From assembly GCA_949358305.1 (NCBI GenBank), contig OX442315.1:35304427-35368426 (forward strand): a stretch of DNA of 64,000 nucleotides. The letters are read 5' to 3'. Within the stretch, counting starts at the first letter, position 1; each line of letters begins with the position of its first letter. Below, piece by piece: positions 1 through 64,000 of the stretch. The stretch comes from Strigamia acuminata (taxonomy: Eukaryota > Arthropoda > Chilopoda > Geophilomorpha > Linotaeniidae). A program made the translations under genes and the position numbers. A model generated the notes under the pieces. That model was not told the DNA's origin. It worked only from the letters and a program-made list of their open reading frames with translations, and made no database searches.

Positions 1-38
1 GGTCGTTTAGTGCAAATTACTTTTCGAATGCGCCTAGT
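1..38 (+). repeat. Right end of a TIR element (MITE-A copy 1), cut by the window edge
   Basis: The first 38 bases repeat the right end of the complete element at 15638-16369 (same bases at 16333-16370), ending in the terminal inverted repeat ACTTTTCGAATGCGCCTA. The rest of this copy lies outside the window. Confidence 0.8.
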
Positions 39-537
39 GTAACGCCAGTCATCCTAATATTGGTTACCGGTATGTGAACTGCAATGACCTTACTTTTATC
101 AATATTTTATCAATTTTTGTACACTTTTTAGTAGATTTTAATGATTTTTTACTTATTTTTTTTGTTTTCATATACAGTACAGAATCAATTTTATGAACAC
201 CTATGTCCCCCAATTACTTCGAATTACTTCTACTTTAATTTACAACGTCGTACCGAAATAATGACTACGTTTTTGCTAGTTATTCTCGTAATTGTCATCG
301 TGGGTCTCAATTTGCCCAGCACACAGGGTCACTTTAAGACCTTTCTAGGCCCTAGGCACTTTGATTTCTAGAAGCCGTTGTCCAAAATCTTTTCCAATTT
401 CTATGCAAATTTTGTGACCTTGCGGACACAATGGTTGTCCACATACTGCCTTATGTACTCGCATACAATGTGATCCGCATGTAATGCGAACAAGGAGTTT
501 TGTATGAAAATAAGCCCTAAAATGGCATGTCCACACA
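39..537. other. Unassigned AT-rich sequence with a small signal-peptide-like ORF
   Basis: No recognised gene. A plus-strand reading frame from an ATG at 261 to the stop ending at 371 encodes about 36 residues: a strongly hydrophobic start (MTTFLLVILVIVIVGL) and a plausible signal-peptidase site after STQG. That would leave a peptide of only 13 residues. It could be a chance ORF or one exon of a secreted peptide. A cysteine-rich frame runs antisense at 345-536 and is equally unproven. Confidence 0.2.
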
Positions 538-618
538 TACTACTCAAACCCAGATGTAAGTGGTCACCTCGTTTCAGTGTGTAATCAAATGTTTATTTCA
601 AGTTTTTCAGGTTTAGTG
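538..618 (+). repeat. Left inverted-repeat arm of a TIR element (MITE-B)
   Basis: This stretch starts TACTACTCAAACCCAG and is closely matched, in inverted orientation, at 11743-11820. The outermost TA could be a target duplication. The arm stops exactly where the gypsy-1 LTR begins (619), so gypsy-1 may have inserted into the middle of this element. Confidence 0.6.
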
Positions 619-1231
619 TGTCGTAACCTTGGTTCCGGTAAATAAACTTACACAATATCTTACAATAATAACCTTTTATTTCACACTTGTAATATAATAC
701 AAATATACTTAACAATGCTGTGGTCTCGGATCCTTGTCGGCGGATACGATTTGTTGCTGCACGGCAGTCTTACACGTGGCTTCTGTTGTTGTCTAGGGTA
801 ATGGCGTCTGGCGAAACACGTGTTCGCAAACGCTTCGCTTCGGGAGATATTACAATCGTAGTATTGCTACGATAATATCTGTGACTTCTGATTTATAGAT
901 GTAATTGGCAACGGGCATCGATCCTCTATCAATCCGGTAAAACGGCCTGACGGTGAGGTGATGATGCTAATGTTGCTCTGGTATCTATAAAGTGGGGGTT
1001 TCCGGTCAGACACGGGTTTAAATAGTGGCTGGACCGGAAATGACGTATTTGCATAAATTCGGGGAATTATGCAAATCTATGACGTTGTCACGTCAGTCCC
1101 GCAGAAACGGTAAAACTAGTATAGCTAGTTTTCCCGCAATAATCTGACAATCATTTTACTATCAATATTAAAATTACTATTTATTAGGTTATGATTAATT
1201 AAAACACTTTTGTGACCTCGTGGTCACCACA
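619..1231 (-). repeat. 3' LTR of gypsy-1
   Basis: Read on the minus strand it begins TGTGGTGACC, the same first ten bases as the gypsy-2 LTR, directly after a purine-rich tract. It ends ...TTACGACA, again with the final GACA of gypsy-2. The length is 613 bp. Boundaries are by analogy with gypsy-2, because the partner LTR is missing. Confidence 0.7.
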
Positions 1232-1246
1232 CGTCCCCTCCTCAGC
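1232..1246 (-). other. Polypurine tract of gypsy-1
   Basis: On the minus strand this reads GCTGAGGAGGGGACG immediately before the LTR. It matches the GGAGGAGGGACG tract before the gypsy-2 3' LTR. It is the expected primer site for plus-strand DNA synthesis. Confidence 0.65.
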
Positions 1247-1304
1247 AATGTTGTTGGGGGATTTACAATAAAACAACAAACATTGCGAAAACTCAAAGTT
1301 AGAT

Positions 1305-4242
1305 TTAGTTCGCTTCCTTTTCAGATGATCCCTGAGGAACGTCCGGAGGCGGAGGTGGAGGTAATTCTTCGGTTACAGGTGGTTTAGCCATCTCCGGAGT
1401 TGCTGGAGTCGTTGGTTCGGCGATCGGCAAAATCGAGGTGAGACGTGATGAACGATCGCTCGGGTCTTCGAACTCCCCGATGAAGTATCGATCGTGGCCG
1501 CCAACTGGTTCGTAGGGGGCGCCGACTCGTTCATGTACCCAGATACGCGAGAGGAAGGGGGCCAGGCCTTGATTGGTATGGTGGATCTTCTGGGCCTCGG
1601 CCGGATTCGTCGGGGCGCGGTGTGCACGCAGCAGACGTTGGTGCTGAATGAAATCGACGCCTGGACCCGCCTCTAGAGTTCGCTCCATCCATAAGTAGAG
1701 CGAGTGGCCGTGGTCGCTCGATCGCTTGATCTGGTTCTTCGTCTTCTGGGTCATCGTCAAACTCGGGTAGTAGTGTTTGAGTTGTGCGTCGATCGGAGGC
1801 AAAGGTTTCGGCTCTAATTTTTTCTTGGGCCGCAGGATCTTCGGTTTTGTTTTCGTCTTTCGGACGACTACTTTCACGCCTTCGATCGGAACCAGTCCCT
1901 TCGGGGAACTTTATCGTCTCCTCTGGAGTGACTGCTGGGACTGTCTGGCTCGCCGGAGTCTCAGGAAGGGGTTCGTTGGTTAGTACGACCGGTTCGCTTT
2001 GTGGTACAGCCACAGCTCGGACTACCTGGTATGATCGTTCTGGGTCGGCATCTTCTGCAATTAATTGCGCGCGGACCTGGATACAGGAAGGAACCAATTT
2101 TAGCCATCGCTCGACGAGAGCGGGAGGCAGCTGAAAACTTTCATGTGCGACGACCGCCCAGGCTGCCAGTGCCACACGGGCGTTTCTAAACGTAGATGCG
2201 GCCAGCACTAGCGACATCATGTCGGTGATTACGACTGTCGTTCGTGCCATTCGTGACGGGTGATCTCGTCCAGGGCTGTTGGTGAACTCGATGGCCGCGC
2301 TTCGGATATTCGTCACGGCGATCTGCATCGTTCTGGCTTGGTAGTCATCGATGTCGGACACCATCTCTTTTGCTTGCTCGATCGTGGTTGTATCGAGGAA
2401 CGACTGTAATTCACACGATGTTGGATCAAACTGGGTTGTGGCTCGAGTGTCCGAAGATCTGTTATTGGGGGGTGGTCTTGAAGGCGTTTGATTGCTTTCG
2501 TCGACTCTAACCACGGTATCTTGTCTTGAGTTAATTAAAACTCGTTGAACGTCGGGTTCGGGCTCATCCCAAACAATCGGTGTTCTCAACGTAGAAGTCT
2601 CGCTTCGCGTTTCTTCCGGTACGGCTGGGAAAATTGGTCCAAAACGATCTTGTCGTCGTTTGAGTTGTTCAAAGGGACTCAGCGATGTCGGGGCTCCGAT
2701 GACCACAGTTTTTCGGAATGCGCTGGGCAGACTAGAAGGCACGCTGGTGGCTGGCTTTGTCGGTGTTTTGATGAACACACTTGGCACCGAAGTTATGCTC
2801 ATTTCGATCGATTTAGTCGGCCGGTAGACAGGCTTCGATTGTTCATTCTTGGCCTTCAGGACTGCTGCTACCATGTCGGCTTCGGTATATTTTCTCTCTT
2901 GTTCCGGTACGATCATCGGCTCTACCGATTGTTTGTCTTCGATTGTCATCGGCACTTCTTGACGAACTTCTACTTGCAAAGTCTCTACCTCATCGACTCC
3001 ACGCGATTTCTCAAAGTGTCTCCATGTTTCTGCTCGTGGCCTCGACAACCTGAGACATCCGCGTTGGTTCGGTCGATTTCTGGAGTAGCGGTATGTCTCG
3101 ACCTCCCGTGGCTTCTCGACTCTGGGCTCTCGTCGCGGCGAGGGTTCTCGAGCGTGTCGGTAATAAACTCGAGGATGAGACTGCGATCGATCGTGCGTGT
3201 TGTACGACGTGCTTGGCTGATCCAGGCGTCGTCGCTTGTTGTCGTGTGTGTGATTTAATAATTCGCTCGAGAGTCGCTTCTCCGCTTTCTGTCGCTTGCG
3301 CCCAAAGATGCCCAGGTAGTGGAGCTGGTGCATCGCTTTCTGTGAGGTGATAAATCCGTGTTCGGGTCGCCAATTGGGAACGTCTGGTCTTTCTCCTCGA
3401 ACCTGGCTTAACCAAGTTTTTATCTCATCTGTCGAATACCCTGCTGGTTTCAGTATTTTGAAGAGATCTCGATACGCCGTTCGTCTGACTTCGTTGTAAT
3501 AGTCTCTGTGAATTCGTCGGCGTTCTTCGTCTGTAGCGGCGTTCTGCCACTTCTCGAGGACGGCCCACTCTTCGGACCCGCTTGGATAGTCCTTTTCCAA
3601 AAACTTGTTTGGGAGCGGTGCTGGTGCGTCGTCGCGTTCTGGAATTTCAGCCCTCAGTGCGTCGCGCATCTTTTCTGGGAAGTAGTGTATCAGGGTCTCC
3701 TGACTCGCCCAGAATCGCGATCGGGCTCTGGATGCGGTGAGCCGAATGCGCCATGGGCCGGCATCGACGTCGTCTTCTAACGCTCTTCGAAATGGAGTCG
3801 GGATCTCGCTCCTCCAGAGTGTGCCCGAAGATACGTTTTGTGGATCGATGGGTCCCCACGTAAGTTGGTGTTCCGGCTGAGGAATGAATAATAAAATTAG
3901 ATTTTGTCACATTCCGAATTTGGATTCAAGATGGCGCCATGGTCGACCATGTGCTTTTTTACACGTGTTGAATTTTTTAATAAAGGTTTTTTTCGTAATT
4001 TTTTTGTATTGTTGAAATAAAGATGTTTTCTTTTTACGAGTATTGTTTCACGTGTTTCTCGTGGTTTAGCCACGAATTAAATTCTTTGTTAAATTTACCT
4101 TTTCGTTACTATCGGGCTTTTCCCGATTCTCTTCTGGTTCAACCTCGTCCCATCTTGCGGGATCGTTCCACTCGTCTTCGCTTGGGTCCCGATCCATTTC
4201 TTCCTCCTCGTTGTCGGGTGATTGTTTCCAGTTTCTTCGCAT
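1305..4242 (-). pseudogene. gypsy-1 ORF3: spliced third gene, broken by one frameshift
   Basis: Exon 1 is 4242-4099 (48 codons, very acidic, with a WDE motif), ending at donor GTAAAT. A 222-bp intron ends at acceptor ...TTCCTCAG, and exon 2 starts at 3876. Both junctions are phase 0. Exon 2 stays open to 1531, but similarity to gypsy-2 ORF3 switches frame near 1880-1900 and continues to 1305, which indicates a one-base indel. Shared blocks include an N-terminal WRIRL-like motif, a WLSQVRG/WLRDIEE region, a central IAVTNIRS region, and a C-terminal block with LRAHR and RIWVHER. The middle is rich in Pro, Arg and Ser. No signal peptide, membrane segment or envelope feature is visible. Its place after pol is where env would be, but its role is unknown. 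Confidence 0.75.
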
Positions 4243-4489
4243 TTTTTGATTTAATTAGTTGGTTGCGATTTTTGTCAAGCACCTGTTTGTCGTCGTGACA
4301 GAACGCGGAGTGCAAAGTTGAAAGGGTAGTCGAGGTTAAGTATCTTGATTGGCTTTCGTATGTAATACGTAGTTGATTGTTGGAGTCTCCTTGTGATTGT
4401 TTTTGTCCCTAGGAGGTCGGGGTAATTACGTCATATTGTTTTGTCGCTTTTGATTGGTTATGCCAACCATTTTGGATTTTGTTGCTTTA

Positions 4490-7400
4490 TCATGTCCTCC
4501 CGGCGATTTTACCGTCCTTTATAAACGGGTTTGGTACCTTTTTTCTTGTACTTTGTCGTATTATAGGTTTCGGTATTTTACTTCTCGATCGTGTGGATCT
4601 TTTAGTAATCTCTTTTTCTTTTTCAGGAGTTTTAGGAGTTTCTTCGTTAACTGCTGCTTCCTCTCCTCCTAAATTTCCATCTGGGGCGCTAGTTAGTTCG
4701 GCGCTGTCTGGAGTTGCGTGAGTCGTATTTTCGTTCAAGTCTGAAACAGTGGCGATGTCGTCGAACATATCTCGTATTGTGGGCGATGGAGATGGCTGCG
4801 TTTGGTCCTCGGCCCATTCTTCTTGTGGAAATTCCGGCAAGTAAGGCGTCAGTTCTCGAGCGTGGATTGATCGAAAATTTACATTATCGGCCAAACGTTG
4901 CAGAGAAAATGCGTTCCCGCCGTGGGCCTTGGTAATTACGTATGGGCCGTCTCGTTTGTCGGCTAAGCCGGCATGAATCCCTTTATCTGCACTGGATAAA
5001 ATGTGAGTGTCCTTCCATACGAGATCGTTGATTTTGAAATTACAAAATTGTGTGTTCTTTTCAGACTTTTTCACTCGTTCGCGCATGTCAAACACATGTG
5101 ACATCATATGTTGGTAGGTTGCTGAAATTGCTTGTTCTAGTTGATGTACGTAAATGTGAGGATTTTTTGGATCGACTTTTCGAATTCCTTCTGGGATGCG
5201 TGGATCCCAGGGCACTCGTAGCTCTCGAGCGAAGTTGAGATAAGCCGGGGAAAAGCCGCGGTTTCTCGAAATGGTCGTTCGGATGCTAAATGCTATTTCT
5301 TTAAGGAACTCGTCCCACTTGGAATGTACGTCTGTGAAAATAGCAAGCGCATATTTTATGTCGCGGTTGAGTCGCTCCACGGGATTAGCCCGTGGGTTAT
5401 ACGTTGAAGTAAATGATGGTTGAATGTCGAATTGATTGCAGAAATCCTTGTATAACCTTGATGCGAATTGTGGGCCATTATCGGAAATTAATTTCCGCGG
5501 GAAGCCAAAATGTAACGCGACTTCGTAGAGGCACTGGATTATTTTCTGCTTAGTCGGGTGGGCCATCGGATACAACTCTGGCCATCCTGTTGCGACATCC
5601 ATGATCACGAGTATGTATTTGTGGCTATTTGCACTTGTTATCTTAGGACCCATAAGGTCTACGCTCCAACAATCAAAGGGGGCGAACGGTCCAAGTGATA
5701 AATTCTCGTAGTTAGCCTTATTCCGAGGCTTGCAGGCTTGGCATCGTGGACAGTGTCGTATGAATCGTACGATGTCCCTTCTCATTTCGGGCCAATAGTA
5801 CAGTTGACTGGCTCGATAGAGAGTCCTTGCCACGCCGGCGTGTCCGGCTAGAGGGTGGCCGTGTACCATCCACAGAATTTGTGTTCGAACTTTTCTCGGA
5901 ATTACGACTTTAATTGAACTCCCTGACTCTGTCAAGTCGTCCCGAAAGTTCGGATGGTACTTTAAAAGTAGGCCATCGTCTATCAGATAAGCGGAAGCCT
6001 TAATTTTGAACTCTTCTCTGGATTCTTCGCTGTAGACGTCGCTAGGGAAAGTCTCGTTGGTCAAGTAGTCATAGAACCTTTTACAGAAGGCGGTGTCGTT
6101 CTTCTGAGCTTCGATGAGTTCCTCGCGAGTAGGTGGGACACAGTTCGTGCCTTTACTCACGTGTGTAACGAAAGCTCGCACAAATTTATCCGAGATTCTG
6201 GGTTCGATGGATAAGTCGTAATTTGGTCTGGCATCTTTTGCCGATTGATATGCCCTCATCCAATATCCGACGTATTTTTCATCAGAAGATTCCAACTTTT
6301 CTTTCGGCAGTTCATTCTGTTTTCTGAATTCCCACTTCCTGATCGGGGTGGGACAGTAAGCTATCCGAGAATCGTCGTCACCGTCATCGTCTGGCTCGTC
6401 GGGTTCTGAGGCCGGAGCTCTTGAGAGCGCGTCGGCGACTGTGTTATACTTCCCTGGCTTGTACTCGATTTGTAAGTCGTAAGCCATGAGCTCTAATTGC
6501 CATCGAGCCATCCGGCCCGAAGGTTCTTTCAGGCCCATGAACCACCTTAATGCCTGATGGTCGGTCTGGACGGTAAATTTTGTAAACTCGAGGTAAGGCC
6601 TGAATTTACGAACTGCCCATACGATTGCCAAGCATTCGAGCTCTGTCGCTGAGTAATTTTTCTCGGCGGCTTGAATTTTCCGGCTGATAAAGATCGTGGG
6701 TACTTCTTGATGTATGCCGTCGATTTCGTGCATTTGCATCAACGCAGCCCCCAATCCGATTTTACTCGCATCCGTATGTAAGATAAATTCGCGATTCAAG
6801 TCGGGGAGAGGGATGGTTTTGGTGTCGATTAGCATTTGTTTGATTTTGTCAAACGCTGCTTCACAATGGCTGGTCCAGTTAAATTTGATTTCGGGGTCTT
6901 TCGGCGGGTCCTCCTTTGGATTTATTTTCTGGACAGTCTTTAAAAGATCGGTGATTGGGGCCGCGACTTCCGCTAAATGTGGCAGGAGTCGGCCGAAGAA
7001 ATTTACCATTCCTAAAAAACGTTGTACCCCTTTCACGTCCGTAGGTGCTGGAAAATCGGTGATTGCTCGTACTTTCTTTGGGTCTATGGATAAGCCATTG
7101 ACTCCAACTTTGTATCCAAGAAACGCAAGTTCTTTTCGGCAAAACTGGCTCTTTCCGGGGTGTATGTGGAGTCCGGCCTTTGCTAAACGACGTATTACTT
7201 CGTCGATATGTCTGATGTGTTCGTCAAAAGTCTGGGAAACAATAATAATATCGTCCAGGTAAGCCCAGGCGTATTTATGTAGCGCGTCGCCCAAAACCTT
7301 CTCGATTAATCGTTGAAATGTTGCCGGGGCATTTACTAGGCCAAATGGCATGACATTAAACATTAATCTGCCCATCGGGGACCAGAAAGCGGTTTTTTCT

Positions 7401-8917
7401 TTGTCTTCGGCACGGAGTTCGACCTGCCAATATCCTTTCGACAGATCCATCGTTGTTACCCAATTAAATGGGGCTAATTCTCAAAGAATAGCTTCGATTG
7501 ATGGCATCTGGACGGGGTCGATAACGGTAATGGCGTTTAGAGGTCGATAATCGATACACAGTCTGGGTTCCGATCCTGCACGCATGACGAGCACGATTCT
7601 CATCGCATATTCTCCTAATGCCTCGGACACTATCCCCTTGTCCAGTAAGTCTTGACAGATCGTCTTGACGATTTCGCGTTTTTGGGGGTTCATGCCCTTG
7701 AATGGAACTCGTACTGGCTTATCCGTACTTAATTCTATTTCGTGTTTTACGTAATTTGTCTTTCCCGGTTCTTTAGTCAGGATTTTTCGATGTTTTTGTA
7801 GCATTTCTTCAAGTAATTTAGTCTGGGTTTCTCCTAGGTTCGCGTCCATGGCCAAATTGTGAGCCAAATTTCCTTCTTGGAGTCGGGCGTTAAAAGATTT
7901 GAAATCGTAATCTTGTACGAATTGCTTCAAATTTCCGCCTTTCCATTCGTCCTCTTCGTCGTTTGAATCTAGGAGTTCGGTAGGTACTGTCATTAGTCGG
8001 GGGTCCTCGCGTTTATCGATATAGTTCCAGGACCTCGTTATGGGGTTGGGCTGGATCTCCATTATGGCCATGATGTCCATACCCAAGAGTAGGACCGTGT
8101 CGTAGGTTGGTAAAACGATGAAAGGATGGGTTATTACGCCTCCCTCCCATATGACTTTTGTTGTCAGTACCCCTACTGGACGCACTTCTCCAGCAGCGGT
8201 TTTTACGGCCACATTTTCGCTTATTCCCCGTAGTTTGTCGCGTTGTTTTTTGTCCAACGACTCGTATAGATCTGAAGAGATAAAGGACCGGTCGGCTCCC
8301 GAATCCAACAAACCGATGAATTTTTTGTCGTTAAACTTGATTGTTAACATTGCGAGTGAGTCCTTCCGCTCTTTAGCCAAATTACAATGTAAAATGCGTT
8401 TCTTTCGAGGTGGGGCCTCCTCGTAGGCGTGAGGTAATTCTTGGAATGTTTCGGCTATTTTTTCGCCGTCCGCCGTATTAGTGGTTGGGCCACTATATTC
8501 GCGTTTTTCTGTGGTGAAGTAAGCCGTAGTGAAATAAACGACCTTTTTCTGTAATTCTTTTATTTGTTTTTCTAACCAATTGGTGTTTATCCATTTGGCT
8601 TTTAATTCGTCTTCCGAACTTGAGTCGCTAATTTCTTTATTATTTGTTTCAATTTCTTTCGATTTTTTCTCTTTTAATTTGAGTTTTAATTTGACTACTT
8701 CTTCCGTAATTACTTCGTTAATTGCCTGGTTAATTGTCGTATTCGTGGTAAATTTTGGGGTTTGGTCTTCCGGGCGTGCAGACAGATTTATTGTTTTTTC
8801 TCTGTCTGCTTTAACCAGTTTTTTGTCAGTTCTTCGAATTTGGCTGTTAGCTTTTCTAACAATGCGTCGTTTTTGGCGGCTTCCTTCTCTTCCTTCCTCT
8901 TCTTTCGTTTTGGGCAA
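4490..8917 (-). pseudogene. pol: gypsy-1 pol (protease, RT, RNase H, integrase) with one nonsense codon
   Basis: Domains in order: aspartic protease (LLDSGADRSFI), reverse transcriptase with the catalytic YLDD box, RNase H (HTDAS), integrase HHCC zinc module (HCPRCQAC) and catalytic core (DNGPQF, NPVERLN), then a GPY/F-type module (KRDGPYVI) and an acidic tail. The frame is -1 relative to gag and overlaps its end. It should be made as a Gag-Pol fusion through the heptamer at 8824-8818. A single TGA at 7483-7481 interrupts the RT just before MDLSKGYW. gypsy-2 has an Arg codon there, consistent with a CGA to TGA change. This is probably a dead polyprotein unless the stop is read through. Confidence 0.9.
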
Positions 8918-11163
8918 TCTCTTCTCCAGTGTCCCACCTCGTTACAGTAATTACAAGGTTTTGTGGTGGAGTTATCTGTTTTCGGGTACGGTCGTCTCAC
9001 GAACTCTTTTTTCTCGTAGGGTTTTTCGCTTTTTGGGTTGTGGTGCTCCGTTTTGTTCGCGGTCTTCATTCGGGGTCGGTAGCTTGGGGCGATTTCTTTC
9101 CCCATGTTAGCGTGGAGAATCTCTTCTTCTTGTTGGCTATCGCTGGTATCCCCTCCTGAGTTTTGCTCGGAGTTATTTTCTTCACTTTCCCTCCCTTCTT
9201 CGAGATTAGTTGCGTCGGAGTTCGTACTAGCTCTGTAAGCTTTTGGAGCCGGTATCGGGTTAGAAGTCGACTTGTCGCTGGGTTTTTTTGGTGGGGCCGC
9301 TTCTATGTCTCCGTTTAGGAACGTTCGCGACCGGATTAATCGCCCTGCGTCGTTATTTCTGGCGTGGATTCGCTGTATGCGAAGTTGGACTAATTTTCTT
9401 TCCTCCGGTGTTAGAGCGTCTGTGTACCGGTCATTTACTTCTTCGTGACGTTTATCGACAAATTTCAACAGTTGTTCGAAGCTGTCGGTTGTTGGAGCGT
9501 TCATGTCGCGAAGCACTTTTTTGGATGCCTCGCTCAATCCTTTATCAAAAATTAGTCGTTGAGCGTAAGCGTCCAGTGGAGTATATAGTTCGTTGAACAG
9601 ACTTTTAGCTCGCAGAAAATAGGCTCGTAGCTCTTCTCCGGTCGCCTGCTGCATGAGACTGACTCGTTGTCTAATCTCTTTTTGTGTCTCGCCATATTGC
9701 GTATTGAAGGCGACCACAAATTGCTCCCAATACTTCAAGTTCGCTTCCACGTACCATTCTCTCGCCTCCCCTACCAGCATTTCTGGCAGCCCCTTAACTA
9801 CCATCTCGTCTGGTTCGGCTCCGAGTCTCGAGATGGTGAGTGCCACCTCGTTTAGAAATTTATTTCCTGCCCTCCACGTACCGTCGAATTTCATCAGGCG
9901 CAGCTGGGGCCATTTGATGTTTCGGTCTTTGTTATCCAACGCCCAGCGGTCGGCTGAATATTTTCGGAGTAGGTTTTCATTCCGTTCGTCTCGTTCATCC
10001 AAGTCTTGGCTTCGGTTGGTTCGTGAATCGGCACGTATGCGTTCTTCTATCATCCGTACTCGCTCTTCCAATATGGGGTCGGATTGGCTCTGACTCCCAT
10101 AACTCGGTGAAATGTTTCCGTTTTGAGGAAGGAATTGGTGGTTTTGCGAAGAATTCTGGTGTTGAGGGGAATTCTGATTAGTTAAAGCTGGCGAAGTCGC
10201 AGTCAGCTGTGTTCCGGGGGGAAAGATCCCATTCACGGCTGTTCCGCTCAGGATCCCGTTATTTTGTTTTATTAATACGGTTGATTTTCTCCCTCCGTAT
10301 AGTTGCGAATTGACCTTCGCGGCTTCCTTATCGGCGTCGTTAGCGGTCCTGATCTTGGCTTTTGCTGCTTCGTTAGCTGCGTCAACGTTAGCTTTAACTG
10401 TTCGTATGTCATCGAGGCTTGGCATTGCCAACCTATCTTGTCCTTGCTGATTCCGGATTTGATTACGCTGATTAATTAATCGTATCATTTCGGAATTCGG
10501 GTCGTTCGGCGTTTGGCTGGTGTGGCCAGCTTTAGCGGCGAAAGATTGCGCGAATGCCCATGACTGTCTTCCTCGATTGTTCCGATTGTCTTGCTGAAAA
10601 GCCTCCAAAAATTCGTTCTGGATTTCGACTGGCTCGTCCACGATACTGGCCCATCCCTGGACGTGAATCCCTTTCGAGGTCATCGAATCGGCCTCGCTTT
10701 CGTTGTCCGCGTCGGAACCGGTTTGGGTCGAATCGTATGAGTCGGTTGTTTGGCCACCGGTCTTTTGGCGTTTGACGCTCCTTTTTCCCCGTCTGACAGC
10801 TCGTTTTTCTGCTCGTTCCCTGGTTAGACGAAGTATTATTTCCATCTGGGCCAGGGGATCTCCATTTTCATCGAATGGTATTCCTTCTAACCGAGCGATT
10901 GTATAAGCTTCCTTACATTGATTGATTTGGGATCGCGTCGAATTATATCCGTGTTGAATGGTTACTCGATTGTGTTGAGCTCCGTCGTCTTGGTCAAATA
11001 GGCTAAACCCGTCTTGACTTTTGTTGGATTGGTTATCGTTTATCGGTGGGTTAGGCTCTACATTCTTCGGCGTATTTTCAATCGGTGTTTTGCCGACGGC
11101 CGTTTTCTCGACGTGGCTCGACGTCTTGGTAACTCGGTTTCTTTCTACGGGTTCCGGCGGCAT
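8788..11163 (-). CDS. gag: gypsy-1 Gag (capsid/nucleocapsid)
   Basis: 791 residues. A charged N-terminal half (about residues 1-390) precedes a retrotransposon-gag capsid region (about 400-590) with motifs such as FDGTWRAG, AREWY and FNTQYGET, also seen in gypsy-2 as FDGSWKAG, AREWY and FDLRYGET. A CCHC zinc knuckle (CNYCNEVGHWRRDC) lies near residues 735-750, followed by a lysine-rich tail. It would form the particle and bind the RNA genome. The start codon at 11163 follows a strong foldback at 11262-11181. No internal stop is present, so this ORF looks intact. Confidence 0.88.
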   Translation of the reverse strand: MPPEPVERNRVTKTSSHVEKTAVGKTPIENTPKNVEPNPPINDNQSNKSQDGFSLFDQDDGAQHNRVTIQHGYNSTRSQINQCKEAYTIARLEGIPFDENGDPLAQMEIILRLTRERAEKRAVRRGKRSVKRQKTGGQTTDSYDSTQTGSDADNESEADSMTSKGIHVQGWASIVDEPVEIQNEFLEAFQQDNRNNRGRQSWAFAQSFAAKAGHTSQTPNDPNSEMIRLINQRNQIRNQQGQDRLAMPSLDDIRTVKANVDAANEAAKAKIRTANDADKEAAKVNSQLYGGRKSTVLIKQNNGILSGTAVNGIFPPGTQLTATSPALTNQNSPQHQNSSQNHQFLPQNGNISPSYGSQSQSDPILEERVRMIEERIRADSRTNRSQDLDERDERNENLLRKYSADRWALDNKDRNIKWPQLRLMKFDGTWRAGNKFLNEVALTISRLGAEPDEMVVKGLPEMLVGEAREWYVEANLKYWEQFVVAFNTQYGETQKEIRQRVSLMQQATGEELRAYFLRAKSLFNELYTPLDAYAQRLIFDKGLSEASKKVLRDMNAPTTDSFEQLLKFVDKRHEEVNDRYTDALTPEERKLVQLRIQRIHARNNDAGRLIRSRTFLNGDIEAAPPKKPSDKSTSNPIPAPKAYRASTNSDATNLEEGRESEENNSEQNSGGDTSDSQQEEEILHANMGKEIAPSYRPRMKTANKTEHHNPKSEKPYEKKEFVRRPYPKTDNSTTKPCNYCNEVGHWRRDCPKRKKRKEEKEAAKNDALLEKLTAKFEELTKNWLKQTEKKQ
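8818..8824 (-). promoter_or_regulatory. -1 ribosomal frameshift site A AAA AAC (gypsy-1 gag/pol)
   Basis: In the gag frame the codons read ACA AAA AAC TGG, giving the canonical X XXY YYZ heptamer A AAA AAC inside the gag-pol overlap, about ten codons before the gag stop. A shift of -1 here enters the pol frame directly (KKLVKADREK). gypsy-2 has the same heptamer in the same place. Confidence 0.75.
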
Positions 11164-11180
11164 CGTATTTAACGTATTTA

Positions 11181-11262
11181 ACCGATAAACATACAGGAAA
11201 CCATCCCCAAGCCATTTTACTATTGGGATGGCTTGGGGATGGTTTCCTCTCTGTGTATCGGT
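11181..11262. repeat. 35-bp-arm hairpin just upstream of gypsy-1 gag
   Basis: Arms 11181-11215 and 11228-11262 are inverted repeats around a 12-base loop. The inner 21 bp (11195-11215 with 11228-11248) pair perfectly, and the outer part has a few mismatches. It lies 18 bp upstream of the gag start, either in the RNA leader or at the truncation junction. Confidence 0.75.
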
Positions 11263-11742
11263 TCACAACATTAAATTAAGGGTATCATGGACCAATATAC
11301 TTATAACAAAGTGTTGAAGGATTGTTATGCTTCAATTTGCAAGTGATAAACTGGCTTTGAAATGTATATTTCAGTAGGAAAATGATTCTAAACATAAAGT
11401 CAAGTCAATTGCTCAGTTTTCAAACCCATCACATTTAGGTTTTGACTTGGCCTGTGGGGCTCGATCACTCCAGAATATTGTCAAGAACTAATAGAAACCA
11501 TGCCAGACCGTATTCAGGCAGGAATTAATGCTAAAGAAGATGTTACAAAATATTAAAATGACTTGACCACTTTCACATGAGTCAAGTAGTGCAGTGACCA
11601 CTTTCACTTGTGTCAAATAACTCAACTGAAATCAGTCATAACTTTTTTGTTTATTTGTTTATTTTGGTTTTTTTTTTTTTGAATTAAAGTAAATTCAGTG
11701 TATTTTTCAACCCTCATGTGCAAATTTATTTATTTGTTACAC
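11263..11742. other. No gene; sequence between truncated gypsy-1 and the right MITE-B arm
   Basis: AT-rich. Near 11562 and 11594 there are two further copies of a TGACCACTTTCAC-type motif resembling the MITE-B arm (GTGACCACTTACACC at about 11791). They look like subterminal repeats of the same element. No coding sequence or LTR copy was seen. Confidence 0.4.
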
Positions 11743-11820
11743 TGAACCTGAAAAACTTGAAATAAACATTTGATTACACACTGAAAAGAGGTGACCACTT
11801 ACACCTGGGTTTGAGTAGTA
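11743..11820 (-). repeat. Right inverted-repeat arm of MITE-B
   Basis: This is the inverted counterpart of 538-618, ending ...CTGGGTTTGAGTAGTA at 11820. With the left arm it brackets gypsy-1. Confidence 0.6.
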
Positions 11821-14800
11821 ATGCAAACTGTTAATCTTGTTCCGTAAAACCACAACATTCAATACAAATTGACAAATGGAAAATTTATTTATTTAAACAA
11901 AATGTCAGAATTCATGAAATTCTTTTTCATCTTTTGAGTCATTCAATTGAAAGAATAACTGTGCCAATATCCATATTTGAGCACTAGGTACTTGTATAAT
12001 GTAAGTTATATGTATGTTGACCTTACGTTTTACTTACACTGTATTATTATTTTTTAAGCTCTGCATACAGTATAATGCGAAGTCCTGAGTTTACAGTGGT
12101 GTTTTTCATCCTAAATTTCTCGCATTATACGCAAGTATGTACGATTCTTATACTTACACAAAAATACTACAACTTTGTACTCTAATCTCATCAGTGTATG
12201 TTTGCAAAGAACAGTTACGAAAAAGGCAGCACAAAAGAATCGAAGGACTCAATTGCTACGATGAATATCCCATTTCAAATTAGACTGACTTGTGAGAGTG
12301 GAAACCTAAATCCGCACCAGAAGACAATCGGTTCGATACAACCAACTTAAAGTGCACCAATTTAAAATGAAAGCCTGAGGTTGATCGAGAGATCATATCG
12401 ATCTAGAAAATTGTAGAATTTTGTTATCTTTTTCATACAGCAAAGGCCTGCCGCTCCTCCGAACTGATAGACGATAATAGATTTCTGATTATCACTTATC
12501 AGCAACTGGATTGCTAATTTGCAACCAGAAAATTTTATTTTACTGCATTTTATCAGCATAATGCTGAATGGTACCACAAGATTCAGCACTGTTTTAAAAG
12601 TATCGTATACAGATATGATTCACACAAGTACCACAAAATCTAAAATTCAGGATTGACTAGTGCAATCAAACATGGCAAATTAATGAAAATTAATAAAAAA
12701 CGCAAGTATCTGTAGAATAAAAGGTCGGATTGTCAAAAACTACGCACCAAACGAAAAAGCGTAAAAACTACACCAAAAAACTTAATTAATCAACACTGTT
12801 CACAACCATTAGAAGGTTTCATTAATTAAGCAATTTTGTAATTTTGCAACTTTAGCAATTTTGCACTTTTGGATTTGTCACATGGTATCAGTTCCACCAA
12901 TCATGTGCATAATTGCAAAAACACAAAACAGAAAAAATACACAATCACAAAATCAAAGGTAGTTTTGCTATTTTGGCAAAATGACAGCAGCCAAGCTCAA
13001 TCCAAGTGGCCATCACAAATTGTGATTAACAATTAGTTGCAAAAACAATCTCATGATTTTGCAATTTTGCAATTATTTAAATAATCACATGACTTCCTAT
13101 CCACCATATTGGGTTTTAGTTATATCCAACCAATTTTAAAATGTGATGCAAAATAACTAGTTTTATTTGTGTGATAGAACAAAAAAATTTTTTAATAAGG
13201 TGCATTTTAATAAATATAAGTTTCACAGATTGCACCAGAATCATTAATTGAGTTTCCTAGCTGTTATACAGTCATGGATGCATCAGCATATTAATGATAT
13301 CCAAAGATACAAGTTGGCCACTTAGATAGAGCTTGAATGCCTCCATTTTGTTTTGAGTTTCACAAGCCTCAAAATCACTTCTTATCAAAATCACAAAAAC
13401 TACCTTTTAGATGTTTTTGGGATTTTGTGTTTTCACTCTCTTGTACTTTAGTGAATGTGAATGTGATTGGTAGAACACATATCACATGGCAATACTTAAA
13501 AATCACAAAGTTGTCCAGATCACACAATTGCAAAATTGACTGGGTTAATTCAATGTAATCCCATTTTTGGAGGCATCAAAAAATAATGATTTTGTGATTA
13601 ATGCAAAATCACAAAATTGCAAAATCATTCATATAATAAAACCCCCTAATGATTAATATGCTGTATACCGTATTTTATCAATTAAGAGCTGCGGCCCTAA
13701 TTCAAAACTGTTATTTTTGTCAGCAATTACAATTTCGGTTTTTCGTTTCTTACATTTCTTTAATGTAACAAACAAAGTCTGAACGTCCCGAACGAAGTGT
13801 ATGTTCATCGTTTGTGAGGTTAAATACGAAAGCAATACCATACTTTTGCAAAAATATGGTATTCTTGGTGTCCCAGCCGCAGCTACTATTCGAGGGCAAC
13901 TCGTAATCGGTAAAATTCAGTATTTAATTCAAATGTGTCTACATTTTTTTGAAACACTTTGTCTTATACAGCAACAAATTTACCTTAACTTCTCTTTGTA
14001 AATCTAAATATTAAAGCAATGAATGAATTGACGGATGAGGCTAATCAAAATCCAGTATTATTCAACGACTATTAAAAAAAAGATAATAACAATCTTGCAG
14101 AATAGCTGTTTCACTTGCAATTTAGCCACAGTGAGAAAAAAGTAATACATGTATACACTGTGTCTCACTAATGAGCTTTCTGACACACCGGCTGATTGTT
14201 CCGGTGATTGCTGATGCGCTTGTCTACCTGAGCATGTGCAGAAGTGCAAATGAGAGAATTTCCACTAATTGACTTTAGCCTAAAGCAAATGACAACACTA
14301 GAGTCATCATCGAGTGAGACCTTTTCGTCTGAGAGGTCACTCGCAGGTCCCAGTGCCCAAATCTTAAGACCACATTTCCTGTGCTAAAAATGACTCCCCG
14401 TCCGGACATGGTCGTCATCACTTCAAAAGTTGTCGATTCTTTAGCTAGTAAATGTACTACAGTTCATGCCAGGTATCTTGATGCCAAATTCAAACTATGC
14501 ATCACATGCTGTGCATGCATTTACTGTAGCAATTGTCAAGCTTGTTGCACCAAAAAAAATTGGTTTACACTCAATATCTTGATAGCAAATTTATACTGGG
14601 CATTCTGGTTAATACCTTCAGTCACATGGGTGGTGATGGATTGTCCTCCTCGAAGAGTATATACACAAAATTATACCTCAAACGGTATAATTTTAATAAT
14701 ACTCCAAACCGATAAAACTTTCAAACTCCTATTGGTTGAGCCGTCTCACTGGTGAAGTGGCACAAAAAAGTAGCCCATACCACCAGAATTGTAATCTAAC

Positions 14801-15637
14801 TAGACAAAACAACCAATAAAAAACCAAACCTTTATTTACCTGCCAAAAGAAACCAACAAATCACGCTAACATTGTTTGATTGATTAAAAGGGGGAAAAGC
14901 AAATTTAGCAAACATTTTATTACCAATTAAAACAAAATCCATCATTCTAATCACTTTTTACACTAAAATTCATTGAAGATAAACAGAACTACTTTTCCGC
15001 GTAGCAGAGCACAGTCCACAGTTAGGCGTAATCCAGCTCAACCAATTGGAGTTAGGACAACGTTGTATCGGTATGGAGTATAGTCTAATAACACTTGCTA
15101 CTTATGTTAACTTTAATGCAAGCAGAAACAATTAATTTTATTGTTTACAACAATAAAGCATATACTAGTCAACTAAAATTAAGTAAGCTTAGTTATGGTT
15201 TTTGCCAATTCAAAATTAATGTGCCTTTCCGGTATTGTAAATCAAATAATCCAAATAATTATTTTAACTGTGAATGCACTTAATGTTACATCAACTTGAC
15301 ACGTTTGAAATTTTTCATCATGTCTGTTAGATTAGAATCAGCTTAAGCTTCGTCGATGGTTTCCTCTGAAGTTTAAATAATCAAAATAAAACAACTTCTT
15401 GTGCATTTGACACAAAGTTGTTTATATCTTTCTGCTTGGCCAGCTTTTTCTTTGCTTCAAAGGGCTGTGTTGCAAAATTCTCTTTTGAGTCCAGCAATAC
15501 CATTGGTAATACATTTTTTATTTTTTTGATGTGGAATGCTTCAGGATTTGTTCTTTTATCTGTATCTTTCTCACTGGCAACCGTGTCCCTTATTCCATCG
15601 GAAATTAAAACCATCGATGTGGCATGCATACACACAG
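11821..15637. other. AT-rich noncoding DNA, repeat relics, no convincing gene
   Basis: Low-complexity AT-rich sequence with many TTTTGCAATTTTG-like strings. Around 13666-13740 there is a copy of a dispersed repeat (ACCGTATTTTATC ... GCAATTACAATTTCGG) also seen near 23745 and 49471-49550. An open minus-strand stretch at 15637-15381 (about 85 codons) is interrupted by the MITE-A insertion. I do not recognise it, and it may be an exon relic or chance. Confidence 0.35.
12800..13660. repeat. Diverged foldback (long imperfect inverted repeat)
   Basis: The segment near 12800-13030 matches, with gaps and substitutions, the reverse complement of about 13300-13650. Shared stretches include AAAACACAAAA, AAAGGTAGTTTT, CCAAGCTC/TCAAGCTC and AAGTGGCCA. 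This is consistent with an old foldback transposon. Edges are approximate. Confidence 0.45.
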
Positions 15638-16369
15638 TAGGCGCATTCGAAAAGTCATTAAAACGAGTGTAAACGTGTTTACACTCGTTTTCACACGACA
15701 TTTACACGAATTAATTCGTGTAAATGTCGTGTAAACTGGTTAAACGGAAACGGCCTGTACGCCACGTTTCCGTTTAAAATCTCCGTGCAACGAGTTTTCT
15801 CGTTGAAATCGGGTCTTGCTGGCAGCCATCTTGGATTTTCGTTAGATCGGTTGGAACGATGTCGATCGCAAGAACAATTTTTTAGCAGGTATTAGCCGCA
15901 TTCTTGCGATCGAATGCGACCGATGTTCGACCGCATTTGTACGATCGAATACGGCCGACGTTCGACCGACGTTCGGCCGCATTTGTACAATCGAATGCGG
16001 CCGACGTTCGGCCGACGTTCGGCCGCGTTTGTGCGATCTAATGCGGCTGGTGTTCGGCCGCATTTGTGCGATTGAGGCGGATGTTCAGCCGATTCCCGAA
16101 ATAAATATTAATAATACAAATAATTAAAATAAATTTACATTTTATAATCATGTTTTTATAATCTCCTTTTTTTTTTTTTAGAGTAAACAACAATAACAAT
16201 AATGACTATGGTTATTATTTGGACTAATTTAATATTTACACTTGAATTTACACGACTGAATTTTACACAGAAATTTATTTTGAAACTCGAAAATTGGGTC
16301 GTTTAACTTGAAATTTACACTACCAGTTGCACTGGTCGTTTAGTGCAAATTACTTTTCGAATGCGCCTA
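15638..16369. mobile_element. MITE-A: 732-bp nonautonomous TIR element
   Basis: Ends are TAGGCGCATTCGAAAAGT and its inverse (18 perfect bases). They are flanked by AGT-like or TA-like short duplications that cannot be separated from the palindromic ends. Inside are a perfect 38-bp palindrome (15694-15731) and several tandem copies of a GCGGCCGACGTTCGGCC-type unit (about 15885-16085). There is no transposase ORF. A second copy's right end opens the window at 1-38. Confidence 0.75.
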
Positions 16370-17404
16370 GTAAAGAATTGTGTATTGTAACTGTTTTTAA
16401 CAATCTGAGAAAGAAGTGCATTTAAATAAAGAAAGTATTGACTGTTTAGATAATAACAATACAAAAAATTTCAACAAATTTGTATTACACACTCCTGCAG
16501 TCTCCTTGTAAGCTCAACCCAGTTGTCCTCTCCGGGAATCCTCAATGAAAAAACCTATCCCCATTTTGCCACTGTCCGACATCGTAATGAAGTGATTATA
16601 ATTACATTAACCTTAATGGCAATCATTAGATCGACAGGTCTATTGTTTTGATTTATTGTTTGTAGTTTAAAGCACCATTAATGTCACTAAAATCATATTA
16701 TCATCATAAACAAAGTGCAAATCGAGATAAATAATTCTCAACTCCATCATCCAGCTATCCCTCTGAGTAGAAGTGCCCTACTGTCTCCCCCATCCTCAAA
16801 AGTGGGAATAAGGCCTCCAATGAGAACTTCCAATCCGCTTCCTTTCTCTCAACAAAATTGCCGACTATTTCGCCCTCGTGTTAGCTAAGGTCCATCCCAA
16901 ATTGGCCACTCACTCTTTCACCCAACAATTTGGCTCTAAAGCCAAACACCTTATTTTTCTCTACCTCAGTGGTGTTTGCAATCAGGAGAGATACACGTGA
17001 TGTCAGTCAATGTGATGAAGTGTCACTTTAAGGTACTGTCATTACACACATCACCTTGGCGCCAGGTGTGCTTTACATGTCATGCCATCTAGTGGCGTTA
17101 TCTCAAAGCTTGCACAAGACCATGCAGGGGTGCTGTAAACCAATAAAGTTTCGGAACCACTGCTATTAAGATCTGCCGATGCTGGGATCAAATAAAACCA
17201 ATATCTTCATTCAACCAAAACTGCCGTATCAAAAGCTTTCTACAACCCTGCCCCCATTGCAGAGTTCTTTGGTCCCATGGAGAACAAGCGTTAGGATAAG
17301 AACTTACCACGCACACAAAAATTAAGCAGCATTGGTACCTGTGTGACAGCTTGGCCGCCCAAGAGTGACCTACGTCATTACCACACACTGCCCAATGGCC
17401 CTAA
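16370..17404. other. Noncoding, nothing recognised
   Basis: Unique-looking AT-rich sequence. No ORF with family features, RNA gene or clear repeat boundary was seen. Confidence 0.4.
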
Positions 17405-17570
17405 GTTCACTGACCCAGTACAGGAAGGAGGGAGCGAAGTGATGTAGGGAGAGAAGAGCGCTGGGTCTCAACTAAGACAGACGTGTGAAGCAAAGTCCTG
17501 AAGCCAGCAAGAGCAGTCGTGCTGACTCTTCTCTGCTCCCTATTCACAACGGTGATGCTCAGTAAGTGTA
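17405..17570 (+). repeat. Diverged partial copy of the LTR-like repeat found at 20.7 and 28.0 kb
   Basis: Starts with CTGACCCAGTACAGG and carries the same GA-rich tract (GGGAGAGAAGAGCG) and end (ACGGTGATGCTCAGT) as 20708-20870. It is cut at its right side by the TIR element starting near 17571. Confidence 0.5.
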
Positions 17571-18090
17571 ATACCTCGATTACACCAAGGTTTTGGATCT
17601 CATCCGAAGTTGCGGATATAGATCCATGATTGGTGTGAACACTGATCTCAGTTCACGGATCTAGATCCGTGTGCCCAACAACTCCATTTGCCAATCGAGA
17701 TCCCACAACTCGGTTGGGCGATTGGATCCGGATTGGAAACAGACTGTGCAGGCACAAGTCTGTAGCTTTCCATTGTTTGCACAATTCGATAAGAAAATCC
17801 AAAAACTATTTCGTGTATTTGTGCATTTAGATTTTAGAATCAGTATATTCAAAATAAATGTAAAAAATAAATTAATAATAATGAAAATGAATAAATTCGA
17901 ATCATGTTGGCAGCTGTTGTAGCGAGGTGTTCCTAAAACCTGTTGCTACTAAAACCCGGTTTTGTTTAATAAAATCAACTTTTGGGTGTGAACACAACAT
18001 AATCTGGGTGAATATTGGAACTTGGTTCAGATGGATCTGATCGGATGGATCAGATCCAGCCAACTACATCCGTTGGTGTAAACAAGGTAT
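17571..18090. mobile_element. TIR element (MITE) of about 520 bp
   Basis: Left end ATACCTCGATTACACCAAGG and right end CGTTGGTGTAAACAAGGTAT are imperfect inverted repeats, with GATCC-rich subterminal sequence at both sides. There is no transposase. Confidence 0.45.
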
Positions 18091-18155
18091 AACAACATCC
18101 CTATCTATACATGGAACCAAAAATAAATAAATAAATAAATAAATAAATGATACGT

Positions 18156-18311
18156 CACTAACTGCATTCAAAAACTCTAAAACGCCTCTAAAACTCGTTT
18201 TGTGTCTGTACGTGTGACGTCATTCCCATTGAATAACATGGGAATGACGTCACACGTACAGACACGAAACGAGTTTTAGAGGCGTTTTAGAGTTTTTGAA
18301 TGCAGCTAGTG
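18156..18311. repeat. Near-perfect 156-bp palindrome (foldback element)
   Basis: Two arms of about 70 bp (for example AAAACGCCTCTAAAACTCG and its inverse, TGACGTCATTCCCAT and its inverse) surround a short GAATAAC-type centre. It lies next to a (TAAA)n microsatellite. It is probably a small foldback transposon. Confidence 0.65.
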
Positions 18312-18467
18312 TCCTTGCGTTTAGCTCGAACTATCACTCGTCCTGAAAATAATGAAAAGTTTCTGAATACTCCAATTCATATTTTAATTGAACAAACATT
18401 AGAATTGTGGCAAAAATAGCCTTCCATTGTTTCTTATTTTCTTATCTTTTATACGTAAAACAAGCAT

Positions 18468-19568
18468 TTAAACAAATAAAGTGTAACCCTGAAAATATGG
18501 TCAGCAAAATAAATACTTTACATTTATTGAATCAAATATTATTACCTGTTGCTGAATTTCAAGATGTACTTTTTCCAGAAATAGACAATTTCCTACTGAA
18601 CGATTCTTCCAATTCATTCTGAAAATTACAAAATAAATCCACATTAATTTATAAATAAAGAAAATACTCTGAATGTTGAACCTCAACAGATGGAGCATCC
18701 ACTTCGTCCACGTTCAACTTTGCAATAATCGTCATATTCGTCAAAATAGCTATTTACCGAGAAAAAAAAACATCAAATCATTAAACTTTATACAAATATT
18801 GTTTATTTACTAACTTTCGATTCTATCACTTCTCGAATTCACTGGCCATTCAGTCATCAATCGTGGCGCCTCGTCACTCACGTCATAACTCTCCACTAGA
18901 AGTTTCCTTAATAAATACCTAAATAAATTGCAAAAATTTAAAAATTTGAACAAACAAAGTACAAATTTAGAATTACTCATTTCTGTAGTAAAAATACAGT
19001 TCCTCTAGACAGAGAATCAGTTCGCTTACAGGCGGACAAACGCTACGTGGCAATATAAATTCCGAAATTTCAAATAAATTGCAGTTTTTATTCCATACAA
19101 TTACGCATTCTTCAAGTTTTCGCTTTATTTGTCTCACAATATCTTCCAAAGTTGATCTAAAAGTGGACGAAACGGAAATTTCATTAATTAAATCCAAAAA
19201 CAATACGATTTATAACATTATTACAGTGCTCGATTGATTACAAAAAGTTCTGCCGAAATTTTTACGCGTATGGTTTCAGTCAATCGACATCTGAGTTCTT
19301 CAGTATCGATAAATTTAAAATCAACGGGGTCGATTAATCTGACACAGTTCCATTGATCCAGATGCGTCAAAAACGACCTAGAAGTAAAATGTTAAGTTTT
19401 ATTAGTAAATTCAAAAAAATATTAAACAGTTAAAATTAAAACCTACTTGATTGTATCGTAGTTGTTGCTCAGACAAGCGTCCCATTGCTTTATCAAATTC
19501 TCCGTCAAAACATACGAAGCTTGAATACTTTTATAAACAAGTCCGAAAGCATGGTCTGCTGCCGCCAT
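18468..19568 (-). CDS. AIRIM: AIRIM (C1orf109) homologue, copy A
   Basis: Seven exons by eye: 19568-19447, 19377-19225, 19156-18977, 18918-18815, 18749-18668, 18618-18546, 18488-18468, giving 244 residues. Every junction is GT/AG and in frame, with introns of about 45-75 bp. Family features recalled for C1orf109/DUF4477 appear in order: an N-terminal helical start (MAAADHAFGLVYKSIQ), a middle with LEDIVRQIKRKLEE, the diagnostic PPVSELILCLEELYFYYRNE stretch, then a TEWP motif and a short acidic end near KLNVDE. After that comes an extension the human protein lacks. AIRIM is an adaptor of the AFG2A/AFG2B (55LCC) AAA+ complex, which matures pre-60S ribosomes and acts on replisome proteins. The last two exons are the least certain, because reading through the final intron gives another end at 18501. 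Confidence 0.65.
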
Positions 19569-20705
19569 ATTATGTTGGACTAACCTAGCGTGTCAGATGT
19601 GATGTCATTCTTCATGAATATCGCTAATTATTTGTTACAATTGTGTACGTCATTCTGTTGTTGACGAATGGCAAAAGAGGAACAAGTTCAAGATCAAGGT
19701 TCCAGCTTACTTGCTAGGTGTTGAATCATGGGTAATGTTTTCATGGTTCTTGAAAATAGGGCTATTTTCCCCTTCATTTTCAATGAATAAAATCGAAATA
19801 TTTCGTACCATTCGTGACACTTAACTTTGTTTCAGAAAATAAATTAATTTGCAACAAAATTTATTTATTTTTTTTTATTTTACACTTGTGATTGTGACGG
19901 TCTAGCCCTTTTACACGATCAAAGGACGATAATGTTTCCAATAGATGGCGCTGTCCAATTTTAGCGGCAAATTCAAAGAACACTTAATTAAGCTGCTTTA
20001 ATATAGAAACTTAAAGGTTTTATATTAAACAGCATCCGCCGAACATCTTATATGCATTATAAATATGTTTTAATACCATTTTCAGCAGTTGACAACATAA
20101 TTCAATTGAATTATAGTGTAGGTTACATTCCCTCGTGGTTATGCAACCCAGATTGGATTAAACTCCCGGTCATGACACAACCCTTCCTTATGGGAAATAT
20201 TTAGATTCAGTTCGATATTGAGATGACGAAATATCTATACCTGCGGCTTGATATTAATTGCACATGGGGCAATAAATAGTTCGGTGCTATTTTTTAATGT
20301 ACATTTTATTTTCCACAGTTTTCCAGGTTTGGCTGTCAAATTGTAAACAAATTGGCTCCAACCATTTCCATCACTTGTTTCATGGTCCAAAATTATATCA
20401 TTAATTTGACATGATCCAGAAGCGTGCAGTAAATTCCAGAACTCAGTTTAAAGTACTCAATCATAACAAGATTTCCAATTACGAGTTGAGTAACTTTTGA
20501 CGAAGAACTATTTTGAGGAACCAGTAACCGATATTATAACATGATAAATTGTATTTCAATTTACATGTACATTTATCGCGAAATAATTCCACCATTGTTT
20601 AAAGACCCCTTTGTAATTATAATAATAATTACAAGCGATACAATGTGTGTGGCGATGCGGGATAATAGTGAGTTTGCGGTTGCCAATTGCCAAGGTAGTC
20701 CCCTT
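19569..20705. other. Duplicated noncoding flank (matches 26925-28040)
   Basis: Upstream flank of AIRIM copy A, repeated almost base for base upstream of copy B at an offset near 7,335. No gene was recognised. It contains a short dyad of TAATTATAATAATAATTACA type. Confidence 0.6.
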
Positions 20706-21190
20706 AGCAGTGGACTGACCCAGTACAGGGAGGAGGGAGCCGAGTGGTGTGGTGAGGAGGAGATGTGAGGTGAGGTGAGAGGGAGAGAGGGAGAGAAGAG
20801 CGGTGACCACAGTAACCACCTGTGTGAACTCTGGTCTCCTCACCATTCACCACGGTAACGCTCAGTGGTATGGCGTTCTCCATACTGCATCCTCCAGGAG
20901 TGGCTGCGAGGGTCGTAGGTAAGTACTACAACATGAATGGTATGCTTGACCGACCTCGTCACCCATGGGGCTCATGCCCTGTGTGTGACAGGTCGGTTGC
21001 CGGTGTGGTGTGCCTTATTGGCACCCCAGCAACGGGTGACGGGATTCTCCAACCTTTAGAGAACGACATTAAAGGCGAACAACCAACAATGTGGAGTCTC
21101 CTAGTCTTATTTACGTGATTATTCGTCCCAAACCAGGCTAACCAGTCCCTGGGTTACACTGGCGAAGACCATACCAGTAACAATTGAGGG
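20706..21190 (+). repeat. LTR-like repeat with PBS-like end (possible solo LTR or TRIM)
   Basis: Begins near TGGACTGACCCAGTACAGG, resembling the gypsy LTR start TGTGGTGACCCAGT. After about 480 bp it is followed by TGAGGGCCCTGTCCGAGAT, which resembles the gypsy-2 primer-binding site TGGGGGCCCGTCCGGGAT with an extra base. A duplicated copy is at 28041-28525 and a partial one at 17405. There is no coding capacity. The retroelement interpretation is a guess from these two similarities. Confidence 0.35.
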
Positions 21191-21590
21191 CCCTGTCCGA
21201 GATATTGAACTTGGAATTTTTTTTTGTGTCTGCCATTTTGTTTTGCTTTGTGTTTCAATTCTTTGTTACACTTTGCTTTACACTTTGGCTGGGCTCAATT
21301 GTGTTGTTTTCATTTACTTTATTTTTGGATTGTTGGTTAAATGCTTTTCGTGACTGAGGAATTTGAAAGGTATTATTTACCAGTCACTTTGGGTTTCAGA
21401 GTCCTAGTAGTGGGGGTCAAATGTTTTTTCATTTGAAGGTTATTGAATTGTATTTTTCTCAGTGCTGGTGTAGTTGAGGACTCTGAAATTATTTTCAGAC
21501 GCACTGCAAGTCTGCAAGTGCAACCAACCAAAACATTTTGGTGTTTATTTCTGCGCTTGGTGGAAAAAGAACACAATCAGCATTTGAGGG

Positions 21591-21680
21591 GCCGTCCATA
21601 AATTACGTAACGCCTGGAGGGGGGGGAGAGGGGGTTTCAAATTGTGTTATGGGTTGTTACGACGGAGAGGGGGGGGGTAA
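21591..21680 (+). repeat. Partial MITE-Z end
   Basis: Begins GGGGCCGTCCATAAATTACG, the terminal repeat of the complete element at 60625-60942, followed by a G-rich tract. Another partial copy starts near 28912. Confidence 0.6.
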
Positions 21681-21694
21681 ATTAAAAGGCTAGG

Positions 21695-22067
21695 TTGAAA
21701 ACCTGGAGGTCCAAGCTCCAATGGAGCGCTCCAAGTTAGGATTTCGCCACCAGGTGGCGAGAAATCTTTTCCAGGACTATGCATGCGATAATTCAACAAG
21801 ATGGGACCGCGACACAATATATCGCGACAAGCCGGCTAAAAAAAATGGTTTTTTACCAAAAAACCAGTCAGGTTAGGTTCGCGGGGGGGGGGGGGGTCAA
21901 GGGGGGTCGCAGCCACCCCTTGTTAGCCCTTCTTAGGAATTAAACCTAATTAGCTGAGGTGAGGTGAGGCTGCGCCCTCCCCCTTGATCCCCTTCTTAGA
22001 AATTAAATCTAATTATAGCATGCATAGTCCTGGAAAACATTTGTCGCCACCTGGTGGCGAAATCTTA
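21695..22067. mobile_element. MITE-X copy 1
   Basis: Inverted ends share GATTTCGCCACCAGGTGGCG and CCAGGACTATGCATGC with their reverse complements at the far side. The core includes a long G run. The second copy is at 33157-34532. The right side abuts a TATCGATA promoter block. Confidence 0.6.
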
Positions 22068-22069
22068 TT

Positions 22070-22130
22070 TATCGATAAACATCGATACTTTAGCGGTGTA
22101 TCGATATTTTTCATAAAACGTGAGTATTTC
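22070..22130 (-). promoter_or_regulatory. Orphan TATCGATA promoter block
   Basis: TATCGATAAACATCGATA followed by TATCGATATTTTTCA, with the trailing ACGTGAGTATTTCGG seen at the other zinc-finger promoters. No zinc-finger gene follows on its left side. MITE-X starts directly there, so the gene it served seems to have been deleted. Confidence 0.5.
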
Positions 22131-22660
22131 GGATAAAAGAGTAAATAAATGGATACAAACATTAGAAATTTGAAATTATCTTTATTTTTCAGCTGGGCGG
22201 ATACAATCGGATGAGGCGGTCGATGATTGACACGTATTTTGTTTGTTTTAAGGCACACGGATCAGGATCGATTTTAATCGTCGTTTGATTTAATGAGAAT
22301 AGAAGAAATTGTGAGGAAAGTTGACAGGAAAAATCATTCGGGAGTGAAGAAAAATTTAAGAATTTTGGAAGAAAAGAATAGACTTTATGGGTAAATATTG
22401 TTTGTTAATTTGAAAATACGAATTTTTTGGGGAAAAAAAATCAAATTTTTGGTTAACTAATTCCGTTTTTCTGCAATAAGTGAATTTTAGATGAAAATTT
22501 GGTTTTATCAAGTAAAAAAATTGAGTTTTATGTGAAAACTTGGTTTTTATTGGGTATAAAATTGAATTTTCATGGTTAAAAAATTGATATAGTCTCAAGA
22601 ATTTGAACGATTTGAAATAATGGTTTTTCCTGACTAGTGGGATTGTAAATGCCTTTTGAG

Positions 22661-23692
22661 CTAGCTGTTATGGATGCAAGAAAACGAACACAAATGACAT
22701 TTGCATTGTTTTTCTCCAGTGTGAGTTAATAAATGAGATTTCAAGAGTGACAACTGGGTAAAGCAAAATAAACACAAATGACACTTGAATGGTTTTTCTC
22801 CCGTGTGGGTCCTCAAATGGAACTTTAGACCATTGGTGGAAGAAAAACACTTGCGACATTCGGGACATTCGAACGGTTTTTCACCAGTATGAGTCAACGT
22901 GTGCGCCCTTAATAACGGTTTGGTTTTGCACGAATAAGAACACAAATGACATTGGAATGGTTTTTCACCAGTGTGAGTCAACGTGTGCTTCGTCAACACA
23001 TCTTTGCGCTTGCAGGAAAAAGAACAGAAATTGCATTTGAATGGTTTTTCCGCCGAATGAACGACCGAATGCAGCTTCAAGCTGGTGCTTAGATTACAAG
23101 CGTACGAACACTTGTCGCATTTGAACGGCTTGTCGCTGTCGTGAGTCACCAGGTGTCTGTTCAACTTCCCGTTGGAGGAATAGAATGTAGAACAAAAATT
23201 GCATTTGAACGGTTTTTTCCCGGCGTGAATTGCCACGTGCTTTCTCAAACCGCCGGGTTGTTTGCAAGAGAAAGCACACAGGTGGCATTTGAATGGTTTT
23301 TCCTCGCTGTGGGTCCTCAGATGATCCTTCAAGTTCGCCTGGAAGTTGGTAGAATAAGAACACAAGTGGCACTTTACTAGTGTTTCTCCAGTATGAGTTT
23401 TCAAATGACGGTTTAGTTCGTTCTTTCGTTTGAAGGAAGACGGACACGATTCGCATTGGAACGGTCTTTCGCCGGTGTGGCTCATCATGTGGTAAGCCAA
23501 ATTCTTCACAACTCTGGTTTTGTATTCGCATAAGTTGCAATTGTACTCGGGTTGTTTGTTGTTTTTGATTCGTGGCGTTTCTCCCGAGTGTTTTGTTGAC
23601 ACGTGGCGTTTTAATGCCTGGATACTCTTGTACGCTTTGGTGCAAAGATCGCATTCGAACGACTTTTCTCCGGTGGGATTCATTACGCACCT
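22661..23692 (-). CDS. C2H2 zinc-finger gene ZNF-a (last finger cut by a stop)
   Basis: The main coding exon starts after acceptor TTTTTTAG near 23692, with the first ATG at 23683, and encodes 340 residues with eleven complete C2H2 fingers joined by TGEKPF-type linkers. The twelfth finger is cut by TAG: the copy at 48388 reads CAG (Gln) at the same place and completes the finger. Upstream are a long 5' intron, a noncoding exon ending at 24194 and a TATCGATA promoter. It is expected to be a nuclear DNA-binding protein; the target is unknown. There is no KRAB, BTB or ZAD domain in the visible exon. Confidence 0.8.
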   Translation of the reverse strand, partial: RCVMNPTGEKSFECDLCTKAYKSIQALKRHVSTKHSGETPRIKNNKQPEYNCNLCEYKTRVVKNLAYHMMSHTGERPFQCESCPSSFKRKNELNRHLKTHTGETLVKCHLCSYSTNFQANLKDHLRTHSEEKPFKCHLCAFSCKQPGGLRKHVAIHAGKKPFKCNFCSTFYSSNGKLNRHLVTHDSDKPFKCDKCSYACNLSTSLKLHSVVHSAEKPFKCNFCSFSCKRKDVLTKHTLTHTGEKPFQCHLCSYSCKTKPLLRAHTLTHTGEKPFECPECRKCFSSTNGLKFHLRTHTGEKPFKCHLCLFCFTQLSLLKSHLLTHTGEKQCKCHLCSFSCIHNS

Positions 23693-24193
23693 AAAAAAAA
23701 ATATATATAAAATATATATAAAATATATAAAATATAAAATCTGCTATTTTTGTCTGCAATTACAATTTCGGTTTTTAATTTACGGCTCATTTTGGAAAAT
23801 TTGTTTGAAAAAAAAAAAAAAAAAAAAAAAAAAGGCTTGTGAACATAAAATTAGTCTGAAAACTCTTCTAACTAGTAAATAGTAAATAGTAATCAAATCA
23901 AAAAATGTCTCTGACAAATGTGGATTATCCTTATGCGTAGATTAAGGTTACACACTCTGTATATACATTAATGAAGGCCATTGTACTTGTGTCTGTGTGC
24001 GCGCTTTAAAATGCCACTTTGACATGTGTGTGGGTGCCAAAAAAGGCCCTTTTTATGTTTCTGCGCCTAACAAGGTCATTTTTACACGTTTGCGCACCTA
24101 AAAAGGCCTTTTTTGTGGCTTGTGTTGACAAAGTTCATATTCTATAAATAGGGGTCCTGATACACGGATAAAGTTATTTTAACACAAAAATAC

Positions 24194-24395
24194 CTGTTTA
24201 GATGCTCACAACTCGGAAACTAGGGAATGTGGTCTTAGCAACAGCCAAGGAATGACCAAGGAATGTGGACGACGCAGTAAACACCGGATGAGATAATAAT
24301 GTCAACTTCGCGCCGATATTACGATATATATATCGATAAACATCGATACTTTAGTCGTATATCGATATTTTTCACAAAACGTGAGTATTTCGGAG
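24194..24395 (-). promoter_or_regulatory. Promoter and noncoding exon 1 of ZNF-a
   Basis: The block at 24302-24390 holds CGCCGATATTACGATATATA, TATCGATAAACATCGATA and a second TATCGATATTTTTCA. On the minus strand it precedes a conserved exon (GAGCATCTAAACAG, donor GTATTT) ending at 24194. The same arrangement recurs near 31.0, 34.7 and 50.0 kb. TATCGATA is the DREF/DRE box of Drosophila; binding here is inferred only. Confidence 0.6.
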
Positions 24396-24672
24396 TAAAA
24401 ACAGGAAATAAGTGGACATAAACAGGAAATTTGAATTTATCTTTATTTTTCAGCTGAACGGATAGAATCGGATGAGATGGTCGATGATTGACAGATATTT
24501 TGTTTCGTTTTAAGGCACAGCGGATCAGGATCGATTTTAATCGTCATTTCATTTAATAGAAGAAATTGTGAGGAAAGTTGACAAGAAAAATGAAGAAAAA
24601 TTGACTAAACTTCAAGAAAAAATTGAATTTTTTTGGCTACAAATTTGATTTTTTTAGCTAAAAATGTTCTAG

Positions 24673-25140
24673 CTAAAAATTGAATTTTTTATTTTCCATT
24701 CTCAGAAACGATATGTTACGCACACTTTTTATGTGCGCTTTCAATACGCGGCTTTGCCAGAAAGAACGAGAACAAGAATGACACTTAAATGGTGTTTCTC
24801 CAGTATGCGTCAACAAATGAGATTTCAAGTTTGTCGCGTAGGCAGAGCAGTAAAACAAATGACATTTGAATCGCTTTTCTCCAGTGTGAGTCAACAATTG
24901 AGTTTTTAAGCTTGCCGAGTAGGCAGAGCAAAAAGAACACAAATGACACTTGAACGGTTTTTCTCCGGTGTGTGTCAATAAATGATATTTTAAGTTAATC
25001 CAGTGGGCAGAGCGAAAGGAACACAAGTGACACTTGAACGGTTTTTCTCCGGTGTGAGTCAATAAATGAGATTTTAAGTTCGCTGGGTGGGCGGAGCAAT
25101 TAGAACAAAAGTGACACTTGAACCGTTTTTCTGCAGGTTC
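24673..25140 (-). pseudogene. Zinc-finger fragment ZNF-b
   Basis: The open frame runs from a stop near 25163 and has no ATG before 25062. From there it encodes 129 residues: about four further fingers, several degenerate. One finger has lost a Cys (KCHLFYCSAY), one has His to Gln (LKTQLLTH) where the copy at 50349 keeps His, and the last lacks its final His. No promoter or first exon was seen, so it is probably a 5'-truncated relic. Confidence 0.65.
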
Positions 25141-25800
25141 TCCAGTGTAGTGATCCTGGACTTTAATCTAATCTGACTCTATAATTAAACTAAACTCCAA
25201 AAACACCGCGACGGGATTTAATAATAATAATAGAGTAATACGTGAATTAAAACTAAAAAATACTCTAAACTTACTAATTAACACAAGGAATTGATTAACT
25301 TAATTTATAATTAAGCTAAAATGCAGGGCGAAAATTCAACAAAAAGACTGAATTTTCTCAAAACAAACGATCTTAATTTATTCTTTTATGTTGAATAAAC
25401 TATTAAAAACTTACATTAAATATTCCGAATATTATGATAAACTGTTAAAATTATACAAACATGACTAGGAATTAACTGATAAATAAAATTAGTAATGAAA
25501 TTGGAATGAGATATAAATGGCGTCGTCGGCGTTGTACTTCTCGTCGTTGACGTGGCGAATTCGCGCTGACTTCGTACGATTAACGACTCTTCTCTCAAAA
25601 AATGACGTCGTCGCTACTATCTTCGCACGACGACACGAATTCTCGACGTTCTCTTTGAATTCAAACTTCTTCGACCTCGCGTAACCCGAAAATGGCGGCG
25701 ACAGCTGGCTCGTCGACCTCGATTATCGCGATGATTCTTATGGCGATAACCAAACAATTTCGGTTTCTTTCTAAAACTTCCATTGTTTTTTTAATTTGTT
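25141..25800. other. Spacer between ZNF-b and AIRIM copy B
   Basis: AT-rich on the right of ZNF-b, then a GC-richer piece around 25512-25680 with one copy of the 90-bp unit that is doubled at 51275-51455. The plus-strand ORF starting at 25512 is short here. Confidence 0.4.
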
Positions 25801-25824
25801 ATCTTTTATACGTAAAACAAGCAT

Positions 25825-26924
25825 TCAAACAAATAAAGTGTAACCCTGAAAATAGGGTCAGCAAAATAAATATTTTACATTTATTGAATCAAATATTATT
25901 ACCTGTTGCTGAATTTCAAGATACACTTTTTCCAGAAATGGACAATTTCCTACTGAACGATTCTTCCAATTCATTCTAAAAATTACAAAATAAATAAAGA
26001 TATAAATAAAGAAAAAATCTGAATGTTGAACCTCAACAGATGGAGCATCATCCACTTCGTCCACGTTCAACTTAGCAAAAATCCTCATATTCTTCAAAAT
26101 ATCTATTTTGCGAGAAAAAAAAACCACATCAAATCATTAAACTTTACACAAATATTGTTTATTTACTAACTTTCGATTCTATCACTTCTCGAATTCCCTG
26201 GCCATTCAGTCATCAATCGCGGCGTCTCGTCACTCACGTCGTAACTCTCCACTAGAAGTTTCCTTAATAAATACCTAAATAAATTGCAAAAATTTAAAAA
26301 TTTGAAGAAATAAAGTACAATTTTAGAATTACTCATTTCTGTAGTAAAAATATAGTTCCTCCAGACAGAGAATCAGTTCGCTTACAGGCGGATAAACGCG
26401 ACGTGGCAATATAAATTCCGAAATTTCAAATAAATTGCAGTTTTTATTCCATACAATTACGCATTCTTCAAGTTTTCGCTTTATTTGTCTCACAATATCT
26501 TCCAAAGTTGATCTAAAAATAGACAAAAAGGAAATTTCATTAATTAAATCCAAAAATAATACGATTTTTAACATTATTACAGTGCTCGATTAATTACGAA
26601 AAGTTCTGCCGAAATTTTTACGCGTATGGTTTCTGTCAATCGACATCTGAGTTCTTCAGTATCGATAAAATTAAAATCAACGGGGTCGATTAATCTGACA
26701 CAGTTCCATTGATCCAGATGCGTCAAAAACGACCTAGAAGTGAAATGTTACGTTTAATTAGTAAATTCAAAAAAATATTAAACAATTAAAATTAAAACCT
26801 ACTTGATTGTATCGTAATTGTTGCTCAGACAAGCGTCCCATTGCTTTATCAAATTCTCCGTCAAAACATACGCAGCTTGAATACTTTTATAAACAAGTCC
26901 GAAAGCATGGTCTGCTGCCGCCAT
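25825..26924 (-). CDS. AIRIM: AIRIM (C1orf109) homologue, copy B
   Basis: Same exon order as copy A, about 7.35 kb to its right, with start at 26924. Exons 1-4 and their splice sites are preserved, including the diagnostic PPVSEL...YYRNE region. The donor between exons 5 and 6 is lost: copy A reads CAGAGTATTTTC and copy B reads CAGATTTTTTC. The former intron is now an open in-frame stretch (DFFFIYIFIYFVIF). The protein would therefore carry an insert of hydrophobic residues near its C-terminus, outside the conserved domain. The final exon ends in TGA at 25825, or the frame ends at 25858 if the last intron is retained. Confidence 0.6.
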
Positions 26925-29000
26925 ATTATGTTGGACTAACCTAGCGTGTCAGATGTGATGTCATTCTTCATGAATATCGCTAATTATTTGTTACAATTGT
27001 ATACGTCATTCTGTTGTTGACGAATGGCAAAAGAGGAACAAGTTCAAGATCAAGGTTCCAGCTTACTTGCTAGGTGTTGAATCATGGGTAATGTTTTCAT
27101 GGTTCTTGAAAATAGGGCTATTTTCCCCTTCATTTTCAATGAATAAAATCGAAATATTTCGTACCATTCGTGACACTTAACTTTGTTTCAGAAAATAAAT
27201 TAATTTGCAACAAAATTTATTTTTTTTTTTTGTATTTTACACTTGTGATTGTGACGGTCTAGCCCTTTTACACGATCAAAGGACGATAATGTTTCCAATA
27301 GATGGCGCTGTCCAATTTTAGCGGCAAATTCAAAGAACACTTAATTAAGCTGTTTTATATTAAACAGCATCCGCCGAACATCTTATATGCATTATAAATA
27401 TGTTTTAATACCATTTTCAGCAGTTGACAACATAATTCAATTGAATTATAGTGTAGGTTACATTCCCTCGTGGTTATGCAACCCAGATTGGATTAAACTC
27501 CCGGTCATGACACAACCCTTCCTTATGGGAAATATTTAGATTCAGTTCGATATTGAGATGACGAAATATCTATACCTGCGGCTTGATATTAATTGCACAT
27601 GGGGCAATAAATAGTTCGGTGCTATTTTTTAATGTACATTTTATTTTCCACAGTTTTCCAGGTTTGGCTGTCAAATTGTAAACAAATTGGCTCCAACCAT
27701 TTCCATCACTTGTTTCATGGTCCAAAATTATATCATTAATTTGACATGATCCAGAAGCGTGCAGTAAATTCCAGAACTCAGTTTAAAGTACTCACTCATA
27801 ACAAGATTTCCAATTACGAGTTGAGTAACTTTTGACGAAGAACTATTTTGAGGAACCAGTAACCGATATTATAACATGATAAATTGTATTTCAATTTACA
27901 TGTACATTTATCGCGAAATAATTCCACCATTGTTTAAAGACCCCTTTGTAATTATAATAATAATTACAAGCGATACAATGTGTGTGGCGATGCGGGATAA
28001 TAGTGAGTTTGCGGTTGCCAATTGCCAAGGTAGTCCCCTTAGCAGTGGACTGACCCAGTACAGGGAGGAGAGAGCCGAGTGGTGTGGTGAGGAGGAGATG
28101 TGAGGTGAGGTGAGAGGGAGAGAGGGAGAGAGGAGCGGTGACCACAGTAACCACCTGTGTGAACTCTGGTCTCCTCACCATTCACCACGGTAACGCTCAG
28201 TGGTATGGCGTTCTCCATACTGCATCCTCCAGGAGTGGCTGCGAGGGTCGTAGGTAAGTACTACAACATGAATGGTATGCTTGACCGACCTCGTCACCCA
28301 TGGGGCTCATGCCCTGTGTGTGACAGGTCGGTTGCCGGTGTGGTGTGCCTTATTGGCACCCCAGCAACGGGTGACGGGATTCTCCAACCTTTAGAGAACG
28401 ACATTAAAGGCGAACAACCAACAATGTGGAGTCTCCTAGTCTTATTTACGTGATTATTCGTCCCAAACCAGGCTAACCAGTCCCTGGGTTACACTGGCGA
28501 AGACCATACCAGTAACAATTGAGGGCCCTGTCCGAGATATTGAACTTGGAATTTTTTTTTGTGTCTGCCATTTTGTTTTGCTTTGTGTTTCAATTCTTTG
28601 TTACACTTTGCTTTACACTTTGGCTGGGCTCAATTGTGTTGTTTTCATTTACTTTATTTTTGGATTGTTGGTTAAATGCTTTTCGTGACTGAGGAATTTG
28701 AAAGGTATTATTTACCAGTCACTTTGGGTTTCAGAGTCCTAGTAGTGGGGGTCAAATGTTTTTTCATTTGAAGGTTATTGAATTGTATTTTTCTCAGTGC
28801 TGGTGTAGTTGAGGACTCTGAAATTATGTTCAGATGCACTGCAACCAACCAAAACATTTTGGTGTTTATTTCTGCGCTTGGTGGAAAAAGAACACAATCG
28901 GTATTTGAGGGGCCGTCCATAAATTATGTAACGCCTGGAGGGGGGGAGGGGGTTTCAAATTTTGTTACAGATTGTTACGACGGGGAGGGAGGGGTTCTTA
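26925..29000. other. Duplicated noncoding segment (copy of 19569-21660)
   Basis: Near-identical to the flank of copy A, including the LTR-like repeat (28041-28525) and a partial MITE-Z end (28912). A few indels occur, for example a missing stretch near 27350. No gene was recognised. Confidence 0.65.
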
Positions 29001-29164
29001 ATATTGTTACGTAACAAAAAGTGAAAATTTTACTTTTATTGTTTAATTTATTATTATTAATATTGTGTTTAATCGTTGTTTGATTTAATGATACAGAAGA
29101 AATTGTGAGGAAAGTTTACAAATAAAATGATTGGGTATACATAAAAATTAACTAATTTTCAAAA

Positions 29165-29372
29165 AAAAAAATTGGATTTTTTTAGCTAAAAAATGCATTT
29201 TTTAAGCTAAAAAATGGATTTTTTTAAGCTAAAAATTGGATTTTTTAAGCTAAAAATGGATTTTTTAAGCTAAAAAAGGATTTTTTAAGCTAAAAAAGGA
29301 TTTTTTAAGCTAAAAAAGGATTTTTTAAGCTAAAAAAGGATTTTTTAAGCTAAAAAAGGATTTTTTAAGCTT
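29165..29372. repeat. Minisatellite, about 20-bp unit
   Basis: Tandem copies of GGATTTTTTAAGCTAAAAAA. The last five or so are almost perfect, while the left ones vary. It runs directly into the 3' end of the zinc-finger pseudogene, whose frame reads into the repeat. Confidence 0.8.
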
Positions 29373-30370
29373 TTCTCCAGTGTGAGTCAACAAATGCCTT
29401 TTGAGGTTGCTGTTCTGAATGGAAGAATACGAACACAAATGACATTTGAATTGTTTTTCTCCAGTGTGAGTCAATAAATGAGAATTTAAATTCGCCAAAT
29501 GGGTGGAGCAATGAGAACACGAGTGACACTTGAATGGTTTTTCTTCAGTGTGAGCCAATAAATGAGATTTCAAGTTCGACGACTGGGCGCAGCAAAATGA
29601 ACACAAATGACACTTGTACGGTTTTTCCGCTGTGTGGGATTGCAAATGCCTTTTGAGGTGGCCGCTGTTGATAGAAGAATACCAACACAAATGACATTTG
29701 AATTGTTTTTCTCCGGTGTGTGTCAATAAATGAGTTTTCAAGTGACCCAACCGGGTGCAGCAATAAGAACAGAAATGACACTTAGAATGGTTTTTCTCCA
29801 GTGTGAGTCATTAAATGAGATTTAAAGTTTCCCATGTTGGCGGAGCAATGAAAACACAAGTGACACTTGAACGGTTTTTCTGCAAGTTCGCCAGCTGATT
29901 AGTTGGCACTTTCGTTTGAAGGTAAACGGACATGATTCACACTTGAACGGTCTTTCTCCAGTGTGATCCATCATGTGATACGCCAAATTTTTAACGATTT
30001 TGGTTTTGTATTCGCACAAGTTGCAATTGTGCTCGGGTTTGTCCTTTTTTTTGGTTTGGGGTTTTAGTGGGATTTCTTCTCCAGGGTGCTTTTTTGACAT
30101 GTGAAGTTTAATGCCGCGTTACTCTTGTACGCTTTGCTGCAAAGATGGCATTCGAATGGGTTCTCTCCTGTTTGGGTCGTTATGTGTGATTTTAACCTAT
30201 GCGTTTACAAGCGTACGAACACAAGTGGCATTTGTAAGGCTTTTCCATCGTCATGAACGGTTAAATGGCTTCCTTGTGACACGAATGACAAATCAATTGG
30301 CAGCTGATCAGGTGTCAGAGACCGTGTCTTCGCAGGTTGTTGATTTGGCAAATTTTGACTGCTCCTAAAT
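29373..30370 (-). pseudogene. Zinc-finger pseudogene ZNF-c
   Basis: Similar to ZNF-d but with several breaks: a TAA inside the first finger near 30190, a deletion that fuses two fingers near 29890-29900, and an extra base near 29784 that shifts the frame. The last five fingers (29750-29373) are open. An acceptor (TTTATTTAG) near 30367 and the promoter and first exon at 30942-31090 belong to it. Confidence 0.7.
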
Positions 30371-30525
30371 AAAAATTAAAAGCATTCATGAATGAAGGCA
30401 AAGCATGTGTAAGTCGTGTATGTGCCTGAAAAGGCCACATTGATTTGTGTAGTTTAGATGAAATGGTCATTTTCATGTGCGCGCCTAAAAAGGCCCTTTT
30501 TAGTGCTGTTTGATGTTATTAATTA

Positions 30526-30740
30526 CTAAAATAACGATAGATTGTATAAATGTTTTATATTCACACAATTGTGCTCGGGTTTGTCGGTTTTTGAGGGTTT
30601 TGTTGCCAGGTGGCATTTTAATCCCTGGCTGGTCTTGTACGTTTTGGTGCAAAGATGGCGGTCGAATGGCTTTTCGCCCGTGTGGTCCATCCTGTGTGCT
30701 TTTCCTGAGCTGTGATTTCGCAAGTTGATGATTGCACCTG
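30526..30740 (-). pseudogene. Zinc-finger exon fragment
   Basis: A short piece resembling the 5' part of the zinc-finger exon: HTGEKPF, then a degenerate first finger in which the first Cys is replaced (DRHLC), then the DKPEHNC linker. It lies in the intron region of ZNF-c and has no complete finger. Confidence 0.6.
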
Positions 30741-30941
30741 AAATTATGAACGAAAAGATGCATTTAAAGAAGGGGATTTTACAAAACGGAGCATTTTAAA
30801 CTGTGTGCGCCTAAAAAGTCAATTTTTCCATTGCCACGTTCATAAAAGGTCACTTTTTATGTCGTTTGATGTCATAATTAACAAAATAATGATATTGTGT
30901 AAACATAGGAGACCTGAACCGTGATCCCTGACCAAACATAC

Positions 30942-31090
30942 TTGTTTAGATGCTTATAACTCGAAAACGAAGGAGTGTGGACGTTGGAGTAACCACCGGA
31001 TGAGACAATGCCTACTTTGCGCCGATATTACGAAATTTATCGATAAACATCGATACTAGCCGAATATCGATATTTTTCATAAAACGATAT
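30942..31090 (-). promoter_or_regulatory. Promoter and noncoding exon 1 of ZNF-c
   Basis: Conserved exon (AAGCATCTAAACAA, donor GTATG) preceded on the minus strand by TATCGATA and CGATA boxes at 31018-31082. Confidence 0.55.
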
Positions 31091-31509
31091 TACTTCGGAG
31101 TAAAAACAGTAAATACTAGTAAATGGACATAAACGGAATAAGTTGTATGGGAAGTTTATTATTATTTATGCTCGATTATGATCGATTTTAACCGTTAATT
31201 GACTTAAGCGAGAATGGAAGAAATTTTGAGGAAGGTTTAGAGGAAAGACCATTGAGAATGAAGGAATATTGACTAATTTTGAAGAAAAAATTGGATTTTT
31301 TGCTGAAAATTGTTTTTATTTGTAAAAAAGTAAATTCTTTTCGGTGTTTGCTGCGATAAATTGAATTTTAGGTTAAAAATTGGTTTTATTGTGTACAAAA
31401 TTGAATGTTAGGTAAAGATTTGGTTTTATTGATTAAAATCTTGAATTTTTGTGGTAAAAAAATTGATGTGTTCATGCCAAAGAACAGAAATTTGAAATAA
31501 TCGAAAATG

Positions 31510-32268
31510 TTACGAACACTTTTCCATGTGTTTTTTTAATACGTCTCTACGCGCAAAACGGCGAGAACACGAATGGCACTCAAATGGTTTTTCTCCAGTA
31601 TGAGTCAACAAATGAGATTTTAAGGTCGATGAATGGGCGAAGCAAAATGAACACACATGACACTTGAACGGTTTTTCCGCTGAATGGGATCGTAAATGAG
31701 TTTTCAAGTGACCCTTCTGGGTACAGCAATAAGAACACAAATGACACTTGTATGGTTTTTCTCCGGTGTGAGTCAATAAATGAAATTTTAAGGTCGACGA
31801 ATAGCCAGTGCTGAAAGAACACAAATGACACTTGAATGGTTTTTCCGCCGAGTGGGATCGTAAATGACGTTTCAAGTTACATTTTTGGGTGCAGCAATAA
31901 GAACACAAATGACACTTGAATGGTTTTTCCGCCAAGTGGGATCGTAAATGACTTTTCAAGTGACCATTCTGAGTGCAGCAATAAGAACACAAATGACACT
32001 TGTAGGGTTTTTCTCCGGTGTGAGTCATCATGTGATATGCCAAACTTTGAACTATTTTGGTTTTATATTCGCACAAGTTGCAATTGTGCTCGGGTTTGTC
32101 CTTTTTTTTGGTTTGGGCTTTTAGTGAGATTTCTTCTCCAGGGTGTTTTTGAGACACGTGACATTTTAATGCCCGGTTACTCAAAAACGCTTTTATGCAA
32201 AGATGGCATTCGAATGGATTTTCTCCTGTGTGGCTCCTTATGTGTGATTTGTTAGGCTTTTCCATCAT
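31510..32268 (-). CDS. C2H2 zinc-finger gene ZNF-d (intact)
   Basis: 252 residues with eight C2H2 fingers; the last ends in a Cys-containing HMEKCS. Linkers are TGEKPY/F and SAEKPF. The exon begins after acceptor TTTTTTTAG near 32375, with a short 5' leader before ATG 32268. The first exon is 2.3 kb upstream at 34674 and its promoter starts at 34741. That promoter is split by gypsy-2, whose other side holds the remaining half at 47649. The intron contains three nested transposons. The ORF has no defects, but its normal expression is doubtful given the promoter insertion. Confidence 0.8.
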   Translation of the reverse strand: MMEKPNKSHIRSHTGENPFECHLCIKAFLSNRALKCHVSQKHPGEEISLKAQTKKKDKPEHNCNLCEYKTKIVQSLAYHMMTHTGEKPYKCHLCSYCCTQNGHLKSHLRSHLAEKPFKCHLCSYCCTQKCNLKRHLRSHSAEKPFKCHLCSFSTGYSSTLKFHLLTHTGEKPYKCHLCSYCCTQKGHLKTHLRSHSAEKPFKCHVCSFCFAHSSTLKSHLLTHTGEKPFECHSCSRRFARRDVLKKHMEKCS

Positions 32269-32450
32269 CGTAAACTTTTAAATGACTTCCATGAAAAACA
32301 AATGAATTGGCAGTTGATCGGGTTTCCAAGCCCGTGATTTCGCAAGTTGTTGATTTGGGAAATATTGATTACACCTAAAAAAAAATATACAAAATATTCA
32401 TTAACGAAGCCCAATGTACTTGTGTGTGCGCGCGCCTAAAAAGGCTAAAC

Positions 32451-33154
32451 TCTATTCCGAAAAGTACTTGAAATACTCCCATTGGTTGGGAGATTCATAA
32501 CACCAGCATAAATGCATTGCGAGAAATAGTTCCCAAAATGCAGCAATTAATTTGTTTATCAAGTTGATCGATTTGGTCTCACCGTGTATAATGCGGGGGG
32601 GGGGGAGGGTGCAACATTAGCAATTTTCGTCAACAAGATTTATAAATCTCTAGTTTTAAAAAAGATTTATGGATTTAAAGATTTATTTGGGATTTGTTGA
32701 TAGATTTATTGATTTATTAAAGATTTATTGATTTATTTCGAGATTTATTAATTTATTTTGAGATTTATGGATTTATTTCGAGATTTATGAATTTAATTTG
32801 AGATTTAGGGATTTAATCGAAATTTAGGGATTTATTTTGAGATTTAGGGATTTAGTCGAGATTTAGGGATTTAGGGATTTAGTCGAGATTTAGGGATTTA
32901 GGGATTTATTCGAGATTTGGGGATTTGTACAAGATTTAGGAATTTGTTTGAGATTTATTTGGGATTTAGCCAACCATCAACGAGATTTATAGCGATTGTC
33001 GGTCTCCTCAGTATAATGTCAGCAGCCATTTTGTGTATTTGTTGTGTTTGCATAGTGACGCACCAGGATTGGTTGACTCAGTCATGTGATTATAGTCAAC
33101 CACAATGTGACTCTCCCAACCAATGGAAGTATTTCAAGTACTTTTCGGAATAGA
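32451..33154. mobile_element. TIR element with minisatellite core
   Basis: Ends share ATTCCGAAAAGTACTTGAAA and CCATTGGTTGGGAGA as inverted repeats of about 45 bp. The core is a G run followed by the GATTTA tandem repeat. There is no transposase. Confidence 0.65.
32640..32965. repeat. GATTTA-rich minisatellite
   Basis: Irregular tandem copies of units such as GAGATTTAGGGATTTA and GAGATTTATGGATTTATTTC. Confidence 0.75.
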
Positions 33155-33183
33155 ATTGAAAACCTGGAGCTCCAAGTTCCAAG

Positions 33184-34166
33184 TAAGCTTGTACGCGGAT
33201 CGGATCTGATCCGCATATCCGCGGATCGGATCGGATCGGATGCGGATGCGGATTGGAGCAAACCATCCGGCCGCCATTTTAATTGCGGATCGGATGGGCG
33301 CTCAATCCGCACGCTAAATCCGCGGATGAAAATCCGTTCATCCGCGGATTGATCCGAACAATCCGCACCATCCGCGCAAAAAAATTTAAATCGAAATTTT
33401 TACGTCTGGAATCTGCTCTGTTTCTATTCCATCTAATCTAATCTAACGCCCGAACCAAACCACAAACCGATTCGATTTTAATGTAAATTTTCCTTTTTAT
33501 TTCAAGAAATAAAAATCCCACAAAAACAAAACAAAACAGAAAACAATCACAATTCACGGTTTTGCGTAATAATTGGATGCAACCCGTCCTGCATAGTCTT
33601 GCGCTAAGCCTACATATGTCCCTGGCTGCGAGATGATTTTCTGGGCGATTTCAGCGCAATTTGTCATGATACTTAATAACTTAACTTAATGAATCGGACT
33701 GAAGTGGATGGGTTGAAGGATGGAATTGTAATATTTGCGTTTGCACGCTGGGTCGCTTAGCTGATCGCTGGGCAATTAATTCGTTTCGATTCCTTCTGCC
33801 CAAATCGCCGCAAACTGATTCGTGATTCGTGAAGAAAACGTCTCACATTTTCTTCGTTCAAAGGATCAAAACGAAGAAAATGTGAGACGTTTTCTTCAAG
33901 AAAAAAATTTAGTATATTTAGTATATTCAGTATCAGTAATTTTAGCAGTTTTTTCTTCGTTTTAATTAAAAACGAAGAAAAAATTGCTAAAATGGTTAAA
34001 TCCGCAAGCCAATCCGCGGATCGGATCGGATTAGACAGAGATCGATCCGAATTGTGCGGTTCATCCGCACGGATCGGATCGGATTGTCTTTCCGAAAAAC
34101 CGCGAGATTCGGATCGGATGAGGATTACCCGTGGATCCGCACGCATCCGATCCGCGTACAAGCTTA
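33184..34166. mobile_element. hAT-type nonautonomous element (983 bp, 8-bp target duplication)
   Basis: Terminal inverted repeats TAAGCTTGTACGCGGATCGG and its inverse are perfect over at least 20 bp. They are flanked on both sides by GTTCCAAG, an 8-bp duplication typical of hAT elements. The subterminal regions are packed with GATCCGCGGATCGG motifs. The interior has a 26-bp-arm hairpin (about 33832-33899) and no transposase. Confidence 0.75.
33554..33667 (-). other. 37-codon ORF inside the hAT-like element
   Basis: ATG at 33667 to TGA at 33554, beginning MTNCAEIAQKIISQPG and ending NYYAKP. Its composition looks like real protein and is unlike the AT-rich surroundings. It may be a captured host exon. 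Family unknown. Confidence 0.3.
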
Positions 34167-34673
34167 GTTCCAAGGGAGCGCTCCAAGTTAGGATTTCGCC
34201 ACCAGGTGGAGAGAAATCTTTTCCAGGACTATGCATGCGATAATTCAACAAGATGGGGCAGCGACACAACTTGTCACGACAAGCCGGCAAAAAAAAATGG
34301 TTTTTTACCAAAAAACCAGTCAGGTTAGGTTCACGGGGGGGGGGGGGGGGAAATCAAGGGGGGTCGCAGCCCCCCCTTGTTAGCCCTTTTAGGAATTAAA
34401 CCTAATTAGCTTAGGTTAGGCTAGGCTGCGCCTCCCCTTGACCCTCTTCTTAGGAATTAAACCTAATTACCGCATCCTGGGTAACATTTGTCGCCACCTG
34501 GTGGCGAAATCTTAATTTGGAATGCTCCATTGACGTGTGCGAGGCCCAAAAAGGCCATTTTTCATTCCGTGGCCGTGTGTTGTCATAGTTTACAAAATTA
34601 ATGACATATTCTGTAAATAGGGGCCCTGAATCGTGATCCCTACCCAAATAAATTTATTTTGACACGAACATAC

Positions 34674-34779
34674 CTGTTTAGATGCTCAAAACTCGGAACT
34701 AGGGAATGTGATAAATGCAAAACGCACGGAATGAGACTGCCAACTTCGCGCCGATGTTACGATATTTATCGATAAACAT
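34674..34779 (-). promoter_or_regulatory. Noncoding exon 1 and proximal half-promoter of ZNF-d
   Basis: Exon 1 ends at 34674 (CATCTAAACAG, donor GTATGT). The promoter block at 34741-34779 ends ...TTATCGATAAACAT, where gypsy-2 begins. The missing CATCGATA half resumes at 47649. Confidence 0.6.
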
Positions 34780-35599
34780 TGTGGTGACCCAGTTGGATAA
34801 GTGTCCCCCCAGGGCGGATACTTGTCCTATGAGTCACTATGATTAAAGAGTCGTTCCCCCCCGAGTTGGCTCCACCTCCCCATGGCAGGTGCGTGCCCCG
34901 AGGGGGAGGAAGCGGCTGGTGGTCAGCCCCCATTGGTTGATCGCCGGCCCTTCACCCCACTGCATAAAAGGCTGTGTTTCCCGCCTAAAGACAGAACTTA
35001 CACAAACGACACCAAGAACACAGCAACTACCTCACCGTCAGGCCAACTTCAACTACAAGTTAGGATTGATCGAGGATCGCTGAGTAAAGTGCAAACTGTA
35101 ACTCTCACGAAGTCACTTGCGAGCTATTCCTGCGAAAGCACGAGAATAGCCCTTGTGAAATCACCCAGAATAATCGCCCAGACGATTATTCGCCGAAGTA
35201 AGTGTCCGAGTGCTTTGTAGGGAACCCCAAAGTTCCTAGACGAGGCCTCTGCGACGCTAAACAAACCCTAGACAACAGGCACGGATAGAAGACTCGAAAG
35301 AGCATTCCACCGCGTCCGTGAAGACGAATCCGTGACGAATTAACGACAACTCGAGACGCCGCCTTTGTTCCGCCGACCACGCGGAATCGACGACGCCATC
35401 TTGAGAAATCCTTTGTTCGACGCTGACCACGTCGACTCTAGAATTATTACTGAGTGTATTTTAAAGGCATAAAGCCTGGTGAATAAATTACCTGTTTATT
35501 TACATACATTTGGTATTCATTTGGGTATTTACATAATTGATCACAGGTAAAGTATTACACGTTAGCGCTATTTAAACCTATACCAAGTAGGACGCGACA
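34780..35599 (+). repeat. 5' LTR of gypsy-2
   Basis: TGTGGTGACC...GACGCGACA, 820 bp. It has a CCATTGG box near 34930, a TATA-like CATAAAAG at 34963-34970 and an AATAAA signal at 35482-35487. Confidence 0.93.
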
Positions 35600-35601
35600 C
35601 G

Positions 35602-35619
35602 TGGGGGCCCGTCCGGGAT
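35602..35619 (+). other. Primer-binding site, tRNA-Pro type
   Basis: TGGGGGCCCGTCCGGGAT begins two bases after the LTR. It complements the 3' end of tRNA-Pro with one difference from the well-known proline site used by murine retroviruses. Confidence 0.7.
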
Positions 35620-35693
35620 TTAGAAATAAATCTCAAATCTGAACTTGTGATCTCTCAATAAGATAACCCAAATCGTAGAATTACCGAAAGAAA

Positions 35694-38600
35694 ATGTCAG
35701 ACAAAGACGAGCAATCCACGTCTGAAACCGAGCAGAGAATGCCCGAGAAGGGAAAAAGGACCTCCGACTACCACCTGAGATCGGATGGTCCCGTCCCTGA
35801 AATGTCCGCAAAGGCGAAAGCCCGAGCGAATAAAAGGAGAGCGAAGGCGCAGAAAGAGGAGCAAGCTGCATCGCTCGCGGCCCTAGACGGGCCAGAGCGA
35901 GAGCGGGTTCCCTTGAATATGCAACCCTTCGAAGATACCGATCCGGAAGCCATAGAAAATCGAGAAGAAATTCGCGACGTATCGCCAGGACGAGTATCGA
36001 TATTGATGACCGAGGAGACGAATGAAGCTCCGAAAATAACGGTCACGATCGGCACAGACCCATCGCCACCAACGGCTCAGACGTCCGTAAAACAAACCCC
36101 ACGGAAAAACGACGGCGGGACCCCGATAACCCCCCGAGTTACGGCGAGTCCTGCAGTTGTTTCCTTCGAAGTATCTCACCTAATTCGGTTGACGCAGCAA
36201 GCTGCCCAGCTAAAAGCGATGATAGACATTCCAGTAGGAACGTCAGTCTGGGAATCGATTACCCTACTCACTGACGCTATCTGTGCGGCACAAGCCCCGA
36301 CGCCGGTCGCAAGACCAGCAGCGGAGACGCCCATGCCCCAGGTAACGCCCAGTGACACCGGAGGTTTCGCGCCAGACCCCAACCGAACACTTCACGAATC
36401 CAGAGAGAAGGCCCGCGAGGAAGCCAGACAAGAAGCGACTAGTCGCCAACGAAGGCTGAGCGCAGAGCGGCGAGAACTCTGGAAGGAAGAGGAAGAAAGG
36501 GAGCAACGCGAGAGAAGAACCACCGAGAGAACAGAGAAACTGGTCCAAAAAATGAGGGAAGAACGAGAAGCTAAAATTCGAAAAGAATGGAACGCAACAG
36601 TAGAAGGGCGACATCGAGAAGCTCAAGAGTACGAGGACCAATTTCAAGCGCTAATAGCTCAAAGAAAAACAGAAAAACTACAAATGTTGCGAAAAGAGGC
36701 CATTCTACAACATCAGAAATGGGAAGAACAACATCGCGAGAGGTTGAGAGAAGAGGAAGCCAGAAAAGAAAAAGAACAGTTTCTGAAAGAGAAAGAAGAG
36801 TGGGATCGAGTCAGATGGACCGAAGAGTACAAAGCGAAGAAACAAGCTATAATAGATGAGCAAAAAAGATGGGAAGCCGAAAACTGGGAGAAGGAGACAG
36901 AAAAGTTCCAGAAAGAGTACGCACAAGACGTCTCGGACAGGAAGAAAAATGAAGAAAACCTGAAACGGAAACCAGAACCCCCCAGCGGCTCTGATACCGA
37001 CACAGGAGAAGGTGCAACAAAGCCGGCAAAAACGGCGAAAAGGGGGAAATCTCAAAAGAGAGACGAGTCGGTCCCAAAAACAAAGGACCGTCACCCCTCA
37101 AAAAGATCCGAGACGGGAGCAGCCATCGACGCGTTACTCGAAAAGAAAAACGCAAATAAAAATCGGGAACGCCCCGAAAGCGAGGAAAACAGATGGCATT
37201 CTTTTTACGAGAACAACGACGGAGGGGAGCCGCCGCCATCCGGAGGCTCGAAACAGAAGAAGGCTGGCGGAGAGACCCCACCGAGAGGGCCGAGGTTTCA
37301 CCCCCAAGGAGATCCCTCCGAGCCCTCCGATTCGTCGGACGACGACCATCCGAGTCGACCGTCTACAGGAAGGAGTCAAGAAGGCAGCGATGGGCACCGG
37401 TCGAACCGGCCGAATGCTTCAGACCGCTCTTCCCGGAGCTCCAACCCTCGTTCAGAGGAAGGGAACTTTCAGGACTCATCTGGCCGACATTACACGATGT
37501 CTGAGCTAGGCCGAGCCCTGCTGAACTCTTTCAGAAGAGAAGGAATCGATCTAGGCCATCCAGGCGACGAACATAATCGCGCTGGAGAGAGGGTTAAGCG
37601 CAAATATGGCGTACGAAACGAACCAAGCAGTGAAGCCACGGGTAACATCCGCTGGCAACACTATATTCAAACGCGATTTGACGGTTCGTGGAAGGCCGGA
37701 GACCGCTTCCTGGACGAAGTAATGCGTATCAAGAAAGCGACAAAAGCCACCGTCGCCGACATGCTAACCCACGGGCTAGTGGAGCTAACTACGGGGTCAG
37801 CTCGAGAATGGTACCAGGGACTGAAAAACCCAACCTGGGACGATTTTCTCGTCCGTTTCGATCTCCGATACGGCGAGACTCCAGACGAGATCAGTAACAA
37901 ATTACGGGGTCTACGACAAGCCGCAGGAGAAACATTAGCCGACTACGACGCCCGAGCGAAACTCCTGTTTGCAAGAGCGCCGTACGAAATAAACCCCGCT
38001 GGTTTTACGATGATCTTTTACGGAGGATTATCGGCCCACTCGCAAAGAATTCTGCTAGACATGCGTGCACCCCGCACTGGCGATTACCAAGATGTCAGTA
38101 ACTATCTTCTAACAAACACGTTGGAAATAGAACAGCGGTATTACGCCACTCTGCCCCCGGAAGAAGCTGACGCGCACGAGAAGCGGTTGCAGACGAGCGC
38201 CGAACGCCACAAGACCTCAGAAAAATTAATGAGGCCAAGTGAATATTTGAGCGGCATAATGAGTCTCACCGAAGCATCCTTCGGACGAATGCTGACGCCT
38301 AAAGCAGGCAGTATTCTTCCAGCCAACCCGATAGCTGCCCCAAAGAAAGCACCGGCAGCGACGGCGATGCAGGTGACCTCGACGGACTCCACCCAGATGG
38401 AGAAAGTCGAAGAGACAACACCTCTCGCCACGGCTAAAGAAGAGGAGCCAGCATCGAGCGACGAGGAAGCCCTAAATGAGCACCTCGAAAACTTATCGAC
38501 GGGATGCGACGATCAAGGTCCCTATTTGCACCATGCACACCGGGCCTTGGCAATCACACAATTCAGAGCACACGTGCAAGCAACAAAAGCGAGAGGAGCA

Positions 38601-38834
38601 TTGGGAGGAAAAAGACGATTCCCGACGCCCTTCGTCCCGAAAAAACCGGGATTCACTCCCACAGGGGATAAAAGTAACATCAAATGTTACAGCTGTGGAG
38701 AATACGGCCACTACTCAGATAAATGTGAGAAAACCGTCAAAGAAAAGGACATCATGCAAACCATGATGAAAATGATGATGGAGTTAAGAACTGATCTGGC
38801 AAAAAACTTCCAAGCGCAGGCGTCGCCGAAATAA
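35694..38834 (+). CDS. gag: gypsy-2 Gag
   Basis: 1046 residues. The long N-terminal part (to about residue 460) is dominated by Glu/Arg/Lys-rich sequence expected to form an extended helix or coiled coil (about 230-430). It is followed by a disordered Ser/Arg/Pro region. The capsid-type gag domain (about 640-830) has FDGSWKAG, AREWY and FDLRYGET motifs shared with gypsy-1. A CCHC knuckle (CYSCGEYGHYSDKC) is near residue 997. The stop at 38832-38834 lies 25 bases after the frameshift heptamer. It should assemble into intracellular particles and package the RNA. Confidence 0.92.
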   Translation: MSDKDEQSTSETEQRMPEKGKRTSDYHLRSDGPVPEMSAKAKARANKRRAKAQKEEQAASLAALDGPERERVPLNMQPFEDTDPEAIENREEIRDVSPGRVSILMTEETNEAPKITVTIGTDPSPPTAQTSVKQTPRKNDGGTPITPRVTASPAVVSFEVSHLIRLTQQAAQLKAMIDIPVGTSVWESITLLTDAICAAQAPTPVARPAAETPMPQVTPSDTGGFAPDPNRTLHESREKAREEARQEATSRQRRLSAERRELWKEEEEREQRERRTTERTEKLVQKMREEREAKIRKEWNATVEGRHREAQEYEDQFQALIAQRKTEKLQMLRKEAILQHQKWEEQHRERLREEEARKEKEQFLKEKEEWDRVRWTEEYKAKKQAIIDEQKRWEAENWEKETEKFQKEYAQDVSDRKKNEENLKRKPEPPSGSDTDTGEGATKPAKTAKRGKSQKRDESVPKTKDRHPSKRSETGAAIDALLEKKNANKNRERPESEENRWHSFYENNDGGEPPPSGGSKQKKAGGETPPRGPRFHPQGDPSEPSDSSDDDHPSRPSTGRSQEGSDGHRSNRPNASDRSSRSSNPRSEEGNFQDSSGRHYTMSELGRALLNSFRREGIDLGHPGDEHNRAGERVKRKYGVRNEPSSEATGNIRWQHYIQTRFDGSWKAGDRFLDEVMRIKKATKATVADMLTHGLVELTTGSAREWYQGLKNPTWDDFLVRFDLRYGETPDEISNKLRGLRQAAGETLADYDARAKLLFARAPYEINPAGFTMIFYGGLSAHSQRILLDMRAPRTGDYQDVSNYLLTNTLEIEQRYYATLPPEEADAHEKRLQTSAERHKTSEKLMRPSEYLSGIMSLTEASFGRMLTPKAGSILPANPIAAPKKAPAATAMQVTSTDSTQMEKVEETTPLATAKEEEPASSDEEALNEHLENLSTGCDDQGPYLHHAHRALAITQFRAHVQATKARGALGGKRRFPTPFVPKKPGFTPTGDKSNIKCYSCGEYGHYSDKCEKTVKEKDIMQTMMKMMMELRTDLAKNFQAQASPK

Positions 38835-41800
38835 ATTCAGCTTCGTCTGCGCCAGCCGCGGAAATTAAAAAGAAGAAATATCACACTGGACCCGCAGGTC
38901 ATGCCTTGGCAGAAGCACAGATCAAAGATCGCATGCAGACCATTCCGAAGAAGGAAGAAACAGTGACGCTGACAAGTATGCAAGTGAGAACGAAGCCGGA
39001 GGTCGACATAGATTGGACGGACCTCCCGTTCAATCTGGAGGTTGAGCCCCAAACATTACGCGTTTTTCACTGCAATGTCACGAAAACACATTGCGAAACT
39101 CTGTGTATGCTGCCAGTGGAGATCGAAAACCAAAAATTGTTCGGTCTGCTGGATTCAGGAGCAGATCGTTCATTCATATCCGAAGATATAGTAAAGGACT
39201 TGGATATTGAAAAAAAGGTGGCACAAGTGAACGCGAACGTAGAATTGCTCACCGCCAACGGCTACGTCAAGCCGAGGGGCGTAGTTCGCATCATGATCGA
39301 CTGGAAGGGGGGGAACCTGTCCCACCCCTTCATAGTCTTGCCATCCCACGACAAAGTATTCCTCTTAGGGATGGATATCATGGCAAAACTGAAAATTCAG
39401 CCAAACCCGATAACCCGTTCATGGAACTGGATAAGTCCCGAGGGAGAACGGCCAGTCCCCGTAGTTCCCCAAAAATTACTGGACGAAGCCAAGGACAAAG
39501 AGGAATACGGAAGAGGATTGCGAAAATTCGTCCAAGATTACGATTTCGCAGCCTTCACTCTGGAATTACAGAGGAGTAACGTCGTGGACACACTGGTCGA
39601 GGAGGCAGCACTGCGTGTTAACGAGGCATCGCTACTAAGGCGAGTGCTTCGAAAACATGAAAGAATTCTGACCAAGACACCTGGTCGAACGACGGAAGCA
39701 ACCCACGAAATAGTCTTAACCACAGACAAGCCGATTCGAGTGCCTTACAAGGGGATGAACCCCCAGAAAAGAGACATTGTGACGCAGATGTGCCAAGACA
39801 TGCTCGACAAGGGCATAGTAACTCAAGCGCTGGGCGAATACGCGATGCGGATCGTCCTGGTAATGCGTCCAGGCTCGGAGCCTCGACTATGCATTGATTA
39901 TCGCCCCCTGAATGCGATAACAGTTATAGACCCGATTCAGATGCCGTCTATAGACTCGATCCTCCGGGAACTGAGCCCGTTCAAGTGGGTAACCACGATG
40001 GATCTGTCAAAGGGGTATTGGCAAGTGGAGCTAAAACCAGAAGACAAACTAAAAACGGCTTTCTACTCCCCGATAGGAAGATTAATGTTCAACGTGATGC
40101 CGTTCGGGCTTGTAAACGCCCCGAGCACGTTCCAGAAATTGATCGAAAGCGTGTTGGGAGATATGCTTCACGACTTCGTGTGGGCGTATCTCGACGACAT
40201 AATAATAACGTCGGACACATTCGAAGAGCATATAGACCACATCGACAGAGTGGTCTCTCGCCTAGCCAAGGCGGGACTCCACATCCATCCAGGGAAGAGC
40301 AAGTTTTGCAGAAAAGAGCTTGCCTTCCTAGGATATCGAATAGGAGTCGAGGGAATCGCGATTGACCCCGAAAAGGTCAAAGCAATAAACGGATTCCCCG
40401 CCCCCGAAGATATAAAAGGTGTCCAAAGATTCATGGGCATGGTCAATTTCTTCGGCCGACTACTCTCTGGTCTGGCTGAGGTGGCCGCGCCTATAACGGA
40501 TCTCTTACGAACGGATAAAGAGTTTGAGTGGACGGTCCAGTGCGAGGCCGCATTTAGCACTATCAAGCAAATGCTGGCTGACGTCGAAAAGATGCCATTG
40601 CCGGACCTAAACCGACCGTTCGTGTTGCACACCGACGCGAGTAAAATCGGACTGGGTGCAGCCCTTCTGCAGACCCACGTGTACAACGGAATCTCGCAAG
40701 AAGTACCCTGTATGTTTATAAGCAGGAAAATACAGGGCGCGGAGAAAAATTACACGGCAACGGAACTAGAATGCCTAGCCGTAATTTGGGCAGTTCGAAA
40801 ATTTCGCGACTATCTGGAGTACACGAACTTCGAGGTTCAGACAGATCACCAGGCACTAAGCTGGTTGATGAAGCTCAAGGAACCTTCCGGCCGACTCGCA
40901 AGATGGCAACTGGAGTTAATGGCGTGCGATATAACAATTACGTACCGCCCCGGGAAGTACAATCATGTGGCCGACGCCCTCTCAAGAGCCCCAGCCTCTG
41001 ACCCCCAGGGACCAGACGACGACGGCGAGGACGACACCCACCTCTTGTACTGCCCAACTCCACGCAGAATATGGCGCTTACGAAAAGCAAACGAACTGCC
41101 GGTGATGGAGCCCGAAGATAGAACGTTTTGTGGTTTTTGGACTCGAACGTACCAGCCAGCTGGGACGAGCGATTCAACGTCCGCAATTCAACCTCCGCCC
41201 CCCGGAGAAACCCACAAAACACTACTACGCGCCTTCACAGCAAAAATTGAAGAAAAAACGCAATATGCTCCACCCACGAGACGTGAGTTCGTCGAACACC
41301 AGGCAGCAGACACAAAATGTCAAATTATAACACAATATTTGCTGAACGGCGAATTTCCGGAAGGGATGACAAACCCACACCGCCGGAAACAGTTCGTCAA
41401 AGAAGCAACAAGCTACCTCATAGATGATGAACTCCTGGTAAAATACCACCCGACATTTCAAGATGACCTCAGTGGAGCGGGAAACTCGGTGAAAGTGGTC
41501 GTACCGGCATCACTGCACAACCGACTGTTGTGGCTGATGCACGGACACCCGCTCGCCAGCCATTCCGGCATAGCGAGAACCCTTTATCGAGTAAAGCAAC
41601 TTTTCTTCTGGCCGGGCGCGCGGCAAAAGATAACGAAATTTATCCGACACTGCCCCCGGTGCCAAGCATGCAGACCGCGAGATAAAGTAGCCAGAAACGC
41701 CATGTCTCTCGGACCCTACGCACCGTTTGACTGCTTAAGCATAGACTTGATGGGCCCCAAGCCCACAACGGGAAACAAGAACATGTATATTCTCGTAATT

Positions 41801-42937
41801 ATGGACGTGGCCACCCGATGGCCGGAGCTGTACGCCCTCGCGAAGCCCTCGGCTGAAAACATAGTCGAGTGCCTTTACGACGTGGCAATGCGATTTGGGT
41901 TTCCCAGAAAACTCATTTCGGATAACGGCCCCCAATTCCGATCAAGAATATATAAGGACTTCTGTAGGAAATTTAAAATGGATGCATCGAACACCTCCAC
42001 ATATAATCCTCAGACAAACCCAGTCGAGAGATTAAATAAAGATATAAAATATGCGCTGACAGTATTCACCGACATTCACAATCGATGGGACGAATACCTG
42101 CGAGAAATCGCTTTCAGCATTCGCTCAACCGTGTCAAGAACACGCGAATTCTCACCGGCGTACCTCAACTTCGCCCGCGAATTAAGGATGCCATGGGACC
42201 CACGCGTTGCCGAAGCTGTTAACGTATTAGACCCATCGAGCCCACACGAGTACGTGTGCCGGTTGGAACAGACTATATCCGACACATACCAGCATATGAT
42301 GGCGCATATTTTCAACATGAGAGAAAGAATCGCAGATAAAGAAGGCGATCTCGCTTTCGCGAACTTTAAAGTGAATGATCTAGTGTGGAAGGAGGCACAC
42401 ACGTTGTCCAATGCAGCGAGGGGCATCGCCGCAGGTTTAGCCGACAAGAGGGACGGTCCCTATGTAATTGTGGCCGAACACGGCGGCAACGCATACCAAC
42501 TACGCCGCTTAGAGGACAACAAAAATTTTCAGTCGATACATGGCCGAGATTTAAGGCCATATCTGCCAGAGTTTCCCCAAGAAATCTGGCTGGAAGGTCA
42601 GACACACAGCGGCCAAGGGGGCACCGTGGTCGACACGTTCCAAAAAACAAATGAAGCTGAAAATATAGCGGAGGACGAGGATGAATTCTTCGACGCCGAA
42701 TCTCCGGCCGACGAGGCTCCAGCACAGCCGGAGCAAGCAATTTCGGAGAGGGAGGAAGCAGAAGAATGTACTTCTGAAATGGAAAATAAAAAAATTAATA
42801 ATGAGAAAAATGCCAACACATCGGAGATGAACGAGCAAGTAGAGTCACGATCTACGAGCACGTCGAAAATCAACCTTCGACCACGACGAAGCAATAATCC
42901 GTTCATTCGGGACGGCAAAGTCGTGGGGAAGAACTAA
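38795..42937 (+). CDS. pol: gypsy-2 Pol polyprotein (PR-RT-RH-IN)
   Basis: The frame is open from 38795 and is most likely translated only as a Gag-Pol fusion. Domains in order: aspartic protease (LLDSGADRSFI), reverse transcriptase (MDLSKGYW, YLDD), RNase H (HTDAS, TELECLAVIWAV), integrase zinc module (HCPRCQAC), integrase catalytic core (DLMGP, DNGPQF, NPVERLN) and a GPY/F-type module (KRDGPYVI), then a disordered acidic tail ending NPFIRDGKVVGKN. All catalytic Asp/Glu positions I can place are present and there is no stop. The last residues resemble the gypsy-1 tail (NPFIKDGKI), so the C-terminus is conserved. Confidence 0.93.
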   Translation, partial: SGKKLPSAGVAEINSASSAPAAEIKKKKYHTGPAGHALAEAQIKDRMQTIPKKEETVTLTSMQVRTKPEVDIDWTDLPFNLEVEPQTLRVFHCNVTKTHCETLCMLPVEIENQKLFGLLDSGADRSFISEDIVKDLDIEKKVAQVNANVELLTANGYVKPRGVVRIMIDWKGGNLSHPFIVLPSHDKVFLLGMDIMAKLKIQPNPITRSWNWISPEGERPVPVVPQKLLDEAKDKEEYGRGLRKFVQDYDFAAFTLELQRSNVVDTLVEEAALRVNEASLLRRVLRKHERILTKTPGRTTEATHEIVLTTDKPIRVPYKGMNPQKRDIVTQMCQDMLDKGIVTQALGEYAMRIVLVMRPGSEPRLCIDYRPLNAITVIDPIQMPSIDSILRELSPFKWVTTMDLSKGYWQVELKPEDKLKTAFYSPIGRLMFNVMPFGLVNAPSTFQKLIESVLGDMLHDFVWAYLDDIIITSDTFEEHIDHIDRVVSRLAKAGLHIHPGKSKFCRKELAFLGYRIGVEGIAIDPEKVKAINGFPAPEDIKGVQRFMGMVNFFGRLLSGLAEVAAPITDLLRTDKEFEWTVQCEAAFSTIKQMLADVEKMPLPDLNRPFVLHTDASKIGLGAALLQTHVYNGISQEVPCMFISRKIQGAEKNYTATELECLAVIWAVRKFRDYLEYTNFEVQTDHQALSWLMKLKEPSGRLARWQLELMACDITITYRPGKYNHVADALSRAPASDPQGPDDDGEDDTHLLYCPTPRRIWRLRKANELPVMEPEDRTFCGFWTRTYQPAGTSDSTSAIQPPPPGETHKTLLRAFTAKIEEKTQYAPPTRREFVEHQAADTKCQIITQYLLNGEFPEGMTNPHRRKQFVKEATSYLIDDELLVKYHPTFQDDLSGAGNSVKVVVPASLHNRLLWLMHGHPLASHSGIARTLYRVKQLFFWPGARQKITKFIRHCPRCQACRPRDKVARNAMSLGPYAPFDCLSIDLMGPKPTTGNKNMYILVIMDVATRWPELYALAKPSAENIVECLYDVAMRFGFPRKLISDNGPQFRSRIYKDFCRKFKMDASNTSTYNPQTNPVERLNKDIKYALTVFTDIHNRWDEYLREIAFSIRSTVSRTREFSPAYLNFARELRMPWDPRVAEAVNVLDPSSPHEYVCRLEQTISDTYQHMMAHIFNMRERIADKEGDLAFANFKVNDLVWKEAHTLSNAARGIAAGLADKRDGPYVIVAEHGGNAYQLRRLEDNKNFQSIHGRDLRPYLPEFPQEIWLEGQTHSGQGGTVVDTFQKTNEAENIAEDEDEFFDAESPADEAPAQPEQAISEREEAEECTSEMENKKINNEKNANTSEMNEQVESRSTSTSKINLRPRRSNNPFIRDGKVVGKN
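38801..38807 (+). promoter_or_regulatory. -1 ribosomal frameshift site A AAA AAC (gypsy-2 gag/pol)
   Basis: Gag-frame codons read GCA AAA AAC TTC. The pol frame is open from 38795, so slipping by -1 here continues directly into Pol. No ATG in the pol frame is needed. The site and its position match gypsy-1. Confidence 0.8.
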
Positions 42938-43317
42938 AAATAAAAGAAAATGTGATAACATGGAGCGGAGGCCTTGTAAAATAAAAAGATTTACTTACGA
43001 GAGCTGCTGCACATGTTGAAACGCGAAAATTTGGCTAAGTCCAAACTTCGCAACGAATTGTCGCAGTCACCACTAACAGACGAGAAGTTATGACGTATCG
43101 GGCGACCACGTGACAATGAAACCACGCGGTCGACCCCGTAGCGTCATTGCCAGCACGGCGGATCTCGCAAAATACGAGACGCGTTCGAGACCCACAATTC
43201 TCAGCGTCGATAGGCCCAGTTTCCGACTGTTTTTAACACGACGAGACGTGTTTTTGCTTCTCCCCCAAAGAGAAAGACAAAGACCTCTCAAACAAAACTT
43301 CATTTTCCTAAATTGAA
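42938..43317 (+). other. Spacer between gypsy-2 pol and ORF3
   Basis: 380 bp, mostly without ORFs. It contains a candidate splice acceptor (TTTTTGCTTCTCCCCCAAAG, AG at 43269-43270) that would allow an env-like subgenomic mRNA, or it may hold an internal promoter. Neither can be shown from sequence. Confidence 0.35.
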
Positions 43318-46300
43318 ATGGCCGATCGACGCAACCCACGATTAGAGCCGAGCGCATCGTCGAGAGACGAGAGCGACGGCCTAATCGTAAATGCAGAAGA
43401 CGATGAGAATTGGGACGAACAACCGCCGTTGCAGGTAAATTAGTGTGATTTCCCCAGAGAAATCACATAATTCTTTGAATCTGTTGCATCCAACCCAGAT
43501 TGGAGCGTGACTTGTGACTGATATATTTCTTTCTGTTTTATTATTGATTTAAGGCTGGCTAAAAACCCGAGAGTGGACCCAGATTCACCTCGGAGTCAAG
43601 GCCGCCAAAAAACTAGAACAAAGGAAGTGTTCGCGGAATGGCGTCGTGGCAAACCAAAACCAAAACTAAAGGTTTTCTTTCTTTTAAAATTAAACATCGT
43701 AATAAATTAAAATACGATTAGAGTTAAAATAAAAAGTTTAACGTAATATTAAGAATTTAACGATCGGTTTTGCCTGCGACCCCTTCCTAAAAAGCGGATC
43801 ACCTGAGTTCAAAGGTAGTGTTGGATCAGCGCTACGACGGCGGAGATCATCGCAGAACTGCGAAACAAGAAAATAAGACCGACGGCCGCAACAAAAGAAA
43901 GGAGTTGCTGCCACCGTCGATCTTGAGCATATTTCTGATCCCCATCGTTAAACTGGGATTTATTATATTAATCTTGTGATCTAAAATTATTCAGGTCGAC
44001 CCGCTAGAATCGTGGGACGCCCTGCCTTCGACGGTGTCAACCGCCAACAACATCTTTCGCGGAGCCCTGCCGATTTACCTGCGGCAGGCCTATCCTGCAG
44101 AGACCAGCGCCTGGAAAATCCGATTGATGTACTCCAGGACCCTCGAGGAAAAATTCGAGCGATCGAAAACGCTGGTCGAGTGCATGACGAAGGAGATGAG
44201 GGAGCGAGTGGGGCCGCGGATCCCACCCGATGCGGATCCGCCGAGCCCCGTTTACTCCGGGTACCTGGAAGAGGCTTACCCAGGCACGGTGGCCGAGCTG
44301 CACACCTCCCACAGGTGGAGCGAGGCCCCGACCTTGGCAGCCCGCCAGAAAATAGTGGACGACGAGATCGAACGCTTAAAGCGCACCGAGACTCACGGAG
44401 TAACCCGAGTTCTCGAGAGAAACGGTTTCTCCCCCGAAGAAATCCGTAGATGGCTTCGCGACATCGAAGAAGATCATCTGACACCCAGATGGATACCGCC
44501 GGCGAATTTTACGGCCACGCAGTCTGAGATGTGGCAGTTATACCACGCTGGTATCCTGGGAAGTCGCCGCCATCACAGAAGATCGAAGCGTCCGGCGGAG
44601 TCCGCCCCACGCGGACCCGCACGAAGAAGACAGGCCGTCTCCCCAACAGAGGCCGGCCCGTCAACGAGTCGCGACTACCGCAGCCGCTCGAGCAGCTCCA
44701 GTTCCCGAACTCGAGTTGTCGTGCGCTCGGAGTGTCGCCGAGTAGTAACGCTCGAGCCTGCCTCGCCAGACGACGCGCGGGCTGAGCGAACGGTCGAATC
44801 TTCCGCCCACTGGGCTGCGAGGACCGAGACACACCAAGATCGAGGAAAGAAAAGATCCTCGTTGTTTATGGCGATTACCACACAGTCGTCAGATCAATCC
44901 TCGTCGCGACGAACCGTCTCAACACACCAGAGACCGGATTCCCCGACGGACGTCCCCCAGAGGACGGTCCAACAAAGATCCGTCGCAGCCAACACCAGGA
45001 GGAATCGGAAGCGTAAAGTACGACAGAAGACGCGTGCGCGGTCTCTGATCGCGAAAGGATTGGAGAAAGAGCGAGAGATGGCCGCCGCAAAAAGGTCCGA
45101 ACCCCGAAGTCTCGGATCCGCGGCTGGGCCGTCCAGGCTCCAGGCAGAGATTGATTTGGGAGAATTGACGGAAGAACAAATATCCCAAGAAGAGTCGGAC
45201 AAGGATGGACCGGTCACGAAACAAGATCTGGCCATGGCATTGAAGAACGCCTTCCGAGGATACGCGGCCAACCGGCCGTCGGGCTCAACACCGGCTGTGC
45301 CCACCGCGCTTGTGCCCCCACAGGTGCAATCGCGATGGCCGCCACTCCTCGAGGGTACAAACCCAGCAGTGACCACGTGGACCCCTCCCCGGATGATTCC
45401 GGTGGGAGATCCAACTCCCAAACGGGTCAGATACGACGACCTACCAGGGATGGGCCGTCCACCGTCACCCCCGACGCCACGAGTGTACCATCCTCATCGC
45501 AACGCCGAGTGGTACGCGCAGCGGGGGATGGACGCCAGATGCCGGCGTGAAGCGGCCTATCCCTCACTCAGCGAGTTACAAGAATATCTGGCCGAATACG
45601 AGAACCCCGCGATTGCCGAGTTGGCCATACGACAGGCCGACGCCGCCCAAACTCACCACATCAACTGGGCGATCGAACAGATGCGGACGTTGTCACAGCA
45701 ATTCAGTGACAATCCGGACCGCGCTCACCCCTGCCATCGGAGCAGTTTGAATTTGGCTGTGACGAACGTACTGGCCCAGCTGCTATCCCTGGGCGTCTTC
45801 TTGGACAGTCGGCAAGCTATGGCGGCCTGGACAATCGTCGACCGTGAGGGAGTTCACCTTCCTCGGGCGTTGTACCAGGTATGGGCCGGATGGACTCCTG
45901 AGCCCGCCTCGCTGCGCTTCGACCTGGCCAGAAATACGGAAAACCCAGGCCTACAGTTTTCAAAGATGCGTTCGTTAGCATTCCGCTACCGGAACCCCGG
46001 AGTCCACCCTTCCTTGTTGCGAACAATTCGGGAGGTTCCGGAGATACCGGGAACGGCGGCGAGCCTTCCACAGGCCATCGAGACCGCCCCCCCAGAGGCG
46101 GCGGTCCAACCATACATACCGACCCCAAAGCCGGTATTCCCGAAGGAGAAGCGACACGCGAATCGACCCATATTGATTCCGAAGCGTTCCAAGCGAGGAC
46201 CCCGAACTCCTCCGCTGCCCTCTCCTTCACCACCAGCGGCAGGGCTGGCCGCTCTCTCTGCAGAGCCGGCTACGCCACCGTTGGAGAGCCCAATGGAGAT

Positions 46301-46781
46301 TCCGCTCCCACCATCGCCTCCGCCGCCCCCAGCAGCGCAGCTTTATTTGAGGCTGGGAGTGGAATACCCCTTCCTTCAGATGTCGGAGTTCACGCGACAA
46401 CGCATCATTGACTCCGACGATCACGGCGAATCAATCCTCAAATGGCTAAACAGAGAAGCCCGATCCACCATGGACGCCGTCTTCCATCGCCGTATCCTAC
46501 GGGCCCACAGGAAACCCGGATCGAGCGCCGAGTCGCGAAGGATCCGACTCGTCCCCGATCGATTCCCCGCGTCTACCCGGATTTGGATCCATGAGCGTAC
46601 GGGGTTGGTTGGCGAGCCAGCCGGCAGTCACCCGCAGTACTTCATCAACGAGCGACAAAATCCTGCGGATCTGACAACCTCTCTGCCCCCGGATTTACCA
46701 CCGCCGCCACCGGCAGTGCCACCCGTGATCCTCCGCCCATGCAGAGGAGTGCTGCCGGCTCTTCGCAGAGGAGAGCGATGA
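43318..46781 (+). CDS. gypsy-2 ORF3: intact, spliced third gene of unknown function
   Basis: Exon 1 is 43318-43434 (39 codons, acidic, with NWDEQPP next to the donor GTAAAT). The intron is 43435-43994 (560 bp, acceptor ATTATTCAG). Exon 2 is 43995-46781. Both junctions are phase 0, giving about 967 residues. The product has an N-terminal block (WKIRL), a WLRDIEE region, a long Arg/Ser/Pro-rich middle, a helical block near the centre (LAVTNVLAQL) and a C-terminal block with LRAHR and RIWIHER before a proline-rich end. These blocks match gypsy-1 ORF3 in the same order. There is no signal peptide or membrane helix, so it is not an envelope glycoprotein. How its mRNA is made is unclear: a polypyrimidine-AG acceptor lies at 43270 upstream of exon 1, but I found no convincing donor in the leader. 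Confidence 0.75.
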
Positions 46782-46810
46782 GAAAATTGAGATCGCTCCG
46801 ATCCGAGATC

Positions 46811-46828
46811 GAAGCTGGAGGAGGGACG
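46811..46828 (+). other. Polypurine tract of gypsy-2
   Basis: GAAGCTGGAGGAGGGACG directly precedes the 3' LTR. The same tract type precedes the gypsy-1 LTR. Confidence 0.7.
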
Positions 46829-47648
46829 TGTGGTGACCCAGTTGGATAAGTGTCCCCCCAGGGCGGATACTTGTCCTATGAGTCACTATGATTAAAGAGT
46901 CGTTCCCCCCCGAGTTGGCTCCACCTCCCCATGGCAGGTGCGTGCCCCGAGGGGGAGGAAGCGGCTGGTGGTCAGCCCCCATTGGTTGATCGCCGGCCCT
47001 TCACCCCACTGCATAAAAGGCTGTGTTTCCCGCCTAAAGACAGAACTTACACAAACGACACCAAGAACACAGCAACTACCTCACCGTCAGGCCAACTTCA
47101 ACTACAAGTTAGGATTGATCGAGGATCGCTGAGTAAAGTGCAAACTGTAACTCTCACGAAGTCACTTGCGAGCTATTCCTGCGAAAGCACGAGAATAGCC
47201 CTTGTGAAATCACCCAGAATAATCGCCCAGACGATTATTCGCCGAAGTAAGTGTCCGAGTGCTTTGTAGGGAACCCCAAAGTTCCTAGACGAGGCCTCTG
47301 CGACGCTAAACAAACCCTAGACAACAGGCACGGATAGAAGACTCGAAAGAGCATTCCACCGCGTCCGTGAAGACGAATCCGTGACGAATTAACGACAACT
47401 CGAGACGCCGCCTTTGTTCCGCCGACCACGCGGAATCGACGACGCCATCTTGAGAAATCCTTTGTTCGACGCTGACCACGTCGACTCTAGAATTATTACT
47501 GAGTGTATTTTAAAGGCATAAAGCCTGGTGAATAAATTACCTGTTTATTTACATACATTTGGTATTCATTTGGGTATTTACATAATTGATCACAGGTAAA
47601 GTATTACACGTTAGCGCTATTTAAACCTATACCAAGTAGGACGCGACA
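46829..47648 (+). repeat. 3' LTR of gypsy-2
   Basis: 820 bp at a constant offset of 12,049 from the 5' LTR, with no difference seen between the two. It is followed by the target duplication ACAT. Confidence 0.93.
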
Positions 47649-47710
47649 ACATCGATACTTTAGCGGTGTATCGATATTTTTCATAAAACGTGAGTATTTC
47701 GGATAAAAAA
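47649..47710 (-). promoter_or_regulatory. Distal half of the ZNF-d promoter, cut off by gypsy-2
   Basis: ACATCGATACTTTAGCGGTG, then TATCGATATTTTTCA and ACGTGAGTATTTCGG: the part of the promoter block missing at 34779. Beyond it begins the second module copy. Confidence 0.6.
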
Positions 47711-48011
47711 GTGAATAAATGGATACAAACAGAAGAAATTTGAAATTATCTTTATTTTTCAGCTGGGCGGATAGAATCGGACGAGGCGGTCGATGATTGA
47801 GATTGACACGTATTTTGTTTGTTTTAAGGCACACGGATCAGGATCGATTTTAATCGTCGTTTGATTTGATGAGAATAGAAGAAATTGTGAGGAAAATTGA
47901 CAGGAAAAATATTCGGGAGTGAAGAAAAATTTAAGAATTTTGGAAGAAAAGAATAGACTTTATGGGTAAATATTGTTTGTTAATTTGAAAAGACGAATTT
48001 TTTGGGGAAAA

Positions 48012-48200
48012 ATTCAGTGTTTTCAACCATAAATCGAGAGCCGCGACCAAGAGAGGCGATTTGATATAAGAGCCGCACTCGATTAATAGCCGCAGCTGAA
48101 AGTGGCAGTTTTGAATAAGAGCTGCAGCTCTTAATCGCGAAAATACGGTGAAAAAATTTGATTTTTTTTTTTGCTAAAAATTTGTTTTTATATGAAAAAA
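48012..48200. repeat. Insertion present only in module copy 2
   Basis: About 190 bp absent from the matching place near 22435. It contains AAGAGCTGCAGCTCTTAA and AAATACGGT, the same dispersed family as 13666 and 49471. Confidence 0.5.
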
Positions 48201-48387
48201 AAAATCAAATTTTTGGTTAAATAATTCCGTTTTTCTGCAATAAGTGAATTTTAGATGAAAATTTGGTTTTATCAAGTAAAAAAATTTAGTTTTTTGTGAA
48301 AATTTGGTTTTTATTGGGTATAAAATTGAATTTTCATGGTTAAAAAATTGATATAGTCTCAAGAATTTGAAATAATGGTTTTTCTGA

Positions 48388-49447
48388 CTAGTGGGATTGC
48401 AAATGCTTTTTGAGCTGGCTGTTTTGGATGCAAGAAAACGAACAGAAATGACATTTGCATTGTTTTTCTCCAGTGTGAGTCAATAAATGAGATTTCAAGT
48501 GCGACAACTGGGTGGAGCAAAATAAACACAAATGACACTTGAATGGTTTTTCTCCCGTGTGGGTCTTCAAATGGAGTCTTAGACCATTGCTGGAAGAAAA
48601 ACACTTGCGACATTCAGCACATTCGAACGGTTTTTCACCAGTATGAGTCAACGTGTGCGCCCTTAATAACGGTTTGGTTTTGCACGAATAAGAACACAAA
48701 TGACATTGGAATGGTTTTTCACCAGTGTGAGTCAACGTGTGCTTCGTCAACACATCTTTGCGCTTGCAGGAAAAAGAACAGAAATTGCATTTGAATGGTT
48801 TTTCCGCCGAATGAACGACCGAATGCAGCTTCAAGCTGGTGCTTAGATTACAAGCGTACGAACACTTGTCGCATTTGAACGGCTTGTCGCTGTCGTGAGT
48901 CACCAGGTGTCTGTTCAACTTCCCGTTGGAGGAATAGAATGTAGAACAAAAATTGCATTTGAACGGTTTTTTCCCGGCGTGAATTGCCACGTGCTTTCTC
49001 AAACCGCCGGGTTGTTTGCAAGAGAAAGCACACAGGTGGCATTTGAATGGTTTTTCCTCGCTGTGGGTCCTCAGATGATCCTTCAAGTTCGCCTGGAAGT
49101 TGGTAGAATAAGAACACAAGTGGCACTTTACTAGTGTTTCTCCAGTATGAGTTTTCAAATGACGGTTTAGTTCGTTCTTTCGTTTGAAGGAAGACGGACA
49201 CGATTCGCATTGGAACGGTCTTTCGCCGGTGTGGCTCATCATGTGGTAAGCCAAATTCTTCACAACTCTGGTTTTGTATTCGCATAAGTTGCAATTGTGC
49301 TCGGGTTGTTTGTTGTTTTTGATTCGTGGCGTTTCTCCGGGGTGTTTTGTTGACACGTGGTGTTTTAATGCCTGGATACTCTTGTAGGCTTTGGTGCAAA
49401 GATGGCATTCGAACGGCTTTTCTCCGGTGGGATTCATTATTACGCAC
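48388..49447 (-). CDS. C2H2 zinc-finger gene ZNF-a' (complete copy)
   Basis: 349 residues with twelve complete C2H2 fingers, nearly identical to ZNF-a at 22661-23683. It keeps the last finger (NSQLKKHLQSH) that ZNF-a loses to a stop. The exon follows an acceptor (TTTTTTAG) near 49448, with ATG at 49437. The first exon and promoter are at 49884-50070. It is the better candidate for the functional member of the pair. Confidence 0.83.
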
Positions 49448-49883
49448 CTAAAAAAAATATGTATATAAAATACCGTATTTTATCGATTAAAAGCCGCAGC
49501 TCTTATTAAAATCTGCTATTTTTGTCTGCAATTACAATTTCGGTTTTTAATTTACGGCTCATTTTGGAAAATTTTTGTGAAAAAAAAAAAAAGGCTTGTG
49601 AACATAAAATTAGTCCGAAAACTCCTCTAACTAGTAAATAGTAAATAGTAATCAAATCAAAAAATGTTTCTGACAAATGTGGATTATCCTTATGAGTAGA
49701 TTAAGGTTACACACTCTGTGGGTGCCTGAAAAGGCCCTTTTTATGTTTCTGCGCCTAACAAGGTCATTTTTACACGTTTGCGCACCTAAAAAGGCCTTTT
49801 TTGTGGCTGCTTGTGTTGACAAAGTTCATATTCTATAAATAGGGGTCCTGAACACAGATAAAGTTATTTCAACACTAACATAC

Positions 49884-50070
49884 CTGTTTAGATGCTCACA
49901 ACTCGGAAACTACGGAATGTGGTCAAAGCAACAGCCAAGGAATGTGGACGACGCAGTAAACACCGGATGAGATAATGTCAACTTCGCGCCGATATTACGA
50001 TATATATATCGATAAACATCGATACTTTACCCCTATATCGATATTTTTCACAAAACGTGAGTATTTCAGA
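49884..50070 (-). promoter_or_regulatory. Promoter and noncoding exon 1 of ZNF-a'
   Basis: Exon ends at 49884 (GAGCATCTAAACAG, donor GTATGT). The promoter at 49980-50065 has CGCCGATATTACG, TATCGATAAACATCGATA and a second TATCGATA. Confidence 0.6.
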
Positions 50071-50348
50071 GTAAAAACAGGAAATAAGTGGACGTTCACA
50101 GGAAATTTGAATTTATCTTTATTTTTCAGCTGGACGGATAGAATCGGATGAGATGGTCGATGATTGACAGATATTTTGTTTCGTTTTAAGGCACAGCGGA
50201 TCAGGATCGATTTTAATCGTCATTTCATTTAATAGAAGAAATTGTGAGGAAAGTTGACAAGAAAAATGAAGAAAAATTGACTAAACTTCAAGAAAAAATT
50301 GAATTTTTTTGGCTACAAATTTGATTTTTTTAGCTAAAAATGTTCTAG

Positions 50349-50820
50349 CTAAAAATTGAATTTTTTATTTTCCATTCTCAGAAACGATATGTTACGCACA
50401 CTTTTTATGTGCGCTTTCAATACGCGGCTTTGCCAGAAAGAACGAGAACAAGAATGACACTTAAATGGTGTTTCTCCAGTATGCGTCAACAAATGAGATT
50501 TCAAGTTTGTCGCGTAGGCAGAGCAGTAAAACAAATGACATTTGAATCGCTTTTCTCCAGTGTGAGTCAACAAATGAGTTTTTAAGCTTGCCGAGTAGGC
50601 AGAGCAAAAAGAACACAAATGACACTTGAACGGTTTTTCTCCGGTGTGTGTCAATAAATGATATTTTAAGTTAATCCAGTGGGCAGAGCGAAAGGAACAC
50701 AAGTGACACTTGAACGGTTTTTCTCCGGTGTGAGTCAATAAATGAGATTTTAAGTTCGCTGGGTGGGCGGAGCAATTAGAACAAAAGTGACACTTGAACC
50801 GTTTTTCTGCAGGTTCTCCA
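50349..50820 (-). pseudogene. Zinc-finger fragment ZNF-b'
   Basis: Copy of ZNF-b with the same missing 5' end and the same Cys loss in the third finger of the ATG-initiated part, but with His retained in LKTHLLTH. ATG at 50738 gives 129 residues. Probably a relic. Confidence 0.65.
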
Positions 50821-51192
50821 GTGTGGTGATCCTGGACTTTAATCTAATCTGACTCTATAATTAAACTAAACTCTAAAAACACCGCGACGGGACTTAATAA
50901 TAATAATAGAGTAATACGTGAATTAAAACTAAAAAATACTCTAAACTTACTAATTAATACAAGGAATTGATTATCTTAATGAAAAATTAAGCTAAAATAC
51001 AGGGCGAAAATTCAACAAAAAGACTGAATTTTCTCAAAACAAACGATCTTAATTTATTCTTTTATGTTGAATAAACTATTAAAAACTTACATTAAATATT
51101 CCGAATATTATGATAAACTGTTAAAATTGTACAAACATGACTAGGAATTAACTGATAAATAAAATTAGTAATGAAATTGGAATGAGATATAA

Positions 51193-51516
51193 ATGGCGTC
51201 GTCGGCGTTGTACTTCTCGTTGTCGACGTGGCTTATTCGCGCTGACTTCGTACGAATAACGACCCTTCTCTCAAAAAATGGCGTCGTCGCTACTATCTTC
51301 GCACGACGACACGAATTCTCGACATTCTCTGTGAATTCAAACTTCTTCGACCTCGCGAAACCCAAAAATGGCGTCGTCGCTACTATCTTCGCACGACGAC
51401 ACGAATTCACGACGTTCTGTTTGAATTCAAACTTCTTCGACCTCGCGAAACCCGAAAATGACGAAAATCGCGATGATTCTTATGGCGATAACCAAACAAT
51501 TTCGGTTTCTTTCTAA
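51193..51516 (+). other. 107-codon ORF with a 30-residue tandem repeat
   Basis: Starts MASSALYFSLSTW and contains two copies of a unit with VVATIFARRHEF and NSNFFDLAKP. The repeat is a 90-bp DNA duplication (about 51275-51455) not present in module copy 1, where the ORF is short. An open frame also exists antisense. Its position just beyond the AIRIM 3' end suggests a chance ORF in duplicated DNA. Confidence 0.25.
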
Positions 51517-51546
51517 AACTTCCATTGTTTCTTAATTTGTTATCTT

Positions 51547-52637
51547 TTATACGTAAAACAAGCATTCAAACAAAAAAAGTGTAACCCTGAAAATAGGGTC
51601 AGCAAAATAAATATTTACTACCTGTTGCTGAATTTCAAGATGCACTTTTTCCAGAAATAGACAATTTCCTACTGAACGATTCTTCCAATTCATTCTAAAA
51701 ATTACAAAATAAATAAAGATATAAATAAAGAAAAAAATCTGAATGTTGAACCTCAACAGATACATCCACTTCGTCCACGTTCAACTTAGCAAAAAGCCTC
51801 ATATTCTTCAAAATATCTATTTTGCGAGAAAAAAAACCACATCAAATCATTAAACTTTACACAAATATTGTTTATTTACTAACTTTCGATTTTATCACTT
51901 CTCGAATTCACTGGCCATTCAGTCATCAATCGTTGCGCCTCGTCATTCACGTCATAACTCTCCACTAGAAGTTTCCTTAATAAATACCTAAATAAATTGC
52001 AAAAATTTAAAAATTTGAAGAAATAAAGTACAATTTTAGAATTACTCATTTCTGTAGTAAAAATATAGTTCCTCCAGACAGAGAATCAGTTCGCTTACAG
52101 GCGGATAAACGCGACGTGGCAATATAAATTCCGAAATTTCAAATAAATTGCAGTTTTTATTCCATACAATTACGCATTCTTCAAGTTTTCGCTTTATTTG
52201 TCTCACAATTTCGTTCAAAGTTGATCTAAAAGTTGGCAAAAAGGAAATTTTATTAATTAAATCCAAAAATAATACGATTTTTAACATTATTACAGTGCTC
52301 GATTAATTACAAAAAGTTCTTCTGAAATTTTTACGCGTATGGTTTCAGTCAATCGACATCTGAGTTCTTCAGTATCGATAAAATTAAAATCAACGGGGTC
52401 GATTAATCTGACACAGTTCCATTGATCCAGATGCGTCAAAAACGACCTAGAAGTAAAATGTTACGTTTAATTAGTAAATTCAAAAAAATATTAAACAATT
52501 AAAATTAAAACCTACTTGATTGTATCGTAATTGTTGCTCAGACAAGCGTCCCATTGCTTTATCAAATTCTCCGTCAAAACATACGCAGCTTGAATACTTT
52601 TATAAACAAGTCCGAAAGCATGGCCTGCTGCCGCCAT
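51547..52637 (-). CDS. AIRIM: AIRIM (C1orf109) homologue, copy C
   Basis: Start at 52637. Exons 1-4 and the diagnostic PPVSEL...YYRNE region are as in copies A and B. The exon 5/6 donor is lost as in copy B and the frame runs through. One codon is deleted in the acidic part. The last intron is shortened to about 35 bp, too short to splice normally, and the frame reads through it to 51547. It is the only copy next to CINP (294 bp apart, same strand), and with its conserved flank it may be the ancestral locus. Its product would join CINP and the AFG2 ATPases in the 55LCC complex. Confidence 0.63.
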
Positions 52638-52931
52638 ATTAGTTTGGACTAACCTAGCGTGTCAGATGTGATGTCATTCTTCATGAATATCGCTGATTAT
52701 TTGTTACAATTATGTACGTCATTCTGTTGTCGACGAATGGCAAAAGAGGATCAAGTTCGAGATCTTGGTTCTAGCTTACTTGTTTTCATGGTTCTTGAAA
52801 ATAGGACTATTTTCCTCTTCATTTTCAATGAATAAAATCGAAATATTTCGTCCCATTCGTGACACTGAACTTTATTTGATTAAATAAATAAATTACAACA
52901 AAATTTTTTTATTATTTTTTATTTTTACACT

Positions 52932-53607
52932 TCATCTTTGGATGTTCAACTCTTGCATCATAGTTTCAATATGAAATTTTACAGAATCAAGATTCACTTG
53001 GTATTCCCAACAACAGACCAAATACATGAGATTAGATCTATTCTGATGCCTTGCAAACTCTTTAATACACGAGTTCTTCACAGCAAGTTCTTTTCTGTAT
53101 CCATTTCGTAATTCCATCGCGATTTCATCTAAAAAATGAATATAATTTTTATTGCTTATTATTGATTACTTATTTATACTTACAAAATTTATTTATCTGC
53201 CATCGTGTCACGATTTGTCCTTCTTCATCGTTAAAACTGACGTCGTTGTCCTCCGATAAATATCTGAATTCGGATGTTAATAGACACATTTTTTTGACAA
53301 GTTTTTTCATTTGACAAAATGTTTCCTCTATTGGATATAACATTTCGTTTAATTTTTCATCGCAATTCACTGCAGGATCGTTTTTTGTTGAATTTTCTCT
53401 AAAATAAAAAGAAAACATAAAAATTATAAGAAACTTGAGCTCAAATCATTTTTATAATTAATCGTACATTATGTAATTAGCGAGTCCTTTCACATCACCA
53501 AGGCTGGAAAAATTCAAATTATTCCAACGTACCGTGCAGTTATGCCAGCTAACCACGTTATCTTTTACTTTTCGAGAAATGCCGGTGAAATCTTTAGACT
53601 TATTCAT
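52932..53607 (-). CDS. CINP: CINP homologue (CDK2-interacting protein, AFG2-complex subunit)
   Basis: Three exons: 53607-53468, 53398-53184, 53128-52932, giving 183 residues (human about 212). Exon 1 has SRKVKDNVVSWHN, matching the family's ARKIKDN...WHN start. Exon 3 begins with the conserved FYE...YRKEL...K segment, with a following W as in vertebrates. GT/AG junctions are all in frame. CINP forms a heterodimer with AIRIM in the AFG2A/AFG2B complex and was first found as a CDK2/CDC7-associated replication factor. It is divergent from the MIF-like gene (302 bp between start codons) and lies just upstream of AIRIM copy C. Confidence 0.82.
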
Positions 53608-53909
53608 GTTGTTTGAAAAAGCGTGTATCAACAGGAAACCTGGCTCTTACTAAAAGGTGGTGTTGTTGCTGCCGTCTAACGTCAATAAACAGTACTAACC
53701 ATACAAAATAAATTTAAATTTATTTTAATTTGTCTCGTTAAATTAATTAAAACAAAAAAAATCGAATTTTATTCATTAACATTAAATTAAGTTATAGAAA
53801 TATTTAAATCAATCGTTACAAAATCAATCACGTGATCTCAAATGTAGGACATGTAGCGGACGATCTAAATCACTATAGATAAACTTTTCCAACCACAACC
53901 ACCACCAAC

Positions 53910-54381
53910 ATGCCAATTTGTAGTATCATCACCAATATTTCCACTCGACGAATTCCAGCCACTTTCGAGGCCAAATTCTCAGCCCTCGTCGCCAAACTCC
54001 TAACCAAACCAGAAAACGTAACACAAAAACTTCAAACTTTGATTTTTTTAACCTTAACTGATCACGTGATCATTTCTCCTACAGAAAATCACCGTCATGG
54101 TACATCCGGACACTCGAATGTGTCGAAACGCATCAAACGACGACACAGTCCACATTCAAATCTGGTCCATCGCCGTATTTTCCAAAGAAAAGAACCCGCA
54201 GTACAGCGCCCCGCTTTATTCCTTCATAAACGAAACTTTAGGCGTCCCAGTCCAAAGGTTTCATCTTTTTTTCACCTTAAAATTCATATCAGGATTTGAT
54301 TTCTTAACAATTTTTTTTTCCAGAACCACTATCGCATTCCATGATTTATTGCCCGAGCAAATTACATCGCCACCTCAATGA
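53910..54381 (+). CDS. MIF/D-dopachrome tautomerase family protein
   Basis: Three exons: 53910-54017, 54085-54257, 54324-54381, giving 112 residues, close to the usual 114-118. The start MPICSIITN keeps the catalytic N-terminal Pro after Met removal, followed by LTKPEN, HPDTRM and an IWSIAVFS strand at the places expected for the family. The C-terminus (FHDLLPEQI) is unlike the classical MIF end. The MIF fold is a trimeric tautomerase, in animals a cytokine or cytosolic enzyme. Whether this is MIF-like or DDT-like is not clear. There is no signal peptide, which is normal for the family. It is convergent with CDC45, 134 bp away. Confidence 0.8.
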
Positions 54382-54515
54382 AAATATGAAATAAAAATTA
54401 TATATATATATGAAATAAATTACAATAGATAAAAAAATAATAATAACAATGTCGTTTTTCATTTTTAAATAATTCACACGAAGAGAGATTAAAAAAAGGA
54501 ACAAAAATACTAAAA

Positions 54516-57434
54516 TCAATGCAAAAGGTCCGTGAGGCTGGCCACGAACCTACTCCGCTCGTCCTTCCTGATTTTGACGACTAAAATAGACAAAATAAAA
54601 TTAAAATCGATTTTAAATTAAATTAAATTTTTTCTTTTACTCGATGAATCGAAATTGAGCTCGAGAATCTCGCACTTCGACATATCCGCTGCCCTTTCAA
54701 ACGCTTTTCCGAAGAAACTGCAAATTAAAAAAATTAAATAAAAATAAAAATAAATTTTAAACGAATTTTCATCCACTACTTTTTCGTTGAACTTTCGGAA
54801 ATCGGTGGAATGCCAACGAGGCACACGAAGTCTTCGTCCGCAGCCGGAGCCGATAAAACCAGCGGTAACTGTTTATTCTTGTTCTTCCTGGCCTGAATTT
54901 AAATATTTCGTCATTTAGTTTAGAATTCTTGCAATTCGAATTTACCTTCAACGTCATTTGAGCCTGAAGTAGAAATTGAGCGAGTTGAGTGATGCTCGTC
55001 GTATGAGCAAAAAATTTCGCATTGAGTGCACCCTAAAGAAAAGAATAAATAAAAAAAATAAACTTCTTTTTTAAAATATATTATTATTTACTTCTTGAAT
55101 ATTAGCATAGAAAAAAGGGCCTGCTGAGATCACTTGTCCTGAGTCTAAAAACGTCTGTACTTGTCGACAAATAACGCTTAGTTGATGTTTAGCTGAATCA
55201 AGTCCTTTGTACAACATGTCACTTTTACTCCTATTTTAACAAAAAAAAATTAATAAATATTTATATTTAATAAAAATGAATATCCTGAAACTGTTTTGTA
55301 TTAAAATAACTCAGTAAAACGATTACAAAGAAGAAAAAAAAATATTGTTGTACGTAAAAACTGAATTTTTGCAATTTAGTGTGGATTTTTGTGCTTTTAA
55401 AGACATAAATTTGCAGTTTTAATGCCAGAAATTGTCATTTTGTCATTATTACGGCAAAAAAAGACCATTTTGTGCATCTGAAAACAGTTTTGCACGTAAA
55501 AATGCAGTTTTTTGAGCCAAATTGTGTAATAATTTATGTTTGAAGTACAAAACAGCTTCTAAAAATTCCCATCCTTCCATCCTAACCGTGCTAAACAATC
55601 CACCGCGTCATAAAAACATTCTATGTCAGTTTTGTTATCGCTCGACTCCAACAACGCCGTCACCGCGTAGACGATATCAGATGCGCAAAACTTGTTTCTG
55701 AACCCCTGCTGAACGTGAAACGATGCAAACAAAATCTGATTCAACCTAAAAAAAATCAAAAACAAAAATAAACGTCAAATTAAAAATTAAAAAATTAAAA
55801 AAAATTTCATACCCATATTTTTCCGCTTTATCCTCAATCCAGGTTTTAACATTCCCTCGCAAATGCATGTCCATCGACACATATTTTTGTTTCACTTGCG
55901 CCAGAGGGAGCCCCAAATCAGCCAAAAACTCGTACAATTTCTTCTCCCCCTTCAACGTCCACAACTTAAACCTGCAAGCGGTGTGCATCGTATTACGAAT
56001 ACTATCGTGCAGCGACCAGTGCCGGTACAACGCCAGAAATAAACTGCACAAATTAAAAATCAAATCAATAAAAAACAAACAAAATAAATAAATAAAATGC
56101 TAACTCTCTATCAAATGTGATTTTCAGACAGTCTATAGACAAAGCATCATTTTCCTGTCGTGGATTATGTCGAGAGACGTGACCCTGCAAATTATCGCAC
56201 TCTAAAACGTATTCTTGCGAGTCGATTTTGTTGTTTATATATTGTTCTGTCAATCCTATAATCGCCCACCTGAGAAAATAAAAAATAAAATTATATTTCT
56301 ATAAATAAAAACATCATGTTTTTCATTACCATAATAATTCATTGCTGTCTAACGACAATTTCCATACGATATCGAACATTATAACCGCAGACTAGAGAAA
56401 TTAAAGTGAATAAAATTGTTTTTGTGTACGTTAAGGCGGTTTATTTAATTACTGATGGTCCGTAGTAAGTGTATTTTTCATATTCGTGCATTATTTCATC
56501 TCTAGAAAAACAAAATAATTTTTTTTAAATAAAAAATTAATTTAAAAAAAATATTATTTACTTCTTTTGCTCCCACAAACGCTTTTCTCGTTGTTTTTCC
56601 AACGCTTCTTCATCGAATCGTTTTCTTTTTGGCGGTGATTCTTCGTCACTGTGACCTTCTTCGTCTTCTTCGTCATCTTCGGGCTGTGTTTCAATAAAAA
56701 ATTTAATTTGTAATACATTTTTGCGCTTCAATTAAATTACCGCTTCAAAAACGTCTTCAAAATCTGGAAATTTATCATCCACATTCTCGTTCGTTTTAAG
56801 TATTAAACGCACTTGATGGTCGTTGTAAACATTGTAGAGATCTATCGGTCGATGACTGATCAAAATGTAAATATTATTACAACATTCGCTTATGTAATGT
56901 TAATTTACGACTATTACCTGTCGAGTATGTAAAATATAGGATCATCGGAGGGATTTAGATACCCTAAAACATTAAAATTAGCTCCGCAGTTTATTAAAAT
57001 AACTCTTTTCACCTGAAAAGACAGAAAAATAATGAAAATCAAAATTTTGTACTTTAAAAAAAAAAATATTAATTACATATGCTCTATTTTGGTCGTAAGC
57101 ACGTTTCAAGTCTTCCGCTGTTTTAACGGGAATTATTGTGTAGCAAACGTCACAGCATTGGAATAAAAACTACAAAATAAAAATCAATTTTTAAAAAATT
57201 TATAAAATAAAATGTAAAAATTCGTAGAATAATTAGTTTTTTTACTTGTAAGATTTTCCACGCACATACGGCATCAACGTCGAATGAGACAAACACATGA
57301 ACCCTCTGTGAAGAATAATAATAATAAGAAATAATTTGTTTAGGAAATTGATTTTAACTTGGGCGGAGAAATGTCCGAACCTGCTGAGTGTGAATATCGT
57401 CATAAAATCCCGTTCTGATATCGGATACAATCAT
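54516..57434 (-). CDS. CDC45: CDC45, CMG replicative helicase subunit
   Basis: Sixteen exons: 57434-57381, 57305-57246, 57169-57077, 57012-56918, 56855-56741, 56683-56562, 56501-56453, 56391-56330, 56269-56105, 56043-55813, 55745-55587, 55230-55092, 55032-54946, 54892-54780, 54717-54641, 54580-54516. Together they give 561 residues (human 566) without a stop. Hallmarks: MIVSDIR start, FDVDA (the DHH-like motif I), [19 protein letters not shown], an acidic stretch then [39 protein letters not shown] and [14 protein letters not shown]45 binds MCM2-7 and GINS to form the CMG helicase in the nucleus. Introns are about 49-360 bp. It is head-to-head with UFD1. Confidence 0.95.
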
Positions 57435-57877
57435 TTTGAACCGAACTGTAGCGACTTACGATCCCAGTCATCAAGAAAACCACATCTAATCCTAAAATAT
57501 AATGCTTTGGACGACGGTTCAAATGAATCGACCACTGGCGAAACAACGAACAGTACAGGCCGTGAAATTCCGCGCCATTTCGTGTTAAAGAGTTTCGAAT
57601 AACAGCCAATACGAGGCGGTTCAAATTCGATTGGCTATTAATACTAGAATAAACATTTACGTATTTCAATTTATACACATAATCCTAAATTAAAAGAATA
57701 TTTTTTAATCTTTAGTAAAAAATGATATATAAAAAGTTATTTTATTTTTACATAGAGAAATATTCTAGGCGCGGAGTTAATGTTTATATCCTTTAGGACT
57801 ACAAAATTGAAGTTAAAGAACGATTTTGGTTCAATTTCTGTGTTTTCTTACTCGTACAAGATAAATACTCGATCAGA
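57435..57877. promoter_or_regulatory. Bidirectional promoter region between CDC45 and UFD1
   Basis: 443 bp separate the two start codons, so both genes must be driven from here. No TATA box is obvious. An open plus-strand frame across 57336-57602 is antisense to CDC45 exon 1 and is not a gene. Confidence 0.55.
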
Positions 57878-59462
57878 ATGGTAAATTGAATAATAGAATG
57901 CATATTTACTCGATTACTTGAACTAAAATTCTAACAAATCCTTTTTTAGTTTAAAAAAAAATGAATGACTAATCGTATTTTGATGTTTACAGTTCAATTT
58001 CAATATGTTTCACGAGCCGATGAGGCCTTTTAACACTCAATATCGATGTTATTCAGTGTCAATGTTGCCTGGGAATGAAAGACAAGACGTAGAACGTGGA
58101 GGGAAAAGTAAAAAATTAAATTTTAAAAAATAAATAAATAAATAAATTGTAAAAAATATTTTTTTTTTTAGTTATAATGCCGCCATCAGCACTTGACACG
58201 TTGAGTTAGTATCTTAAAACAGGTTAATAAACTGTGATTTCTAATTTTTATTTGATTCCAGCTCGTTTGAACATCGTTTACCCAATGCTTTTCAAGTTGA
58301 GCAATAAAAAAACAAACCGTGTCACCCATTCTGGCGTGCTAGAATTCGTTGCCGATGAAGGAAAAGTGTATTTACCTTATTGGGTAATTAAATAACACAT
58401 TTTTTAACAAGGATATTCGAAAAATATCTGACTGCATTTCGATTTTTAGATGATGCGCAATTTATTGCTCGAAGAAGGTGGATTCATTCAAGTTGAAAGT
58501 ATTTCGCTTCCAATCGCCACTTTCTCAAAGTTCCAACCGCAAGCCGAAGATTTCCTCGACATAAGCAACCCTAAAGCAGTGTATTAAATTAAATTTTAAT
58601 ATAAAATATTTTAGTTTATATATTTTACAAAAAATAATATTGCGCAGTTTGGAAAACGCTTTACGAAGTTTTGCGTGCTTGACCACGGGGGATATAATAG
58701 CAATTAAATACAACGACAAGGTATTAAATCTACAACGTTAATTTGAAATAGTTTTTCAAATAAAATCTAATTTTTAACAGATATACGAATTATGTGCACT
58801 GGAAACTCAACCTGGGAAAGCAGTATCCATTATCGAATGTGATATGAATGTAAATAAAAGAGAACAAAACGATATATTTACTGTAATCAAATCAAATCTT
58901 TCATTTTTAAATTGTAGGTTGAATTTGCTGCGCCATTAGGCTACAAAAGTCCCAGTCAGGAGAGCGTTATGGACACAGACATGGATGTAAGAAGTGTTTT
59001 TGATAGTTTTACTTGTGGTTTTATCGAATCTTCATTGTAGAGCGCGTCCACTAGTACGGCCGATGTGGAAATGGATATGAGACTGTTTATACCTTTCGCT
59101 GGTCACGGAAATCGATTAGATGGGAAGAAAAGAGCGAGCGATTCTGATAATAAAGTGCTACGTCCGTTGGTTAAAAGGTTAATTTGAAATAATGAAAATT
59201 GTGTGCCAAAAATTACATAAACGATGCATTTTTAGAGGAATTCCCGACTACGATTACCAAGTTGGAACATTGAAATTCATTAGAAATTTACGTTCAACTC
59301 ATTCCATAGATTCCGATGTAATATTTTCGAGCATAAAATCGACAATTTTCAGCATTAGTTAACGTTTAAACGAAATTTTATTCTTTTTAGCCGAAAGAGG
59401 GACCCGACCCATTTCAAGCCTTTTCCGGTCAAGCACAGTCACTGCGAAGCAGAAGACCTTGA
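57878..59462 (+). CDS. UFD1: UFD1, ubiquitin-recognition adaptor of p97/VCP
   Basis: Eleven exons: 57878-57880 (only the ATG), 57993-58107, 58172-58204, 58262-58383, 58450-58580, 58648-58720, 58781-58849, 58918-58986, 59041-59177, 59236-59317, 59391-59462, giving 301 residues (human 307). Motifs: [105 protein letters not shown] and an end with [13 protein letters not shown]1 with NPL4 delivers ubiquitylated clients to p97, in ER-associated degradation and in removing the CMG helicase from chromatin. The one-codon first exon is supported by a GTAAAT donor directly after the ATG and by the in-frame acceptor. Confidence 0.94.
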
Positions 59463-59831
59463 GCTTCGATTTGTCTTTTTTATGTAAACAAATTTATGAT
59501 AATTAAAATTGATTTAAGAATTTAGTTACTTATTTATGAAATGCTGCACCCTTATATATATTATATTATATTTGGGGATCCCATGCATCCACGGTCGCTA
59601 TTTATATTTTATATTTCCGCCATGAAGATTGTCCTCTTAGGATGTAGTTCTACGTCAAACAAGTTATTGAAAATGAACTGAGATTGAGCCACATTGATAG
59701 AAAATAACTTTCCCAGTCTTAAGAAACCCTCGCAAAACGACCCCCTTGACACTTTCCCACAGCACACAGAGTATAAACCTGGCTAATATTAGTATTTTTG
59801 AACAATAGGTGGCGCCATTAACTAGAATATG
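59463..59831. other. UFD1 3' flank, nothing further recognised
   Basis: AT-rich 3' end of UFD1, then unique sequence up to the foldback element. No ORF of note. Confidence 0.4.
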
Positions 59832-61268
59832 TATACTCTGTCTGACCTTAAGAATAAAGAAAAATCCCCTCCCTTTTGAGGCCTTTTCACTGGTGTAGTG
59901 ATACGGAAAAGTAGAGCAATACACCATTAAAACCTCAGGTTTTATTGAGCCTAATAATCCTAAAATAAAGTAAATATTATTTTGGTATTTTGGTATGTTA
60001 TTTTTGTATTTTGGTATGGTATTTTGGGACAGTATTTTGGTACTGTATTTTAGTACTGTATTTTGGTATTTTGGTATGGTATGTTGGTACCATTGGAACC
60101 AAATATGTTTTGGTACTAAATATGTTTTGGTACCAAATACGTTTTGGTACCAAATGCGTTTTGGTACCAAATACGTTTTGGTACCAAATATGTTTTGGTA
60201 CCATAATAGTATAATATGTTTTGGTACCATAATAGTATAATATGTTTTGGTACTATTATGGTACCAAAACATATTTGGTATCAATAGTACCAAAACATAT
60301 TTGGTACCAATGGTACCAAAAGACCAAAATACCGTTGTTTATTTACTTTATTTTAGGATTATTAGGCCTTGGCACCATTGGTACCAAAACATATTTGGTA
60401 CCAATGGTACCAAAACATATTTGGTACCAAAATACCAAAATACTGTTGTTTATTTACTTTATTTTAGGATTATTAGACCTTTGGTACCAAAACATATTTG
60501 GTTCCAATGGTACCAAAATACCATACCCAAATAACCAAATACCGTACCAAAATACCGTACCAAAATACAGTACCAAAATACAGTACCAAAATACAGTACC
60601 AAAATACTGTCCCAAAATACCATAGGGGCCGTCCATAAATTACGTAACGCTCCAAGGGGGGGGGGGGGGAGGGGGTTTCAGATTTTGTTACGGGTCATTA
60701 GTAAGGGAGAGGGGGGGTTCTCAATAATGTTACGGTCCATGAAAAATTTATTTTTAATGTTTTAAAATTGAAAATATACGCAGTTTTGAGACTGATTTTT
60801 GAAAATTTTTGGGGGGGTGATTTCAGTTTTATTACGTAACTAGAGGGGTGGGGGTTTGGGAATTTGTTACGGCCCTGTTACAGAGGGGGGGAGGGGGTCT
60901 AAAATGCCCAAAATTGGCGTTACGTAATATATGGACGGCCCCATACCAAAATACAAAATACCATACCAAAATACAAAATACCAAAATACAAAATACCAAA
61001 ATACCATACCAAAATACCAAAATACCATACCAAAATACCAAAATACCATACCAAAATACCAAAATAACATACCAAAATACCAAAATACCATACCAAAATA
61101 CCAAAATACCATTGTATATTTACTTTATTTTAGGATTATTAGGCTCAATAAAACCTGAGGTTTTATTAAAACCTGGTGTATTGCTCTACTTTTCCGTATC
61201 ACTACACCAGTGAAAAGGCCTCAAAAGGGGGGGAATTTTTCTTTATTCTTAAGGTCAGACAGAGTATA
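59832..61268. mobile_element. Foldback element with TTTTGGTA/TACCAAAA repeats
   Basis: Outer arms (TATACTCTGTCTGACC... and its inverse) are inverted repeats over about 150 bp, including ACACCAGTGAAAAGGCCTCAA. Between them are long arrays of TTTTGGTA on the left and TACCAAAA on the right, so most of the 1.4 kb can fold on itself. A central zone has GTTTTGGTACCAAATACG-type units. The inner arm piece TTTACTTTATTTTAGGATTA recurs near 60335, 60445 and 61115. There is no protein. A MITE is nested at 60625-60942. Confidence 0.7.
60625..60942. mobile_element. MITE-Z, complete copy (318 bp)
   Basis: Terminal inverted repeats of 26 bp with one mismatch, starting GGGGCCGTCCATAAATTACG, flanked by ATA on both sides (3-bp duplication, as in PIF/Harbinger-type elements). 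G-rich interior, no ORF. Partial copies are at 21591 and 28912. Confidence 0.75.
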
Positions 61269-62280
61269 GTATGTGTGAACATTGTGTGGCGATCGGTAAT
61301 GGGCGTATGATCGGTAGTAATGACGTCGAAAAAAAAATATGCCCGCCGCTCCACAAATTATCCGGTCTCTCGATCAACATCAATGTTGGTGCATTACCCG
61401 CACCTGGAATCATGTTTTACATTTAACCAAGGGCGCCACATTGCGGCCATCCATTCGTGACAACTGACGCCAATCAATGGTTTCGGTTTATGGACAGTAC
61501 AGAACGTCGTTTCACTCGTTTCTCGGACACCACGTTACGACTTCTCGAAAAGGTACAGATTTCAACAATTTTAATAGGTTATCAAAGGAGCAATGTATAT
61601 GTAAAACTTACAACTCATTCTTTTTTTGTGAAAAGACATACATGACGTCACCTTATGAGAACATGTAAACATGGTAACTGACACAGTTTTGTAAAAAAAT
61701 TGATTTTTATTTATCTGGAAAACTATGTTTATATGGCATTAGTTTTATCACGGATCCAATAAAGAGGGACATGGCACTGCCGAAAAATTATATTTTGGGG
61801 TTGAAGCCGCGCATGTGATCAAACCGAGCTTCCAGGAGTGGCTTACCCACAAAACGTACATTTTTTTTATGCCATCCAAAACTCGTTATATATTTTAGTA
61901 TAAACTTACATTTTTTTTTAACTCTATGCCATCCATCGTATACGTTTCTAGATCTAAATTTGTGAATTTATGTTTGAAATACGTTCAATTTTCAGTGAGG
62001 CATTGGAAAACTATTTTTAGCGCCACCTAGTAGCAGTTTTTGAAAATCGCGTGGCTTCAACTCCCAGCACGTCCACATGTGCCATGTCCCTCTTCACTGG
62101 GTCCGTGGTTTTTTGATAAACATGACGCACGTTAATTATATTACCCATAATGCATTTTGATTATCTGAAACCACAAAATGGCTGTCAGTCAATTTCAACT
62201 TCTAAACAAACCAAATTTTTCAAGGGGTATAACTACTTATAATACAATTCTAATTGTATTTATTTGTTCTTTCAATATAG
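61269..62280. other. Upstream region or first intron of the ZNFX1-like gene
   Basis: Contains a possible first coding exon at 61490-61552 (21 codons, starting MDSTERRFTRFS, donor GTACAG) that joins in frame to the acceptor at 62280. The remainder is unremarkable. Confidence 0.35.
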
Positions 62281-64000
62281 TTAACAATGTGGCGCTTTTC
62301 CGCCAGTCAACGGAATTTTCGGGGTTTCCATCAAACATTTAATCAACCAGAAGATGAAAATTTTAGAAAAATTGAAATTTTACCATTAATTAAAGAATTG
62401 CTAGACGAAAATAACCCAATTTTGAGGTCAAATATTACCAAAGGGCCGTACGAAGATGTAGACCATTACTTGGACGTACAATTTCGTCTTTTAAGAGAAG
62501 ATTTTGTTGCGCCCCTTCGAGATGGAATACAGGACTATAGAGCCAACAGGAAATTCGATACCAGTAAATACCAAGGCATGTGGATACACGAGCGCGTGAA
62601 AATTGGAGCTGCAAAACACAAGGAACGACGAGTTCTGCACGAACTGATTTTCTACAACAAACATTTTAGAATCGTCAATTGGGACACATCCAATAGATTC
62701 ATGCATGGCTCGCTTCTGTGTTTATCCAATGACAACTTCGAAACGGTCATATCCGCAGTGGTTGCTGACAGCAATCCAAAAGACTTGAAAAAAGGGATCG
62801 TCCTAGTAAATTTTGAAGGAGCAAAAAGTAAATTGAAAGGAGTTTACTCAGCTGCCGAATTGCAGACGTTTTTCGGTGCGTACAGACCTGTACTGCAAGG
62901 TCTGCAGAGCTTCAATAAGTACAATTTACCATTTCAAAAGTACATTATCAAAGCACAGCGCCGATTGGATCCACCTACTTACTTGAATCGTTCATCGAGA
63001 TACAAGTTTAGCATTAGAGACCGAGCGAATTTGATTAGTCGGAAAGTTCTTGACATGAACGATTGGCCGTCAGAAGTTGAGTTGAATCTGGACAATTCGC
63101 AAAGAAAAGCCATGCATTTAGCCTTGAGTTCGGAGTTGGCTGTAATTCAAGGGCCGCCAGGTACTGGAAAAACCCACGTTGCATTAAAGATCATGAAAAC
63201 TTTACTCAACAACAAAGACGTTTGGAGGGGCAAACAGAAATTCGGCCCCATTTTGGTAGTGTCTATGACGAATCATGCTTTGGATCAATTTCTAGAAGGC
63301 GTGCTTGATTTTACTCAATCGATAATACGTGTTGGAGGAGGATCGGAAAGCGAAAAACTCGAGAAATATACTTTGAAGGCAATTCAACATCGCATGAAAC
63401 GTAATAGGTGTGACATATTAAGAAAATGTGATGTGATTGGAATGACAACAACTGGTGCTGCGAAACATGCGGATGAACTTGGTTTTATTAGGCCAAAAAT
63501 TGGTAATTTTACAATTTATTACAAATTTAAATTTCTGATAAATAAATTTCATTCATTTTTTGTTAGTTGTTGTTGAAGAAGCCGCAAGAGTATTTGAATC
63601 ACACATCATCTGCGCATTGACGTTTAACACTCAACATCTTATACTTATTGGTGAGATATAATAATAATAATATATTTCCCAACAATAGACCACTGGAAAA
63701 TTATCACCTAATTCAGCATCAGTTATTAACTAGAAATTTTCAGTCCCAAAGAAAAATGTTGTAAATGTTTTTGTTGCGGTCCACTACTAACCGGAAACCA
63801 TGATTTATTGTAGTTACGCCACTGGATCTCTTATTGTTGTCCATTGTTTCTAATACATTTATCGTGGTTTTATTTTTTTGTAGGTGATCATAAGCAGTTG
63901 CGAGCTCAAGTTAAATGTGCGTAGATTATCTGAGGAATGCCACTTGGATGTTTCGCTTTTTGAAAGACTCATCAACAATGGCGTTGGATATGCAACTCTT
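62281..64000 (+). CDS. ZNFX1: ZNFX1-like SF1 helicase, 5' part, runs off the window, one frameshift
   Basis: Exon 62281-63502 (ATG at 62287, after acceptor CAATATAG), exon 63567-63650, exon from 63884 on. The N-terminus has the family's LPLIKELL, DVDHYLDVQFRLLREDF and PLRDGI sequence. Then comes an SF1 helicase start with Walker A GPPGTGKT, a VSMTNHALDQFLEG segment and a Walker B-like VEEAARVFE, then IGDHKQLRAQVK. At 63919 one extra base breaks the frame (TAG follows), while the +1 frame continues with HLDVSLFERLINNG as expected. ZNFX1 proteins act in small-RNA inheritance or antiviral RNA sensing. The frameshift may be an assembly error or mark a decayed copy. Confidence 0.82.

What the first reader, a model, noticed from the sequence alone, without database searches (positions are those of the whole stretch)
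43318..46781. A conserved, spliced third gene (ORF3) in the env position of a Ty3/Gypsy lineage
Seen: gypsy-2 has a 39-codon acidic exon, a GTAAAT donor, an intron and a 929-codon exon, all in phase 0, between pol and the 3' LTR. Known: an extra gene here is usually an env, but this one lacks any signal peptide or membrane helix. Inferred: a new accessory protein, Arg/Pro/Ser-rich with a conserved C-terminal LRAHR/RIWIHER block, kept under selection because no stop interrupts it.
Basis: partly seen in the sequence, partly recalled or inferred. Interest (0 to 1): 0.88.

Follow-up and report, generated by a model that had tools for sequence, protein, structure and literature searches.

The report
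Spliced non-envelope gene in gypsy retrotransposons
A family of gypsy-type jumping genes carries, where a retrovirus would keep its envelope gene, a two-exon gene for an unknown and probably nuclear protein; selection preserves it, and its predicted splice junction is found ready-made in intron-less copies in the same genome.

Summary
The same plan (acidic exon 1, GTAA donor, CAG acceptor, phase 0) recurs in two other lineages whose exon-2 proteins are 28-29% and 50% identical to it. Exon 2 is under strong purifying selection (dN/dS 0.10-0.18 among nine gypsy-1-type copies, 0.13-0.15 among three gypsy-2-type copies); exon 1 also shows silent-biased change. Strongest new evidence: three gypsy-1-type copies carry the exact exon 1-exon 2 junction without the intron, so a transcript spliced as predicted was probably reverse-transcribed; two of them are separate insertions. 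The gypsy-2 junction itself has no such copy. The protein has no detectable homologue, no conserved membrane helix and no relation to gag, but has nuclear-signal-like basic clusters. The closest described analogue is CERV of nematode Cer1, a spliced protein needed to export genomic RNA. A CERV/Rev-like role is my leading, unproven reading. The high silent divergence of ORF3 is not special to it: gag is mosaic too.

The parts
34780..35599 (+). gypsy-2 5' LTR, 820 nt, identical to the 3' LTR; a CAG|GTAAAG donor-like site at 35547
35602..35620 (+). primer-binding-site-like stretch two bases behind the LTR (tRNA-Pro type is recalled, not tested)
35694..38834 (+). gag, 1046 aa, zinc knuckle near the end (Pfam E 0.0044, below its curated cut-off)
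38906..42937 (+). pol: protease, reverse transcriptase, RNase H, integrase
43318..43434 (+). ORF3 exon 1, 39 codons, acidic
   Evidence: homologous exon in L080 and L081 with pS 0.78 and pN 0.15/0.13
43435..43994 (+). ORF3 intron, GTAAAT...TTCAG, 560 nt
   Evidence: corresponding introns of 214-223 nt and 543-544 nt
43815..43994 (+). 180-nt GT...AG stretch inside the intron that is missing in one genomic copy (L008); splice or copying slip, undecided
43995..46781 (+). ORF3 exon 2, 928 codons and stop
43995..44564 (+). N domain (residues 1-190), helical in the low-confidence model
45540..46004 (+). middle domain (residues 516-670), helical in the low-confidence models
46149..46208 (+). basic, nuclear-signal-like cluster (residues 719-738), aligned with basic clusters in the other two lineages
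46332..46679 (+). C domain (residues 780-895) with LRAHR...RIWIHER; lowest pN/pS of the regions
46829..47648 (+). gypsy-2 3' LTR; target duplication ACAT
4099..4242 (-). ORF3 exon 1 of the second element (gypsy-1), 48 codons, acidic
3877..4098 (-). ORF3 intron of gypsy-1, GTAAAT...TCCTCAG, 222 nt
1531..3876 (-). ORF3 exon 2 of gypsy-1 as it stands; in this copy the C-terminal block is out of frame

Best explanation
ORF3 is a genuine third gene of a Ty3/gypsy swarm. It is made from a spliced mRNA (supported by comparison and by intron-less copies in one lineage) and kept by purifying selection (shown). It is not an envelope. Most likely it is a nuclear protein that binds the element's own RNA and helps unspliced, intron-containing genomic RNA to leave the nucleus and be used, as CERV does for Cer1 and Rev for HIV. 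Steps: LTR-driven transcript (inferred); part of it is spliced, joining the acidic exon 1 to exon 2 (supported for gypsy-1-type copies); the protein enters the nucleus through its basic clusters (inferred); it meets unspliced RNA through its conserved domains (inferred); export and translation of gag-pol follow (inferred). Gene model and selection about 0.95; RNA-export function about 0.35.
For: Gene: same exon-intron plan in three lineages; dN/dS 0.100-0.179 over 36 pairs of nine gypsy-1-type copies and 0.131-0.149 over three pairs of gypsy-2-type copies; exact exon junction without intron at 3 sites, reversed control 0, the same 3 of 58 copies that have 960-aa frames, which fits joined exons (954-974 predicted in 7 of 9 copies). 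Function: exon 1 ends in the intron unless spliced, so genomic RNA carries an intron; basic clusters in all three lineages, one aligned just before the C domain; no conserved membrane helix; CERV is a precedent of the same layout, a nuclear protein from a spliced mRNA whose C-terminal half had been suspected to be Env and whose loss abolishes cytoplasmic genomic RNA and Gag (PMC10309623).
Against: The most arginine-rich stretch (gypsy-2 residue 335) is present in L069 but not in gypsy-1-type proteins. NES-like strings are common in hydrophobic helices and prove nothing. An intron-less subfamily has moved, so keeping this intron is not required for mobility. In the three L069-lineage copies read, an in-frame ATG precedes exon 2 by six codons, so exon 2 might be translated there without splicing. 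Models are of low confidence.
Confidence: 0.4

Rival explanations
1. ORF3 is an anti-silencing factor: a nuclear, basic protein that counters small-RNA or chromatin silencing of the element.
For: Basic, nuclear-signal-like clusters and long disordered linkers; many near-identical copies, i.e. recent activity.
Against: No homology to any family in the libraries searched. No small-RNA data were available.
Confidence: 0.2
2. ORF3 is a particle or transmission protein without a membrane anchor, recruited through short motifs.
For: A YPxL string and a leucine-plus-prolines tail are present in the gypsy-2, L069 and gypsy-1-type proteins; late-domain and actin-adaptor ligands look like this (recalled). 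Envelope-free transfer of gypsy-type capsids exists in flies (PMC11952523, outline and sections 7 and 10).
Against: No PPxY in the four proteins scanned, P(S/T)AP in one of four; such short motifs arise by chance; the known transfer protein is a short transmembrane protein, which this is not.
Confidence: 0.15
3. ORF3 is a strongly diverged envelope.
For: Position between pol and the 3' LTR, splicing, and a marginal hydrophobic stretch in gypsy-2 (19-residue mean 1.75).
Against: The stretch is not hydrophobic in L069 (0.92); N terminus is an acidic 39-48-codon exon; 2-9 cysteines in 851-967 residues; R.[KR]R sites in gypsy-2 and L069 but none in the two gypsy-1-type proteins scanned; no Env profile hit.
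Confidence: 0.04
4. The intron-less copies come from a chance deletion and the exon 1-exon 2 splice is not really used; exon 2 is expressed some other way.
For: All three intron-less copies may descend from one event; no gypsy-2 copy has the junction; L008 has a 4-nt repeat at the ends of its missing stretch and another deletion, so copying slips occur; an ATG sits before exon 2 in the L069 lineage.
Against: The loss runs exactly from predicted donor to predicted acceptor with 0 mismatches and leaves an open joined frame. Exon 1 changes mostly at silent sites between gypsy-2 and L080/L081.
Confidence: 0.05

Closest known systems
CERV of Cer1, a C. elegans gypsy-type element (PMC10309623: outline, passages, sections 9 and 15 read)
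   Same: Protein of an LTR retrotransposon from a spliced mRNA, with its C-terminal half encoded behind pol and once suspected to be Env; separate domains joined by flexible linkers; nuclear-signal-like sequence; no homologues outside its own group.
   Different: CERV has five exons and shares its N-terminal exons with gag; ORF3 has two visible exons and no gag relation. CERV is 517 aa with a cysteine loop; exon 2 of ORF3 gives 851-934 aa with few cysteines. Nuclear location and RNA export are shown for CERV and only inferred here.
Env of errantiviruses such as Drosophila gypsy
   Same: Third gene behind pol, expressed by splicing.
   Different: No conserved membrane helix and no family match.
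sORF2/FAST-like proteins of insect gypsy-type elements (PMC11952523: outline, sections 7 and 10 read)
   Same: Non-Env accessory gene of a gypsy-type element.
   Different: sORF2 is 63-107 aa, transmembrane, mostly before gag; ORF3 is 851-934 aa in exon 2 alone and behind pol.
ORF3s of bdelloid rotifer LTR elements (PMC5408684: outline, section 10 read)
   Same: Non-Env ORF3 of an LTR element.
   Different: Those are GDSL esterase/lipase or DEDDy exonuclease domains; no such match here.
Additional sense ORFs of plant LTR retrotransposons (PMC7264820: part 1 of 3 of the text read)
   Same: Sense gene between pol and the 3' LTR, in some elements spliced.
   Different: No sequence relation was found by the searches made here; several plant ones are called env-like because of membrane segments.

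Membership tests
Ty3/gypsy LTR retrotransposon | Paired LTRs flanking gag and pol | tested here: met
Ty3/gypsy LTR retrotransposon | pol order protease, RT, RNase H, integrase; nearest solved relative Ty3 | tested here: met
Retroviral or errantiviral Env | Conserved transmembrane helix | tested here: not met
   1.75, 0.92, 1.27 at corresponding places
Retroviral or errantiviral Env | Signal peptide at the N terminus | tested here: inconclusive
   N terminus is an acidic exon; no signal-peptide program was available
Retroviral or errantiviral Env | Profile match to a known Env family | tested here: not met
CERV-like / Rev-like RNA export regulator | Encoded by a spliced mRNA | tested here: inconclusive
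   Conserved splice plan and intron-less copies; no RNA seen
CERV-like / Rev-like RNA export regulator | Nuclear protein | not testable with these tools
   Basic clusters only
CERV-like / Rev-like RNA export regulator | Required for export of unspliced genomic RNA | not testable with these tools
   Needs an experiment
CERV | Sequence homology to CERV | not tested
CERV | N-terminal part shared with gag | tested here: not met
   hhalign probability 0.1%, E 0.78 (exon 2 against gag)
sORF2/FAST-like | Short transmembrane protein | tested here: not met
   851-934 aa in exon 2, no conserved helix
Bdelloid enzymatic ORF3 | GDSL or DEDDy domain | tested here: not met

The most novel reading that the evidence does not exclude
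A new protein family: a spliced, nuclear, non-Env regulator with which gypsy-type elements export their own intron-containing RNA, arisen independently of CERV and Rev, together with a natural intron-less subfamily that kept the gene and still moved.
Probability: 0.3. Interest if true: 0.82.

Novelty: new variant of a known kind. Interest (0 to 1): 0.64.

Why it matters
Third genes of LTR retrotransposons are readily called env. This one is selected, very probably spliced, not env, has no relative that these searches could find, and occurs in three abundant lineages of one genome. If it is an RNA-export regulator, the retroviral problem of exporting intron-containing RNA has been solved several times independently, and the intron-less subfamily offers a natural comparison. 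The gene model can be tested at once with any RNA-seq set of the host.

Tried and rejected
Homology. Pfam: 0 families for exon 2; for the 13 aligned members only weak matches to four families, E 0.064-0.18 at best, one of them REV in one member, not used as evidence. 5.8 billion proteins with the single protein and with the alignment: none at E 0.001 among the 8000 candidates scored each time. PDB profile: best E 1.1. Viral contigs: 37 pattern matches, none confirmed. The protein library does hold animal gypsy pols (354 hits, 120 listed), but no hymenopteran stood among the names given; it may be thin for the host's group, so the null is weak.

Structure. Exon 2 with 13 rows (mean pLDDT 39) and middle plus C-terminal part with 23 rows (mean 43). 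PDB fold search of the second: best E 1.9. No fold is claimed.

ORF3 as a copy of gag: rejected. Targeted integration at ATCGAT sites, suggested by the gypsy-2 flanks: rejected on 17 other copies, one with a single ATCGAT and none with TATCGATA within 300 nt. ORF3 as a uniquely divergent island: seen against pol tail and LTR, rejected when gag pieces proved more divergent still between some of the same copies. Intron-less gypsy-2 copies: 0. Unusual lineages with AGR at the first arginine of the motif: 0. One search was an ill-chosen junction pattern and says nothing. Literature listings 20, 30, 70, 71, 77, 92, 93 showed no description of this gene; Repbase and most subscription journals are not in that library.

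Full report
What is there. The window holds a young Ty3/gypsy element, gypsy-2, at 34780-47648: two LTRs of 820 nt without a difference, target duplication ACAT (flanks), gag 35694-38834 and pol 38906-42937 (best solved match Ty3 Gag-Pol). On the minus strand a second, divergent element, gypsy-1, has the same arrangement: exon 1 4242-4099, donor GTAAAT at 4098, intron of 222 nt, exon 2 from 3876. Its C-terminal block is out of frame in this copy.

Family. In the host assembly (237.5 Mb, 157 contigs, unnamed) the gypsy-2 stretch 44100-44900 has 40 scored matches, all 99-100% identical, out of 175 candidates. The gypsy-1 exon-2 protein has 58 scored matches out of 1259 candidates; 50 cover residues 1-661 or more, and 48 of these 50 have no stop in the matched stretch. 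A third lineage was found through a back-translated RIW(I/V)HER pattern, 226 exact sites and 0 for the reversed control (only the first places are listed). It is typified by L069: 42 of 53 match rows are full-length (1-934) at 88-100% identity, 38 of the 42 without a stop. These counts are lower bounds. Exon-2 proteins of gypsy-2 are 50% identical to L069 and 28-29% to gypsy-1-type copies. BLASTP between the two window proteins gives 2e-23 for residues 6-234 and 4e-11 for 523-705.

The exon-intron plan. Exon 2 could be delimited in 41 of the 72 loci then held, the two window copies among them; 30 of the other 31 do not reach its start, and L070 is broken. AG stands before it in 41 of 41, as a CAG in 40; the exception is L008, below. 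Exon 1 is 144 nt, open and acidic, with a GTAAA donor and an intron of 214-223 nt in 14 of 14 gypsy-1-type copies examined. L069 has no exon-1 homologue; upstream of its position 1204 it differs from its relatives. Two other copies of that lineage, L080 and L081, have one: 40 codons, CAG|GTAACA, introns of 543-544 nt. Against gypsy-2, exon 1 shares 26 and 27 of 36 aligned residues, with pS 0.78 and pN 0.15 and 0.13. The intron is also alignable (70% identity over 500 columns, score 380 against 183 on average for shuffles), so overall nucleotide identity does not single out exon 1; the silent bias of its changes does. Against gypsy-1, exon 1 is only loosely similar (8 to 14 of 32-33 residues; pS 0.46-0.69, pN 0.37-0.48).

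Selection on exon 2. Nei-Gojobori counts on 13 sequences: dN/dS 0.100-0.179 over the 36 pairs of nine gypsy-1-type copies; 0.131-0.149 over the three pairs of gypsy-2-type copies; 0.169-0.199 for L069 against gypsy-2-type copies with dS above 2. Between gypsy-1-type and the other two lineages silent sites are saturated (ratios 0.30-0.44 where computable, otherwise not computable) and carry little weight. By region in seven gypsy-1-type copies (pooled pN/pS): N domain 0.13, linker 0.235, middle domain 0.098, linker 0.158, C domain 0.096, tail 0.30.

The splice has left a trace. The exact gypsy-1-type junction, end of exon 1 joined to start of exon 2, occurs at three places without a mismatch (two were allowed), reversed control 0. 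Their coordinates are those of the three of 58 matches with frames of 960 aa. Joining exon 1 to exon 2 on paper predicts 954-974 in seven of nine other copies, 906 and 833 in the remaining two. Two of the three, held in part as L059 and L061, are 99.8% identical over 2427 nt up to the LTR end and then differ, so they are separate insertions of one intron-less subfamily; the third was not compared. The simplest account is that a transcript spliced as predicted was reverse-transcribed once and its product moved again: one event, not three. The gypsy-2 junction has no such copy. One gypsy-2 copy, L008, lacks the 180 nt 43815-43994, a GT...AG stretch inside the intron; this junction is found once in the genome. 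A 4-nt repeat at its ends and a second deletion in the same copy leave open whether it was a splice. The site AAAG|GTAG is also present in L080.

Mosaic evolution. In gypsy-1-type copies the silent divergence of exon 2 (0.07-0.50) exceeds that of the pol tail of the same copies (0.00-0.10), with abrupt blocks of about 0.75-0.88 and 0.97-1.00 identity inside exon 2. This is not special to ORF3: gag pieces of the window copy and of L035 or L015 are 69% identical while their RT pieces are 98.5-99.8% identical (four copies). The family is a recombining swarm, as expected if two different RNAs are packaged together (inference).

What the protein is. No homologue was found. It is not related to gag by profile comparison and lacks a conserved membrane helix. 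It has an acidic N terminus, three conserved domains separated by poorly conserved linkers, basic clusters including one aligned just before the C domain in all three lineages, and a proline-rich tail. Models are of low confidence (no PDB match).

Mechanism. The leading reading is a nuclear RNA-export regulator: genomic RNA must escape splicing of an intron that, judging by the intron-less copies, can be spliced. In Cer1 the same problem is solved by CERV, a nuclear protein from a spliced mRNA; without it there is no cytoplasmic genomic RNA and no Gag (PMC10309623, sections 9 and 15). Against it stand the missing sequence link, the arginine stretch absent from gypsy-1-type proteins, the in-frame ATG before exon 2 in the three L069-lineage copies read, and the intron-less subfamily, which moved although it has nothing left to keep unspliced here. 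A leader splice from the LTR site at 35547 could still make export an issue; that is speculation. Anti-silencing and particle or transmission roles remain open.

Verdict. Observation confirmed; interpretation supported and strengthened; function not shown. None of the papers listed in searches was seen to describe this gene; most were seen as listings only.

Noticed in passing
window 9777-10576 (-); L075, L077, L079: gag exists in at least two forms about 69% identical in copies whose RT is 95-99.8% identical: modules are shuffled among elements.
   Followed up: partly
L010, L015, L026, L027, L034, L035, L039, L049, L059 (exon 2): Abrupt switches between about 0.75-0.88 and 0.97-1.00 identity inside ORF3, as from template switching.
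   Followed up: partly
L080, L081, L069 just before exon 2: An in-frame ATG six codons before exon 2 inside the intron could allow translation of exon 2 without splicing in this lineage.
   Followed up: no
L008; window 43815-43994: One gypsy-2 copy lacks a 180-nt GT...AG stretch inside the ORF3 intron; splice or copying slip.
   Followed up: partly
window about 612-11163 (-): gypsy-1 has one LTR at about 1231-612; no second copy of it was found in the window. Its pol is in two frames and the ORF3 C terminus is out of frame.
   Followed up: partly
window 22600-32270 and 48380-50900 (-): Arrays of C2H2-type zinc-finger genes in tandemly duplicated blocks flank gypsy-2 (named from the repeating sequence, not searched).
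   Followed up: no
window 62287-63576 (+): Open frame that looks like part of a helicase of the ZNFX1 kind, with a GPPGTGKT motif (recalled, not searched).
   Followed up: no
exon-2 residues 791-794 and 901-906 of gypsy-2: YPxL and a leucine-plus-prolines tail occur in gypsy-2, L069 and gypsy-1-type proteins and resemble late-domain and actin-adaptor ligands (resemblance recalled).
   Followed up: no
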